Source: Closterium sp. NIES-65 (lineage: Eukaryota; Streptophyta; Zygnematophyceae; Desmidiales; Closteriaceae). Taken from it: a stretch of DNA of 64,000 nucleotides. The notes under the pieces are model-generated. The model saw only the letters and a list, made by a program, of their open reading frames with translations. It was not told the origin of the DNA and did no database searches. Location of the stretch: contig CANXME010002133.1 in NCBI GenBank assembly GCA_948144175.1, positions 260,501-324,500 on the forward strand. The letters are read 5' to 3'. Both the position numbers and the translations under genes were made by a program. Shown here in pieces: positions 1 through 64,000 of this stretch. Position 1 is the first letter of the stretch. Each line of letters begins with the position of its first letter.

Positions 1-822
1 CCAGTCGCCAAAAACATTCCACCTTGCGCGTGCCCCTTCCCTGCGAAGGAAGTGGGGAGCATGCTTCTTGCGACCCGCGCGACGCCAAGCGGCGCCGCCA
101 CAGCAGGTAGCGCCACCCCCTCCCCCCACCTTCCCCCCCCCCCCACCCCCCCTTGCTTGGCTTGTGGCACACCCGCAACTGAACGCGCAATTGCTGCCCC
201 TCTTGGCTCCGCGCACGCGGAAGAGCCCCTAAAATCCTGCCCAGATTGACCCACCCAGCCAATCCCACCCCAGCCTCAACCGATTTCACCCCCCCTCATT
301 CCCCGTCTCCGCGCACCGTCCCCCTTCTCCTTCATGTTTAATCTAGATGCTTCTGCGGCATCGCTCGCAAGTTTGCGCTGCCAGTCGTTATTTTTCAAAT
401 TGCAACGCAGTTCTCCCATCCCATATTTCTGCCACATAACTCTGTTTTGGCTTGTTTCTGCAACAAACCTAGCTTGGCTCCTATTCACTCGTTTCTTGAA
501 TTCGCAGCTTTCCTGCATTCCGCAAAAGCTACCCTCAGCGAAAATCCAGCTGGAGAACTCGCTACACACGCATCCTACCGCGTTCCCCTTTCTTGTTGAA
601 TTCTTGTGGCCGGCTTAATCCCCGTCTTTTTGTTTTTTAGCACCACATCCCATTTCGTCAGCGCAGCATCTACTCGACATCGTATCACCTAGATCTTGCC
701 GCTTTCTTCAAGTTGCCTTCTCGCCGCCTAGTCCTTTCGCCCGTCTTTCTCCGCTAATCAACGTAGTGTCCTATCTCGTCCCTCCGCCAATCAGCATAGC
801 TCCTTATTTGGCCGGCTCCGCC
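1..822. other. 5' flank of the ClpF-like gene
   Basis: No gene recognised. The stretch has C-rich tracts near 116-155 and a pyrimidine-rich part up to the first good start codon at 823. It probably holds the promoter and 5' UTR of the ClpF-like gene, but no TATA box or other element can be assigned with confidence. Short open frames here have no recognisable composition. Confidence 0.5.
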
Positions 823-3800
823 ATGTCTGCCGGCGGCGGCGGCGGTGACGGCGGAGGAGTGGAGGTTCTTTCTAGTCCCCATTTCACCAATCACTTGCGC
901 CTTCCTCGCGTGCGCTGCCCGCGCGGAGGCCTCTCCCGCGGAACCGTCGGCAGCAGCCCGCGGATGGGGCGCAGTCGCTCCTCCCCACGCCTGGCCTCTC
1001 CGCGCACTCCGCGGCGCCGAACGGGGCGCCTCTCCGCGGGCGCTGCGATGGCGTTTTTCAATACGTGTCGCTCCCCCACTAGCCCGACTTTTGCGACGTT
1101 CTTTCAGCTACAGCAGCAACTACAGCAGGAGATACAGCAGGAGTTTCAGCAGCAGCAGCAGCAACAACAACATCCTCAGCAGAGCGCGCCGCGACAAGCT
1201 ATCTGGCGGCCCCTGTCTCCACCCATCGTTGATAAATCGCTAGCGCCCAGCGGCAGTTGCGGCGGCGGCGGCGGCAGCGGCGGGGGAAGCAGTGGCGCTT
1301 CGATAAGCGGCGTGGAGGCGGAGTATAGCGCGATGGTGAATGAGGAGCTGCTGCTGTTCTTCTACCGAATGGACTTAATCGCGCGGCTGGAGGTAGGGCG
1401 CTGACTTAAACACGTGGCTGGAGGTAGGGCGCCGTGTCGGGGCAGGTATGGCGCAGGTTGGGCGCAGGTATGGCTGGGCGCGGGTTGGGCGCAGGTAGGG
1501 CGCAGGTGGGGCGCAGGTAGGGCGCATGTAGGGCGCAGATAGGGCGCTGGTGACGCGCAGGTAGGGATCATCCGGCGAGGATCGGCCGGAATTCTGTTCC
1601 ATTTCCACCTCCCCCTCCTTCCCCAACCCACGTCAACCCCTCCCGCTTACCTTCCCCCTTCACCTTCCGCCAATACCGCCTTCCCCCCATTCCGCACAGA
1701 GAGCGTTGCAAGCGGACCAGTACGAAGCAGCGCAGGAGCTACGGGAGAAAACGGCGGAGATAGACAGAGATACATTTCCTCCCGTTCCCTCCCCTTCAAA
1801 CCTCCCTGCCCCCATCCTCCCTTTTCCCCTCCGCGTTCCCCCAACCCCCCCATTTCCCGCAGAGAGCGCTGCAAACGGACCAGTACGAAGCAGCACAAGA
1901 GCTACGAGAGAAAATCGCGGAGATCGACAGAGAGACGGCGCGGCAACGAGACGCCAAGGCCGCCGTTTCCTTCCCCTCCGCTGTACCTTCCCCCACCCCC
2001 TTCGCCAACCACTCCGCCCCCCCGACCGCCCCCCCGACCGCCCCCCCGACCGCCGCCCTTTCCGCCGCCCCTTCCACTGCCCTTTCCACTGCCCCTTCCG
2101 CCGTGGGAAGCACCAGCAGCAGCCACAGCAGCGGCGTCGGCAGCGGCAGCGGCAGCGGCGACGGCAGCAGCAGTTTCAGCTGCATGCCACCATTGGTGGA
2201 GGATGGTCCTCTCTCCATGCGCACCCTAAAGTGCGTTGACTCTGTTGACTTGACTTTTTTATTCTGCTGACCTGGCTCGACTTGTCTGTGCTCGGGTTGG
2301 TTCTCATCAGCCTGACTGGTCCCAGAGTGCGTTGACTTGATTGACTGGATTGACTTGCGTTGACCTTCGTTGACCTCCCGTCTCCCCTCCCCCCGCCCAG
2401 CCTCCCTGACCTCATTCATTCACTGCCTCATTCGGCCTCCCCGTGTACCATGTCCCCCCGTCCTTCCCCCCCTCCCGCCTTCCCCCTTTTTTCATTCCGC
2501 CTGCCTGCTGCGCAGGGAGGAGCTTCAGCAGGTAGCATACGGGGGAAAAGCAGGGGGAGAGGAAGGGGAAGCGGGGGCGGTGAGGTGTCGCTGTCTCTTT
2601 CAGTTGGGGCAGCGCGTGCAGCACTGCAGACACGGTGAGAGGCAGGCAGCAGGAGGGGTAAGGGCTTGCAGACATGGTTGTGGGGAAGCGGGGGCGGTGA
2701 GGTGTCGCTTCCAGTTGGGGTAGCGCCTGCAGCACTGCAGACACGGTGAGAGAGGGCAGCAGTAGGATGGGAGTATAGAGGGCGGAAGAAAAGGGGAAGG
2801 AGTGTGGAAAAGGGGAAGGAGTGTGGAAAAGGGCCAGCGATTGGGTGGGCGTAGTGGGTGCGGGTCTCTTTCAGTTGGGGGAGCGCGTGCAGCACTGCAG
2901 ACACGGTGAGAGAGGACAGCAGCAGGCGGAAAAGGGGGAGTGGGAGGGAGGGAAGGGGTGTGCGGGAAAACAGGGGCCTTGAAAGTCGCTTTGATTTGGG
3001 GGAGCGCGTGCAGCACCGCAAACACGTTGAGAGGCAGGAGCAGCAGCAGGGGGAGTGGTGGGGGGGAGGAGGACAGGGAAAGCGGGAGGAAGGAGGTGAA
3101 GGGGCAAGGGATGGGTGGGTGTGGGGAAGAAGCAGGGGCGGTGAGGTGCCGCTTTCAGTTGGGACACGTGAGAGTGAGCAGGAAGGCGTGTGGGTGGGGA
3201 GGGGTTGGGGGGGATAGTGAGCTCTTTGTGAAATGGTGCCTCAAAACGCACTTTCAGTTGGGGCAGCGCGTACAGCGTAGCACACGGTGAGATAGAGCAG
3301 GAGAAGGGGAGGGGGTGGGGGGAGTGTGGGGAATGGGAGAGATGGGGGGGGGTGTGGGTGGGGGGAAAGGAAAAGTGGGGAAAGATATAAGTCGAGCAGG
3401 ACAGTAAGGGTCCTGTTACCATTTTGTTGCAGTTCCCCTCCCCCAACCACCCCCCCCCACCTTTTTTTTTTTTTTTTTTTTTTTTTTTGTCAACAACGAC
3501 CTGTTTCCTTTCATATTCTCTCCCTGATGCCATTGTCTAGCCTAGCCCCCTCTTTCTTGCTTCCCCTCCCCCTGTGCTCCCTCCCCTCTGCCAGCTTATA
3601 CAGCTGTGGTGGTGGGTGTGGATTCCTCGTGCTGGTAGTGGCTTTTGAAATCCCTATGGCCTGTTCCCTTTCACCCCCACTTACAGTTGTCCAACCCACT
3701 TTTCTCCCCCCTCCCCATCCCCCTTTCCCATTCCGCCGCCCCCTCCCCCCTCCCAGCCTATACTGCCGTGGTGGTGGGCGTGGATCCCGTGTGTTGCGAG

Positions 3801-5041
3801 TCAGCAGAGTGGATGGCGGCTGCTGACGTGGCAGGCCTTCCCAGAGGACCCTGTCAGCCGTTTTACCAGGTATGCACGCTTGGTGGGTCAAATATCTTCA
3901 ATCTGTTCGGTAATCAGATCGAATGTTTCCAATCAAATTGACCTTCCTGTCAGATTTGAGTCTCCATGGTCACCATTTGTTTTTAGTGTAAGACTTGGTT
4001 TTTCCAGCTACTTCATTGGACATGTGTACCAAATGATTTAAACATGTGTCAGGTGTGGAATTGAATCACCCTAAACTCTGGCCTCCTACCGTTTCTAATG
4101 CACTAAGCAAGTTAACACGATATTATCATGCCTTAGTGCTGCCTTTTAATTCATGAACACCTCACTGGGCGGTCATGATAAATGTAGTTATGGCACCATG
4201 TAATATAAACATTTTCCACCGTGGCCAACGCATTGCAGTCTCTCATCGTCGTAACTTTCTTCGCCCATCCCGTACCACTGCACTGCACCAAGCAGGTTCT
4301 CTTGGACTCTGCTGATGGAGGAAGCTTCCCAGTAGCTTACGGTGAGTGATACCAATATGGGTTGCCATACGCACAGCTGAAAGCAGCATCGCTGAGGTTG
4401 GCGTTAGGTTTTCTCCTTTAGTTTCTTCGAGCGCATGTATCCGTTTCCCCCTTCGTCTCTTCCCCCTCTCTCGCTCCCCCTCTCCAGCTCTTTCTTCTGT
4501 TTCTTTCTTGCTTCTTTATTTCGTTCAATTTTCGATCTTTCTTTCCTTGCAGTGGCCGAGGATCTACTAACCCTTCCCAGCGAGCCGACAACAGTACGTA
4601 TCCTCGGTGCTTGCACCAAAAATACTTCAAGTTGAGAGGTCTCCAGATCTCAGACTCTTGCAAATGTACTGGATCCTGTCTTTACTTTTCTTCACATGCC
4701 CCATCCCCCATTCCTAGGTCTAGCTCCAATCCATTTGCCCATCATTTCTCCTTACGCATATCTCTCCATTGGTTTATCTCCACTCTTATGTTTTTCCTCC
4801 CCATCCTCCTCCCGTCCCACAGACGAGATTCTCCCATCCATACCTCTACCTTCTTTTCCACGGCACGGACTCGCAAGGCAACTTCCTTCCGTGCCACCAG
4901 CTTCGGCAAAAGTACGGGGCGAGGTCTGGAAACTGGCTAGGGGAGAGTTTTCCTGAGCAGGCGCTCAATGGTGGTGCCTCTTTGGGGATGCCATTTATGG
5001 AGGGTGATTTACCCGAATGTGACGAGGAGGATGGGGGCTGA
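823..5041 (+). CDS. CLPF: ClpF-like chloroplast Clp-protease adaptor (UVR + YccV-like domains), spliced
   Basis: Proposed exons: 823-1392, 1863-2230, 2516-2531, 2604-2634, 3757-3869, 4296-4341, 4553-4593, 4823-5041. They total 1404 nt, exactly 468 codons (467 aa plus TGA), and every junction is GT-AG in phase. Residues 1 to about 100 are Ser/Arg-rich and fit a plastid transit peptide. A poly-Gln tract follows, then a UVR motif around residues 178-213 (RALQTDQYEAAQELREKI), a Pro/Ser-rich linker, and a YccV/HspQ-like hemimethylated-DNA-binding-type domain from about 319 to 430 (GQRVQH, VVVGVDPVCCES, QPFYQVLLD, YVAEDLL, HPYLYLLFHG). UVR plus YccV is the architecture of Arabidopsis ClpF, which is known to work with ClpS1 in delivering substrates to the stromal Clp protease. 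The start at 823 has a GCCATG context; an in-frame GTG lies upstream. Exon 4 has a second phase-compatible copy at 2875. The 16-nt exon 3 is the least certain. Function is by homology. Confidence 0.82.
1393..1570 (+). repeat. GTAGGGCGCA-type minisatellite in ClpF intron 1
   Basis: Directly after the exon 1 donor (GAG/GTAGGG) the intron repeats an approximately 10-11 bp unit, GGTAGGGCGCA with variants such as GGTATGGCGCA and GGTTGGGCGCA. The sequence CTGGAGGTAGGGCGC of the true junction recurs at about 1417-1431, so the array seems to have grown from the exon-intron boundary itself. Confidence 0.75.
1700..1770 (+). repeat. Upstream duplicate of the UVR exon start (ClpF exon 2)
   Basis: These 71 nt repeat the start of the functional exon at 1863 with few changes, again after a CAG acceptor. 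They encode RALQADQYEAAQELREKT, then run into T/C-rich sequence without a clear donor. This is a tandem copy of an intron-end plus exon-start segment left on the intron side. Confidence 0.75.
2604..3293 (+). repeat. Six tandem copies of ClpF exon 4 (first segment of the YccV-like domain)
   Basis: Copies of the 31-nt exon (TTGGGGCAGCGCGTGCAG...) start at 2604, 2715, 2875, about 2996, 3159 and 3258. Copies at 2604 and 2875 keep acceptor, frame and GTGAGA donor. The 2715 copy has a TAG. The 2996 copy has lost the acceptor AG and the donor GT. The 3159 copy has an internal deletion. The 3258 copy is 29 nt, so out of phase. Because 31 nt is not a multiple of three, only one copy can be included without a frameshift. 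Confidence 0.8.
3595..3626 (+). repeat. Partial upstream copy of ClpF exon 5
   Basis: A CAG acceptor followed by a close copy of the first 32 nt of the exon at 3757 (CTTATACAGCTGTGGTGG). It lacks the rest of the exon. It is another acceptor-side duplicate lying upstream of its functional exon. Confidence 0.7.
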
Positions 5042-7637
5042 GGAAAACTGGTCTCCCAGCTCAAGTTGACCAGGTGGGGAGGCGTGGGGGGAGGGTTCAC
5101 AATCGAAGCAGTGCAAGGCAATGGGCGAGTTGGCTGGGAGGGCGGTGAAGGAGGAGTGCGTCAGCGGCGTGCTTAAAAAAGGGCTGGCAAGTTGCAACCA
5201 GTGGTTAAGAAATACTGCATGGGGTCCTCTGATTGAGTTGCAGCAATGGATTCTCGAGTTGTTTGGAACGGGTGGTGTGAATACAAAGCAATGTCAACAA
5301 GGGGAAGGAACGCTCTGGTGGTTACGCTGCGCCTGCTGCTTCTGCCGTTGCCGCTGACACTGCGGCTGCACTAATAAATGGCGGATGGTTATACTGACTG
5401 GTGTACAAGGGGTTGTTTGCTACTACAACTTCAGTTGTAGCACGGTGACACGTGACAGAAGCAGCAATGGTGGAATGCTGATATGGTTGGAATATGTTCT
5501 GTTGTGTTGTATCGATTCCAGGCTTTTTGTTTGTACGTTCTTTGTGCTGTGTCTTTCCTTTGAAGTGCTGTTTTCTTCATTCTCTGTTCAAGCCATTTAC
5601 GTATCCAAGCACACATAACATGTAGCACACATGACATCGTGGCAGTAACCAGCATAATATTGATGTTAGAGGCTCCAAAATAGAAGTATCGTCCGTTAAA
5701 CAGTAGGTACATGAAATTCAGTCACACGGAACATGGCACCTGTACAAAGACATCGATTCAGTCACTCACACAAACTCAATGAATCCCCAAGAAACAATGG
5801 GGAGGCCCAATGGGGAGCTCCCTGGCTAACTAGCCAGATAGGAAACAAGGCATTGGAAGCGATAAGACGAAGGCGTTGAGAAAGGCATTGCACGGATTAC
5901 CTCAAGCCCAAACAAATTGAACCGTTAGATAAAATTTACGCCGACCACCAAGGGTCGCTATGAGGGTCGGTGGACCCTTTCTCCTGCTGAAACGCCGTTC
6001 CTCCGAGGCCTGAAGAGATCGCAACGCGGTCTTCGTTTTGCAGCTCGAAGGAGCCTCGCCTAGAAGTTGTCTGGTTGGCGTTAGAAACCACCTCTTGTCT
6101 CAGGCCTTCGCCTCGCCTTCTGGAAATTCCTGGATGCTGGCTGATTTGAGACGTTGAGACGGTTCCAGGCGTGACGCCTGGAGTTAACTGGAAAGAGCCC
6201 GGTCTCTTGTTGTCCATATGGACACAGAGCATCATGACATCTTGAGTCTCAGCCATTGCTGAAGAGATACGTCGGCGACCTTGTAACTTATCGGTACGGA
6301 GGCAAGCTCACTCTACAATGTACAAATGGAAAATGTACAGGATGACGTAAAACACGGGCTATAGGACCAGGGTTCGATCGGACAACACGTTTATCGGAAG
6401 TGTCCTTCTCCGCATATGATCCAACATAAAAACAGCTGCAAAACCCAAGCAGCGTCTAGTACTCTGGTTCGAGACAACCCTACTCTGCTGCGAAGAGACC
6501 CTCCTCCTCATACACTGGAACGAACAACACCTGCGAAAAAAGGTCAAGCGAGGTAAATTTTTGAAAGTTATGGTGCTCACAAGCAAGTCTATGACAGTCA
6601 GTTATCATTCAGTCACAAGATTCAGGAGTCCAGCAAGAAAACAGCTGTGTCAGTATACAAACCCCCTTGCGGACTCTCCGTCAACCGAAAGAACAGACAT
6701 AGCAACCATCGAGAGTAGGATTGCCTGGTTGATTAGGGATGAGTTGAGGTTGAGTAATGTGGAATAATTTCGAGTACGGTAAAGTGTGGTTGAGCCTCAG
6801 CTATTGGAAGATTCCCTGTGAGTTGCGGTGACGGGAAACCGCCTATATCCAATCAATGATGAGCTCTCTCAGGTCGGCCATCGATGATGGAGACTGGACG
6901 GACGGGAGATGTGTGTGGTCGCATGTCGTAAAGCGTCGTTTCGGTAGGGAGGGAGAGTGTGAGTGCTCGCGAAAGTGTCGTGTGGTTGAAGGTTGGTGCG
7001 GTCACATGTCGCAAAAGCTTCAATAGGCTGTGCGAAAGTTGCTGTTTCCAAGCATCTCACCGGTTGGGCTTCAACGATTGCGGTTGTGGGTTGGAGTCGC
7101 GGGGGGGAAAAACGGGAAGATGCGCAACATGAACGGCATGGCAGGGTGCTCCGAACCGAACCTGCCATGTGGCTCAATCATAGTGGTCAAGACACAGCTG
7201 CATGTCAGAAAGCACGGAATGCAGACTCACCGATGAGACATGCCCTGTCATGAGATGACCTTTCCACGTAAATCCGGTGTGAGGGTCCCCAAATCGCGCG
7301 CGGTCGACAACAAGTACAGCGCAAGCTATCAGAGAAAGAGACCCGATACAAGTTTCGTGCTCTACCGAAAGTTGTCCGCACGTACAACACGAGCTCCAGC
7401 GTCCAGCTTTCAATCTAACTCGATGCAATAGATTAGGCTGGTTTATACATAAGCTACATCTCATTTGCATACGGGAGCACAGTGGCGACTAATATGAACC
7501 TCAATATTAAATAGAGCCACACGCAGAACCAGGACGCTGCTCTGCCATGCTCTTTAGACCTGATCATGCGAGCCTGCTGGTGAACTCCTCAATTTATTTT
7601 GTCTCTCCTGTCCTGAACCGCGTGCTTCCCAGCCATC
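5042..7637. other. Intergenic region between ClpF-like and F-box/WD40 genes
   Basis: The 3' end of the ClpF-like gene runs to about 5.4 kb; AATAAA lies near 5372. The remainder, with mixed composition and lower GC than the flanking genes, contains only short open frames on both strands and no domain, tRNA or transposon signature I recognise. The last few hundred bases should hold the promoter and leader of the F-box/WD40 gene. Confidence 0.5.
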
Positions 7638-10499
7638 ATGCTCTTACACGCGTCATCGCGGCTTGCCACGTCATCGGGAGCGAGCCCATCGTCACGCGAG
7701 GCCGAATTGCCAGATTCGCGGCATCACAACTATCACAGCCATCCACCTGGCGCCGCTGACGCGGCCTGGTTCGACGATCCGCACGATCTCAATCCCGCTT
7801 CAGATGAAGCCGAGCCGGCTTTAGGCGATCCTGGTCCGTCCGCGCTTGCTCGGAACCTAGCCTCGCAGGAGGGGATTAAGGAGCGGGTTGAGCCGGAAAC
7901 AAGACCGGTTGCTATAGAGGAGAGCGGTGGTGGCATGGAACGGCCGAGCCACTCAGAAAGCCTGGAAATTCGGCGAGGCGTCGAGGCGACTCGTAGCCTG
8001 GAGACTCTGGGCCAATCAGTGGGGAGTTCCGGTGGTGAACCACATTATTCTGGTCCAAGCATGAGTTTTCTGGATTTACCCCATCCGTTGATCCTGGAGG
8101 TGCTCCGGCATTTGGACGTTCACGATCTGGCGTCGCTGTCCTGCTGCTGCCGCCTGCTGCATCGCCTGGCAGGAGAATCGTGCGTTTGGATGCGGTTCTA
8201 CTGCGAGCGATGGGCACCGCCTGTGATTGGTCTAGGTGGTGGTAGAGTGGAGGGAGGAAGAGAGGGAGGAGGGCAAGACGGATCGGTGGGAGGCGGTGGA
8301 AGGAAAAATGGAGGAGCCGTAAGAGGAAGGGGAGGCGGAGGAGGAAGAGGAGGAGGAGTGAAAGAGGAAGAGCGTAGACGAGGACTGAGCAGCCGAAGCG
8401 AGACGAGGGAATCGAGCAATAGAGGGGAGGGTAGCAGTTACGCGTCAACATCAGGCGCGTTACCTGCTGTCAGCGCCCATAGGCATGGAAGAGTAGGAGC
8501 AGTGGGAGCGGAGGAGAGCGAGGGAAGGGAATCAAGGGAGATTGGTGTCAGTCATGGTGGTGGTAACGGTGGTGACACTGGTGACAGTGGTACCGATGGT
8601 GGTAGTATGGGTACAAGTGGGGTGAATTGGAGGGAGATGTACTTGCAGCGGCAGAGACGCTCAATGGCGTACCTAGGAAGGTTCCAGAGCGATTTCCTCG
8701 CCGGTCACACTTCAGGCGTGCGTGCTGTGAGGATGCTTACTCGTCCGCCCTTCCGCTTCTCCCCCTCACACGCTCCCTCACAATCTTCCTCGCACCCCTG
8801 TCCCCGTTCTCTGCTCGAACCGCCTCTGAACCCACCCCTCTCGCTGGCCATTACCGCTGGTTATGACTCGACCATTCGAATCTGGTCACTGGATGATTGG
8901 AGCACTACCAGTTACCACCCCAGTACCACTCCCACCTCATCCGACCGTAACAGTTACAACTCTGGTAGTTTCAACAACCTCAGCAGCAGTTACAGTTATG
9001 GGTACAGTTACAGCGGCGGAATCCCCATCGCCACGTCACCGCCACTTGGCGAGACGGTACGGTCCGTGGCGGCAGGGCTGGACTTTCTGGCAGTGGGCGG
9101 CACGGACGCGGTGATCCGGGTGTGGCGGGCGGCAAACGATTGTCCGTATCTGTTTGACGTCTCCGGCATGTGGACCCATACCCAAGCCGCTAAGGCCCTT
9201 GCCGCCCAACTTGCTGACTCTGTCAGAAACGGACCGCTTGGCTCAGAAGAAGCTCTGTCGTCATCTCCCTTGCTTCCGTCTCCTCCTCCGCCTCTTACTG
9301 CTGCTGCTCCTCCATCTCACCTGCCCTCGGTTCCCATCCTGCTGCACGGTCACATGGGTCCCATCACCTGTCTGGCTCTGGAGGGGTACCATGCTCCAGG
9401 GTCAAACAGGTGGCAAATTCCCCGCTCCTCCTCCTCTTCCCCATTCCCATCATTCTCTGCCGATTCCGCTTCGTCCTCCTCGCCTGTCTCGTCCCGCCGT
9501 CTCCTCTTCTCGGGGTCGTGGGATTCGACCATTCGTTGCTGGGACCTCTCATCTTCCCTCTCTTCGTCATCCTCCTCCTCCTCTTCTTCCTCTTCCTTTC
9601 TAACCATCTCTTCTTTTCGCCATGCTGACTGGGTATACTCGCTCCAACCCCGCTTCTCCCCCTCACTCTCCTCCCCTCCCCGCCTCTTCTCCACTGCTGG
9701 TGCTGACGTGTACTGCTGGGACGTGGAGACTGGAGCGCTCCTGAAGCGACACGTGGCAGCGCACACCGGGAAGGCGCTTGCCGTGCAAGCGAGCCTGTGT
9801 GGCCGTTTTGTCTTTTCTGGAGGGGAGGATGGGGTGGTGAGGATGTTTGATCAGAGAGTAGGAGGAAGAGGAGGAAAAGCAGGTAGAGCAGGGAGAGGAG
9901 GGGAGGGAGGAGAGGGAGGTGTATGGGACACAGTGGCAGAGTGGCATGCACACAGCAATGACGTGAATTGTCTTGCCTTTGAAGACCCATGGCTTGTTTC
10001 GGCTTCTACTGACGGCTCCTGTGCTCTTATGGACGTCAGAGCAGCTGCTGCAGTTGCAGGTCGCTGTAAAGCCAGCGGATGGGCTTGTAAAGGGGATCGG
10101 CTGGGGAGAAACGGGATCGGTGGGGACAAAAGGAGAGGAGGGGGGATGGCGGGATTTGAGGGGTGGTGGAAAAGAGGGGGTGGAGGGGGAGGTGATAGTA
10201 AGTGGGGCGCAGGGAATGGTATTAGTAAGTGGGGGTCAGCATGGGCTGTTGGGGCGAATGGGGAAATCGGCGAGATTGTGGAAGGGGCTGTTGCGAGGAG
10301 ATTAGGGGGGTTGAATTCATCGGTAATGTGCGTGGATATAAAGGATGAGAGGGTGGTGTGTGGTGCTGCCAATGCTGATGTTCGGGTGTTTGATTTTAGG
10401 CATGGGTTGGTGGAAGGTGGGGAGGGGAAGAGACAAGGGAGGGGGAGGAGGGGGAAGGGGAAGGAGAAGGAAGTGAAGGATGGATGGGAGAGGTCTTGA
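7638..10499 (+). CDS. F-box and WD40-repeat protein, intronless
   Basis: A single uninterrupted frame of 953 aa. An F-box lies at about residues 143-190 (FLDLPHPLILEVLRHLDVHD, then a C-rich helix and LHRLAGESCVWMRFY). A glycine/arginine-rich low-complexity insert follows (about 200-300). WD40 repeats run from about 354 onward: LAGHTSGVRAVRM with DSTIRIWSLDDW, AVIRVWRA, LHGHMGPITCLAL with WDSTIRCWDLSS, ADVYCWDVETG, GEDGVVRMFDQR, HAHSNDVNCLAF with STDGSCALMDVR, and a last blade ending DVRVFDFRHG. Such proteins are usually substrate receptors of SCF ubiquitin ligases: the F-box binds SKP1 and the propeller binds the substrate. No substrate can be inferred. The WD blades are separated by Ser- and Gly-rich spacers, so the protein is much longer than usual. 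Start chosen as the first ATG of the frame. Confidence 0.85.
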   Translation: MLLHASSRLATSSGASPSSREAELPDSRHHNYHSHPPGAADAAWFDDPHDLNPASDEAEPALGDPGPSALARNLASQEGIKERVEPETRPVAIEESGGGMERPSHSESLEIRRGVEATRSLETLGQSVGSSGGEPHYSGPSMSFLDLPHPLILEVLRHLDVHDLASLSCCCRLLHRLAGESCVWMRFYCERWAPPVIGLGGGRVEGGREGGGQDGSVGGGGRKNGGAVRGRGGGGGRGGGVKEEERRRGLSSRSETRESSNRGEGSSYASTSGALPAVSAHRHGRVGAVGAEESEGRESREIGVSHGGGNGGDTGDSGTDGGSMGTSGVNWREMYLQRQRRSMAYLGRFQSDFLAGHTSGVRAVRMLTRPPFRFSPSHAPSQSSSHPCPRSLLEPPLNPPLSLAITAGYDSTIRIWSLDDWSTTSYHPSTTPTSSDRNSYNSGSFNNLSSSYSYGYSYSGGIPIATSPPLGETVRSVAAGLDFLAVGGTDAVIRVWRAANDCPYLFDVSGMWTHTQAAKALAAQLADSVRNGPLGSEEALSSSPLLPSPPPPLTAAAPPSHLPSVPILLHGHMGPITCLALEGYHAPGSNRWQIPRSSSSSPFPSFSADSASSSSPVSSRRLLFSGSWDSTIRCWDLSSSLSSSSSSSSSSSSFLTISSFRHADWVYSLQPRFSPSLSSPPRLFSTAGADVYCWDVETGALLKRHVAAHTGKALAVQASLCGRFVFSGGEDGVVRMFDQRVGGRGGKAGRAGRGGEGGEGGVWDTVAEWHAHSNDVNCLAFEDPWLVSASTDGSCALMDVRAAAAVAGRCKASGWACKGDRLGRNGIGGDKRRGGGMAGFEGWWKRGGGGGGDSKWGAGNGISKWGSAWAVGANGEIGEIVEGAVARRLGGLNSSVMCVDIKDERVVCGAANADVRVFDFRHGLVEGGEGKRQGRGRRGKGKEKEVKDGWERS

Positions 10500-11375
10500 T
10501 GATGTGTTTATGGTATGTTCAGTCTGAATATTTTGAGGTCTCTAGAGAGGGAATCAGTTTGCACATCTACCGCACTAGAGTGGGTTGGCTCTCTTTGAGA
10601 AATGGTGGGATATACACCATGGCTTCGCATCACCCGTAGTTGCACTAGTACACGAACTTCTGTAGATATGTGAATCAAACCGATCAGACCACGGTGTTTT
10701 CCCACGTCAACAGCGCCCAGGATCACGGAGCAGCTTCGATAGCGATTGGTTCTGAGCTCCTCCAACGGCTCCAGCGGACCATTTTAGGCCGAAAAGCAGA
10801 GGACAAATTTCGTGGACAGGTTTTGGAGCATCAATCGTCCTTTCGATGGTTTATGTACGGGGTTCGAGTCGGTTCTGCGGGTCTTAGAATATCTTAACGT
10901 GGGTACAGTATGGCTCTTGATTTGGCCGACAACCAGTTATCAAGGCTCCTGTGATACCTCCTATGCAAGCATAGAAGGGAGAAAAGAATTGAGGAAGCAA
11001 GCAGTCTAGAAGGTCAATATGAGTCTTGGAAAATTAGCCGATACAGTACTTTGTTTCCTCCACCATAAGTGACACTTGGGTTAGCCACCTCAAGCGGCGA
11101 ACCAGCAGAATGAGGTAGATGCGACGTGTGCTATTTGGTTGTTGAGGGCTGCAAGCAGCGGCAGCTTGTGCCGATCGTCGAGAACCATGAGCCGTTGATC
11201 CGAGGATCCGTTGACCAAGAAGGGTATCTGATTACCATGAGCCTGTGAAGAACAAATCGTTCTGATAACCATGTCTGGATTTCGAGGTCCGCAGTTGCCG
11301 CAACAGCGCCTTAAATGAATGACGTATGACCATCTGTAGCGCCTTTTCCGCGTTGCCATCTGCTCGTCTGGAGAC
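10500..11375. other. Intergenic region between F-box/WD40 and ABC transporter genes
   Basis: No recognisable gene or repeat. It should contain the 3' UTR of the F-box/WD40 gene and the promoter and leader of the ABC transporter. Short open frames on both strands have no family signature. Confidence 0.5.
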
Positions 11376-14300
11376 ATGGCTGGGTTTAGCAATTTCTTGA
11401 ATCAATCTGGACCGTTCGATGGGTCAGGATCACAATCTTCGCGATGCTGTTTCTTCACCGAGGAGTCGCAGACCATCGGCACCGACGATCAGCCGTTATC
11501 AATCAACGTCTGCGATCGCACGTCGTCCGCACAAGTTGATCTCCGTTTCTTGCGACGCTTGCTGGCCCTTCTGCGGCTCGCTGGTGTGAAATACGCCGTT
11601 ATCCTGTTACTCCTCGCGCTCGCGAACATTCCCATTGTCGCGAAAATGGGAACCGTTACAGGAACGTTCTATTTCGCACTCGTTAATGCCAACCCCGATG
11701 CTTTCCTCAAGACCCTCGGGAATTCCGCGATTTGGCTGACCCTGGCCGCTGTTTCCACGGCGCTCACCGATTGGTCCTCGCAGTTCCTTTGCCTGAAATG
11801 GCGGAAGACGCTGACGTCCGCGTGCCACGTGGCGTACAGGCGAAGCAGCTGGCTGTACTTCGCATCTTTCGAGAAATGCGGCACCTCTGCTGTTCATAAT
11901 GCCGATACACAAGCAAAAGCCCTTTCTGTACCCGTTATAGACAACCCCGATCAACGGATCACGGAGGACATTCACCGATTCGCGGAGCAGGTCTCGCTGC
12001 TTCTAAGTAGAACAGTAACGGCGCCGCTTACCGTGTTGTACTACAGCTGCTGGGTCGTGTCTCTAATCGGTCCCACGGGCCTCCTAATCATTCTCCTATT
12101 CTTCACAATCGGAGCGGTCATAACGCGCCGCGTCATGTCTCCAGTCGCGGCGCTAGTAGCCGAGCAGGAAAGGCGGGAAGCGGAGTTCCGTATGGCGCAT
12201 GTCAGAGTAAAGGAGCGATCCGAGGACATCCTTTTCTCGCGCGGGGAGGACGCCGAGGCGCGCCAGCTCAGCACTGAGCTGGCAGCCGTCCTAGCCAATC
12301 AGGAGACGCTGGTCTGGCGGTACTTAAAGCTCGGAATAACCACTAAGGTGTTCGATTATGCTGGCGTGGCTGTTAATTATCTAGCCCTCGCTGCACCTGT
12401 GTTCGGAATAGTAGGAGCAGGTATGGCCGGAGGAGGGGGAGATAGTAAGGATAAGGGGGCTGTTGCGCAGTGGATCAGTAACGCTTCGTTTGCGATCTTG
12501 CAGCTGATATTCGGAGGATCTCAGATCATTGATGCTGCTAAGATTATATCGGATTCTGCTGGGTACACTGCGAGGGTTGGTGAGCTGTTTGAGTCGCTGC
12601 AGTTGTTGCCTTCCGATCCGTTACAGTCACATTCAGTAGTGGCACGTGGAATGGATGGGCCGTTTCCACCCCCACCCCCACCAGCACCCGCACCAGCAAC
12701 AGCGGCAGCAGCAGCATCACCACCACCAGCGGCACTAGCATCACAGCCACTGTCGAAAAGAAGAGGTTTATGGGAGAGATTAACTGGGCAAAAGAGTGCT
12801 GGTTACACAAGGAAATGTGGTAACGCCGACGTGAGTGAAGTAACCGGGCTGCTGGATGTCAGAGTGGAAAGGGGGGACAGAGGAGGCAGCAGCAGCTCTG
12901 ATGTGAACAGGTTTTATAGGCAAGCGGGGGGTGTTGTGCAAGCGATGCAGGCTGGTGGGAAGATGGCTGGGTACGGCACATGGGAAGGGGAGAGTGGAGG
13001 AGCAGCGGGTGTAAGCACGTGGAGAGGGGCTGGCGAATCGGTGCGTGAGGGCCGTTGTGAGGACACGCGGATCACACCGTGTGGTGGCGAATTTGTGGAG
13101 CCAAGGGACTTTATGCTGCAGGAGCCGACTTGGCTGATGGTGCCGAGACCAGGAAGCAACGGCACGAGAGCTGACGAGGAAGCAGCCGGCGAAGCTGACA
13201 GGATCCTGCAGTACTCCATTCACTCTGTCCCGCCCGATCTACGCTCCCTTGTAGCCCAGGTGCCTCTCCAGTCGACTCAGACGTCACATCCTATCAGGGA
13301 AGCCGCAGTGGGACAGCAGCTGCATGCCTCCCCTTGTATGCACCCGATCCTGCAGTACTCCATTCACTCTGTCCCGCCCGAGCTACGCTCCCTGGTAGGG
13401 ACCCTGCTGCCACAATCCGGAGACGGATGGGGGAAGACGGAGAAGAGGTGGGCAGCTGCACGTGTGGGCGAGGCATGGAGCATGAGTGTGGAGGATGTGA
13501 TAGTAGAGGATGTGGGGATGGAAGGAGCGGAAATTGAGAAGGTGAGGATGGAAGATGTGAGAACGGAGGAGGTGAGAGTAGAGTATGGGGGGTTGGAAGG
13601 TGTGAAGAGGGGGGAGGTGAGAGTAGAGGATGTGAAGATAGTGGTGACATTTCAGTGCAGCGATGTGCCACTCTGGCCTATCCACAACAATTCATCCTCC
13701 TCTGCTGCTGGTGCTTCTGCTGCTGCGGCTGCTGCTGTATCAGAAGTTGCAAATGCAGATGGCGCCTCAGCACATGCAGGCATGAGTCCAGCAGACTCCG
13801 CCACAGCAACGCAGGCAGACGTCAGCAGGGCAATGAACCGGCTGCTCTTCAACTTCCGCCTCTTCCAGCAGCAGCTCTGTGAGCACATCTGGGCGGCCGG
13901 TCACTGGGCTGACGCTGTTGACCCCCTCACTGGCTACCTCATGCACTCTGCTTCTGGCAGCAGTGGCAGCAGCGCTGGTCGTAGTGCCGGTGGTGGTGGC
14001 AGCAGTGGTAGTGCCGAATTTGGTGCTGCTGGCAGCAGTGGTGGCGCTGAGTTTGTCAGTACTGGTATCGGTGCTGGCTGCACGTGGCCGTTCCCCTCCC
14101 CCATCAAGTACAACGAGGTGGACGTTGCCCAGATCCTCCTCGATTATCCTGTTGCTCCCACTGCCACGGCCAGTGAAGCAGCAGCAGCTTCAATGGGCTC
14201 CACAGTGCCTCCTAATGCTGCGGCGGCAGCAGCAGCAGCAGCAGGAGCAGCAGAACCAGCAACACCAGCAGTACCAGGACCACCACCAATGCCGTCATGC

Positions 14301-15482
14301 CCCCTAGTTCTCCACCCTTCATTTGGCACGCACACCTACCCAGCCTCCCTCCTCACCACCGCCCCTCTCCCTCTCCTGCAATCTGCCATCCGCCACGTGG
14401 CAGGCTCTGGTTGGCGCCTGCCAGGCTGGCAGGAGGAGGAAGGGGTCGTGGTGGTGGGACAGGGGACGGGGGATGGGAAGATGGGAGGTGTGACAGCAGC
14501 GGGGAAGGGAGCGGAGGGAGGGTGTGAGGAAGCATTGGTGGCACCTGAACCTGAACGTCTGCCTGCTTTTAAGCCTGAACGTGGACCTGAACTTGAGGTG
14601 CACCCACCATGTCACACCTGTTCCCCCTCCTCCTTCCCTCCTGCACTCTCCCTCTCCCGTCTCACTCTCACTCTCCCCCAAACAAACCACCTCATTGTCG
14701 CGAACCTCTCTCTCCATCTGCCACGTGGCAAGGCCCTACTGGTCACCGGTCCCAGCGGGTGTGGCAAAACCAGCCTCCTGCGCACCATCGCTGGACTCTG
14801 GCCAACCAGCAGCCGCCACGTCAGCAGCAGCAGCCGTAGCAGCGTAATTTCATCTGCTGCAGCCCTCCTTCCCCCCGTGACGTTATACCCCCCTGCTGCT
14901 TCCCCCAATGTCATGTTCCTTCCCCAGAAGCCCCTTCTTGCTCCCTCCCCCTGCCTTGCTGCTCAAGTCATGTACCCTATGGAACTTGGGGGTATTCCCG
15001 AGGGTGTGTGTAGAGGCAGGAGGAGGGATGGCGGCGTAAGGACAAGGATAGAGGCTGCTCTTGCTGTGGTGGGCTTGACGCACCTGTTACCATGTCTGGA
15101 GACCATCTGTCCAGATGGACTGGTGAAATCTGAGGATCGTTTTGGCAATGAGAGGCACTGTCAGCAGCAAGGCTGTCCCAACATCAGGCCGTCTCCAGAA
15201 CGGTCGGGGAAGGCGAAAAGTTGGATCGCGGGACTTTCTCCCGGGGAGCAGCAGCGGCTTCAGTTTGCAAGAGTGGTGTTTCATCGCCCGAGGTTGGTTT
15301 TCCTGGATGAGGCTACGAGTGCTGTGGATGGCGAGATGGAGGCGCGTATGTATGCCTGGCTTGCTATTGCGGGGGTTGCTATTGTTAGTGTTAGCCATAG
15401 AAGAGAATCTCTGCGGAGGTGGCACCATGCTGAGCTTGTGCTAGAGGGGGATGGAACAGGAAGGTGGAGAATAGTGCAATAA
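11376..15482 (+). CDS. Subfamily-D half ABC transporter (SbmA/YddA/ABCD-like), intronless
   Basis: A single 1368-aa frame from an ATG in GACATGG context. The N-terminal membrane domain covers about residues 50-380, with hydrophobic segments, the family motif NPDQRI near residue 190 and an EAA-like stretch near 266-290 (EFRMAHVRVKERSEDI). A very long, poorly conserved Ala/Gly/Ser-rich linker (about 420-1080) separates it from a C-terminal ATPase domain: Walker A GPSGCGKTS near 1125, Q-loop MFLPQKP near 1185, signature LSPGEQQRL near 1287, Walker B LVFLDEA near 1306, and H-loop SVSHR near 1338. One membrane plus one ATPase domain indicates a half transporter that dimerises. ABCD proteins act in peroxisomes, and a plant group close to bacterial SbmA/YddA is assigned to plastids; the sequence does not settle which applies. 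The linker makes it about twice the usual length. An unspliced intron inside the linker is unlikely because the frame stays open. Confidence 0.85.
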   Translation: MAGFSNFLNQSGPFDGSGSQSSRCCFFTEESQTIGTDDQPLSINVCDRTSSAQVDLRFLRRLLALLRLAGVKYAVILLLLALANIPIVAKMGTVTGTFYFALVNANPDAFLKTLGNSAIWLTLAAVSTALTDWSSQFLCLKWRKTLTSACHVAYRRSSWLYFASFEKCGTSAVHNADTQAKALSVPVIDNPDQRITEDIHRFAEQVSLLLSRTVTAPLTVLYYSCWVVSLIGPTGLLIILLFFTIGAVITRRVMSPVAALVAEQERREAEFRMAHVRVKERSEDILFSRGEDAEARQLSTELAAVLANQETLVWRYLKLGITTKVFDYAGVAVNYLALAAPVFGIVGAGMAGGGGDSKDKGAVAQWISNASFAILQLIFGGSQIIDAAKIISDSAGYTARVGELFESLQLLPSDPLQSHSVVARGMDGPFPPPPPPAPAPATAAAAASPPPAALASQPLSKRRGLWERLTGQKSAGYTRKCGNADVSEVTGLLDVRVERGDRGGSSSSDVNRFYRQAGGVVQAMQAGGKMAGYGTWEGESGGAAGVSTWRGAGESVREGRCEDTRITPCGGEFVEPRDFMLQEPTWLMVPRPGSNGTRADEEAAGEADRILQYSIHSVPPDLRSLVAQVPLQSTQTSHPIREAAVGQQLHASPCMHPILQYSIHSVPPELRSLVGTLLPQSGDGWGKTEKRWAAARVGEAWSMSVEDVIVEDVGMEGAEIEKVRMEDVRTEEVRVEYGGLEGVKRGEVRVEDVKIVVTFQCSDVPLWPIHNNSSSSAAGASAAAAAAVSEVANADGASAHAGMSPADSATATQADVSRAMNRLLFNFRLFQQQLCEHIWAAGHWADAVDPLTGYLMHSASGSSGSSAGRSAGGGGSSGSAEFGAAGSSGGAEFVSTGIGAGCTWPFPSPIKYNEVDVAQILLDYPVAPTATASEAAAASMGSTVPPNAAAAAAAAAGAAEPATPAVPGPPPMPSCPLVLHPSFGTHTYPASLLTTAPLPLLQSAIRHVAGSGWRLPGWQEEEGVVVVGQGTGDGKMGGVTAAGKGAEGGCEEALVAPEPERLPAFKPERGPELEVHPPCHTCSPSSFPPALSLSRLTLTLPQTNHLIVANLSLHLPRGKALLVTGPSGCGKTSLLRTIAGLWPTSSRHVSSSSRSSVISSAAALLPPVTLYPPAASPNVMFLPQKPLLAPSPCLAAQVMYPMELGGIPEGVCRGRRRDGGVRTRIEAALAVVGLTHLLPCLETICPDGLVKSEDRFGNERHCQQQGCPNIRPSPERSGKAKSWIAGLSPGEQQRLQFARVVFHRPRLVFLDEATSAVDGEMEARMYAWLAIAGVAIVSVSHRRESLRRWHHAELVLEGDGTGRWRIVQ
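13200..13397 (+). repeat. In-frame internal duplication in the ABC transporter linker
   Basis: About 50 nt at 13200-13250 and 13347-13397 are nearly identical, both encoding ILQYSIHSVPP[DE]LRSLV. They are 147 nt apart (49 codons), so the frame is kept. This is a coding-sequence example of the segmental duplication seen in introns elsewhere in the window. Confidence 0.85.
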
Positions 15483-16311
15483 GGTTGCATGTATGTATCT
15501 TTGTGCTTTCTATCCTTTTTTGGTTCCGATTTCATAGCGCAGCGCAGCGCAGTTGCTCAAACAGGGAGGTGGGTGTGGTCGTGATAATTAGCCATGATGA
15601 CAGCACGCGAGCCCTTTCGTAAGGCAGTCGATTGGTGAAGAAGACCGACAAATGAAAAGCTTGCCACGCTGGCTCCACAAACTGCAGCGCGCTTTGTGAA
15701 AACCTTGATCGATTCCTCCCGAGCCGATTCCATTCCTTTTCGCCAGGCATGTTGAGCGAATCGACGTTGCTCGCCACACGTTCCACGTGGTTGACCCAAT
15801 CGTAGGGTGGATGTCAACCTCGTGGACCACCATCGAGCATGCCGAGGCATTGTGACGTGGCACCGCGCCTCCTCCGAGATTGGTTGTTTGGGACAAGCGA
15901 TTTCAATCAAAAGGCCGCATTCAGAATAAGAGGTAGGAAACGCATTCACGGCAGACTGATTCTGTCAGAAATACTGTGATTGGTCAGTGGAAGCAAGTAA
16001 GTCTGAGGTGGGACCTCCATAAATTACGAACGCGGAGAAGAAGAGGACGTACGTACCTGAAGGTCGTTCATAGGTTGTCCGTTCGTATATACGTCTCGGA
16101 GTTTGGCTAAAGAAGGTTTGTCGTCGTACTATACGAAGCATAGGTCCTCCGCTGGAGAAGACGTACCGAGCTCATTCCTTTCTGCTTCATGCATAGTAGG
16201 ACACATCGTTTTGCGTAGCATTGCTAAATTCAGTGATTGTTGGGCTGGGCATCCACTTGTTCACCAATCCTACAATTGCAATTCCGCAACTTCGAAAGAA
16301 CCACGGCAACC
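15483..16311. other. Intergenic region between ABC transporter and TAP38-like genes
   Basis: Contains a short GCGCA run at 15537-15551 and otherwise unremarkable sequence. It holds the 3' UTR of the transporter and the promoter and leader of the phosphatase. Two overlapping open frames on the minus strand (15557-15949) have no recognisable features and are not called. Confidence 0.5.
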
Positions 16312-19300
16312 ATGGCGGCGGTTCGCTCGCTTATCTCCTCCCTCAGGCTCACTCCCGCTCCAGTTGTACCGCTCAAATCATCAGCCTCCTCCCTCGTCCG
16401 CGACGAGTCGAGTTTCTTCAACCTGAACTTGAATCTCTCCGCATCATGCGCTTCAGCTAAGGGCCCTCGACGAGTCGCACCTCCTTCTGCTGCAGCGACT
16501 CCCGTCACGGCTGCTGCCGCAGCACCCACAGCGGAGGACGCGCCGTCGGTCCCGGCGTCAGGAACGGAAGCGACGCCGCGGCGCCGCCTGAAGGTTGGGT
16601 ACCACGCGGCGCAGGGGCGGCGCGACGAGATGGAGGACCACGTGGTGGTGCTGGAAGACATAGGCGCTGGGTTCCTCTACGCCGGCGTGTTTGACGGCCA
16701 CGCAGGTACGTGTTTGACGGCCACCCGGTGCGCATTTGATGGTCACCCGGTGCGTGTTGACGGCCATCCAGGTATCTTCTGAGTCGACGAGATGGAGGAC
16801 CACGTGGTGGTTCTGGAAGACAATGGCGCTGGGTTCCTCTACGCCGGCGTATTTGACGGCCACGCAGGTGCGTATTTGACGGCCACGAGCCTGTTGGACG
16901 GATACTGAGCGTGCAGTTTCCAAACCTTTCATTTCTGCTTTTCTGGGAAGCTTCCGATACTTGAGATTTGAGCGTGTGAGTTGACTTCGGAGCGCGTGTT
17001 TGTCGCGCGTGCAGGCGCGTCTTCCGCGAAGTTTCTGAGCGACGAGCTGCACGACGACTGCATGGAGGCGCTGGAGGGCGGCGCGGTGTTGGAGGACGAG
17101 GACCTGACGGCCGCGGAAGACGCGCTCGAAGATGCTTTCCTTAAAGCCGACCAACGGCTGCTGCAGTGGTGAGTGGGTGTGCTTGGCGGGGGTTGACTGA
17201 GTGTATGGTGAGGTTATGGAGGCGTTGGAGGGACTTTTGAGTCAACTTCTGAGTCGACTCAAAAGTCAACTGGGTTTGCTTGGCGGGGGTTGACTGGGTG
17301 TATGGTGAGGTTATGGAGGCGTTGGAGGGCGGTGCGGTGTTGGAGGATGAGGATCTGACGGCCGCGGAAGACGCGCTCGAAGATGCGTTTCTCAAAGCTG
17401 ATCAACGGCTGCTGCAGCGGTAAGAGGGCTTGGTGGTGTGGGTGTGCTTGGTAGGTGTGTTTGGTTGGGTGAGTTTGTATGGTGTGCTTGTTGTGTGCTG
17501 GCGCTGGAGTGCGGCGCGGTGTTGGAGGACGAGAACCTGACGGCTGCGGAGGACGCGTTTCTCAAGGCCGACCAACGGCTGCTGCAGTGATGAGAGCGCG
17601 TAATGGGTTGGGTGTGATTTGTGGGTGCTCTTGGTTGGTGCGTTTGGTGGGTGTACTTTGGTGAGCTAGTGGAGTGTTGGCGGCGCGGTGTTGGAGGACG
17701 AGGATCTGACGGTGGCGGAGCTCGAAGATGCTTTTCTCAAGGCTGATCAACGGCTGCTGCAGTGGTGAGTATTACTCAGGCTCGAAGAGCACAGTGCTGA
17801 GCCGAGTCGGGGTCGGTCGACGGGTACAGTGCCATTCGTGCGCCAGTAGGCTCAGACGTCACCGCGCATGGCCCCCTTCCCCCGTCCCCCCTCGCGCGCA
17901 CAGGCTGGAAGAGCACAGTGCTGAGCCCGAGTCAGGGGTGACAGGTACAGTGGCGTTTGTGCGCCAGTAGGCTCAAATCTCACCGCGCATGTTCCCCCCT
18001 TCCCCCCCGCCCCTCCCCCCCCCCCGCACACAGGCTCGAAGAGCACAGTTCTGAGCCCGAGTCGGGGTCGACAGGTACAGTGGCGTTTGTGCGGCACGAC
18101 CGGCTGTTCGTGGCGCACATAGGCGACTCGCGCGCCGTGATGGCCGTTGGGGGGGGCGACGAGGGATACATCTCGGACGACCATAAGCCCAGCGGCGACT
18201 CGGGCAAGGCACAGGCGGAGATTAAGCGGATCAACAAGGCGGGCGGATGGGTGAGTAGTTTTTTGTGTGTGTGTGTGTGTGTGTGTGTGGAAAGTCACCA
18301 ACTCGGGGAAGGTGCGGGCAGGAGAGATGAAGAGGATCAACAGGGCAGGCGGATGGGTGATTGAGTCAATTAGTTGGAGATAAGTCTGATTAAGCAATTG
18401 GGAAAGGCGCAGGAGGAGATTAAGAAGAGAAGTTCAACAATGCGGGCGGATGGGTGAGTGGGTGTTGAGTCGGCTAAAAATACACCTACCAAGCAGCGAC
18501 TCGGGCAAGGCGCGAGATCAAGCTGCGGAGATCAAGCGGATCAACAAGGCAGGCGGATGGGTGAGTGGGTGCTGAGTCGACTTGTGCGTGAGTGTTGAGA
18601 CGTTATCCTATCTCTCCCCCAATCCACCCTATCTCTCCCCCAATCCACCCTATCTCTCCCCCAATCCACCCCATCTCTCCCCCAATCCACCCCATCTCTC
18701 CCCCAATCCACCCTATCTCTCCCCCAATCCACCCTATCTCTCCCCCAATCCACCCTATCTCTCCCCCAATCCACCCAATCTCTCCCCCAATCCACCCAAT
18801 CTTCCTCCCAATGACCCTGTCTCTCTCCCTATCCATCCTATCTCTCCCCCATTTCACCTTACCTTTCCCCCTATCCACATGCCCACCCTTTTCCTCACCC
18901 ATTCGCAGGTGAGCCAAGGGCGGGTGTGTGGCGTGATTGCCGTGTCCCGAGCGTTTGGCAACGTGGCTTTCAAGACGAGAAAAGAGGAGTGAGTCACTGA
19001 CTGAGTGAGTCACTGACTGAGTGAGTCACTGACTGAGTGAGTCACTGACTGAGTGAGTCACTGACTGAGTGAGTCACTGACTGAGTGAGTCACTGACTGA
19101 GTGAGTCACTGACTGAGTGAGTCACTGACTGAGTGAGTCACTGACTGAGTGAGTCACTGACTGAGTGAGTCACTGACTGAGTGAGTCACTGACTGAGTGA
19201 GTCACTGACAGAGTGAGTCACTGACTGAGTGAGTCACTGACTGAGTGAGTCACTGACTGAGTGAGTCACTGACTGAGTGAGTCACTGACTGAGTGAGTCA

Positions 19301-22300
19301 CTGACAGAGTGAGTCACTGACTGAGTGAGTCGTGCTTCTGAATGATTGAAGTAACCAGCTTTACCAATACACCTACCTAGATCAATCACTGCACACAAAA
19401 CAAACAAACGAACAAACAAATGAAACAAAACTAGGACAAATCGAAGGGTAACGACAAGTAAAGTACTTGTATGCACATTAATGCCCTACTCTTCCCACTG
19501 AACCACTCTTATACCATGCTGAACCGCACTGTACCGCACTGTGCTCCTCTGTGTGCAGAATGATGCAACAAGGAGTGAAGAAGGGGAGGTGGACCACCAG
19601 ATGGGTCTCCAAGTAGGCTCGCTCCTTGCTGTTTGCTCCTTGCTCCTTGCTCCTTGCTCCTTGCCTCTTGCTGCTTGCTGCTTGATGCTTGCTGATTGCG
19701 TTTGCTTGCTGCTCTGCTCTAAAGCCATTCTCGTTTCAGTGAATTAGGGGAGGTGGACCACCAGATGGGTCTCCAAGTATGCTCTCCGCCTGCTGCTCTC
19801 TGCTTGCTGCTCTCTGCTCGCTTCTTGCTGCTCGCTGCTTGCTGCTGTTTCTAGTAGTTGGTCAGGAGAACCGAGTTTGGTGGCTGCTGCTGTCCCTCCA
19901 TTAACCAGTGAAGAAGGTCAAGTTGATATCCAGATAGGTTTCTCGTTGCTGCAGGGTGTTTTTCAAGATAGGTTTGAGAATTCTTAAAAACACCCTGAAG
20001 AAGGTCAAGTTGATACCCAGATAGGTTTCTCGTACCGTGCTTCTCATCCCTGCTATCTTACCCCTGCTCACCCCTTCTCAGCCATGTTGGTGTTACTTCA
20101 ACAGTAACACATTTCTCAAAAGTAACATCAACATATCCAGATATGTTTCTCGTACCTTTCTTCTCATCCTTCCTATCTTCCTCCTCCCCACCCCTTCTCG
20201 GCCCTATCCGCATGCTTTCCCCATGCCTGCTTCTGCCATCCCTTCCTGGTTTTCAGGAGAAAGTACGATTCTGATTGGATCTCAGCGCTCCCTGACGTGT
20301 ACGGCACTGAGCTGACAGAAGATGCCGAATTCGTCATCATTGCATCTGATGGCCTATGGGATGCGTTTTCCAGGTAGAAAGCTCTCCCTCTCCTGCTAAT
20401 GCCTAGCCCGCTCTCCCCTCATATTGCTACACGTCCTTCCCCCCCACACCCATTTCCACCCTTCCCCCCCCCCACACACCCATTTCCACCCTTCCCACCC
20501 CCACACCCATTTCCACCCTTCCCCCCCCCCACACACCCATTTCCACCCTTCCCACCCCCACACCCATTTCCACCCTTCCCCCCCCCCACACACCCATTTC
20601 CACCCTTCCCACCCCCACACCCGCTTCCCCACCTCCCCCCTCCCCCTTCCCTCCCGCTCCCCCACCACACCCTGTTACAGCTCTTTGAGGCAGTGTCGTT
20701 TGTGCGGAGCGAGATGGAGAGGACTTTTGAGGCGCCTCAACAGTGTTGTTTGTGCGGAGCGAGATGGAGACGCACTCCTTCCCTCCCTCCCTTTCTCAGT
20801 CCCACCACAACCTGTTAATCTTACAGCTCTTGAGGCAGTGTCGTATGTGCGGAGCGAGATGGAGAGGCATGGAGACTTCTGGAATACGTGACAACTACAC
20901 ACACACCCCCTTCCTTCCCTCCCACTCCCCTCTCTCGCTCCTCCCGCCCTCCCTACCTGCCTTCCCCACACATCCTGTTGGCAGCTTTGAGGCAGTGTCG
21001 TTTGTGCGGAGCGAGATGGAGAAGCATGGGGACTTTTGGAACAAACATCCGTTTCCCACACACACTGCTTCCCTCCCTCCCTCCCTCCCTCCCACCACAC
21101 CCTGTTAATCTTGTAGTTCTGAGGCTGTGTCATTTGTGCGGAGCGAGATGGAGAAGCATGGGGACGTGCAGCAGGCATGCGAGGCGCTCGTGCACGCTGC
21201 GCTGCATGTGAGTGTATGAGATTGTGGTATAATATGCTCTTATAAGCACACTCATTTCCACCGTGCTGGACTCTACAACATGGGGACGTGCAGCAGGCAT
21301 GCGAGGCGCTCGTGCACGCTGCGCTGCATGTGAGTGTATGAGATTGTGGTATAATATGCTCTTATAAGCACACTGATTTCCACCGTGCTGGACTCTACAA
21401 CATGGGGACGTGCAGCAGGCTTGCAAGGCGCTCGTGCACGCTGCGCTGCATGTGAGTGTCATATGATACACTATAATACACTACACTAGAGACTATTGTG
21501 CTATGCTACACTGCCATACAATAGTATTGGCTTGGAGGCTTGGGGACGCGCAGCAGGCTTGCGAGGCGCTCGTACACGCTGCGCTACATGTGAGTGTATG
21601 AGATTGTGGTATAATATGCTCTTATAAGCACACTGATTTCCACCGTGCTGGACTCTACAACATGGGGACGTGCAGCAGGCTTGCGAGGCGCACGCGGCTC
21701 TGCATGTGAGTGCTGTATGATACACAACGGTACACTACACTACAGGCTGCTATGCTATGCTACGCTATACTTTCATACACTAGTACTGCCTTGCAGGCAT
21801 GGCAACGTGCAGCAGGCATGCGAGGCGCTCGTGCACACGGCTCTGCATGTGAGTGAACAAGGATACAGTATAGTACATCAAGATACACTATATGACACTT
21901 TAGTACACTACGCATTGCCGCTGGCTTGGAGACATGGGGACGTTAAAAGACCTGCAGGCACAGCAGCCAGCAGGCTTGCGAGGCTCTCGTGCACGCGGCT
22001 CTGCATGTGAGTGCATGAGGGCATGGTACAAGATGCTTTTGTAAGCTGGGAAGCACGCTACAAGACAGTATAATGCACTGTCGTTGTGATAAAGGTAGTG
22101 TTTTGAGACGTTTCGATTCGAAACACTAACTTTATCACCTGGGATAGGAAGCACACTAGTTTCAGTATAATGCACTGTCGTTGCAGCACGGGGACGTAAG
22201 CAGGAATGCAAGGCCATTGTGCACACTGCTCTGCTCTGCACGTAAGTGTCTAAAGACATTCCTAGAAATGAGTGTCTAAAGACATACAGTATACTACATG

Positions 22301-22939
22301 AAGATACACCAATAGATGCTAGCTTGGAGGCACGGGGACATAAGCAGGAATGTGAGGCCATTCTGCACACTGCTATGCACGCGAGAGTCTAAAGACATTC
22401 CTAGAAATGAGTGTCTTATGACATTCAGTATAATACATGCAGATACACCAATAGTTGAAGGTAAGGGCTGGCTTGGAGGCATGGGGATGTGCAGCAGGCA
22501 TGCGATGCGCTCGTGCATACAGCTCTGCATGTGAGTGTATTATAATACAGTACACTACACTGTAAAACAGCACACTACAGCGGAATTTACTGTAGTCCTT
22601 GCTGACTCGTTAGAGTAGCATGATCAGCAACCATCTACACAGAGTAGCATCATCATCATCATCTCCTTGCGACACTCCGTATATCTCTTTATAGGTTCTT
22701 CTGTGCTCCCTGCTCTCTGCTGCACCCTCTGTGCTTCTGCTCTGCCCCACAGGATCGCGAGACAGAGGACAGGACAACACCAGAATCATCGTCATCTCCT
22801 CGCCCCAATCATGCTTCTATCCGTGCCGTGTGTCCCTTCGTGTCCTCATCTGTGTGCGTCTCTCTGCTGCGCCCCTCCCTCTCAGGATCGTGGGACAGAG
22901 GACAACACCAGCGTCATCGTCATCTCGTTGCGAGGCTAG
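16312..22939 (+). CDS. TAP38: TAP38/PPH1-type chloroplast LHCII protein phosphatase (PP2C), eight exons
   Basis: Proposed exons: 16312-16705, 17015-17168, 18034-18250, 18909-18988, 19559-19612, 20257-20373, 21117-21207, 22886-22939. They total 1161 nt, exactly 387 codons (386 aa). All junctions are GT-AG and in phase. Residues 1 to about 90 are Ser/Ala/Arg-rich and fit a plastid transit peptide. All PP2C metal-site motifs are present: RRDEMED, VFDGHAG, HIGDSRAV, ASDGLWD, and the terminal EDN. The segments GVKKGRW, HGDVQQACEALV and DRGTEDNTSVIV follow the plant TAP38/PPH1 phosphatase in order and spacing, and the length is close to the Arabidopsis protein. TAP38 dephosphorylates LHCII and returns antenna to photosystem II after a state transition. 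The frame ends right after the catalytic domain, so the C-terminal membrane segment of the plant protein is missing. Introns are packed with copies of exon edges. An equally good last exon lies at 23033-23086. Confidence 0.87.
16706..16890 (+). repeat. Duplicated 3' end of TAP38 exon 1
   Basis: Downstream of the functional donor, short decayed copies of TTTGACGGCCACGCAGGT occur near 16714, 16735 and 16757. An 81-nt copy of the exon end then lies at 16787-16867 (DEMEDHVVVLEDNGAGFLYA, then the DGHA codons) with its own GTGCGT donor, and a further fragment near 16874. None has an acceptor in front. Confidence 0.75.
17200..17767 (+). repeat. Three to four duplicated 3' ends of TAP38 exon 2
   Basis: Copies of the end of exon 2 (GTGTTGGAGGACGAG ... 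CGGCTGCTGCAG) lie at about 17313-17421, 17504-17590 and 17668-17767, plus a short piece near 17211. The first and last keep GT donors; the middle one reads CAGTGATGAG. No copy has a plausible acceptor. All are downstream of the functional exon at 17015-17168. Confidence 0.8.
17233..17266. repeat. Foldback element, TTTTGAG/CTCAAAA type
   Basis: Perfect 11-bp arms ACTTTTGAGTC (17233-17243) and GACTCAAAAGT (17256-17266) with a 12-nt loop. It lies between a short and a long copy of the exon 2 end. Confidence 0.7.
17775..17971 (+). repeat. Two duplicated 5' ends of TAP38 exon 3
   Basis: Copies of CAGGCTCGAAGAGCACAG and about 60 following nt start near 17775 and 17902, upstream of the functional copy at 18034. 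Both end in GCGCCAGTAGG, where the functional exon continues into the HDRLFVAHIGD codons. The acceptor-like AG is kept but each copy would hit a stop. Confidence 0.8.
18290..18562 (+). repeat. Three duplicated 3' ends of TAP38 exon 3
   Basis: Decayed copies of the exon end (GGCAAGGCACAGGCGGAG ... GGCGGATGGGTGAGT) end near 18360, 18454 and 18567. The two later ones keep GGATGGGTGAGT, that is the last codons plus the consensus donor. All lie downstream of the functional exon end at 18250. Confidence 0.78.
18607..18795 (+). repeat. 21-bp pyrimidine-rich minisatellite in TAP38 intron 3
   Basis: About nine head-to-tail copies of a 21-bp unit made of TATCTCTCCCCC plus AATCCACCC, with few substitutions, followed by degenerate copies up to about 18880. 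It lies just upstream of the exon 4 acceptor at 18908 and resembles an amplified polypyrimidine tract. Confidence 0.9.
18989..19332 (+). repeat. 16-bp minisatellite made of splice-donor sequence (TAP38 intron 4)
   Basis: About 21 copies of GTGAGTCACTGACTGA, beginning exactly at the donor of exon 4 (GAGGA/GTGAGT). Nearly all copies are identical; two read GACAGA. Each unit carries a consensus 5' splice site. Confidence 0.95.
19745..20153 (+). repeat. Four decaying copies of TAP38 exon 5
   Basis: The exon end GGGGAGGTGGACCACCAGATGG... is repeated at about 19746-19776 and, increasingly diverged, at about 19909-19943, 19997-20033 and 20126-20153 (GAAGAAGGTCAAGTTGAT...). Only the first is close to the functional copy at 19559-19612; the others are recognisable by alignment. 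Confidence 0.7.
19952..19997. repeat. Foldback between exon 5 copies
   Basis: Perfect 12-bp arms CAGGGTGTTTTT (19952-19963) and AAAAACACCCTG (19986-19997) with a 22-nt loop, sitting exactly between two decayed copies of exon 5. Confidence 0.75.
20440..20630 (+). repeat. C-rich minisatellite in TAP38 intron 6
   Basis: Alternating units of CACCCATTTCCACCCTTCC with either a C-run or CACCCCCA spacer, repeated about six times in the intron after exon 6. It is strongly strand-biased (C/A/T on the plus strand). Confidence 0.88.
20686..21050 (+). repeat. Four duplicated 5' halves of TAP38 exon 7
   Basis: Copies encoding EAVSFVRSEME occur near 20688, 20736, 20833 and 20984, upstream of the functional exon at 21117. 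Some differ in length at the acceptor (CTCTTTGAG, CTCTTGAG, CTTTGAG), which changes phase. Only the 20984 copy would be in frame after exon 6, but it lacks the second half of the exon. Confidence 0.8.
20727..20740. repeat. Palindrome at an exon 7 copy junction
   Basis: Perfect palindrome TTGAGGCGCCTCAA exactly at the junction of two copies of the exon 7 start, preceded by ACTT, so it carries the TTTTGAG core. Confidence 0.65.
21278..22530 (+). repeat. About nine duplicated 3' halves of TAP38 exon 7
   Basis: Segments encoding VQQACEALVHAALH with a GTGAGT donor recur near 21283, 21402, 21547, 21667, 21805, 21960, 22190, 22335 and 22485, separated by about 110-230 bp. The first repeats share the same intron piece (TATAATATGCTCTTATAAGC), so the unit is exon end plus about 80 bp of intron. 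Copies decay with distance from the functional exon. None has an acceptor. Confidence 0.85.
22088..22137. repeat. Foldback in the exon 7 copy array
   Basis: Arms TGATAAAG/CTTTATCA and TAGTGTTT/AAACACTA, with one unpaired base between them, form a long hairpin. The left arm is followed by TTTTGAG-like sequence (GTTTTGAGACG). Confidence 0.7.
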
Positions 22940-23086
22940 CCACCCTGATCAAACCCCCCTGTGTATCCCCTTCATTCAACTGTTCATCTGTGTTCTCTCC
23001 TCCGTGCTCTCTGCTGCGCCCCTCCCTCTCAGGATCGTGGGACAGAGGACAACACCAGCGTCATCGTCATCTCGTTACGAGGCTAG
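22752..23086 (+). repeat. Three copies of the last TAP38 exon
   Basis: Copies at 22752, 22886-22939 and 23033-23086. The first has a 5-nt insertion that shifts the frame. The second and third differ at one silent position (TTGCGA/TTACGA) and both give DRGTEDNTSVIVISLRG and a TAG after a good acceptor. Either can serve as the terminal exon. Confidence 0.88.
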
Positions 23087-23964
23087 GCTCCCTCATCCAT
23101 ACCGATTGCCGAAGCTCATTCCAAAGCTCATTGCCAAAGCTTGATCGTCAAGGCCTGATCGTCCAAGCCAATTACCAGAGTTGATAGCTAATACTCATCA
23201 TCAAAACCATGTTTACACCTTCCCGCAAATATAATGTACCGTATGCTTGTCCCGTGCCACTTCATCTGAAGACTGCCCTGTTGATCCGCCACCAGTCATC
23301 TACCTAAGGTACTTACCACTGGTACCTACCCAAGCCACGTACCTACCTTATTCTGGCACTTACCTGATGTACGTGTCTGCTGTCTGTTGCTGCTAGTGGG
23401 CATTTTTGCCATGCCATGCCATGATTGGAATAAGGAACACATGCAGGGAGAGGAAAGAAAGGGCCGCTTGTACCCACCACCACCTGTGTTTGGATTTCCA
23501 AGATACTCCCCAAGTTTCAATCAACCCAACTCTGGTGTACCATATTCTTGTTTGAACTCGGGTCTGGCTCTTGGGCTCTGGTCTAGGGAGGAGCAGAAAC
23601 AGGAGTGAGGGGACAACAGGGTAAGCAGGGGAAGAGGGAAGGGGGAAGAGGGAAGAACATAGCCAGCTTTGGCACATAGATACCGTAACAGCTGCAGCCC
23701 TTTTTAGGTGCCTCAATCCTATCCCAAGAGGTGCAGGCTCTGGCAACAGGGGGGATGGACCTTAGCTGGAGAGTACGGTACAGATACAGACTGAAGCACC
23801 CAGAATGGAACACAGCCCACTTCTACACTCCATCACTTATTAGCCATCACATACTGGTACTACTACTCTAAACAGTACATCCATAAACACCAACACAGTT
23901 CTAGACCAGACCAGCCCAGGCCAGGCCAGGCCAGGCCAAACCAGAGAAGACTATCCAATCCTAG
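23087..23964. other. Convergent intergenic region, TAP38-like / ARGLU1-like
   Basis: It holds the 3' ends of both convergent genes. A small GGCCA repeat (CCAGGCCAGGCCAGG) lies near 23920. No gene or transposon is recognised. Confidence 0.5.
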
Positions 23965-26900
23965 TCATTTCCCACCACCGAGGCTAAACGCTAGCTTCGG
24001 CCGGGCGTTTTTCTTCCCCAAAATCTTCATCTGCTCCTTCTTTGTCTTCTCCTCCTCTTCCTTCTTCTTCCTCTTGGCTTCATCCCTCTGCCTCTGCTTC
24101 TCCTCCAGTTCCCGATACCGCCTCTCCTGCTCCCTCGCTTGCTCCTCTAACCTTTGCCGCTCCGCCTCCTCTGCTTCTCTCTGCTTCTGCTGCAACAGCT
24201 CCTGCTGCTGCTCTTCCTCCTTCCGCTTCTCCTCCTGCAAGGGATAGAGGAAATGGACGGGGCAAGGGAACGAACGTGGGAACGTAAAGAGTGGCCAAGA
24301 TGAAGTAAGGGTTTAGGCTTTAAGATAACGATTTTTGTAATCTGACTTCTGGCCCTTTTCCTTCTAACCCAGAGGCTCCTCCAAGCATACTTTCTGGCCT
24401 AATTTGAAATCGCTTTTGAGAAGTCTCAAAAGCGATTTTTTTAGCAAAGGCTTGCAACAATCCTTGCTGCACCCCACCACCACCCTTACCTTTTCTGAAA
24501 GAGAGTACCAGTCCTTCCCCATCCTTGCGACCCCTTCAACACCCTTCTCACAGCATTAAAAGATCAGACTCAAACAAATGCTCTTCCCCTCTTCTGCTCT
24601 TCCCCTCTTCTGCTCTTCCCCCCTTCCCCTCTTCCCCACTCACCTCTTTCCTCCTCTTTTCCTCCCTCCTCCTCTGAAGCTGACTGAGTGAACTCAAAAG
24701 TCAGCTCACTTCCCCTCTTCCCCACTCACCTTTTCCCCCGTTCCCTCTTCCCTCACTCACCTCTTTCCTCCTCTTCTCCTCCTCAGCGGCCTCCTCCTCT
24801 AAAGCTGACTCTTGGTCAGCTCAAAAGAAAGACTACTGTTCCTCTTCCTCCTCACCTCTTCCCCAATCCCAACGCTCCCCCCACTCACCTCTTTCCTCCT
24901 CTTCTCCTCCTCAGCAGCCTCCTTCTCCTCCTCTAAAACTCTCGACACCTCCCCAGGAAGCTTCCTCCGGCCTTCTTCAATTAAAGCCGCCATTTCCCTC
25001 TTGATCTCCTCTGAGGTAAGTTCTCGCTCCACACGCTCCCGAATCGCCTCCTCAAGCCTCCTTGTAGTCTCCTCTGCTATAAGCTTCTCCATTGCTTCTT
25101 CTCGTAACCTGCACGGACACATACAGGAAGGATGGGTGGGTGGGAGATACGTGAATGAAACACCTCCCAGTCGCTTTTCCAGAATGAGGGGTCTCAACTG
25201 TTTATACACCCAGTTATAACGTTGACTAGCGTTGACAAGCGTTGACCAATGTTACTCACCTTTTCCTTTCAGCCCTCTCCGCGTCCTCCTTGGCCCTCCG
25301 AGCCTCCATCTCCCTCTCCTTCACTTTCTCATCCCCCTCCACCTCCCCCTCCCCTCCCTTCCCCACCCCTCCTTCGACATCCTTCCCCACGCAGTCAGCT
25401 TTCTTCCGCTCGTCCTCCCCCCTGCCCTTCTCCTCCTCGCCTCCTTTGCCCTTCTCCGCGCCTTTCCCGCCCTTATCCCCTTCACCAGGCAGGCTATTCC
25501 GCTTCCGCACATCGTCCTTCCGCGCGTTTTCTCTCCGCGCGCGAGAGCGTGGGGAGGGGGAGCGCGAACGCCTCCGCGGGGCAGGGGAGCGCGAGCGGCT
25601 GCGGCTTAGGTCCCGACGGCTGCTTCCGCGCGCGCCTTCCCCCTTACGCGCACTCTCCCCCTTTCGCGCGCCTTCCTGCTTCCGCTCATCGCCCCCTCTT
25701 CGCCCGCTGTCCCGCGCCTTGTCGCGGCGGCGAGGGGAGGGGGACCTGCTCCGGCGCCCTCTGACCAATCAGCGACGAGGAAGTTCCCAAGGTGTGCCGA
25801 ACGCACCCAGGGTGGAGACCAGGCGGAGGTGCCAAAAGCACCAGGAGGGCAGAAGGATGGGTGTGGAGCGGCGAACGCACAGGCGAGAGGGAGGGGAGGA
25901 GCGGAAGGGTGGGGATGGATAGGGTGGAATATGTTAGAGCGGATACGGTGAAAACGGGGGGCTCATAGTAGGATGGCACTTAACTAAAAGCGGTCCAGTT
26001 TAAGGCGATGGAGGATGGGGAGGCGGAGGAAGCGGGGAGAAGGGAGGAAGGGAGGAGAGGGAAGGATTGGGGATTAGGAGGGGACAAACGGCCGAGAACA
26101 AGAGGGACAGGGGAAGTACCGTCGGGGTGTGTATGGCAGAGGAAAAACGGCCACCAGTGGAAAAACGGAGTCTGTGGCTCTTACGGGCACGCTGCGTTAC
26201 AAGACGTTGCGTTACTATCATGGTGCCTGTAATCACGTCTCTTACAGGCGAGCTGCAGGGGGGAGGGATCAGACACTGCACCTCACTGCACCGCATCGCA
26301 CCGTCCGAATAGCGGCCACGTCGCGACTTTTGAGTCGACTCAAAAGGCGAGCTGCAGGGGAATAGGGTGAGACACGTCACCCTCCGGAAACCTAGCGAAT
26401 AGGGAGGACCGTTATAACGAGTATCACGCTGGTTTCATCTTGGTTCAAGAAGAGGGTAAACAGCGACACGAGGAGACGGGAACACGGGCGCCTCTCAAGG
26501 ACTGAAGAAGGAGACATGTCTTGTTGCGTTGAATCCCGAACCAGCTGGCGAGCCATTCAAGGTCCCTGAGGGAGTTGATGGCGCATAACGAAGCAGCGTA
26601 TAACGAGTCCGAGGGGATGTGTGAAAGGAAACGAGGCCGCACGAAGAGAAATCGCTCGATAACAGCATTTTCCGACAAGCATTATTAGCATGCCGAAGCT
26701 CAGCAACGGGGAGGCATGTCAGAGTCCCGACCTGCCGTAAGGCGATCTGCTTCGGCTCCGACGGTTCCGTCGATCGTCCTTCCTGTCCTCTCGTCGATCT
26801 TCCTTCCGATCCTCCCTCCGACCCTCCTTCCGACCCTCTCTCCGATCGTCCCTTCGATCCTTGCGAGCCAATGAGGAACGAGGAGGAGGAGACCGGGAGC

Positions 26901-26982
26901 GAGACCGCGATTTTGATCGGGTCGGAGAGGGGGATCGACGGCTGCGCTTCCTTACTGGCGACCTTGAGCCACGTCGGCCCAT
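23965..26982 (-). CDS. ARGLU1: ARGLU1-like arginine/glutamate-rich splicing-associated protein, four exons
   Basis: Minus-strand exons: 26982-26732, 25760-25260, 25108-24889, 24234-23965. They total 1242 nt, exactly 414 codons (413 aa), with GT-AG introns in phase. Residues 1 to about 150 are RS/RD-rich (GRRGSRSPVRKRSRRSPSP, SRSRSRSP, DRREDRK), as in SR-related nuclear proteins. From about 235 a long Glu/Lys/Arg coiled coil begins (EEAMEKLIAEETTRRLEEAI) and runs to the end. The C-terminus KILGKKNARPKLAFSL matches the family ending of ARGLU1. Animal ARGLU1 is a nuclear splicing modulator and Mediator/nuclear-receptor coactivator; the plant role is less clear. It is longer than the animal protein because of the RS-rich exon 2. 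Exon 3's donor end is duplicated in the next intron. Confidence 0.8.
24407..24438. repeat. Foldback, TTTTGAG/CTCAAAA type, ARGLU1 intron 3
   Basis: Perfect 14-bp arms AAATCGCTTTTGAG and CTCAAAAGCGATTT around a 4-nt loop. Confidence 0.75.
24640..24802 (-). repeat. Two duplicated 3' ends of ARGLU1 exon 3
   Basis: On the minus strand, copies of the exon end (GAGGAGAAGAGGAGGAAAGAG/GTGAGT) lie at about 24800-24758 and 24677-24644, downstream of the functional donor at 24889/24888. Both keep the GTGAGTG donor and lack an acceptor. Each is preceded by a small hairpin. Confidence 0.75.
24678..24706. repeat. Foldback at an ARGLU1 exon-copy junction
   Basis: Arms AGCTGACT (24678-24685) and AGTCAGCT (24699-24706); the loop contains CTCAAA. 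It abuts the distal exon 3 copy. Confidence 0.65.
24803..24821. repeat. Foldback at an ARGLU1 exon-copy junction
   Basis: Arms AGCTGAC and GTCAGCT around TCTTG, followed by CAAAAG. It abuts the proximal exon 3 copy. Confidence 0.65.
26326..26346. repeat. Palindrome, TTTTGAG/CTCAAAA type, ARGLU1 intron 1
   Basis: ACTTTTGAGTCGACTCAAAAG is a near-perfect palindrome (only the outermost base unpaired). It lies directly against the second copy of a tandemly repeated AGGCGAGCTGCAGGGG (about 26247 and 26345), so again it marks a local duplication. Confidence 0.72.
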
Positions 26983-27341
26983 TCCGTCAGATATACGCGT
27001 TTAAAGCCTATATCTTCTGCAAAAACTATTACTTGAAACTCAAATTCGTCTGCCGAGGAGAGCAGCAACGCGAATATAATCACTTGTAACGGTCACCAGC
27101 ATGGAGAGTTAATAAGCGCATCAGGGAACAGCCATGGCTATGAGAATAGAAGAGTATTGTGAAATGGTCTGGTCTTGAGAGCATCACAGATGCTGCAGGA
27201 GAGTAATACCAATAATTATTTCATGGACTTCAGAACGGTTGGTGTGATTCACCGCTCCGAACCATTATTTACCTCGTCGAGATATACTTGAACACCAAAC
27301 AGGTTCGATGGTGACGAAAACGATTGACCTCGTTTAGTGGT
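26983..27341. other. Upstream region of ARGLU1-like gene, left border of the transposon nest
   Basis: It should hold the promoter and leader of the minus-strand ARGLU1-like gene. No other gene is seen. The outer Gypsy LTR starts at 27342. Confidence 0.5.
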
Positions 27342-27361
27342 TGTTACGAGTGCAATTGAGT
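27342..27361 (-). repeat. Left fragment of the outer Gypsy 3' LTR
   Basis: TGTTACGAGTGCAATTGAGT, beginning TGTTA like the inner Gypsy LTR. It ends in TGAGT, the target-site duplication of the inner Gypsy, and is continued at 41592. Confidence 0.7.
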
Positions 27362-27638
27362 TGTTATGAGTTGTAAAAGAGAGTGCGCAGGTAAACGAAT
27401 AACGAGACTGTGACTCAATGAACTGAGAATACAATGAATGCACAGACTAATGTAGGAGTAGCCTAGCTAGGAGGAAACCTCGGACGAGCGAGGTTGGGTG
27501 CAGGTTTGGCGATGGAAATGCCGAAGGCGACGCGAGGAGCCTCGGCAGTGTTGAAATCGGCCGAACGTGCGAACTCCGAAAATCGGGTTGTACGCGAAGC
27601 AGTCAACCCCGATAAGGAATTCGGGAAAATTCCTTACA
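27362..27638 (-). repeat. 3' LTR of inner Gypsy
   Basis: 277 bp with TG...CA ends, next to the polypurine tract (reverse of CCACCCCCCCCTTAAAG). Confidence 0.92.
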
Positions 27639-28099
27639 CCACCCCCCCCTTAAAGCCCGCATGCAAAATAGTGACCCCCCCCTTCTAGTTGGGTCCATTT
27701 GAAAGTTGAAGTTTTGTTCTGTACTTTTTTTCAAGCGCATATGATTCTGGACGACTCTCCACATTTCTTCTCAAACATAAATCGTCGCAAGCATGTGCAA
27801 AAGCGTCGCTCCTAAGTTTGCGACGGGAGAGAGGAATTTTCAACCAGTGCCAAATTCACAGTGCACAGCAATCAAGTCCAACTCACGCAAATCATGTCCA
27901 ACTCACGCAAAGCACACTTTGCGGGCCGAGCATGTCCCTGCTAGGGCGGCAATGACAACATGCAAAAACAGAGAAGCGAAAACAGAGAATATCAGGGGAC
28001 GAGCGAAGAGAGAGATAGTGCAACAAAAACGAGGACGCGAAAGGGGAGATGCATGAGCAAAATCCGCGGAATGGTAGGGAGATGGGAGGGTCATTGGTG

Positions 28100-28660
28100 T
28101 TGGTGGAATGAGGTGGAGCGAGGGCAACGGAAAGGGAGGAGAGAGAGCGAGGGCGTCGGAAAGGGAGAGGAGAACGTGAGCGCGACGGAAAGGGAGGGGA
28201 GAGAGCTAGGGCGACGGAAAGGGAGGGGAGAGAGCAAGGGCAACAAGAGAACGTGTGGGCGACGGAAAGGGACGGGAGAGAGCGAGGGCGACGGAAAGGG
28301 AGGGGAGAGAGCGAGGGCGACGAAAAAGGAGGGGAGAGAGCGAGGGCGACGGAAAGGGACGGGAGAGAGCGAGGGCGACGGAAAGGGAGGGGAGAGAGCG
28401 AGGGCGACGGAAAAGGAGGGGAGAGAGCGAGGGCGACGGAAAGGGAGGGGAGAGAGCGAGGGCGACGGAAAGGGAGGGGAGAGCGAGGGCGACGGAAAGG
28501 GGGGGGAGAGAGCGAGGGCGACGGAAAGGGAGGGGAGAGAGCGAGGGCGACGGAAAGGAGGGGGAGAGAGCGAGGGCGACGGAGGGGCGAGAACGAGGGC
28601 CACGGAAAGGGAGGGGCGAGAGCGAGGGCGACGGGAATGGGGGGGCGACGAGCAATGGGA
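28100..28660 (-). repeat. 29-bp purine-rich minisatellite in inner Gypsy
   Basis: About 18-20 copies of a unit close to 29 bp (GGCGACGGAAAGGGAGGGGA plus GAGAGCGAG on the plus strand) with small indels. It lies between the pol end and the 3' LTR. The open frames across it are translations of the repeat, not genes. Confidence 0.92.
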
Positions 28661-28769
28661 GGCGGACACGGAGGGTGGAGTGCGTTGGGAAGTTTATTGT
28701 GATGGAGCGCGAGGGCGGCGGGAGGCGGAAGAAGAAGGGCGAGGGGGGTGAGGACTGGCATTAGGAGAG

Positions 28770-29270
28770 ATGAAGGGCAACGAGAGAGGGAAGGCGACGA
28801 GAGAGAGGAAAGGCGATAAGAGAGAGGAACGCGACGGGAGAGAGGAAAGGCGACGGGAGAGAGGAAAGGCGACGAGAGAGAGGAAAGGCGACGGGAGAGA
28901 GGAAAGGCGACGGGACAGAGGAAGGCGACGGGAGAGGGGAAAGGCGACGGGAGAGAGGAAAGGGGGTAAGAGAGAGGAAGGCGACGGGAGAGAGGAAGGC
29001 GAACCGGAGAGAGGAAGGGCGACGGGAGAGAGGAAGGGCGACGGGAGAGAGGAAGGCGAACGGGAGAGAGGAAGGCGACGGGAGAGAGGAAAGGCGATAA
29101 GAGAGAGGAAAGCGACGGGAGAGCGGAAAGGCGACGGGAGAGAGGAAAGGGGGTAAGAGAGAGGAAGGCGACGGGAGAGAGGAAGGGCGACGGGAGAGAG
29201 GAAGGGCGACGGGAGAGAGGAAGGCGAACGGGAGAGAGGAAGGCGACGGGAGAGAGGAAAGGCGGTCAAT
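28770..29270 (-). repeat. 19-bp purine-rich minisatellite in inner Gypsy
   Basis: A second array with unit close to GCGACGGGAGAGAGGAAAG, directly joined to the end of the chromodomain coding region. The pol frame runs on into it as a low-complexity LSRRLPLS tail on the minus strand. Confidence 0.92.
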
Positions 29271-29738
29271 ATCCGAAACACGCCTTCGCGCCAGGTAATC
29301 ACCAACAAGTGGCGAGGCGTCGAGCGAGGCGGATGGCACCCACGTGTCGTCCTCACTGGTGCGGTCAGTCCAGCGAATTAAGAAATCCACGTGTGGACCA
29401 GATGCGTCAAGGCGGACCCGATGAGCGAGGATTTTGGAAGGGGCAAGGGTCGGCTCCGGGACAGGTCGTGCTGTCGGGGGAGCGTGCTGACGTGCGATGT
29501 CGGCCGTTGCTGGCACGAACTTTCGAAGAAGGCTGACTTGGAAGGCATCATGAATGCGCCAGTCGTCGGGTAGCAACAGCTTTGCGGTGACAGGTGTCAC
29601 CATCTTGAGAATCTTGAACGGTCCACAAAATCGTGGCCGTAGTTTCGACGGACCGGGTAGGTGCAGGTTCTTCGTATCAAGTAGCACTAGTTGCCCAGTT
29701 GTCAAGACGAGTTCCCGTCGGAGAAGGTCGGTGTATTT
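29271..29738 (-). pseudogene. Inner Gypsy integrase C-terminus and chromodomain
   Basis: On the minus strand the frame starts at the Copia border with YTDLLRRELVLTTGQLVLL (integrase C-terminal barrel), then KLRPRFCGPFKI and HDAFQVSLLRKF. A chromodomain follows (FLIRWTDRTSEDDTWVP, about 50 residues). Chromodomain Gypsy elements use this part to target chromatin. It is cut from the rest of the integrase by the Copia insertion and its end runs into a minisatellite. Confidence 0.88.
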
Positions 29739-29870
29739 TGTCAAACATTATATATGTTGTGCTTGTTTAGGCTACAGTGGGTTAGCCTATAGGGGGTACA
29801 CAATTCTAGGGTTAGGTACTTATACTGATTTCACTGTTAGTTCAATCATTCCTGTTCGTTCATTTCAACA
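29739..29870 (+). repeat. 5' LTR of Copia 1
   Basis: 132 bp, TGTCAAACATTATATATG ... TTTCAACA, with a TATATA element near its start. It is followed by the primer-binding site at 29871. Confidence 0.93.
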
Positions 29871-29984
29871 TGGTATAGAGCAGGTCCTTCGCTAGGACCG
29901 TTTTTTTAGGGCCCACCACTACCTACCTACCTACCTACCTAACTGCGCCCTAAGACGCCTCGTTTTTCACGCCCCCCTAAGGCC

Positions 29985-30600
29985 CCGCGACCCGCGACCC
30001 GCCCCTTAGCGACTCGCGCGCCGCCCCTTAAGGCCCCGTCGGCCCACGCGCTCGCCCCTTACGGCCCCGTGCTCGCCCCTTAGCGACCCTGTCGGCCCCG
30101 TCGGCCCCGCGCTCACCTCCCTAGAGGCCCCCGTCGGCCCCGCGCTCGCCCTTAGCGGCCCCTTACGGCCCCGCGCTCGCCCCTAGAGGCCCCGAACGGC
30201 CCCGCGCTCGCCCTTGGCGGCCCCTTACGGCCCCGCGCTCGCCCTTAGAGGCCCCGAATGGCCCCCCGCTCGCCCTTAGCGGCCCCTTACGGCCCCGCGC
30301 TCGCCCCTAGAGGCCCGGATCGGCCCCGCGGTCGCCCTTAGCGGCCCCTTACGGCCCCGCGCTCGCCCCTAGAGGCCCCGAACGGCCCCCCCAGAACGAG
30401 CCGCCCGACCCGAGCAGCCCGAACCGAGCCGCCCAGCCCGAACCGAGCCGCCCGAACCGAGCCGCCCGAACCGAGCAGCCCAGCCCAAACCGAGCCGCGC
30501 CGCCCGAACCTAGCCGCGCCGCCCTTCCCGAGCCGCGCCGCCATACCTGAACCAAGCCGCGCCGCCCGTACTGGACCGAGCCGCCCTACCTGAGTCGCAC
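29985..30600 (+). repeat. Two-part GC-rich repeat leader of Copia 1
   Basis: The first part (about 29985-30390) repeats units such as CGGCCCCTTACGGCCCCGCG with CTCGCCC and TAGAGGCCCCG. The second part (about 30390-30600) repeats GAGCCGCCCGAACC-type units. The same two-part arrangement is found in Copia 2. It lies in the untranslated leader before gag. Confidence 0.88.
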
Positions 30601-30649
30601 TGCCTACTGTTTTTGGGGTGCCCCTACTGCTATTACTCCTACTACTGCT

Positions 30650-31750
30650 ATGGCTAGCCCTCCTGTGCTGGCTTTCGATGCTGAGGGCCGCCCAGTGAAG
30701 TTCGAAACCTGGCTAGATGACCTACACCTCTTCCTACAGCTCACTGCCAAGGAGGACATCTCACTGTACGATCACGCCCTAGGCCATGCTCCTGCTCCTG
30801 CTGCTACTGCTGACAGCACTGCCCGCTCACAGTGGCAGACTCGTGACGCCCACGCTCGCTTCGCTATTCGCAACTCCCTGCCGATAGATGAGCGCGAGCA
30901 CTTGAGGCAGCACAAGACTGCACAGGCACTGTACACTGCTGTCGTTGCCCGCTACTCCTCACCAGCCTCTGCCGCACTAGGCCGTCTCTCTCTTCCCTAC
31001 CTGTTCCCCGACTTAGCCTCTTTCTACACAGTCGCTGACCTCATTACGCACCTACGCACTAGTGAGGCTCGCTTCTGCGCCGCCATGCCTGATGAGTTCC
31101 TTGCCAAGAACCCACCCCCACTCTGGCTCACTCTCTACCACCTAGTCACCCGCCTCCCTGACACTCTGCACTCAGTCAGGGACCACTTCCTAGCTCGCTG
31201 CCCCACTGAGCTCACCATTGCCGTCCTCGAGAAGGAACTCCTTCCAGCTGAGGCTAGCATAGTCGCTGTAGGTGCCTCTCGTGGCGACCCCCGTACCCCG
31301 TTCTTTGAGGGGTGTTCTCCTTCCCCCCTTCTTCCCTCTGTCGCCTCTGCTGCTGCTGTCGACCTCCTTGGTGCTGAGAAGGTCGGGACTGCGTCTGCTT
31401 CGAGCGGGCGCCGCAGCGGCAAGGGCAAAGGGGGCAAGGGCGGTGGCGGTGACAGCGGGGGAGGCGGTGGTGGGGGCGGTGGCGGCGGTGGGGGTGGTGG
31501 CGCGACTGGAGGGGCTAGTGGCAGCGGTGGGGGTGGTGGCGGCAGCGGCGGGGGAGGTGGCAGGGGCGGAGGCGGTGGTGGGGGTGGCGGTGGACGCGGC
31601 GGCGGCAGGGGTTGGGGTGGTCGAGGAGGTGGCGGCGGCGGTGGTGGTCGTGGAGGCGCTGGCCGTGGCCAGGGCCAGCAGCACACTTCGTCGCCCCAGG
31701 AGGTCCGTGAGTGGTACTCTCAGCACAGGGGGGGGGGGAGGTGGCTTTAG
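30650..31750 (+). CDS. Copia 1 gag
   Basis: 366 aa from an ATG (ACTGCTATGG). Residues 1-230 form a Copia-type capsid region (FETWLDDLHLFLQL, ALYTAVVARYSSP, VADLITHLRTSEARFCAAMP, FFEGCSPSPLLPSVASAAA). Residues about 250-345 are almost pure Gly with some Arg and Ser, an RGG-like tail in the usual nucleocapsid position. At a G-run near 31728-31738 the frame departs from that of Copia 2 and stops; a one-base shift there rejoins the knuckle segment downstream. The break may be a real indel, a sequencing artefact, or a frameshift site. Confidence 0.85.
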   Translation: MASPPVLAFDAEGRPVKFETWLDDLHLFLQLTAKEDISLYDHALGHAPAPAATADSTARSQWQTRDAHARFAIRNSLPIDEREHLRQHKTAQALYTAVVARYSSPASAALGRLSLPYLFPDLASFYTVADLITHLRTSEARFCAAMPDEFLAKNPPPLWLTLYHLVTRLPDTLHSVRDHFLARCPTELTIAVLEKELLPAEASIVAVGASRGDPRTPFFEGCSPSPLLPSVASAAAVDLLGAEKVGTASASSGRRSGKGKGGKGGGGDSGGGGGGGGGGGGGGGATGGASGSGGGGGGSGGGGGRGGGGGGGGGGRGGGRGWGGRGGGGGGGGRGGAGRGQGQQHTSSPQEVREWYSQHRGGGRWL

Positions 31751-32120
31751 CTGCACGTACGTCATTCGCACTGGTGACCGCACTGGTCAGCCGTGTGGGG
31801 GACCGCACGCCACACAGCGCTGCTTCGCTCGTCTCAACGACGCTTGGCGTGTTCAGTTCCCTCAGGCCACTGAGCTGCCCCGCTGGGTTGATCTCCTGAA
31901 GAAGGGGATTGATATCTATGCTCTAGACTTTGATGCTATTCTCACTGCTATGTATGTGATGTCTACTAGTGGAGAGGGTGCTGAGTACCTGTGTGTGCCG
32001 CCCGACCCGGGCATTAGGACTAGTGCGTCTGCCGCTCCAGGTACTCGCGTGTCTGCTACCCCTGGTGCTGGTGAGGCAGCTACTCTAGGTGCTTGTGCGT
32101 CCGCCCCCCCTTGGTACTGA
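31740..32120 (+). pseudogene. Copia 1 gag C-terminus with C-x13-C-x3-H-x4-C knuckle
   Basis: It lies in a frame shifted by one from gag. It reads CTYVIRTGDRTGQPCGGPH then ATQRCF: a zinc-knuckle-like array with 13 residues between the first two cysteines instead of two. RVQFPQATELPRWVDLLK and FDAILTAMYV follow. Copia 2 has the same spacing. The frame ends at a C8 run near 32105, after which the protease frame is again shifted. Confidence 0.75.
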
Positions 32121-33432
32121 GTCGACGGCAGCACTGCACACCTTCACACTGGACTCAGGTGCTTCTCGCTGCTTCTTTCGTGACTGCACTGCCCTTGAGC
32201 CGCTTGCTCGGCCAGTTGCTGTCTCCCTCGCTGACCCCTCTGGGGGTCCGGTCATTGCGACCTCCTTCACTTTCCTTCCCTATCCTGCGGTCCCGTCGGG
32301 CACACTGTCAGGTCTCCACCTCCCCTCGTTCTCTACGAACTTGGTGGCAGGTAGTGCACTCCAGGACGGGGGTGTTCACCAGTTCACCCCTGCCTACGAG
32401 CGCGTGACACACTGCACGTGTGCTCGTACGGGCCGCCACTTGGCTACCTTCACTTGGCAGCCGAGGTCGGACCTGTACACACTGACCACAGATTCCCCTC
32501 ACGTCGCTGCGTCTGCGTCTGCGTCCGCGTCAGGTCAGCTGTCTGCCCCCTGCTCGTGTCGCTCTCTAGCGCACGAGACTGTCCTCTGGCACCACCGACT
32601 TGGCCACCCGTCTGTGCAGCGCCTTGGTGCCATACATTCCCGGTACCTTGTCTCCGGTCTTCCCAGAGTCCTCCCTCCCCTCCCACCCTCGCCTGCTCCT
32701 CCCTGTCTTCCCTGCGTCGAGGGGCGGCAGCGCGCCGCTCCTCACTCCTCCTCGTTTCCCCCGACGACTGCTCCCTTGCAGACGCTCCACATGGACGTGT
32801 GGGGCCCAGCCCGCATCCGTGGTCAGGGTCAGGAGAGGTACTTCCTGATAGTTGTTGACGACTACTCGCGCTACACCATGGTCTTCCCCTTGCGCACCAA
32901 GGGTGAGGTCCCTGATGTCTTGATCCCTTGGATCCGCAGAGCCCGTCTCCAGCTCAGCGAGCGTTTCCACTCGGACTTTCCTGTCCTGCGCTTGCACTCT
33001 GATAGAGGTGGTGAGTTCTCCTCCGACCTCTTGGCAGCCTACTGTGCTGAGCAAGGCATTGAGCACTCGTTCACGCTTCCGGCCTCTCCACAGCAGAATG
33101 GGATTGCAGAGCGCCGCATTGGCCTGGTCATGGAGGTCGCCCGTACCTCCTTGATCCATGCGGCTGCCCCCCACTTTCTGTGGCCGTTTGCGGTCCGGTA
33201 CGCTGTGCATCAGCTCAACCTCTGGCCCCGTGTCTCCTTGCCGGAGACCTCGCCCACACTGCTGTGGATGGGGGAGGTTGGCGATGCGTCGCGTTTCTGG
33301 GTCTGGGGATCTCGAGCTTTTGTCCGCGATACGTCTGCGGACAAGCTCTCCTCCCGTGCTGTTCCCTGCGTCTTCCTCGCCTTTGTCCCGGACGCGCCTG
33401 GTTGGCAGTTTTACCACGCCACCTCGCGCTGA
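32121..33432 (+). pseudogene. Copia 1 protease and integrase
   Basis: The protease has FTLDSGASRCFFRD. The pre-integrase zinc-binding part has LWHHRLGHPSVQRL and CLPC. The integrase core has LHMDVWGPARI, LHSDRGGEFSS and SPQQNGIAERRIG. The frame ends in TGA at 33430-33432, where Copia 2 has a sense codon, and continues in the same frame at 33436. The family order protease-integrase-RT confirms Copia. Confidence 0.88.
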
Positions 33433-33435
33433 GTC

Positions 33436-36400
33436 TTGCCCTCTCAGGACGTCACTTTTGACGAGTCCGTCCCCTACTACCGCCTCTTCCCCTACCGCAA
33501 TGCCCCGCTCCCCCCCCCGCCTCTCTTCCTCGCGCCAGGTGCTGCTGTCGTAGACCCCCTCCCCCCTCAGGGTGCCGCTCCCTCAGGTGTGTCTCAGGTA
33601 GACCCGGTTGAGCCTGTTGAGGTAGCTGTCGACTCTCGTCCCGCTGTGGGTGCGGAGCCTGGGGGTGCTGAGCCTGGGGGTGCGGAGCCTGGGGGTGCTG
33701 AGCCTGGGGGTGCGGAGCCTGGGGGTGCGGAGCCTGGGGGTGCGGAGCCTGGGGATGCGGAGCCTGGGGGTGCTGAGACTTGGGGTGCGGAGCATGGGGG
33801 TGCTGAGCCTGGGAGTACTGAGCCTGGGGGTGCTGAGCCGCAGAGTCCGGAGTCTGGGGGTTCTGAGTCTGGAGGTCCTGAGCCTGAGGGTCCTACACCT
33901 GGCAGAGCCCTCTCCTCGGAGCATCTGCCTGAGTGGTACTTCCAGTACTGCAGCCTCAGGAGAGGTACCTCTGGAGCCAGGCGTACTACTGGGACTGGTG
34001 CTAGTGCTTCTCCTCCTAGCCAGGAGCTCCCCTCCCGTGAGCGGATCCGTGAGTGGTACGAGCGGCGCTGCACTCTTCGGAGTGGCAGGCCTGGTGTCGC
34101 GGACCCCGCTGCTGCTGGTGGTGCTACTGGTGCTGAAGACTCTACTAGTTCTGCTGGTGGTGCGGCCCCAGAGGTTGGAGCTGTTTCTGGTGCTGCCGAC
34201 CCGGGCGTTGGAGCTACGGCTGGTGCTGCGGACCCGGGCGCTGGTGCTGCTGCTGGTGCTGAGGACCCGGGCGTTGGAGCTGCTGCCGGTACTGAGGACC
34301 CGGGCGTTGGAGCTGCTGCTGGTGCTGAGGACCCTGGAGCTGGTGCTGCTGCTGGTGCTGTGGAGTCGGGCGTTCGAGCAGCTCCTGGTGCGGAGGACCC
34401 TGGCGCTGGTGTCTCTGCTGGTTCTGGAGTCGCTGCACGGCAGCGGCCGTACTTCGTTCCGCTCCTTCAGCAGGTTCTTGGTCTCCCACCTTCTCTCGGT
34501 CCTCCTCCTCCCTTAGAGTGTCCACAGCCTGTCCAGTCACGGTTACAGTTACAGCCCGCCTCCCTACTGCCTGCTCCATCTCCCTACACTGGTCCTACTG
34601 GAGGTCTTGCTGAGCGTCGTGAGCCTGCGTCTCGCCCTGCGTTGCCTGTCCGTATTGCTCGCACTAGTGGTTGCGGTTCGCGTCACCGTCCTCCTCCTGT
34701 CCTTGGAACGCACCGGATGTCTCTGTGTCAGTCCACTGCTCCTCTACGTGCCCCTTTGCCTTCTCCTCCTGAGTCCTCTCTTCCTGCTCTTCCCGACCCG
34801 GAGTCGGATTCTCTTCGTGCTGCCAGTCCTACTGTCACGCGTCTTCTTGCTACTGTCGTCACTGACCCTTCTTTTGAGTCCACTGCTGCGTCTGCCCTAG
34901 TTGCTGAGCTCGTCGACTTTGCTGCTCGTTGTCGTCTAGACTACGCTGCTAGTCTTGTCGCTGAGTCTGAGTCTGTCTGTCCGTCGTCCGTCGCGGGTGA
35001 GTGTGCTCTTGGCACGCACGTCCTTGAGGACAGGCAGGAGGAGTTCCAGTGCTTTACCGCCGCTTCACCTCATCTCGTGTCCGTACTGCTTACCCCTGAG
35101 GGAGACCCGGATGCACTTGACATCCCGACTCCGCGCTCTTACGCGGAGGCGATAGAGGGTCCCTACTCTTCTCAGTGGCAGGCAGCTATGGATGCAGAGA
35201 TGGCTTCCTGGAAGTCCACAGGCACCTACGTTGACGCTGTCCCCCCTCCTGGGGCGAACATCGTCAGTGGCATGTGGATTTTCAGGGTGAAGCGGCCGCC
35301 GGGCTCTCCGCCTGTCTTCAAGGCGCGTTACGTGGCTCGTGGCTTCAGTCACCGGCAGAGAGTTGACTACTTTCAAACCTTCTCTCCCACCCCGAAGATG
35401 ACCACTCTTCGGGTCCTACTGCACGTAGCTGCTCACCGTGACTACGAGCTACACTCTCTTGACTTCAGCACTGCCTTCCTGCAGGGCAGCCTGCACGAGG
35501 AGATCTGGCTGCGCCGCCCACTTGGCTTCACTGGGACTTTTCCTCCTGGCACCCAGTGGAGCCTCCGGCGGCCAGTCTACGGTCTCCGCCAGGCACCGCG
35601 TGAGTGGCACGACACACTGAGGACTACGCTTGCGGCTCTTGGGTTTGCTCCCTCTACTGCCGACCCGACGCTGTTTCTACGCACCGACACTTCTCTGCCG
35701 CCGTTCTACATCCTCGTGTACGTCGACGACTTGGTCTTTGCCACAGCTGACACTGCTGGACTTGCCTACGTTAAGTCCGAGCTGAAGAAGAGACACACGT
35801 GCACAGACCTGGGTGAACTGCGCAGCTACCTTGGCTTGCAGATCACCCGGGACAGAGCACGCCGCACCATCACCCTGACTCAGTCACACATTGTGCAGCA
35901 GGTCCTTCAACGCTTCGGCTTCACATACTCCTTACCTCAGGCCACTCCTCTGCCTACTCGCCACTCGCTCTCAGCTCTGCCTTCGGATGAGTCCGTAGAG
36001 TCGAGTGGCCCGTACCCAGAGCTTGTTGGCTGCCTCATGTACCTGATGACCTGCACACGACCTGACCTTGCATACCCTCTTCGCATTCTCGCACGCTATG
36101 TTGCTCCTGGGAGACACCGACCAGAGCACATGGCTGCAGCGAAGAGGGTGTTGCGCTACTTGTGCAGTACGTCGGGCATGGGGCTAGTGCTTGGAGGGCG
36201 GAGTCCAGTGGTCCTCACTGGTCACGCAGACGCTTCTTGGGCTGACGACCAGGCTACGCAGCGGTCGTCACAGGGTTACACCTTCAGCCTTGGTTCCGGC
36301 TCTGTTTCGTGGCGGGCTACTCGCTCGTCTTCTGTTCTCGGCTCCAGTTGTGAGGCTGAGATCTACGCAGGGGCCATGGCTGCACAGGAGCTTCGCTGGC

Positions 36401-36702
36401 TCACCTACTTGCTGACCGACCTTGGAGAGCCGCCTCGTTCTCCTCCAGTCCTGTACGTAGACAACAAGGCCATGCTGGCCTTGTGTCAAGAGCAGAGACT
36501 GGAGCACAGAACAAAGCACATTGCTCTCCGCTACTTCCTTGCTCGTGAGCTACAGCAGCGTGGTCAGTTGCGGCTTGCGTACGTGGCCTCTGAGGCCAAC
36601 ACTGCTGATGTCTTCACCAAGGCACTTGCGCCTTGTGATCATCAGCGCTTCTGCACCCAGCTGGGTCTTGTACTTGTCTTGCCTCACTTGCTCACCTCTT
36701 GA
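33436..36702 (+). CDS. Copia 1 reverse transcriptase and RNase H
   Basis: A 1088-aa open frame. It opens with the integrase C-terminal end (DVTFDESVPYYRLFPY), then a long spacer of repeated GGAEPGGAEP and AGAEDPGVGAAAG peptides (about residues 70-330). The RT domain follows from about 590 (KARYVARGFSHRQRVDYFQT, HSLDFSTAFLQG, PVYGLRQAPREW, catalytic ILVYVDDLVFAT). RNase H and the C-terminus come last (HADASWADD, SCEAEIYAGA, LYVDNKAML, HIALRYFLARE, NTADVFTKAL). All catalytic motifs are intact. The spacer is unusually long. Confidence 0.92.
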   Translation: MPSQDVTFDESVPYYRLFPYRNAPLPPPPLFLAPGAAVVDPLPPQGAAPSGVSQVDPVEPVEVAVDSRPAVGAEPGGAEPGGAEPGGAEPGGAEPGGAEPGGAEPGDAEPGGAETWGAEHGGAEPGSTEPGGAEPQSPESGGSESGGPEPEGPTPGRALSSEHLPEWYFQYCSLRRGTSGARRTTGTGASASPPSQELPSRERIREWYERRCTLRSGRPGVADPAAAGGATGAEDSTSSAGGAAPEVGAVSGAADPGVGATAGAADPGAGAAAGAEDPGVGAAAGTEDPGVGAAAGAEDPGAGAAAGAVESGVRAAPGAEDPGAGVSAGSGVAARQRPYFVPLLQQVLGLPPSLGPPPPLECPQPVQSRLQLQPASLLPAPSPYTGPTGGLAERREPASRPALPVRIARTSGCGSRHRPPPVLGTHRMSLCQSTAPLRAPLPSPPESSLPALPDPESDSLRAASPTVTRLLATVVTDPSFESTAASALVAELVDFAARCRLDYAASLVAESESVCPSSVAGECALGTHVLEDRQEEFQCFTAASPHLVSVLLTPEGDPDALDIPTPRSYAEAIEGPYSSQWQAAMDAEMASWKSTGTYVDAVPPPGANIVSGMWIFRVKRPPGSPPVFKARYVARGFSHRQRVDYFQTFSPTPKMTTLRVLLHVAAHRDYELHSLDFSTAFLQGSLHEEIWLRRPLGFTGTFPPGTQWSLRRPVYGLRQAPREWHDTLRTTLAALGFAPSTADPTLFLRTDTSLPPFYILVYVDDLVFATADTAGLAYVKSELKKRHTCTDLGELRSYLGLQITRDRARRTITLTQSHIVQQVLQRFGFTYSLPQATPLPTRHSLSALPSDESVESSGPYPELVGCLMYLMTCTRPDLAYPLRILARYVAPGRHRPEHMAAAKRVLRYLCSTSGMGLVLGGRSPVVLTGHADASWADDQATQRSSQGYTFSLGSGSVSWRATRSSSVLGSSCEAEIYAGAMAAQELRWLTYLLTDLGEPPRSPPVLYVDNKAMLALCQEQRLEHRTKHIALRYFLARELQQRGQLRLAYVASEANTADVFTKALAPCDHQRFCTQLGLVLVLPHLLTS

Positions 36703-36912
36703 CCTTGCTTGTACTGTTATATATATATATACCTGCTCTTGCTTGTCTAGCCTTATATATATGTGTACTCCTGCATGTGAACTGGCCTTGTGGCCTTGAA
36801 CTTGTGCTCGGAATGTGTGGTGACTTTGTGATCCACCCTGAGCTTGCTTTGATTTGCTTTACTTGACTGGTCTTGTGACCCCTAGTTCTCCCCCACTTCG
36901 CCTATGGGGGTG

Positions 36913-37044
36913 TGTCAAACATTATATATGTTGTGCTTGTTTAGGCTACAGCGGGTTAGCCTATAGGGGGTACACATTTCTAGGGTTAGGTACTTGTACT
37001 GATTTCACTGTTAGTTCAATCATTCCTGTTCGTTCAATTCAACA
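36913..37044 (+). repeat. 3' LTR of Copia 1
   Basis: 132 bp, four differences from the 5' LTR, preceded by CCTATGGGGGTG. Confidence 0.93.
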
Positions 37045-37948
37045 TATTCGCGGGAAGTAATATTCGCCTTGCGAATTGCGTCTGCGGCTTTTTCTCGGAC
37101 TTCCTGAAGTTCCCTCACGAAAGTCTGTGACCTCTGGACAAGATTGTCGAGCGTAGGTTCCGTAGGAACTGTTGAGCCCATCCCGTGATTCAAGAAAAAT
37201 GGGGAGTGATTAGTCGTGCTGGATGGTGCGTTGTTGAAAGCGAATTCCAACATCGCGAGCGAGTCTTCCCAGCGGGCAGGGTCGGGGCAGTTTGTCCTGA
37301 TCAGCTGCTCCATGGTCTGATTGGTCCGCTCGGTTTGACCGTCCGTCTGTAGGTGATATGCCGATGCGAACTGTAGCTTCGTGCCAGACTGCGCCCACGT
37401 CTCCTTCCAGAACTTGGATGTGAACTTCGGGTCTCGGTCGCTGATGATCGCCGAAGGGATGCCGTGCAGTCGCACGACCATTGAGATGAAGAGGCGCGCA
37501 GTTTCTTCGGCTGTGATTGTCGTTCGGCATGGTGCAAAGTGCGCCATTTTCGTGAAGCGATCGACGACGACGAGAACAGCTTCATTGCCGGACGGCCCAG
37601 CTGGCATCCCCGTGACGAAATCCATCGTCACTTTTGCCACGGTCGTTCGGGTGGCTCGAGGGGTTGCAGCAGCCCAGCTGGTCGCTGACGTGTCGATTTC
37701 ATTGCTTGGCACACCCTGCATGAGGACACATAGCGCTGCACGTCGTTAGATGAATCAGGCCAGTAATATTGACGGTGCAGTAGTTTCTGGGTTTTATCAA
37801 CCCCTAAGTGTCCGTAGAAGTTCGAATCGTGGATTTCCTGGATGAGAAGTTCACGCAACAGTCGGTAAGCGGGAACCCTAATTCGGTCGGTTCCGGCTTT
37901 TAGGTAATAGTCCCCTTTCTGCGTCGTAGCTTGCTGATGATTTCCCAT
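37045..37948 (-). pseudogene. Inner Gypsy integrase, zinc-binding and catalytic core
   Basis: The minus-strand frame 37948-37628 holds the HHCC zinc-binding part (HDSNFYGHLGVDKTQKLLH ... CRVCQ). The catalytic core follows in a shifted frame from 37721 (VTMDFVTGMPAGPSGNEAV, AIISDRDPKFTS, HLQTDGQTERTNQTMEQ), with the three catalytic acidic positions visible. A frameshift near 37640-37720 and the Copia insertion at 37044 inactivate it. Confidence 0.9.
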
Positions 37949-37969
37949 CGTGAAGAATGGGTCCGTCGT

Positions 37970-40153
37970 TTAGCCGTTGGTAAATAGTCCGGTAAGTAAC
38001 GGGTTCGAGTGGGTGATGAGTACTGCAGCGGATTGTACTGTCGGTCGGGTCAGGGCGTCGGCGATGTTATCAGCCCCTTTTTTGTACGTGATGCGGCAGG
38101 TGAAGTGGCTCTCCATGTAGTCCAGCCACCGAATCTGTCGTGGGTTGAGGTTGGGTTGGGCTCGTAGGTACTGTAGGGACTTGTGGTCCGTGCGAACAGT
38201 GACGTCGGCGCCCACCAGGTAGCATCGCCATAATTTAAACGCGTGTATGATGGCGAGCATCTCCTTGTCGTGGATCGGGTAGTTGCGTTCGGCCTCCTGC
38301 AGCTTGCGTGATTCGTAGGCTATCGGCTGCAACCCGTTCCCAAAGTCTTGGAGAAGCACAGCTTCGATGGCGAAATCTGAGGCGTCGGTTACAACTTCGA
38401 ACGGCTTCGATGGGTCGGCGATGCGCAGCACAGGAGGGGAAACGAGGAAATTCTTGAGTTCCTGGAAAGACGCTTCTGCCTCCTTCCCCCACACAAAATT
38501 CTTGTCCTTGTGCAGCAGGTCGGTCAGCGGGCCGGTTATCCCCGCCATATTCGGGATAAACCGCCGGACGTAATTCACGAATCCGAGAAAACTCTGGAGT
38601 TCCGTGACGTTCGTCGGGGACTTCCACTCCTGTATGGTCTTGATTTTCGCTGGGTCGATTTTGATGCCGTCGCGCGAGATGACGTGCCCCAAAAACTCCA
38701 ACTCCTGCTTAAAAAACTCACACTTAGAGCCCTTGGTGATGAGTCGGTTCTCCTGCAGGCGCTTAAACACTGCATCCAGGTCGCGGAGGTGTTGCTCCCG
38801 TGTCTTGCTTAAAATGAGGATATCGTCCAAGTAGACGATGACAGACCGGTCTAGAAGATCCCGAAAAACCCTGTTCATGGTCAGTTGAAAAGTTGAAGGC
38901 GTGTTCGTGAGGCCGAAAGGCATCACTGTAAATTCGTAACTCCCGTAGCGTGTGCAAAACGCAGTCTTGTAACAATCGTCGGCGAAGACTCGAATCTGGT
39001 GGTAACTGCCACGTAAGTCAATCTTCGAGAAATATCGAGCGCCGCGAAGTTGGTCGAGGAGGTCGTCGGTGCGTGGGATTGGGTAGCGAGACTTGATGAT
39101 GCCCTGGTTCAGCGCGCGATAGTCGATACACATGCGAAGCCCGCTGTCCTTCTTCGGGGTGAACAGGATCGGTGATGCGAAGGGAGATGTGCTGGCCCGA
39201 ATGAACCCTTTCTCCAACAGTGCGTCAATTCGACTTCGCAGCTCCTCGAGTTCCGGCTGGGTCAACCGCCACTGTGTCCGAACAGTCGGTTGCGCGCCAG
39301 GTTCCAACTGGATTTTGTGGTCCTCAAGTCTCTCGGGTGGCAGTCCAGGTGGCAGGTCGTCGGGGAAAATGTCCGGGTACCTCCGAATCAGCTCCGCTAA
39401 ATCCGGTGGTACAGCTGCACACAGCTTCTCGATGTCCTTTCCGTCGGTGTCAACCGCCAACTCGCGTAAGCAAACAGCAAACAGTTGCGCGCCTCTGTTG
39501 AAGTGGCGAGCTATAGTGATAGCTTTGACGCACGGGGCTTGGATGTAGTCACGCGTCCATGCAAGTAGTTTAATTAGCCCCTCATGCTTGTTGATGCTGC
39601 ACGATTCTGTTGTCCAGTCGATGACGGGGTTGTGCCGTCGCAGCCAATCACGTCCCAGCAGCACGTCGCAGCGGTCCAATGTTGTCGCGAGAAACTTCAT
39701 GCTGAAGCTGAAATCGTCGTCGCATTCGATCCTGACCGTCTGTGTTTCTTCCGTTATCGCCAGAGGCGTCCCATCCACGAGGCGGGTGTCAATTTCGGGC
39801 AGACACCTGTCAAGTTGCAGCTTGCATTTTTTTGCGCTCGCCAAGTTGAAGAGGCTATGGCTGGCCCCTCCATCGACGAACATTTTCAAGTTATTTTTTA
39901 ACACCGTGCCAGCGACCAGCACAGGGTGATCCACATGTGTATCCCCGTTATTCGGCCGAGTGCGATCGATTGCATGAATCGGAACCACGACTCGGTGGGG
40001 ATGGTGGGGTTCGGGCGACGGAGCACAGTCAGTAAAGGGCCCGCTAATTACTGACTCTTCCCATTTCCCTGCTCCTTCCTGACGTTCCCCGTCAGCGGCG
40101 TTTTCTCGTGGCAGTCTCTCATGTAGTGAACCGTCTTCCCACACCGGTAACAC
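37970..40153 (-). pseudogene. Inner Gypsy protease, reverse transcriptase and RNase H
   Basis: One 727-aa frame. The protease active site reads FVDGGASHSLF (DGGA in place of the more common DSGA/DTGA). The RT has [37 protein letters not shown] and catalytic VIVYLDDILILS, and the RNase H begins FEVVTDASDFAI and includes YPIHDKEMLAI. It is a Ty3/Gypsy RT. The frame is intact internally but is separated from the integrase by a stop, and gag upstream is broken. Confidence 0.9.
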
Positions 40154-41108
40154 GGTCCCTTAGGAGGGCGGTCGGGTGTATGGACGGCGTTGATCGTGGC
40201 CCGATGGGTCTGGCCACGAAAGCGGTTTCCCTCCCGGGAAGCTGCTCTCGCGTACTGCATCAGCGCATCTGTAGACTCCGCCAGCCGCACTGCTGCAAGA
40301 AATGACGTCGGGCGGCCCCTGCAAATCTCGTACTGTATCTCGTATTTGAGGCCGCTGATGTACTTATCTAACCGCTCAGCTTCCGACATGTCACCAACTT
40401 GGTCGGCGAGGCCCATAAATGACGTCGTGTAGTCTTGGACAAAAGCCATCTACGACCATGCACGCAGCTTCATGCGAGCTTGCTCCGAGGCGGATACGTG
40501 CTTGAAGCGATCTCGTAAGGCTGCGCCCCACTCCTTCCACGTGTGTATCGTGGTCACTCCGAAGATTGATTGTGCCACTTGATTAGTCACTGTTGAGGTC
40601 CCGTCTGCCGCATGCGTCACACCTGCCGGCGTCCCTGCTTCCAAGGTTCGGCGCCACCAATCAAGCGCTGCACCTCAAAGAAGCGAAACCGCGTAATTAA
40701 TACGCGTGGTGTCGTCATTAACTCCGGCTGCAGTAAAAAGGACCTCGACCCCGAACAGCCACCCTTTTACCGTTAGCGTCTTGTCCGTAGGATTTAACGG
40801 GGGCGGGTTAACGGGCTTGATCTTTATCGTCGTTACTGCAACTGGCGCTGCTGCCGCTCACTGCCTGTCCCCCTCTTCGAAGTCACGTGTGAGCGCATCC
40901 AGCGGATTGATCATCGCCTGACTGTTGCCCTCGCCCGATTGTTGCCCTCGCCTTCGTCCACAGGCGACTACTGACGCGCTTCACCTCGCGTCTGGCGTAG
41001 CTCGGCGTTTTCCTCTCGCAGTGTTGTCACTTCCACCATTAATGTCTTCATGCTCTCCTGCAATTCTGCCACTTGCGCCATCATCCTGTTAACCGCCTCC
41101 TGATCCAT
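40048..41108 (-). pseudogene. Inner Gypsy gag with CCHC knuckle, broken
   Basis: It starts with MDQEAVNRMMAQVAELQ, a coiled coil, at 41108. It continues through GAALDWWRR, WKEWGAALRDRF, DYTTSFMGLADQV, and a zinc knuckle CYRCGKTVHYMRDC near its end. Several stops and a frame change between 40968 and 40450 show decay. The end overlaps the start of the protease frame. Confidence 0.82.
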
Positions 41109-41295
41109 GTGCCTAGTGCTACGTCTGGTGGGCAGTCGGGTCTCCGTGGCCTTCAGGCAAATGAAAACACGAACTATCGGAGTCGGGCAGGATTGAATTA
41201 ACAATCCCTGCAGCCAACCGTCGTGTAGTCACTAAACCAGCCACACCCTATGCCACCAAACTACCCTCGGAAAAGCAGGGTGAACTAGGAAAGTA

Positions 41296-41307
41296 GCTCT
41301 GATACCA
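41296..41307 (-). other. Primer-binding site of inner Gypsy
   Basis: The minus strand reads TGGTATCAGAGC, the standard plant sequence pairing with the 3' end of initiator-Met tRNA, two bases from the 5' LTR. Confidence 0.9.
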
Positions 41308-41309
41308 GG

Positions 41310-41586
41310 TGTTATGAGTTGTAAAAGAGAGTGCGCAGGTAAACGAATAACGAGACTGTGACTGAATGAAATGAGAATACAATGAATGCACAGACTAATG
41401 TAGGGCTAGCCTAGCTAGGAGGAAACCTCGGACGAGCGAGGTTGGGTGCAGGTTTGGCGATGGAAATGCCGAAGGCAACATGAGGAGCCTCGGCAGCGTT
41501 GAAATCGGCCAAACGTGAGAACTCCGAAAATCGGGTTGTATGCGAAGCAGTCAACCCCGATGAGGAATTCGAGAAAATTCCTTACA
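41310..41586 (-). repeat. 5' LTR of inner Gypsy
   Basis: 277 bp with TG...CA ends, next to the primer-binding site. It is about 95% identical to the copy at 27362. Confidence 0.93.
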
Positions 41587-41591
41587 TGAGT

Positions 41592-41914
41592 GAACGAACG
41601 AGAATTGCACTATCGAAGCAAGAATACAATGAGGAAAGGCATGAGCGAAGAATATATAGCAAAACTACAGTGGTAACGGTAATGGACTGTGGTTGTCGCG
41701 CGACGGGCCTGGGACTGAGGTTGGGAAAAGGTGTCGAAGCGGAGGCCCGGAGCGCAGGTTACCCGCCAAGCCGTGAGTTCGGGGTGCGATGTGCGAAGGT
41801 GGTGGGCGGATTGTCGATGCGAGGGTTGCGAGTGGTAACGGTGCTGACTGTGGTGCTACAGTGATGTACGCGTTGAGCAAGGATGCGAAGTAAGGAAAAG
41901 GAATTTTCCTTACA
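41592..41914 (-). repeat. Right fragment of the outer Gypsy 3' LTR
   Basis: It resumes after the TGAGT target duplication and ends TTCCTTACA, the same terminus as the inner Gypsy LTR, directly followed by the polypurine tract complement. With 27342-27361 it gives an LTR of about 343 bp. GAATATATAGC near 41650 is a possible TATA element in minus sense. Confidence 0.72.
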
Positions 41915-42038
41915 CTACCCCCCCCCCTAAAGGAGGTCCTCCTTACGAAAGTGCGTGTACATCCCTGAAATTTCGGCTGCGTAGATACTCGGTGAGGACG
42001 GGGTGGTTTTCGAATCTGTCCAGGGAAACCCAATTGTC

Positions 42039-43300
42039 TTAGGTGGGTGTACGGTCCTTCCAGCGGAGTAAGAACTCGATCCTTCGGGCTCCTCGAGGGT
42101 CGCGAACTCTAAGACTCTGGATTTTCTCGGGGGTGACGATTGGTTCGGTTGGTGGTCTTGTCATGCTGGTTGGGCGATTGCGTGGCAGTTGGCTTGTGGA
42201 CAGGACGTAAGGGCGAAATAGGCTGATATGGAATGGGGGGCTGACGTACCAGACAGCAGGGAGGAGGAGGTGGGCGGTGACGGGTGTAAGCATGTGGCTT
42301 ATGCGAAATGGCCCGCAGTATCGGGGGCGGAGTTTCGGGGTGATGGGCAGTCGGAGGTTCTGAGTGTCAAGTAAAACTAAGTCGTCGGGCTGGTAAGTGA
42401 CAGGTCTGCGGTGGCGGTCGGCGTTGCGTTTAGCGATGATGTTCGTTTTTTTTATTGCGTCTACTGCCCGGGTCCGTGCTGCTTGTAATATTTCGGCGAA
42501 CTGTTGTGCTCGTGGTACTGGGTTCTTGGGATTCGGGGTCATGGGTACTGTCAGGTCTTGTCCGTAGTTTAAGTAAAATGGTGACTGTTGGGTCGTGGCG
42601 GATGGCGAGTTGTTGTACGCGAATTCGATCAGTGGCAGTTGCTGTTCCCACGTGGTCCGGTCGTCACATGTGGCCCTGATGAGCTGTTCCATGGTCTGAT
42701 TTGTCCGTTCTGTCTGTCCGTCGGTTTCGGGGTGGTATGATGAACTGAACTGCAGTCGCGTGTCGAACTGCTGCCACAGGTTCCGCCAGAAGTTGCTCGT
42801 GAATTTCGTGCCGCGGTCGCTGATGATCGCGGCTGGTATCCCGTGCAGTCGAACGACGGTGGAGATGAAGAGGCATGTTGTTTCTTCGGCTGTGATTGAT
42901 TTTTTGCAGGCTGCGAAATGTGCCATTTTCGTTAGTTGATCGACGACGACAAGGATCGCGTCGTTCCCACTCGCCCCGGCTGGTAACCCCGAGACGAAGT
43001 CCATTGTCACCTGCTGCCAAGCACGCTCTGGGGGTGGTATTGGCTGCAACTATCCCGCCGGCCGCTATCGTGATGATTTCATGAGCTGACAAGTAGGACA
43101 CGATGCGACGTGTCGTTGTACGTCGGTTAACATTTCGGGCCAGTAATAATACCGCTGCAGCTGCTGCCGTGTTTTTTCTACTCCGAAATGCCCCACGATA
43201 ACTCCGTCGTGTGCCTCTTGTAACAGTAATTCCCGTAGCAGTGTATACCCAGGTACCCAAATGCGGCCAGTCCCGGTTTTTACGTAATAGACTCCCTTTG
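42039..43300 (-). pseudogene. Outer Gypsy integrase
   Basis: On the minus strand, the zinc-binding segment at about 43260-43085 (HFGVEKTRQQLQRYYYWPEM ... CPTCQ) precedes a 336-aa frame from 43049: VTMDFVSGLPAGASGNDAIL, AIISDRGTKFTSNFW, HPETDGQTERTNQTMEQ, KLRPRYCGPFRI, and a chromodomain start FLLRWKDRTPT. A stop codon there interrupts the chromodomain; its remainder (DNWVSLDRFENHP) is still readable beyond it, to about 41945. Another stop separates the zinc-binding part. Confidence 0.87.
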
Positions 43301-43546
43301 CTGCTGCGAACTGCTGTGAATTTCCTCCTGTGAAGAATGGATCCGTCTGGTACCCGTGGGTGAATAGGTCTGTCAGTAGCGGGCTTGTGTGGGTGAGTAT
43401 TATTGCGTGGATCTGGGCAGTGGGGTGGGTCAGTGCGTCGGCGATGTTCGAGGCTCCCTTTTTGTAAGTGACCGTGTAGTGAAAGTTGGACTCGAGGAAA
43501 TCGAGCCAGCGAATTTGTCGTGGTTGAGGTGTGGCTGTACGCGAAG

Positions 43547-44245
43547 TTACTGTAGTGATTTATGGTCTGTCCGTACTGTCACGTCCTCGCCAGTCAAGTA
43601 ACAGCGCCATATTTTGAACGCGTGCACGATCGCAAGCATTTCGCGGTCGTGTATCGGGTAATTTTTCTCGGGCGGATGCAGTTTTCGTGACTCGTATGCG
43701 ATAGGCTTTAGGCCATTGCCGAAATCCTGTAGCAGTACGGCTCCGATGGCGATATCGCTTGCGTCGGTAACTACTTCGAATGGGCGGTGTGGATCGGCGA
43801 TGCGCAGGACGGGCGGGGAACATAGAACATTTTTCAGGGCAGAGAAGGCAGCATGCTCTTTCTCCCCCCACGAAAAAGCGACCCCCTTTCGCAGTAAGTC
43901 CGTCAGTGGGGCAGTTAACCGTGCCATATCGGGGACGAACCGACGCACATAATTAACGAACCCTAAAAAGCTCTGCAGCTCCGTGATGTTCGTCGGGGGA
44001 TGCCACGCTTTTACCGTATCCAGCTTCTTTGGGTCGATTTCAACTCCAGCCTCCGAAATAACGTGCCCCAAAAATTCTAACCTATCCTGGAAGAACTCGC
44101 ACTTGGAACCCTTGGTCAGTAATCTGTGCTCGTCTAAAACCTTAAACACTGCTTCCAGATCTGCTAAGTGCTGCTGCTGATCCCGACTGTAAACTAGGAT
44201 GTCGTCGAGGCAAACTATGACACATTTATCTAAGAGCGGCCTAAA
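43547..44245 (-). pseudogene. Outer Gypsy RT end and RNase H
   Basis: It begins at the TRIM border with FRPLLDKCVIVCLDDILVYS, so the catalytic motif is CLDD rather than the usual YLDD. It continues with CEFFQDRLEFLGHVIS, FLGFVNYVRRF and RNase H (FEVVTDASDIAIGAVLLQDF, YPIHDREMLAI), and is cut by a frameshift after TDHKSLQ at 43547. Confidence 0.87.
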
Positions 44246-44504
44246 TGTCGAAATATATTGTCATGTTTTATAACTGCTTGTAGTTGTAGTTAGTGTAGTT
44301 ATTTAAAATGTTGTTGGTGGTGCACCTTATTTGGTTTCTATGCTATATGTACCCTTGAACCTATAGTGAAACCATCCCTTTTCACCAATTCCTCTCTCAA
44401 CTCACTCGACACCTCGCCTAGGGCAAAACCCGCTCGATACCTAAGTACGGGCCTAGGCTACTAAGCCTAGGCCCTTCCTTTCAACTTAGCCTATTACTTT
44501 GACA
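44246..44504 (+). repeat. 5' LTR of TRIM-like element
   Basis: 259 bp, TGTCGAAATATATTG ... CTTTGACA. It contains GCCTAGGCTACTAAGCCTAGGC, an inverted repeat. Confidence 0.93.
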
Positions 44505-44568
44505 TGGAATCGGAGCTTTTTACGACCTGGCCTGTGGGCCCGCCTTACGCTTCCGCGATGATTTTTCG

Positions 44569-44797
44569 GTCGCGCGCCTAGGGCGCGTGACGATTTTTAC
44601 TTAGTCCCGCCCACGGGTGTGTGGCTCCTACTCTGCCCGTCGCGCGCCCCGTGGCACGCGACGGTGCCCTTCATCTGCCCATCGTGCGCCCCGTGGCACA
44701 CGATGGTGCCTTGCTCGTCGTGCGCCCCTAGGCGCACGATCGGGCCCTTTTTATTCTTCTACCCGTCGCGCGCCCCGTGGCACTGGCACGCGACGGG
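44569..44797 (+). other. Five tandem GC-rich hairpins in the TRIM leader
   Basis: Hairpins at 44569-44591, 44637-44664, 44679-44706, 44717-44741 and 44762-44797. Outer stems are GTCGCG/CGCGAC, ATCGTG/CACGAT, TCGTGCGCC/GGCGCACGA and CCCGTCGCG/CGCGACGGG. Three share the apex GCC-CCGT-GGC. Stem sequences differ between hairpins but pairing is kept by paired changes. This suggests a structured RNA leader, for example a packaging or dimerisation signal; the role is inference. Confidence 0.7.
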
Positions 44798-45239
44798 CCT
44801 TTCCGCCCCTGCTCTCCCTGAAGCCGCCCCTGACCCATCTGCACCGACACCTTTTCGCCGCTCTGCGGCTTTCTTCCTTCCCACCCCCCTTCTTCCTTTG
44901 TCTCCCTGCAGCCGTGGGGAGGAGGGTATGGGGGTGGAGGGTGTTGGAGTGTTGGGTCACCTCTCTCCCTTCCCCTCCTCCTTCTTTCAGTCCCACCGCT
45001 GCAGCTGCCGCTGGGGGGGGGAGGGTGTGAGGATGTGGGGGAGCAGGGGGAGTGGTACCGGGGTGGCGGGTGTGAGGCAACATGCAGCCGTCCCTCCACC
45101 ACTCCTCACTTCCCCCCCTTCTCTGCTGCTCTGCAGCAGTGTGGGGGAGGGGAAGGAGGAGGGTGAGGAGATGGAAGGGGTACCTGCTGTTGCTTGCTAT
45201 GCTGTAACTACATATCTACCTACAAGCATTATGGGGGCG

Positions 45240-45498
45240 TGTCGAAATATATTGTCATGTTTTATAACTGCTTGTAGTTGTAGTTAGTGTAGTTATTTAA
45301 ATTGTTGTTGGTGGTGCACCTTATTTGGTTTCTATGCTATATGTACCCTTGAACCTATAGTGAAACCATCCCTTTTCACCAATTCCTCTCTCAACTCACT
45401 CGACACCTCGCCTAGGGCAAAACCCGCTCGATACCTAAGTACGGGCCTAGGCTACTAAGCCTAGGCCCTTCCTTTCAACTTAGCCTATTACTTTGACA
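45240..45498 (+). repeat. 3' LTR of TRIM-like element
   Basis: 259 bp, one substitution relative to the 5' LTR (TTTAAAAT/TTTAAATT). Confidence 0.93.
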
Positions 45499-45519
45499 CT
45501 AAATGCCTCGTTCATGGTC

Positions 45520-45651
45520 TGTCAGAACATTATAGCTTATGCATTTGTGTAGGCTGTAGTGGGGTAGCCCATAAGGGGTACAACCCAATTAGGGTTAGTA
45601 CTTGTACCCAACTGTTTCATAGTTCATCCATTCCATTCTCACTTCTCGTCA
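45520..45651 (+). repeat. 5' LTR of Copia 2
   Basis: 132 bp, TGTCAGAACATTATAGC ... CTTCTCGTCA. Recognisably homologous to the Copia 1 LTR (TGTCA-AACATTATA, TAGGCT-AGTGGG, GGGTACA, TAGGGTTAG) and of equal length. Confidence 0.82.
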
Positions 45652-45764
45652 TGGTATCGAGCAGGTTCCCGAGTGGGAATACTGCCTAGGGCCCACCACG
45701 AACCTTTTTTTCCTGCCCGGAGCGCGCTTAGCTCCTAACCCGAGTAGCACCTTGAGCCGCCTTA

Positions 45765-46575
45765 GTGGCCCCTATTGGCCGCCCTTACTACCCCTTGAGC
45801 CGCCCTCTACGGCCCCGCTTAGGCCCCGCTACGGCCCCGTCGGCCCCGCTTAGGCCCCGCTACGACCCCGCTACGGCCCCGTTACGGCCCCGCTTAGGCC
45901 CCGCTACGGCCCCGCTACGGCCCCGCTACGGCCCCGTCGGCCCCGCTTAGGCCCCGCTACGGCCTCGCTACGGCCCCGTCGGCCCCACTTAGGCCCCGCT
46001 ACGGCCCCGCTATGGCCCCGTTGGCCCCGTCGGCCCCGCTACGGCCCCACTACGGCCCCGCTACGGCCCCGCCGGCCCCGCTTAGGCCCCGTCGGCCCGT
46101 CGCGGCCCCGTTCAGGCCTCGCTTCGGCCCCGTCGGCCCCGCTTAGGCCCCGCTGCGGCCCCGCTACGACCCCACTACGGCCCCGTCGCGGCCCCGCTTC
46201 GGCCCCGTCGGCCCCTCTACGGCCCCACTTGGGCCCCGCTTCGGCCCCGTCGACCCCGCTACGGCCCCGCTTAGGCCCCGCTACGGCCCCGTCGTGGCCC
46301 CGCTACGCCGCCACCTGCGACCTCGCCACCACCTGCGACCCCGCCTCCCAGCGCCCGCAGCGCCGAGCAGCCGAACCGCCGGCCAGCTGAGCCGCCCGAC
46401 CGCCCGAGCCGCCCAGCAACCGAGCCGCCCGACAGCCGAGCCGCCCGACAGCCGAGCCGCCCAGCACCGTGCAGCCGAGCTGCCCAGCAACCAAGCCGCC
46501 CAGCAGCCGAGCCGTCCAGCAGCCGAGCCGCCCTGCAGCTGAGCCGCCCGACAGCCGAGCCGCCAAGCAGCCCGA
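45765..46575 (+). repeat. Two-part GC-rich repeat leader of Copia 2
   Basis: Many copies of GGCCCCGCTACGGCCCCG-like units with CTTAGGCCCC (45765-46300), then CAGCCGAGCCGCCCGA-type units (about 46360-46575). It is parallel to the leader of Copia 1. Confidence 0.88.
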
Positions 46576-46637
46576 TCGATCCACCTACCTGGTAAGAGCA
46601 CAGTCTCTGCCACTGCACTACCCTGCCTACTGCTATT

Positions 46638-47749
46638 ATGGCTTCCCCTAGCGTTCTCACCTTTGACGCTGAAGGTCGGGCAGTGGACTTTGAGGTCTGG
46701 GTAGATGATCTGCAGCTTTTCCTGCAGTGCGATAGGGCAGACGGCCTCTCCCTGTTTGACCTCACTTCTGGTGCCTCCCCTGCCCCTGCTGCTGATGCTG
46801 ACGCCACTGTTCGCTCACAGTGGGCCACACGTGACGCTGCTGCTCGCCTTGCTGTGCGCCGCCACTTACCGACCACTGAGCGTGCACACTTTAGCCAGTA
46901 CAAGAGTGCTCATACCTTGTACGACGCTGTAGTTGCACGCTACTCTTCCCCTGCCACTGCTGCACTGAGCTACCTCATGCTACCGTACCTCTTCCCTGAC
47001 CTTGCTGCCTTTCCCACTGTCGCTGACCTCATTACGAACCTCCGCACTAGTGACACTCGCTACCGCGCTGCGTTTGGTGCTGAGTTCTGCGCCAGGAACC
47101 CCCCCCCATGTACATCACCCTCTACTACATAGTCACCCGTCTCCCTGACTCTCTCCGTGTAGTCAGGGACCGCTTCCTCTCTGTTTGCCCCACCACTCTC
47201 ACCGTTGACCTCCTCGAGAAGGCCCTCCTAGCGATAGAGAAGAGCATAGTCGATGTAGGAGCCTCTCGTGGTGACCCTCGCACCCCCGTCTGTGAGGGGT
47301 GTTCTCCCTCCCCCCTCTTGCCCTCTGTCGCCTCTGCTGCTGCGGCCGACCTCGTTGGTTTCGAGTCGGACGGCGCTGCGTCTGCCCCGAGCGGGAGACG
47401 CCGCACCGGCAAGGGCAAGGGGGGCAAGGGCACTAGAGGAGGTGGAGGGGGCGGTGGAGGTGGTGGTGGAGGCGGTGGAGGGAGTGGGGGTGGTGGTGGG
47501 AGTGGTGCTGGGGGTGGCGGCGGCGGCGGCAGCAGTGGAGGTGGCGGAGGCGGTGGAGGTGGCGGAGGGAGCGGAGGCGGCGGAGGTAGAGGAGGAGGCG
47601 GAGGTGGAGGAGGCGGCGGAGGCGACAGAGGCGGCGGCGGCGGCGGAGGCGGCGGTGGTGGAGCGAGTCGCGACTCTGCGCCGAGGAGTGGCGCCGGTGG
47701 TGGTGAGCGCCAGCAGCAGCAGCGGAGTGGTGTGACCCTGTCCCCTTAG
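46638..47749 (+). pseudogene. Copia 2 gag
   Basis: It starts MASPSVLTFDAEGRAVDFEV in the same style as Copia 1 gag. A C7 run at about 47101-47107 carries a frameshift, after which YYIVTRLPDSLRVVRDRF and EGCSPSPLLPSVASAAA continue. The tail is almost pure glycine (47430-47670). A TAG at 47747-47749 lies in frame with the knuckle segment. Confidence 0.85.
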
Positions 47750-50640
47750 CAGCTTCGTGAGTGGTACACTACACGCCAGCGCGGTGGGGGTTTTGGTCCC
47801 TGCTCTTACGTTCTCCGTACCGGCGACCGCACTGGTGAGCAGTGCGGAGGTCCGCACTCCACACAGCGCTGCTTTGGTCGCCTGACGGACGCGTGGCGTC
47901 GCCAGTTCCCGGAGGCGTCAGAGATCCCTCGCTGGGGAGATCTTGCTAAGGCTGGGGTTGCTATCTTTGATCTTGACTTTGATGCTATTCTTGCTGCCAT
48001 GTATGCTATTGCTGATAGTATTGGGGGTGCCTGTTACCTGTGTGTACCGCCTGACCCGGGCATTGAGGCTGCTGCGCTAGGTGCTGGTGATACTGCTGCT
48101 CTAGGTGCTAGTGCGTCTGCTGCCCCAGGTGCCAGTGCGTCTGCCGCCCCAGGTGCTGGTGAGTCTGCTCTCTCAGGTACTACGTTGGCTCATGCCTTCC
48201 ACACCTTCACCCTGGACTCGGGTGCGTCCCGCTCCTTCTTTCGAGACCGCACCACTCTTACGCCGCTTAGTCGGCCGGTTGCACTCTCCCTAGCAGACCC
48301 CTCTGGGGGTCCTGTCCTTGCTAGCTTCTCCACTGTCCTTCCGTGCCCTGCAGCCCCCTCTGGCACCCTGTCTGGTCTCTACCTCCCCTCGTTCTCTACG
48401 AACTTGGTGAGTGGAGCGGACCTACAGGATCGAGGGGTTGACCAGTTCACTCCTGCGAGTCAGCTAGTGACCCACTGCAGGTGTGCTCGGACAGGCCGAC
48501 ACTTGGCCACGTTCACCCGTCGGCCAGGGTCGAGCCTGTACACCCTTACTGCTGAGTCTCCTCCTACTGCTGAGTCTGCCCAGGTAGCTACGTCGAGTCA
48601 GGTGTTTGCTGCGGCGTCCAGGTCTGGTCCTGAGTCTGCCCCCTGCTCGTGTCGTCTGCTGTCCCACCAGACTCTCCTTTGGCACCACCGCCTTGGTCAC
48701 CCCTCCTTGCCTCGTCTCCGAGGCATGGCCTCCCGTGTCCTAGTCTCTAGTCTTCCTCGGTCTCTCCCTCCCCTTCCTCCGGGGCCTGGCCCTACCTGCG
48801 TCCCCTGCGTCGAGGGGCGACAGCGCGCCGCCCCTCACTCCTCTGAGTTTCCTCCGACAGAGGCTCCGCTGCAGACTCTACACATGGACGTGTGGGGCCC
48901 AGCCCGCGTCAGTGGGCAGGGGAGAGAGCGGTACTTTCTGCTGGTCGTTGACGACTACTCGCGTTACACCACAGTCTTCCCCTTGCGCAGCAAGGGTGAC
49001 GTCACTGAGGTGTTGATCGACTGGATCCGCGCAGCTCGTCTCCAGCTCAGAGAGAGTTTCGGCTCGGACATTCCTTTTTTGCATCTGCACTCGGACAGAG
49101 GAGGGGAGTTTTCCTCTGCCCGTCTGGGAGCCTTCTGTCGGGCACAGGGCATCCGCCAGACCTTCACGCTTCCGGCCTCTCCCCAGCAAAATGGGATTGC
49201 TGAGCGCCGCATTGGCATGGTCATGGACGTCGCGCGTACGTCCATGATGCATGCGGCTGCCCCCCATTTTCTGTGGCCGTTTGCGGTTCAGTACGCCGCG
49301 CATCAGCTCAACCTTCAGCCCCGGGTCTCCTTGCCAGAGACCTCCCCCGCCTTGCGGTGGACAGGGAAGGTTGGGGATGCGTCTGCGTTTCGGGTCTAGG
49401 GATCTCGGGCGTTTGTCCGCGACTTGTCTGCGGACAAGCTGTCCCCCCGTGTTGTTCCTTGCGTCTTCCTTGGCTTCCCCCCTGACGAGCCTGGCTGGCA
49501 GTTTTACCACCCCACCACGCACCGTGTTCTGTCCTCCCAGGATGTCACCTTTGACGAGTCGGTGCCTTACTACCGTCTCTTCCCCTACCGCACTGCGCCC
49601 CTCCCCCCGCCGCCGCTCTTCCTTGCGCCAGGTGCTACCCAGGTAGACCCCCTCCCTCCTCAGGGTCCTGCCCCTTCAGGTGTGTCCCAGGTAGACGCAT
49701 TCGAGCCTGTCGAGGTAGCTGTTGACTCTGGTGCTGCTAGAGGTGTTGAGCCTGCGGGTGCCGGGTCTGCGGGTGCCGTGTCTGGGGGTGCTGAGTGTGG
49801 GGGTACTGAGCCTGGGGGTGCTGAGCCTGGGGATGCTGAGCCTGGGGGTGCGGAGCCTGGGGGTGCTGGGTCTGCTCGTGTGGCCGCCGGCGGTACTTCG
49901 TCGAGGCGGGAGCCGCTCTCTCCACAGGAGCTGCGCGTGTGGTTCGCCCGCCGCTGGAGATGTGCTGCTGAGTCTGGGGGTACTGCTGGAGCTGTTGGGG
50001 ATGTTGGCGCTGGTGTTTCTACTGGTGCTGGTGCGTCTAGGGGTGCTGCTGAGGCAGCTGGTGCTGACGGTCCTACTGGAGCTGGTGCTGCTGGAGCTGG
50101 AGCTGCTGGGGGTGTTGGCGCTGGTGTTTCTACTGGTGCTGGTGCGTCAGGGGGTGCTGCTGAGGCAGCTGGTGCTGACGGTCCTACGAGAGTTGGTGCT
50201 GCTGGAGCTGGAGCTGCTGGGGGTGTTGGCGCTGGCGGTGCTACTGGCGCTGGTGCTTCTGAGGGTACAAGAGTTGCCGCTGTTGGAGCTGGAGGTTCTG
50301 CTGGCGCTGGTGCTGCCGCTGGGGGTACTGGTGCCGTACTTGCTGGTTCTGGAGGCGCTGAGCGGCCGAGGTCTTACTTCGTTCCGCTCCTGGAGCAGGT
50401 TCTTGGTCTCCCGCCCTCTACTAGTCCTGCTCCTCCCCTAGAGTGTCCACCGCCTGTCCAGTCGCAGTCACAGTTACCGCCCGCCTCCCCTCTACCTGCT
50501 CCTTCTCCCTACACTGGTCCTACGGGAGGTCTTGCTGAGCGTCGTGAGCCTGCGTCTCGTCCCGCGTCACCTGTTCGTGCTGCTCGCACTAGTGGTCGTA
50601 CTGCACATCCGCGTCCTCCAGCGGTCCCCGGCACACACCA
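47750..50640 (+). pseudogene. Copia 2 knuckle, protease, integrase and spacer
   Basis: Same frame as the gag end: CSYVLRTGDRTGEQCGGPH then STQRCF (C-x13-C-x3-H-x4-C), protease FTLDSGASRSFFRD, LWHHRLGHPSLPRL, integrase LHMDVWGPARV, LHSDRGGEFSS, SPQQNGIAERRIG. A TAG at 49397 breaks it, then DVTFDESVPYYRLFPY and a Gly/Ala/Glu repeat spacer follow up to the truncation. No RT remains. Confidence 0.87.
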
Positions 50641-50644
50641 GATG

Positions 50645-51260
50645 GCACTGCGTCCTTCCACCAAGTCGTCGGTGCGTTGGTCAGCCCGAATGGCATCAGA
50701 GTGTACTCGAACGACCCGTACCTAGTCCTGAAAGCTGTTTTGGCGCAGTCCGATGGTTCGACCCTAATCTGATGGTAACCTCCCCGTAAATCTATTTTCG
50801 AAAAAACCCGTGCTGTTCGCAGTTGGCCGATCAGTTCGTCGGCGCGGGGAATCGGGTACCGCGACTTTACTGTTACCCTGTTCAGTGCTCTGTAGTCGAT
50901 ACACATGCGAAAACCCCCGTCTTTTTTCGACGTGAATAGTATCGGTGCGGCGAACGGTGACGAGCTCGGTCTGATGAATTTTTTCTCTAACAGGTAATCT
51001 AACTGCTTCCTTAGTTCGTCGAGCTCGGGCTGTGTCAGTCTAAAATGGCGCTGTACGGTTGGCTGTGCCCCCGGTTCTAATTCGATTCGGTGGTCATGTG
51101 CTCGCTGAGGTGGCAGTCCTTCCGGTAAGTCGTCGGGGAAAATCCTGGGGTATCGTTTCAACAGTTCTTGTAATTCGGGCGGTAGCTGCACCGTGCGAAG
51201 TAGTGGTAACTGTATTGCACTCGTAACAAACCTGAAACCATTCTTTTGATTTGGTACCAT
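50645..51260 (-). pseudogene. Outer Gypsy RT, N-terminal half
   Basis: The minus-strand frame reads [57 protein letters not shown] and [12 protein letters not shown], then breaks into Copia 2 sequence. The next expected codons (TMNEAF) lie next to the Copia 2 left end at about 45504-45519. A few codons were lost with the Copia 3' half. Upstream of 51260 the element is missing. Confidence 0.87.
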
Positions 51261-51262
51261 CG

Positions 51263-53089
51263 GGATTTACGAGAGATTGTTATGAATTTTGTGTTTCCTC
51301 CAGTTCCTACCACGTGAACCTAAGTGAACCTAGTATATCGGAGCATGTCTTAGAGATGAATGCAAGCATCGTGAACGGCCTGGCGAGTCCACGCCACGTA
51401 TGGCAACTGTTGCGCGTATTAAATGAACCTTTTTATTAGAGTTTGCCTTCGACAAGCGGCATCGCTGACCCCCGGTATCAAGCGTCGTTTTGTTGCCCTT
51501 TTCCTCATGTCCCTCCCAAACCCCAGAACCCTCCTGTCCCGTCAAGATTTGTTCTGGACACTTTCTGGCTTTGTGTAGGCTTGTCATGAAAAAAAAAAAA
51601 AAAAAAAACAATCTGCGTTGCAGTGTTAAGTCATAGCCCTTATTTAAAGCAGTGGTATACACTTGACAGAACTGCTGCTTCTGTATAGTGTGCAACGCGA
51701 TTTCGCCTCAACGAAAAAAAAAGACGAGGGGGGCGATAGTTTTTGGCGAAGACCTAGGGCACTTTTGTTGTGGGGGAACCAGGGTTGGGTTGGTTGTGAG
51801 TCACAAAATGGTTCAATGCTCCCGTCACCCATCTCACATGCCACCAGGGCTGATTTTATCAGACTATTTTAGTCTGATTGTCTGAAATCTCAGACTCTTT
51901 TTTTCGCCTTTCCTGAAATTTGGGTATTCCTGTATTCTGAACTCTGAAGGCCTCAGACCTGTTAGTTTTTCAACGCTGAAAATTTCAGAGTACTTCATTG
52001 TGCGATACTGAGACTCGAGACTACAGAGAGTATGGCCCCTGAAATTGCCGAATTTCAGTCCTCCCCCCTCGCCCTCTCTCGAATTGCATTCAATTCCCCC
52101 CCTGCCCCCCTCCCCCCCTCCCCCTTACCCCGCCCCCTCTTACTCCTGCTTCTCGCCAACTCCGCAACGTTTTCCCTAGGCCAAACTTGCTTGACAGATA
52201 TTCGCTATTCACCAGCTCGGATGCGGTTTTACAAACTTAAAACTTTTCAGACTAATGATTCTTTCAAACCTGACATTTCATAGTACTCAGAACTTGGGAA
52301 ATGACCCTCAGACTAAACGAATTTTTTTTCTCCCCTGCCTCAGAGTGGGTTTTTTTTAAACGTCAGCCCTGCCTGCCACCCTCACGCACTACGAAGAATA
52401 GGCGACTAAGGGTACATTCCGCGCTGGACACTATCTCAAAGAAAGTGTCCCAATCGAGTGTACCACTCCGAACCGAACTAAACCGGAGATGCAGTGTGGT
52501 AGAATCGATTCAGACACTTTCGATTGGGACATGTCCAGAGCGTAATGTACCCTAAAACCTAAAAGACCAGGTAGAAATAGCCAAGGCGCGCGCTGGAAGG
52601 TGCAAAGCCAGCAGCGCGACCACGCACGAAGTCGCGGGTGAGTAATTAGGGAGCCGCATTACAAGCTTCGCCTGCGAAACGACCAGCAAAAGCGCGCAGA
52701 AGCTGCAGCTTGTGCAGCAACTGTCGCGCTCTCCCCTCAAGCATCGCACGCGCGCGTCAGCATTGCGCCCTCAGCAGATCAGCACACGCCAGCAAAACGC
52801 CCGCAGCAAAGCAACACTACATCTGCATAGCGCACTCGTCAGCACAGCGTGTCAGAGACGCCTCGCTTTCGCCCAGGGGCTATCTCGTGTATAAGAGCAG
52901 GCGCTCGCGTTGTTTCGTGCGCCCTGATGAATTCGCGCCGCCGCATACCAGCCGCATTCCCCCGACCGCAAGCCCCCTTCGACATTCCCTTGCCACATCC
53001 CCCCCTCCGCATTCCATCACGGAGCGTTCCACCCGCCGCAACCCCCGTTCCGCACCCCCCCCTGCCGCATCCCCGATTCTGCAATCCCC
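51263..53089. other. Region between the transposon nest and the second TRIM-like element
   Basis: It contains a poly-A run near 51589-51608, a small MITE (52410-52552, listed separately) and a C-rich part from about 52960 with repeated CCGCATTCCCCC-like words. No gene recognised; open frames are short and lack family features. Confidence 0.5.
52410..52552. mobile_element. MITE, Tourist/PIF-Harbinger-like
   Basis: A 143-bp element with imperfect terminal inverted repeats starting GGGTACATT (left GGGTACATTCCGCGCTGGACA; right end, reverse complement, GGGTACATTACGCTCTGGACA) and further internal pairing (TGTCCCAATCGA). It is flanked by TAA on both sides (52407-52409, 52553-52555), a target duplication typical of PIF/Harbinger. 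No coding capacity. Confidence 0.72.
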
Positions 53090-53221
53090 TGTCAGAATGT
53101 TATTCTCTAGCCTGTAGTGGGGTGCTCTATAGCGAGTACAACCCATCTAGGGTTTGCTATATGTATCCTCATTGCTGCTAGTGAAAGCCCTCTCTTCTTC
53201 ATTCTCGTTCTAATTTTCACA
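53090..53221 (+). repeat. Left LTR of the old TRIM/LARD-like element
   Basis: 132 bp, followed by TGCTATCAGAGC. Confidence 0.75.
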
Positions 53222-53329
53222 TGCTATCAGAGCATCCACGGTCCTGGCCTGTGGGCCCACCTAACTGCTTCCGCTGCTAGTCTGTGTTCGGCACGCCCCG
53301 TGGCGTGCCCCTCGCCCTATTCTTAGCGG

Positions 53330-53870
53330 TCTCCCGGGCCGCCCTTCCAGGCCCCTCGCGGACCCTTCGCGGCCCCGTTGCCGCCCTTCCAGGCCCCTCG
53401 CGGCCCCTTCGCGGACCCGTCGCCACCCCTTTCGCGGCCCGTCGCCGCCCTTCCAGGCCCCTCGCGGCCCCTTCGCGGCCCCGTCGCCGCCCCTATCGGC
53501 CCCGTCGCCGCCGCCAGCGGCCCCGTCGCCGACCCTAGCGGCCCCGTCGCCGCTCCTATCGGCCCCGTCGCCGCCGCCAGCGGCCCCGTCGTCGCCGCCA
53601 GCGGCCCCGTCGCCGCCTCCAGCGGCCCCGTCGCCGCCACTTGCGGCCCCGGCCCCGCCCCGGCCATGCCCCGTCGCCAGCCGCGGCGCACCGGGGGCAC
53701 GTGCCCCCCCCTTTTTCGGTCGCCTGTCGAGGCGACCTGAGGGGGTCGCTCGACAGGCGACGAGAGGGGCGACCTGGGGGAGGGGGGCGAGCATCGCCCC
53801 TTCTGCCGCCTGTTTTGGCGCCCTGGGAGACCGCGCGTCGCCCCCCCCCCCCCCCCCCCCCCCCCCTAAC
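53330..53870 (+). repeat. GGCCCCGTCGCCGCC repeat leader and long C run
   Basis: Tandem units of the type GGCCCCGTCGCCGCC and CTTCCAGGCCCCTCGCGG run from 53330 to about 53650. A C run of nearly 30 nt lies at about 53840-53868. A hairpin GGCACGC-CCCGTG-GCGTGCC at 53290-53309 just before it has the same apex as the TRIM hairpins at 44.6 kb. Confidence 0.82.
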
Positions 53871-54484
53871 CTCCCTACCCGCCGTCCCGCCCTGCCCTGT
53901 GTTAAGGTCTGGGGGTGGCGAGTAGGGGGTGACGGGTGTGTGGTCTCCCCTGCTCCTCCTCCTCCTTCGTCTCCCACTGCTGCAGCTGTCGCTGAGGGGG
54001 GTGGATGTGTGGGAGCCTGGGGTTTAGGGTTTAAGGGGGGTGCTATGGGAGTGGAGCTAGGGTTTGAGCAGGGTGTGTGTGTCCAGAGGTGTGGGGCAGC
54101 TGGAGGAGGTTGGTTGAACGGAGGTTGTCGTCGTGTCGTCAGCAGCACCAGTAGTCCGGGGCGCTGCTCTGGTAGCCCAGTCGTAGCCAGCTGTGCCAGT
54201 CGCCCGTGGGTCCGTTGCTCATCTGCCGCTAGTCTTAGCCGCGGAGTCAGTTACTCCAGTAGTCCGGAGCGCTGTTCCGGTAGCCGCTGTGCCAGTATGA
54301 CTCCTGTTGCTCGTGTGTCTGCAGCTTCAGCCGTCGCCTCCTATCTCCTCTCCTCTTACAGTCTCGCCTCCTCCTCCTCACTTGCCCTTTGTGAATGACT
54401 CTAGCTTTGCTCGCTATTGTAAACTCCTGCTCTATGCTTGCCTGCTCATTGTGCTGATTACACCCCACTTGGGCTATGGGGGTG

Positions 54485-54617
54485 TGTCAGAATGTTATGT
54501 TTGTCTAGCCTGCAGTGGGGTACTCAATAGTGAGTACAGCCCAACTTAGGGTTTTCTATATGTACTCAACTACTTGCTAGTGAACCTCCTCTCTTCTTCA
54601 TTCTCGTTTTTATCACA
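54485..54617 (+). repeat. Right LTR of the old TRIM/LARD-like element
   Basis: 133 bp, preceded by a polypurine tract and abutting the truncated minus-strand Copia gag. Confidence 0.75.
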
Positions 54618-55395
54618 CTCGGAGAATGGCCTTTGTGGCGCGCCATTGAGGGCCGAGGCCGCTGATGATGACTGTCACGAAGGCGTCTTCAGATATCGAC
54701 CCTCCGCATCGAAGGAGTTTGTCGCGCAACTCGCGACAGCGGCTGATATACGCTATTCCATTTTCGCCTGGTTTCATTTCCACTGTTGTCAATTGCCCCA
54801 TTAGCCGACTCTGATTAACGATGTCTGTTGCTTGATACAGGCTCTTCAAGTGCCTATATGCGAGTTTGGCGGAGTTGCAGTATCCCCGGTAAGACCCTAT
54901 ATTCTGCTGCTGGTTCGGGGTGATGTTCCTCAGTAGAATCGTATTCGCCATCATTGACTGATAGGTGTACTGCTGCTTCTCGTACTGTGTGCCGTTTGTT
55001 GGGTATGGCAGGGATCCGTCGAAGAAGCCAAGAATCTGCGCGCCTTCCATCATTAACTCGAACTCGAACGACCAGGTGAAGAAGTCCTTTCCGTCGAAAG
55101 GCCTTGACGTCTGAAGTTTTAAAACGTGCGCGAACTGCGACTGAACTTGAAGTGCGTCCTGTGGTTTCTCCTGTCCAGGTGCAGGCTGCGGTTGTGGCAT
55201 AAAGCTGACGGAGCCGCGATGGGGCTCGTACGGAGCAAAGGTAGGTTGCTGCTGTTGATTTCCACGTGCGTAGGATGAGCCGTCAAGGCTCATTGGAGTC
55301 ACGTTGTTGTTGTTGCTGCTGTTGTGTGACTGCGCAGGTACCGATTGCTGGTGTTGCTCGTAGAAGGACATGAAGGAGAAAAACTTCTCCATCAT
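54618..55395 (-). pseudogene. Copia 3 gag, truncated
   Basis: The minus-strand frame opens with a Gln/Asn-rich N-terminus, then SRPFDGKDFFTWSFEFELMM, YTYQSMMANTILLRNITPNQ, AYRHLKSLYQATDIVNQSRL, GENGIAYISRCRELRDKL and VTVIISGLGPQW. This is a Copia-type (UBN2-like) capsid. It ends in three codons supplied by the neighbouring LTR. It differs strongly from the gag of Copia 1 and 2. Confidence 0.8.
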
Positions 55396-55840
55396 GCTCT
55401 GGTCGAAGCCTGCAGGTTGATTCGCAGGAGTCTAGGTGGATGTTGCCTTGGGTCTTGTTGCCGTACCCTCCTCTGTCTGTAGGCCAGAGGCAGGAGGTGG
55501 AGTAGGAGTAGTGCCGGGAGAACCAATAGAGGAGCTCCTTTCCTTCTGAGTAGCCATGTCTTCTGATGTTGTAGGTGTTTTGATAGTTGAATTCCCCCTG
55601 ATAGCTCTCATACCATGTTGGACTGAGAAAAGCCCTTAGGATCTTTGCAGGGGTGAACTCTGGGTAGGACTGATGTAAATAGCGGAAGCGTTTAATGAAG
55701 AGTTGTGAACCACCTTGCGCTAGTATATGAGGGCAAAGTAGATTGATTAAGGCAAAGAGATACAGGATTATATAAGAGTACAAGGAATACGAAGAGATAC
55801 AGTTATAACCGCTTTACTGTTACTGTTGCGGTTCAATACA
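54618..55840 (-). mobile_element. Truncated Copia element 3, minus strand
   Basis: From right to left on the plus strand: a probable 5' LTR (about 55840-55616), primer site TGGTATGAGAGC (55615-55604 on the minus strand) and a gag frame. It is cut at 54617/54618 by the old TRIM/LARD-like element. Nothing of pol is found beyond. The LTR limits rest only on TG/CA ends and the primer site because no second copy exists. Confidence 0.68.
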
Positions 55841-56549
55841 GTGACGACTCGGGCAACTGCTCTATAGCGAGTCAGTTGTGTGTCCTTGCTGTCGCGCTGT
55901 ACTTGTCAGGTCAAAGGTCGCTGTCCTTTGACTTTCGCGTAACCTCCAGCAGTTGCTCAACCTCCGAGGGTTGACTCGCTAATGCTGCGATATGTTGTGC
56001 TTCACTTGTGCCTTGGTGTTTCGACACGACAGAGGTGCTTAGAATTAGTTGTTTCCAACATAATCTGCTCGGTGGTGGTGCTGAGGCTGTGGGCAGAGGT
56101 AGCAGAGTAGAAAGCACAGGAGAGACACTTTTGGAAGAGTGACCCGCTGGTGCTCTCGTTGTAACTTGACATCAATAGCATGTTACAACGCATTTACCCT
56201 CTTGTACCCTCTGCCTTTCCTCTTTCTATAAGGCATCTTTAGGTTTGCCTTGATGTAGAAAAAAAAAGAGCTTTCACAGCAGTATGTACACACGATAACA
56301 TCAGCACCAGGTATACAAGACAGTGCCATCCTCTACTCTCGGTGTCATCTTCACGCCGTGACACACTCCTGGAACCTGATGCCCCTCCCCTCATGCCGCC
56401 AAGCTTGCTTGGGCGAGGCTTTGTCCTGCTTGTAGCTGGAGCAGAGGGAATTGTCCTCCTTTACGTTGCTGAAATACATGCAAAACCGGCTGCTTTGCGT
56501 ATGCATACAAGTTGTATGAGACCTGGTGTCGCATCGGTAATGGGGCCCC
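55841..56549. other. Unassigned region
   Basis: No gene, repeat array or transposon end recognised. The open frames are short. Confidence 0.45.
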
Positions 56550-58130
56550 AAAATAATGGGAGGGAAGGCAGGGGTGGGGGCGAAGGGAATACAAGTGAGT
56601 ACACGTAAGTTAGAGGGGAGTGTATGGGGCAAATGTGATGGCAACACGTGCACGGGAACTAGGAGGCACAAGGCGAATAGTGGCGCAGAAGGGCAGGGCA
56701 GAGAAGGAAAGAGCAGGGATGGAAGGGCATGGGGAGGGAGCGGAGGGGAGGAAGTGGAGGGAGGGATTAGGGAGGGAATGAAGGGGAGGGTAGGAAGGGG
56801 ACGGAAGGAAAGGAAGGGAAGGAAGAGTAGTGGCAGGAAAGAGAAAGGCAAAGGAATTTGAGGGATGGGGGAAGGGAAGTGGACGGGAGAGGAAGGGAGA
56901 GTGGGGGTAGGGGGGGTTGGTTACAGGAAGCAGGAATGGAGGGAAGAGAGGAGCAGAGAGGGAAGGGCGGGAAGAGAGGAGCAGAAAGGGAAGGGAGGGA
57001 AGAGAGGAGCGGGAGAGAAGGGAGAGAAGGGAGAGAAGGTAAGGGGGGAGAGAAGGGCGAGAAGGGAGGGAAGGGAGTGAAGGGAGGGAAGGGAGGGAAG
57101 GGAGTGAAGGGAGAGAAGGGAGAGAAGGGAGGGAAGGGAGAGACGGAAGATTGGAAGGGAGAAAAGGGTGGTAGGGATGGAAAAGATGGAAGGGAGAAAA
57201 GGGTGGTAGGGGGGAAGAGAAGGGCGGGTAGGGAGAGAAGGGAGAAAATAAAGAGAAGGCTGGGAAGGGAGGGAAGGGAGGGACGGGAGAGAAGGGAGAG
57301 ATGGAAGAGAAGGGAGAGAAGGTAAGGGGGGAGAGAAGGGCGGGAAGGGAGAGAAGGGAGGGAAGGAGGGAAGGGAATGAAGGGAGGGAAGGGAGGGAAG
57401 GGAGGGAAGGGAGTGAAGGGTGGGAGGGAGAGAAGGGAGGGAAGGGAGAGAAGGGAGGGAAGGGATGGAACGTAGGGAGGGAACGTCGGGCGACGGAAAG
57501 GGGAATAGGGAGGCGGGAAGGGAAGTCTGGCGGCGGGAAATGGGAATCGGGCGGCGGGAAATGGGAATCGGGCGGCGGGAAGGCGCATCGGGCGGCGGGA
57601 AGGCGCATCGGGCGGCGGGAAAGGGGAAGCGGGCGGAGGGAACGGGAATCGGGTGGCGGGAACGGGAATCCGGCGGCGCGAAAGGGGAATCGGACGGCGA
57701 AAAGGGGCGGTCGGCCGGCCCGCCCAATGGGCGGGCGACGCGGAAGGGGAACCGGGCGGCGGGAACGTGAATCGGGCGACGGGAAAGGGAGTAGGGCCAC
57801 GGGAAAGGGAGTAGGGCGACGGGAAAGGGAGTAGGGCGACGGGAAAGGGAGTAGGGCGACGGGAAAGGGAGTAGGGCGACGGGAAAGGGAGTAGGGCGAC
57901 GGGAAAGGGAGTAGGGCGACGGGAAAGGGAATCGGCCGGTGGGAAAGAAGAATCGGGGGGCGAGAAGGGGAATCGGCGGCGAGAACAGGGAGTCGAGCGG
58001 CGGGAAGGGGAATCGTGCAGCGTGACTGAGGTTTCGTGGCGGCGGGAAAGGGGAAACGGGCGGCGGGAAGGGGCACCAGGCGACGGGAAAGGGGAATCGG
58101 GCGTCGGCGAAGGAGAATCGGGCCGCAGAA
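56550..58130. repeat. Purine-rich minisatellite region
   Basis: The plus strand is almost all G and A. 56700-57480 repeats GGGAGGGAAGGGA and GAGAAGGGA-like units. 57480-58130 repeats CGGCGGGAAAGGGGAATCGGG-like units. Long open frames across it on both strands are translations of the repeat. The strand asymmetry could allow triplex or G-quadruplex structures. Confidence 0.9.
57774..57935. repeat. 20-bp higher-order array inside the purine-rich region
   Basis: About eight near-identical copies of GGGCGACGGGAAAGGGAGTA, much more homogeneous than the surrounding repeats, suggesting recent amplification. Confidence 0.9.
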
Positions 58131-59926
58131 AAGAGAATGGCTAAGGCGCCGCCATGGATGCATTCTCACTTTTGATGCGAAATGCTCCGCGTAATAGGTT
58201 CCAGAAAATAAACAATGGCTCTGTCGGCGTATGACCTAAGCGTGAGAAGCGCTATAATCGCAATGGCTTGCAGTGCTTTTGGAAGTTACATTTTTTAGTG
58301 ATGACTATGCACGCTTTGGGAGTGGGGACAGTGGAGAGGAGGCACGTCCTTCAGTATACTGTACTTTTGGCTAGGTATAAACTTTTGACGAGTTAGTCAG
58401 GTGAGAGGGGTTGGGTTTGAACTAGTCGCTGTGTTAAGAGGCCGAGAGACCCTGTAATCTGGTTACCACCATGTACCTTTTATTAACTTTTGGCCTTTCC
58501 CCTGCCAAATGTATACCGCTGCTTTAAAAATGAAACGCTGCAATGCTCCTCCGGTATGCTGCAGTGGGAGGGCGAAAACGGGTCACTGCAGGGTGCTCCT
58601 CAAATCTCGACAGGCGTCGCGTTTCTAGGAATTTTGACACGGCAAAAGCAATGCGACCTTCCTCACAATGAGTGCAAAGGAGATTTCAGCCACAAAACGG
58701 TTTGGTCATTGAGATATTGATTGGTTGCGGTGACGTTGCTTGCTTCTGGAAGGTGCCGTGTGGATGGTCCTTACTCTTTGATGACGTGTCGAGCCCTCGA
58801 CACCGCTTGCCCACAGCCGCTGCTTGAGCGTTCAACTGTTACGATTTCTTGTCGGTCGTGTATCTGCTCCTTGGTCGAATCGTTGGTCCGGCAAAACGCC
58901 ATTGTATGGGCAGACGAAAAGTATTGGATGAGATTCGTGGCCAACATCTGCACTTTCTAGCCTCAACACCGCCCTTCACCATTTCGTAATGATTTCACTT
59001 CCATCGTTTCCACGGTCAATTTCCACTGCCCATGCCATAATCCTCGGTGGCCTTTCGATCTAAATCTGATCTTCGACAAGCTGTCAAATAAAACACGGCC
59101 CAGAAAGAACCGTTTGCATCTCCCCGTCCCTTCCATCCACTCCTGCCCTCCAATGCAGCCAACCATTGCACTCCTCTTGATTGTCTCCAGAGGAATCCAC
59201 CGCAACTGCCTCTTGATATTGCCGAACCTCGCGTCACGCGGGTTTCTCCGCCACTCGTTTTTCGTCTTGCCAGCTTTCCTCCGGGACCTTGGCTTTCCTC
59301 GAGCTTGGCTTCCCTTGGGTTGGCTTGGCTGCCCCGAGGTTTTCCTTGGCCTGGGGCTTCCTTGTCCTCCTGAAGCTTGGCTCTCCTAGAGGTCGGTCGT
59401 CTTTTGTTTGGTTTGAGTTCTTCAGAGACGGAACTCGACTCGCATTCTCAGGTTCCGCTCCCACACATCAGTTACGGGCGAGGAGGTGTGTGGTTGAGCG
59501 AACGTAAGGACAACAGTCCCTGTCCACCTTCTCGCCTGTGTCCTTGGAGCCAATCAGTTGAGCAAATCTGCTAGTGTTTTACTATCTTCTCGACCGGTTT
59601 GACCTTCAAAAGTAGCTCCCTCTCGTAGTTTCGCGTTTCCTGAAGTCTTCCGTGTTCGACGGCAGCATCTTGGCGTCCGATAGTCGACGTCTCTAGTGTA
59701 ATCAGAACAGCTTTGCGAATAATCAAATATATCTGAAGCATCCTACGGCCCACCATTCCCGGCTGTCCCGCCATTGACGGATCCTCAGCCACGACCTATC
59801 GTAACTAATCTAGGGAGGACATCTTACAGTAACGTTTCCGTGCTGGAATACTGCGTTCTTTTTGTTGGGTCTATATTAAACTCAAACTTCCTTATTAAGG
59901 AGCTTTTTAGTTGGCGCAATTTCGCT
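58131..59926. other. Upstream region of the EIN3/EIL gene
   Basis: No recognised gene. Around 59280-59395 GCTTGGCTTCC-like words repeat. The last part should hold the promoter and leader of the EIN3/EIL gene. An in-frame upstream ATG exists at 59774, but the residues it would add look unlike the family. Confidence 0.5.
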
Positions 59927-62900
59927 ATGGTGGACGACGAGATAATCTTCCCGGGCCACATCGACATGGGTGACATGGCGGATCTCATGGTCGGCGAGGC
60001 TGACCTGGACGGCTTTTCCGACGACGAGCTTGACGTGGACGAATTGGAACGCCGCATGTGGAAGGACCGCCTCAAGCTGAAGCGGATCAAAGACTGCCAG
60101 AAGATTAAGGATGCTCCAGAGGCTCAGGAGAATAAGGAGGACGAGGAGGAGGACGACGACTTTAAGCCGCGCCAGAAACAGTCGCAGCAGGATCAGGCTC
60201 GCCGCAAAAAGATGTCGCGAGCGCACGACGGGATTCTGAAGTACATGCTGAAGATGATGGAAGTCTGCAAGGCCCAGGTACCCATTATTACCAGCTCCGT
60301 TCAATGATGTGAAAGCGTTAGTTTCTAAATCTCGTTAAACCTTACGCTATTAAGTATGTTTCGCTTCGCAGCACACTGACCTGTCACTTTTTCGTCACAT
60401 TTTGCGTTGCGTCTCGCGAAACCGTTTCTTGTGACAGGGTTTCGTGTACGGTATTATCCCGGAGAAGGGCAAGCCGGTGGGCGGAAGCTCTGACAACCTG
60501 CGCGCGTGGTGGAAGGACCAGGTGCGCTTCGACCGCAACGGGCCCGCCGCCATCGCGCGCTACAACGCGGAGCAGGCTGTAGCGGCCGGCAAGAAGGACC
60601 ACCAGCCGGCAGGCCTACTACAGCTCACCACGCCAAACACGCTACAAGAGCTTCAGGATACGACGCTCGGGTCGCTGCTATCCGCGTTAATGCAGCATTG
60701 CGATCCGCCGCAGCGGAGGTATCCGTTGGAAAAGGGAAACCCCCCTCCGTGGTGGCCGAGCGGGGACGAGGATTGGTGGCCGCAGCTGGGGATGCCACGT
60801 GGCAGCGGTCGTCCTCCTTATAAGAAGCCGCACGATTTGAAAAAGGCGTGGAAGGTCGGGGTGCTGACGTCGGTGATAAAGCATTTGTCGCCGGACATCG
60901 CACGGATTCGCAAGCTCGTGCGACAGAGCAAGTGTTTGCAGGATAAGATGACGGCGAGAGAAAGTGCCACGTGGCTCGCTGTGCTGGATCAGGAGGAGGC
61001 GTCGCTGCTGCACGCGCAGGGGAAGCCGCTTCCGCCGGGCGCGGCGGAATACGACCCCTTCCGCGTCGACCTTCCGCCCTTCGTCTCCGCGAACGGCGGC
61101 GTGGGATGCGGTGACTACCTCGCCGGAGCGCTGCAGGCACTTCAGCAGCAACAGCAGCAGCAGCGAAGCGCTGCAGCGGAAGGGGCGACTGCCGGGAAAC
61201 CCCCCGCTGTGGGCGCCGCCGGCGTCGGCGGAAAGCCCGCCGCCACCATGAAAACCGAGCCGCTGTCGTGGATGCCGGCGGTGACGAATCACATCCCCGC
61301 AAATCCTGCCGCCACTGACGCGGCTCCGGGTCAGGCGCCGGGGAATGCCGAAAAGCTGCTAATCTTAGGGGACAGCAGTGATGCTGCTGCTGGGAATCCC
61401 GGAGGCGATGATGACGTGGCACCGCCAATTGAGGCGGTGCTTGCGGGGGTTGAGATACTGCCCGAGCACAGAGTTTTCATGTGCCCGTTCGACCGCTGCC
61501 CGCGGCACTTGTGGCGCAACGCGTTTTCCGACCGCGCCTCGCGAAACCTTCACCAAGCGAACTGCGCGTTCCGCCCTAGCGGCAAGGGGGAGGGGGATTC
61601 CGCCGGTTCCGCGGAAGCCAGCGGTGGCGCAAACGGCAGAAAGAGTGGCGCTGCTGGGGGAAATTCGCGCGCTGACGTTGGCGGGAGCGCAACTGCTGCC
61701 GCCGCCGCTGCCGCCGTCGTCTCTGCAAAGACTGTTGCTGCTGCGGCTGCTACAGCTGCTACAGCCGGTACTCCGAAGAAAGCAACGGCCGGAAACGCGC
61801 CTGCTCCTGCCACGTCAGCGATATCCTCCGCGCCGCCAGCCGCTGCCGCGAAGGCATCAGGCGGACCGGGCAAGGCTAGAAACGCTTCTGCTGCTGCGTC
61901 TGCCGCCGCTTCTGCCGCCGCATCAGCCGCTGCTGCTGTTAACCCCACGTCAGCTTCCACAATGTTCCCTGGAAGCTTCGTCCCGCACATGCCACGTCAG
62001 CATCCAGGCGCGCCCGAGGGCAGGGCGCCTTTCCTGCCACCCCACCACCTGCGCCACGCGTCCCTGCTCAGGCAGGGAAGCTTCCCAGGAGATGCCTACC
62101 ACCCGGGGGGTCCCGGAAATATGATGGGCATGGGCGCAGGTAACATGATGGGGGGAATTCCCCCCTCTCATCCGCCCATCATGGGCCCTCCACCTCCCGC
62201 TCCGCCGCTCCCGTACCCCGCGGCGCTGGGCCTGCCAGCTCACGCATCAGGGTATCCTGACGTGTACGGGGGTATGTATGGGCATATGATGGGCATGGGA
62301 GGGGGGCACATGGGGATGGGGGGACCGCATGGGATGGGGCCGTATGGGATGCCTCCGCCGCCACATCACTATGCGGGGATGATGATGGCCGCTGCGGCCG
62401 CCGCCGCCGCTGCTAATGCTAATGCTGGTGGTGCTGCGAATGGTGCTAACGGTGCTGTCTCTGCCTCTGCTGCTGCTGCTGCGAGGGGAGGTATGGCACG
62501 AGCTGGCAACGCTTCTGGTGGGGTTGGGGAGGAGGCGTTTCGGGAAGTGATGCTGCAAGGACAGGCGATGCAGCAGCAGAGAAGGAACGACGCAAAGCAG
62601 CAGCAGCAGCAGGGGTTTTTGCAGGGAAGAGCCGACTCTCAGGAGCAGGGAGTGCAGGGAGAGGAGCAAAACGAGGGCAGCAGCAACGCTCGCTCTGCTT
62701 CCTTAAACCCCTTGGCTCGAGTCACTGCCGCGTCTCTCCCTCCCTTCCGCCGCAACTACAGCGATCAGAACCTTCCGCTGTGCGCGATCACTGGTGGTGT
62801 TGCTAGTGGCGTGGCTGGTGGTATGGCATTAGGCGGCAGGGGTGGCGCTACTGCTGCAGGAGGGGGTTCGGGGCGGAGCAACCTCGGCATGCTTCCTTCC

Positions 62901-63503
62901 CAGCTGCACCAGCAGCAGCAGCAGCAACAAGAGCAGGAGCAGCAAACAGCGTTTCAAGAGCTTTCTGCTGCCGTGGCTGCTGCAGCTGCTGCTAGCAGCG
63001 GCGCCAGTGCTGCCAGTTCTGGCGGCGGAGTGACGGTTGGGGCGAAGCGGAGGGCGTTATCCGATGCGGAGGCTGTTCTCGCCAGCAACCCGGACTTTTT
63101 CGCCTCGGTCCTCGAAGATTCATCGAATCTGGACGGTATGATTCATCTAGAGGGCATGCTGCATCAGCAGCAGCAACCGAGCTTGGGATCTCCCCATGAG
63201 ACTATTACGGATGATGGGGCAGGTCGGGGAGGAGGTTCGGGCCAAGCCGGAGCAGCAGGTTCGGGGATGATGTCATCTAATGCTAATGCTAATGGTATTG
63301 CAAACGGCAATGGTACTGCCAGTGGTAATGGTGGGGACGCTGGTGGGGCAGCCGTGGAGCAGAGCGGAGGGGGTCCGGTGGGGATGGAAGAGGATGTGGA
63401 TGACAGCTTGTTTGGGTTCAGCTTTGGAGCGATAGGGAATCAGGACCACATGAGACTGCTCAACAATCTCATGGATGAGGAATTGTGCTACTTCGGTGCA
63501 TGA
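59927..63503 (+). CDS. EIL: EIN3/EIL ethylene-signalling transcription factor, two exons
   Basis: Exons 59927-60277 and 60438-63503 (GT-AG, phase 0) give 1138 aa. The N-terminal EIN3 DNA-binding region is very well preserved: [38 protein letters not shown] across the splice site into [93 protein letters not shown] and [20 protein letters not shown]. The family's later [15 protein letters not shown] block lies near residue 466. The C-terminal half is low complexity (poly-Ala, poly-Gln, Met/Gly/Pro-rich). In land plants EIN3 acts in the nucleus and is stabilised by ethylene through EIN2 and the EBF F-box proteins. It is nearly twice the Arabidopsis length because of homopolymer tracts. Start at 59927 chosen because similarity to acidic EIN3 N-termini begins just after it; 59774 would add 51 residues. 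Confidence 0.93.
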
Positions 63504-64000
63504 AGGGTGTCTCAGCATTGTGGTTGAAAATGAGGATCAGATGTATGAGAAGCTGTGTTGTTTAGGTGTTTGAGAAATTACTTGGATGCATTTGGCTAGT
63601 GCTGTAGATGTGGCAATCAGATGTGGCAATCAAGGTGATGAGGTGAGACTGTTTTAACAATCTGATGCTAGACTAGCTTGACCAAGGAGTTTGTTGGCTA
63701 TCGATGTATTTCATGTTTCCTAGTAGACAATCCTTGTTTTTTCCATTGTGCATAGCGTGTACAAAGCAGCAGGATTTGATTGCAAACCACTACTGTACAA
63801 CAACTCATTTTTAGTGGAACTTGTAGGTAGATATAATATATGTCAAACGTCACCCATATTTATGGTATGTACAATAGGGGGGGAATACATTGAAAATCAC
63901 CATTACACAGTCATTGGTAAGTACAACTGTTTTGTAACCACACTAATGCAACTCATACACAATGACTGCAAGTAGGCTAGGCACCAAAGTACCAAATAAG
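63504..64000. other. 3' flank of the EIN3/EIL gene
   Basis: AT-richer sequence, probably 3' UTR and intergenic. It includes a direct repeat of AGATGTGGCAATCA near 63606-63631. Nothing else recognised. Confidence 0.5.

Follow-up and report, generated by a model that had tools for sequence, protein, structure and literature searches.

Introns holding copies of neighbouring exon edges in a TAP38/PPH1-like gene and other genes of Closterium sp. NIES-65

How introns become longer is an open question, to which the usual answer is transposons. Introner elements are dispersed copies of one element that act as a source of introns for many genes, while intronic minisatellites (VNTRs) are head-to-tail arrays whose unit number changes between similar loci. 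Mutually exclusive tandem exons, like those of Dscam, are whole exons with both splice sites that are used alternatively. In the published origin of introns by tandem duplication, one duplication event crossing an intron-exon boundary gives a new intron, and part of the outer copy turns intronic.

The window is a stretch of 64,000 nucleotides from Closterium sp. NIES-65, and the gene at 16312..22939 (+) encodes a TAP38/PPH1-like phosphatase with a model of 8 GT-AG exons and 386 aa. Residues 94–384 align to Arabidopsis PP2C 57 (4yzg) with 310 bits, and the annotated NIES-65 protein P0001, also of 386 aa, is 99% identical to the model. The exons were compared with the region by BLAST (E ≤ 0.01, both strands), and the features are as follows, the functional exons being those of the gene model.

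16312..16705 (+), functional exon 1, donor GTACGT (gene model and PP2C 57 alignment)
16706..16771 (+), exon-1 end and donor repeated in short units of about 22 bp, staying in frame as far as an outer donor at 16772 (repeat scan; Naga37s-1 model P0002)
16785..16867 (+), exon-1-end copy, 95%, GTGCGT donor (BLAST and alignment)
17015..17168 (+), functional exon 2
17313..17764 (+), three exon-2-end copies, 17313–17417, 17500–17589 and 17679–17764 (BLAST and alignment)
17780..17966 (+), two exon-3-start copies with CAG acceptors, 17780–17845 and 17904–17966 (BLAST and alignment)
18034..18250 (+), functional exon 3
18301..18560 (+), three exon-3-end copies, 18301–18356, 18400–18453 and 18489–18560 (BLAST and alignment)
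18909..18988 (+), functional exon 4, no copies found by exon BLAST
18987..19331 (+), 16-bp satellite of 21.6 units, with the exon-4 donor GTGAGT inside the unit
19559..19612 (+), functional exon 5
19738..20029 (+), three exon-5-end copies, 19738–19776, 19907–19942 and 19996–20029 (BLAST)
20257..20373 (+), functional exon 6, no copies found by exon BLAST
20686..21033 (+), four exon-7-start copies, 20686–20720, 20743–20774, 20831–20876 and 20988–21033 (BLAST and alignment)
21117..21207 (+), functional exon 7
21279..21400 (+), fresh duplicate of 122 bp covering the end of exon 7, its donor and the first part of the intron, with 1 difference, not present in the second locus
21401..22530 (+), eight older copies of the exon-7 end, a GTGAGT donor in six (BLAST and alignment)
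22648..22803 (+), two partial exon-8 copies, 22648–22672 (weak) and 22753–22803 (BLAST)
22886..22939 (+), functional exon 8 with the stop codon
23033..23086 (+), second exon 8, whole and intact, 98% (BLAST)

The search gave 26 copies, all on the same strand and none on the minus strand, adjoining six of the eight exons: one downstream of exon 1, three downstream of exon 2, two upstream and three downstream of exon 3, three downstream of exon 5, four upstream and seven downstream of exon 7, and two upstream and one downstream of exon 8. Exons 4 and 6 gave none at this threshold, and two more exon-7-end units, at 22187 and 22331, were found by alignment beyond these 26. The present introns hold the exon-edge copies, and 23% of their DNA is recognisably derived from exons (1272 of 5467 nt). 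The preliminary description had placed such copies at no fewer than seven of the eight exons, with exon starts only upstream, exon ends only downstream, and the innermost copy alone keeping the frame. The copies are real, but six exons have detectable ones, exon 4 having only its donor in the 16-bp satellite. The rule of direction is obeyed by 24 of the 26; it is broken by two copies of exon 8, namely the intact whole exon downstream (23033–23086) and the weak 25-nt copy of its later part upstream (22648). The claim about the frame has to be given up, since the outer exon-1 donor at 16772 is in frame and adds 22 codons with no stop, an insertion that P0002, a 408-aa protein model of Naga37s-1, also carries.

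A YccV-like gene is the second gene in the window with exon-edge copies.

823..5041 (+), YccV-like gene, exons 823–1392, 1863–2230, 2516–2634, 3757–3869, 4296–4341, 4553–4593 and 4823–5041
1700..1773 (+), exon-2-start copy, upstream, 88%
2642..3285 (+), five partial exon-3 copies, mostly of the exon end, downstream
3597..3639 (+), exon-4-start copy, upstream, 79%

A model of this gene with a 72-nt intron was rejected, as related proteins read through that stretch. In protein models of Naga37s-1, three tandem YccV exon-2 starts are included. Without a low-complexity filter, the TAP38 exons have 22 matches in their own introns and none in the YccV introns, in the intergenic DNA of the window or in shuffled introns, while the YccV exons have 8 in their own introns, 3 in the TAP38 introns, 2 in intergenic DNA and 0 in shuffled introns. 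With the filter on there are 23 TAP38 and 7 YccV copies, 0 of them inverted. Chance as the source of the copies was set aside on these controls.

Elsewhere in the genome we sampled 8 TCP-1 genes out of 11 groups, three of the 8 having already been seen with repeated profile matches, and 17 PP2C loci out of about 28 groups; the queries were exons, and the near-identical duplicates C1475 and C1450 were each counted. With three segments in each family that are themselves copies left out, copies accompany 23 of 36 TCP-1 coding segments and 7 of 27 PP2C segments (7 of 28 with segment C1103:450132, which has none). The rule of direction is obeyed by 65 of 71 TCP-1 copies and by 13 of 13 PP2C copies. 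The TCP-1 copies comprise 36 of start halves upstream and 29 of end halves downstream, with 6 exceptions (p 2e-13 by Fisher's test, although several copies may belong to one exon and are then not independent), and their segment matches are 79 on the same strand and 2 on the opposite one; dispersed insertion was set aside on the rule of direction and these 2 of 81. The pattern thus extends beyond the TAP38-like gene to the YccV-like gene and to the sampled families, but the four segments of one of the 8 TCP-1 genes, on C1667, are without copies. Among 200-nt control segments of the window, local duplicates were found in 1 of 120 intergenic and 0 of 120 transposon coding segments. A result against our reading is that 37 of 120 random segments from single-exon genes of the window have local repeats, which we tentatively attribute to low-complexity coding sequence and in-frame repeats.

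The TAP38 locus has a second copy on contig C43, mostly 95–99% identical, in which the arrays are present with different unit numbers. The exon-7 units run A-A'-B-C-D in the window and A-B-C-B'-C'-D in C43, which has in addition one 154-bp exon-2 unit and one 23-bp donor unit. The fresh head-to-tail unit of 122 bp across the exon-7 donor is found in the window only, a fresh 260-bp head-to-tail duplicate is found in the second locus, a CCT5 gene has 11 copies of head-to-tail 124-bp units that include an exon start, and C2226 apparently lacks about 1.5 kb of units found in C2039. Such differences between similar loci, the 122-bp unit among them, indicate that turnover is recent. Units and exons appear to recombine, and at TAP38 exons 2 and 7 there are what look like exchanges between intron units and the working exon. 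The fresh 122-, 260- and 124-bp units, and the recurrence in other families, bear out the earlier proposal of repeated junction-spanning duplication with the working junction innermost. The direction of the copies is no special signature of it, because any tandem duplication across a junction yields the same rule, and the proposal is supported in part.

The likeness to the published tandem-duplication origin is that a duplication crosses the intron-exon boundary, as the 122-bp unit does at the exon-7 donor and the CCT5 units at an exon start; here, however, it is recurrent, affects existing junctions in several families, lengthens introns and is accompanied by apparent recombination of units. 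Like Dscam-type exons these are tandem coding copies with splice sites inside one gene, but 25 of the 26 TAP38 copies are partial, the sole whole one being of exon 8, and they are known here from sequence and gene models. The exon-7-end array is a head-to-tail array of variable number between the window and C43, as in VNTRs, but its units hold a coding edge and a splice site and have a coding substitution pattern. With introner elements these introns have in common a supply of intron sequence that affects many genes, yet the copies in them are of the exons beside them, and in the two window genes the TAP38 exons match their own introns 22 times and the YccV introns not once. No description of such introns was found among the titles and abstract openings that searches of an open-licence library listed.

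The way in which the copies diverge bears on whether plain tandem duplication in situ across junctions, with neutral decay of the outer copies, might suffice, each copy then being a snapshot of the evolving exon. Fresh duplicates are observed, and neither direction nor preference for junctions needs a special mechanism if introns were short: in simulations with ancestral introns of 80, 120, 160, 250 and 400 nt, duplications spanning one junction made up 0.96, 0.94, 0.84, 0.62 and 0.42 of all those tolerated, so that with short ancestral introns the preference arises without targeting, and a special bias to junctions was set aside as unnecessary. Some residues of other strains also occur in outer copies. 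For 116 copies (one TCP-1 segment with a stop skipped and another with a stop not listed, most copy-less segments not listed, and L021, which duplicates L019, excluded) pS is 0.262, pN 0.058 and pN/pS 0.22 (0.18–0.26), compared with 0.37–0.74 expected for freely decaying copies on a neutral yardstick built on 90 substitutions. The 25 copies with a frameshift or stop have 0.36, near the neutral expectation, but the 91 intact copies have 0.18 and copies compared with each other 0.24, both below the floor of 0.37. A codon test on the small sample of TAP38 copies gave P 0.001–0.05 depending on the assumed mutation bias. The copies have 33 indels per 867 substitutions, whereas non-coding DNA has 16 per 90; 24 of the 33 shift the frame, and free decay therefore accounts for part of the divergence. 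Whole units are repeated in the fresh arrays. Of 20 older pairs picked by hand, 6 keep a related intron part, while in 14 the likeness is confined to the exon edge (87–99% identical) and no relation is detectable in the remainder of the unit. Judged by these comparisons the copies do not resemble intron sequence in free decay, their divergence being mostly coding-like with pN/pS of 0.22 rather than at least 0.37. Duplication with decay alone is insufficient in view of the low pN/pS, the unrelated unit remainders and the apparent recombination of units with exons, and the near absence of local duplicates from intergenic segments also speaks against it; we consider it rather unlikely.

Selection maintaining the copies, as alternative exon edges or as decoy sites that regulate splicing, would agree with the low pN/pS of the intact copies, the in-frame outer donor of exon 1, the inclusion of copies in Naga37s-1 models and the two intact terminal exons 8. 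GT is kept in 15 of 17 aligned donor copies of TAP38 exons 1, 2, 3, 5 and 7 (counted by hand), which by a rough estimate is not above expectation. But nearly all TAP38 copies are partial, a stop is reached within 9 nt past the inner donor at 5 of 7 junctions, 25 of the 116 copies are broken, the unit number differs between closely similar loci, and the annotated NIES-65 proteins are of ordinary length (386 and 536 aa), all of which makes this explanation improbable. Templated insertion during end-joining repair of intron breaks would copy nearby DNA at random and leave discrete copies with unrelated spacers, as in the 14 chosen pairs, but it should not spare the opposite strand and the intergenic segments to the extent seen, gives no reason for the low pN/pS and is very improbable. 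An assembly artefact or collapsed haplotypes might be suspected in a long-read assembly rich in repeats; the arrays occur at two loci, however, they are implied by the protein models of another strain, and most copies are diverged rather than exact, so that such an origin is hardly credible.

The reading that we prefer, and to which we give slightly less than an even chance, combines junction-spanning duplication with unequal recombination and perhaps with exchange between haplotypes that had diverged, the extra copies being hidden by splicing. A segment of roughly 100–300 bp spanning a junction would be duplicated or, through unequal recombination or repair, copied in. With the reading frame kept by the innermost copy and the extras removed by splicing, selection should tolerate such extras. 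This lineage seems to have combined diverged haplotypes, and since their similarity is highest in exons, these may serve as anchors. On this view many copies would derive from the edge of another haplotype's working exon, which would explain both the coding-like divergence and the unrelated intron flanks, and the units would afterwards be multiplied by local tandem expansion. Between window positions 8615–12214 and C43 the coding pS is 0.193 and pN 0.050, a ratio of 0.26 close to the 0.22 of the copies, with 23% difference in non-coding DNA and flanks mostly less than 3% different. Strain NIES-4550 is reported to be of hybrid origin with recombination (PMC10407611). According to the same paper, the copies of 216 of 246 duplicated families form one clade in mating group II-B, to which NIES-65 belongs, read there as recent within-group duplication with gene conversion not excluded; this result counts against the reading preferred here. 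So do the fresh cases, plain head-to-tail duplications for which no second haplotype is needed, and the agreement of the TAP38 copies with NIES-68 residues at only some variable sites.

Extended to the whole genome, the proposal would be that exons anchor recombination between diverged haplotypes and that introns archive coding-like edges which expand, contract and return to the working exon, a possibility that we hold as tentative and doubtful; if true, introns would serve as a store of protein-coding variation. This relative of land plants apparently lengthens introns in several gene families through repeated exon edges that include splice sites, with turnover recent enough to show as differences between similar loci. 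This would be a little-known route of gene growth, perhaps also of swapping of coding sequence, and offers a natural setting in which to test how, among many near-identical sites, the spliceosome chooses the innermost one, and whether gene structure is reshaped when diverged haplotypes mix. In genomes of this kind, gene models may wrongly include copies.

Contig C1835, from the 874-Mb genome of Closterium sp. NIES-65, contains the window; parts of the genome paper describe a unicellular streptophyte alga whose vegetative cells are haploid (PMC10407611). Two genes of the window carry exon-edge copies in their introns.

823–5041, YccV-like gene, 491 aa
16312–22939, TAP38-like gene, gene model of eight GT-AG exons encoding 386 aa

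Residues 94–384 of the TAP38-like protein match Arabidopsis PP2C 57 (TAP38/PPH1). When every exon was compared against both strands of the region, 26 copies in total were found for exons 1, 2, 3, 5, 7 and 8 (six exons, where the preliminary description counted at least seven) and none for exons 4 and 6; none of the 26 is inverted, and about 23% of the intron DNA is recognisably exon-derived. Copies of exon starts were said to lie upstream and copies of exon ends downstream of the working exon, and this is true of 24 copies, the exceptions being a complete, intact exon 8 at 23033 and, at 22648, a weak match of 25 nt to the later portion of that exon. The idea that only the innermost copy keeps the frame has to be given up, as an outer donor of exon 1, at 16772, also preserves the reading frame, and exon 8 is present in two usable copies. 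A predicted protein of Naga37s-1 (P0002) has a 22-residue insertion exactly matching use of the outer exon-1 donor, and another (P0125, a gene prediction and not a transcript) reads through three YccV exon-2 starts in tandem, versus two in the window. Intron 4 of the TAP38-like gene contains no recognised copies, and for exon 4 the donor alone is repeated, in a 16-bp satellite of 21.6 units.

The YccV-like gene, with a match to Pfam PF08755 obtained on the first gene model, carries upstream copies of the starts of exons 2 and 4, and downstream copies of exon 3, mostly its end. A 31-bp unit with an 11-bp satellite repeats, by eye, the end of exon 1 and its donor; introns 2, 4, 5 and 6 have no recognised copies. 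In searches run with no low-complexity filter, the TAP38 exons gave no matches in YccV introns, window intergenic DNA or shuffled introns, and the YccV exons gave eight in their own introns, three in TAP38 introns, two in window intergenic DNA and none in shuffled introns.

The pattern is not confined to one gene. Profile scans gave repeated matches to the same part of a profile, for PP2C at contigs C2039, C2226, C1851 and C106 and for TCP-1 at C43, C1626 and C1052. By DNA comparison of the fetched loci, 23 of 36 TCP-1 coding segments, in seven of eight genes, have copies. Start halves are copied upstream 36 times and end halves downstream 29 times, versus six exceptions, all from one segment. 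Seven of 27 PP2C segments have copies, and all 13 copies obey the rule. Upstream of a CCT5 exon its start is copied eleven times, with a 124-bp period and 98–100% identity, in equal number in both CCT5 loci; at C2039 the end part of a PP2C exon recurs in twelve copies, all downstream. The TCP-1 gene at C1667 has no local copies of its four coding segments; a 112-bp tandem array lies at 4600–4992 of that locus. Among titles and abstract openings, no description of introns lined with exon-edge copies was found, the nearest case being one tandem duplication crossing an intron-exon boundary in potato RdRp, as given in part of that paper (PMC4974935). In the Closterium genome paper introns are summarised by mean length and number, and the passages and one section consulted make no mention of exon copies in introns (PMC10407611).

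The arrays are still active. Contig C43 holds a second locus of both genes, mostly 95–99% identical to the window, and its arrays are nonetheless different: the TAP38 exon-7-end units read A-A'-B-C-D in the window, where a single base out of 122 separates A' from A, versus A-B-C-B'-C'-D in C43. An additional 154-bp exon-2 unit is present in C43, and because exon 2 of the window resembles C43 exon 2 fused to the end of this unit, the alignment suggests that what was once a copy now serves as the working edge. Exon 7 of C43 has a patch in common with its neighbouring copy, including a Phe-to-Tyr change. About 1.5 kb of units are apparently missing from C2226 relative to C2039; from the exon end onward C2226 aligns with C2039 from the ninth copy onward (93% over 680 columns), and at the exon end proper C2226 is 99% like the working exon of C2039. 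TAP38 intron 5 of C43 also contains an 833-bp stretch of CTTGCTCCTTGCTTCTTGCTG-type satellite that is absent from the window.

Plain duplication across the junctions followed by decay accounts for the direction and position of the copies, but leaves their coding-like divergence unexplained. Use of the copies in mRNA is a less likely alternative. Between exons and 116 copies pS is 0.262 and pN 0.058, a ratio of 0.22 (bootstrap 0.18–0.26), and between copies (163 pairs) the values are 0.202, 0.049 and 0.24; the expectation estimated from 90 non-coding differences is 0.74 if copies decay freely and no less than 0.37 when a working exon is compared with a copy in decay. The ratio is 0.18 for the 91 intact copies and 0.36 for the 25 with a frameshift or stop. 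Given the low ratios, the few stops (seven in one count, six in another) and the rare indels (33 per 867 substitutions, 24 of the 33 shifting the frame), divergence seems to have arisen mostly under coding constraint and in smaller part as decay. The remainder of the unit has no detectable relation (z below 3) in 14 of 20 hand-picked pairs whose exon part is 87–99% identical, and is detectably related in the other six.

Between window positions 8615–12214 and C43, coding pS is 0.193, pN 0.050 and non-coding DNA 23% different; the flanks for the most part differ by less than 3%. Both loci have the appearance of haplotype mosaics, and it is therefore probable that diverged haplotypes were mixed in this Closterium lineage. 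Divergence of the copies is somewhat greater than that between these haplotypes, at a similar pN/pS. Parts of the genome paper describe strain NIES-4550 as hybrid in origin, with recombination, and NIES-65 as having many duplicated genes, but in the mating group of NIES-65 most duplicates (216 of 246 families) form one clade, interpreted there as recent duplication (PMC10407611). In two stretches compared between the near-identical PP2C loci of C1475 and C1450 there are seven synonymous exon differences; outside exons only some three substitutions and a single indel patch were counted, leaving the adjoining copies and introns almost unchanged, as if the exon patches had been converted. The reading we favour is that exons serve as anchors for unequal recombination or repair, each such event leaving an exon edge plus foreign intron adjoining the working exon; the involvement of haplotypes is a step that we infer. 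The units would then be multiplied by tandem expansion, and splicing from the innermost site would hide the extra ones.

Among control segments of the window, local copies were found for one of 120 intergenic, none of 120 transposon coding and 37 of 120 single-exon coding segments. An ABC-transporter ORF of 1380 aa (11340–15479) has about 765 residues separating the transmembrane and nucleotide-binding matches, and contains in-frame repeats (66 bp at a 144-bp offset, and 75 bp x 1.9). An EIN3-like transcription factor gene (59723–63500) has a 160-nt intron between two ORFs, in which no copies were noticed by eye. The region 27000–58000 contains related repeat blocks at 30032–33775 and 46023–49868, which share 73% identity, together with a match to copia-type gag at 54616–55431; these are apparently retrotransposons.
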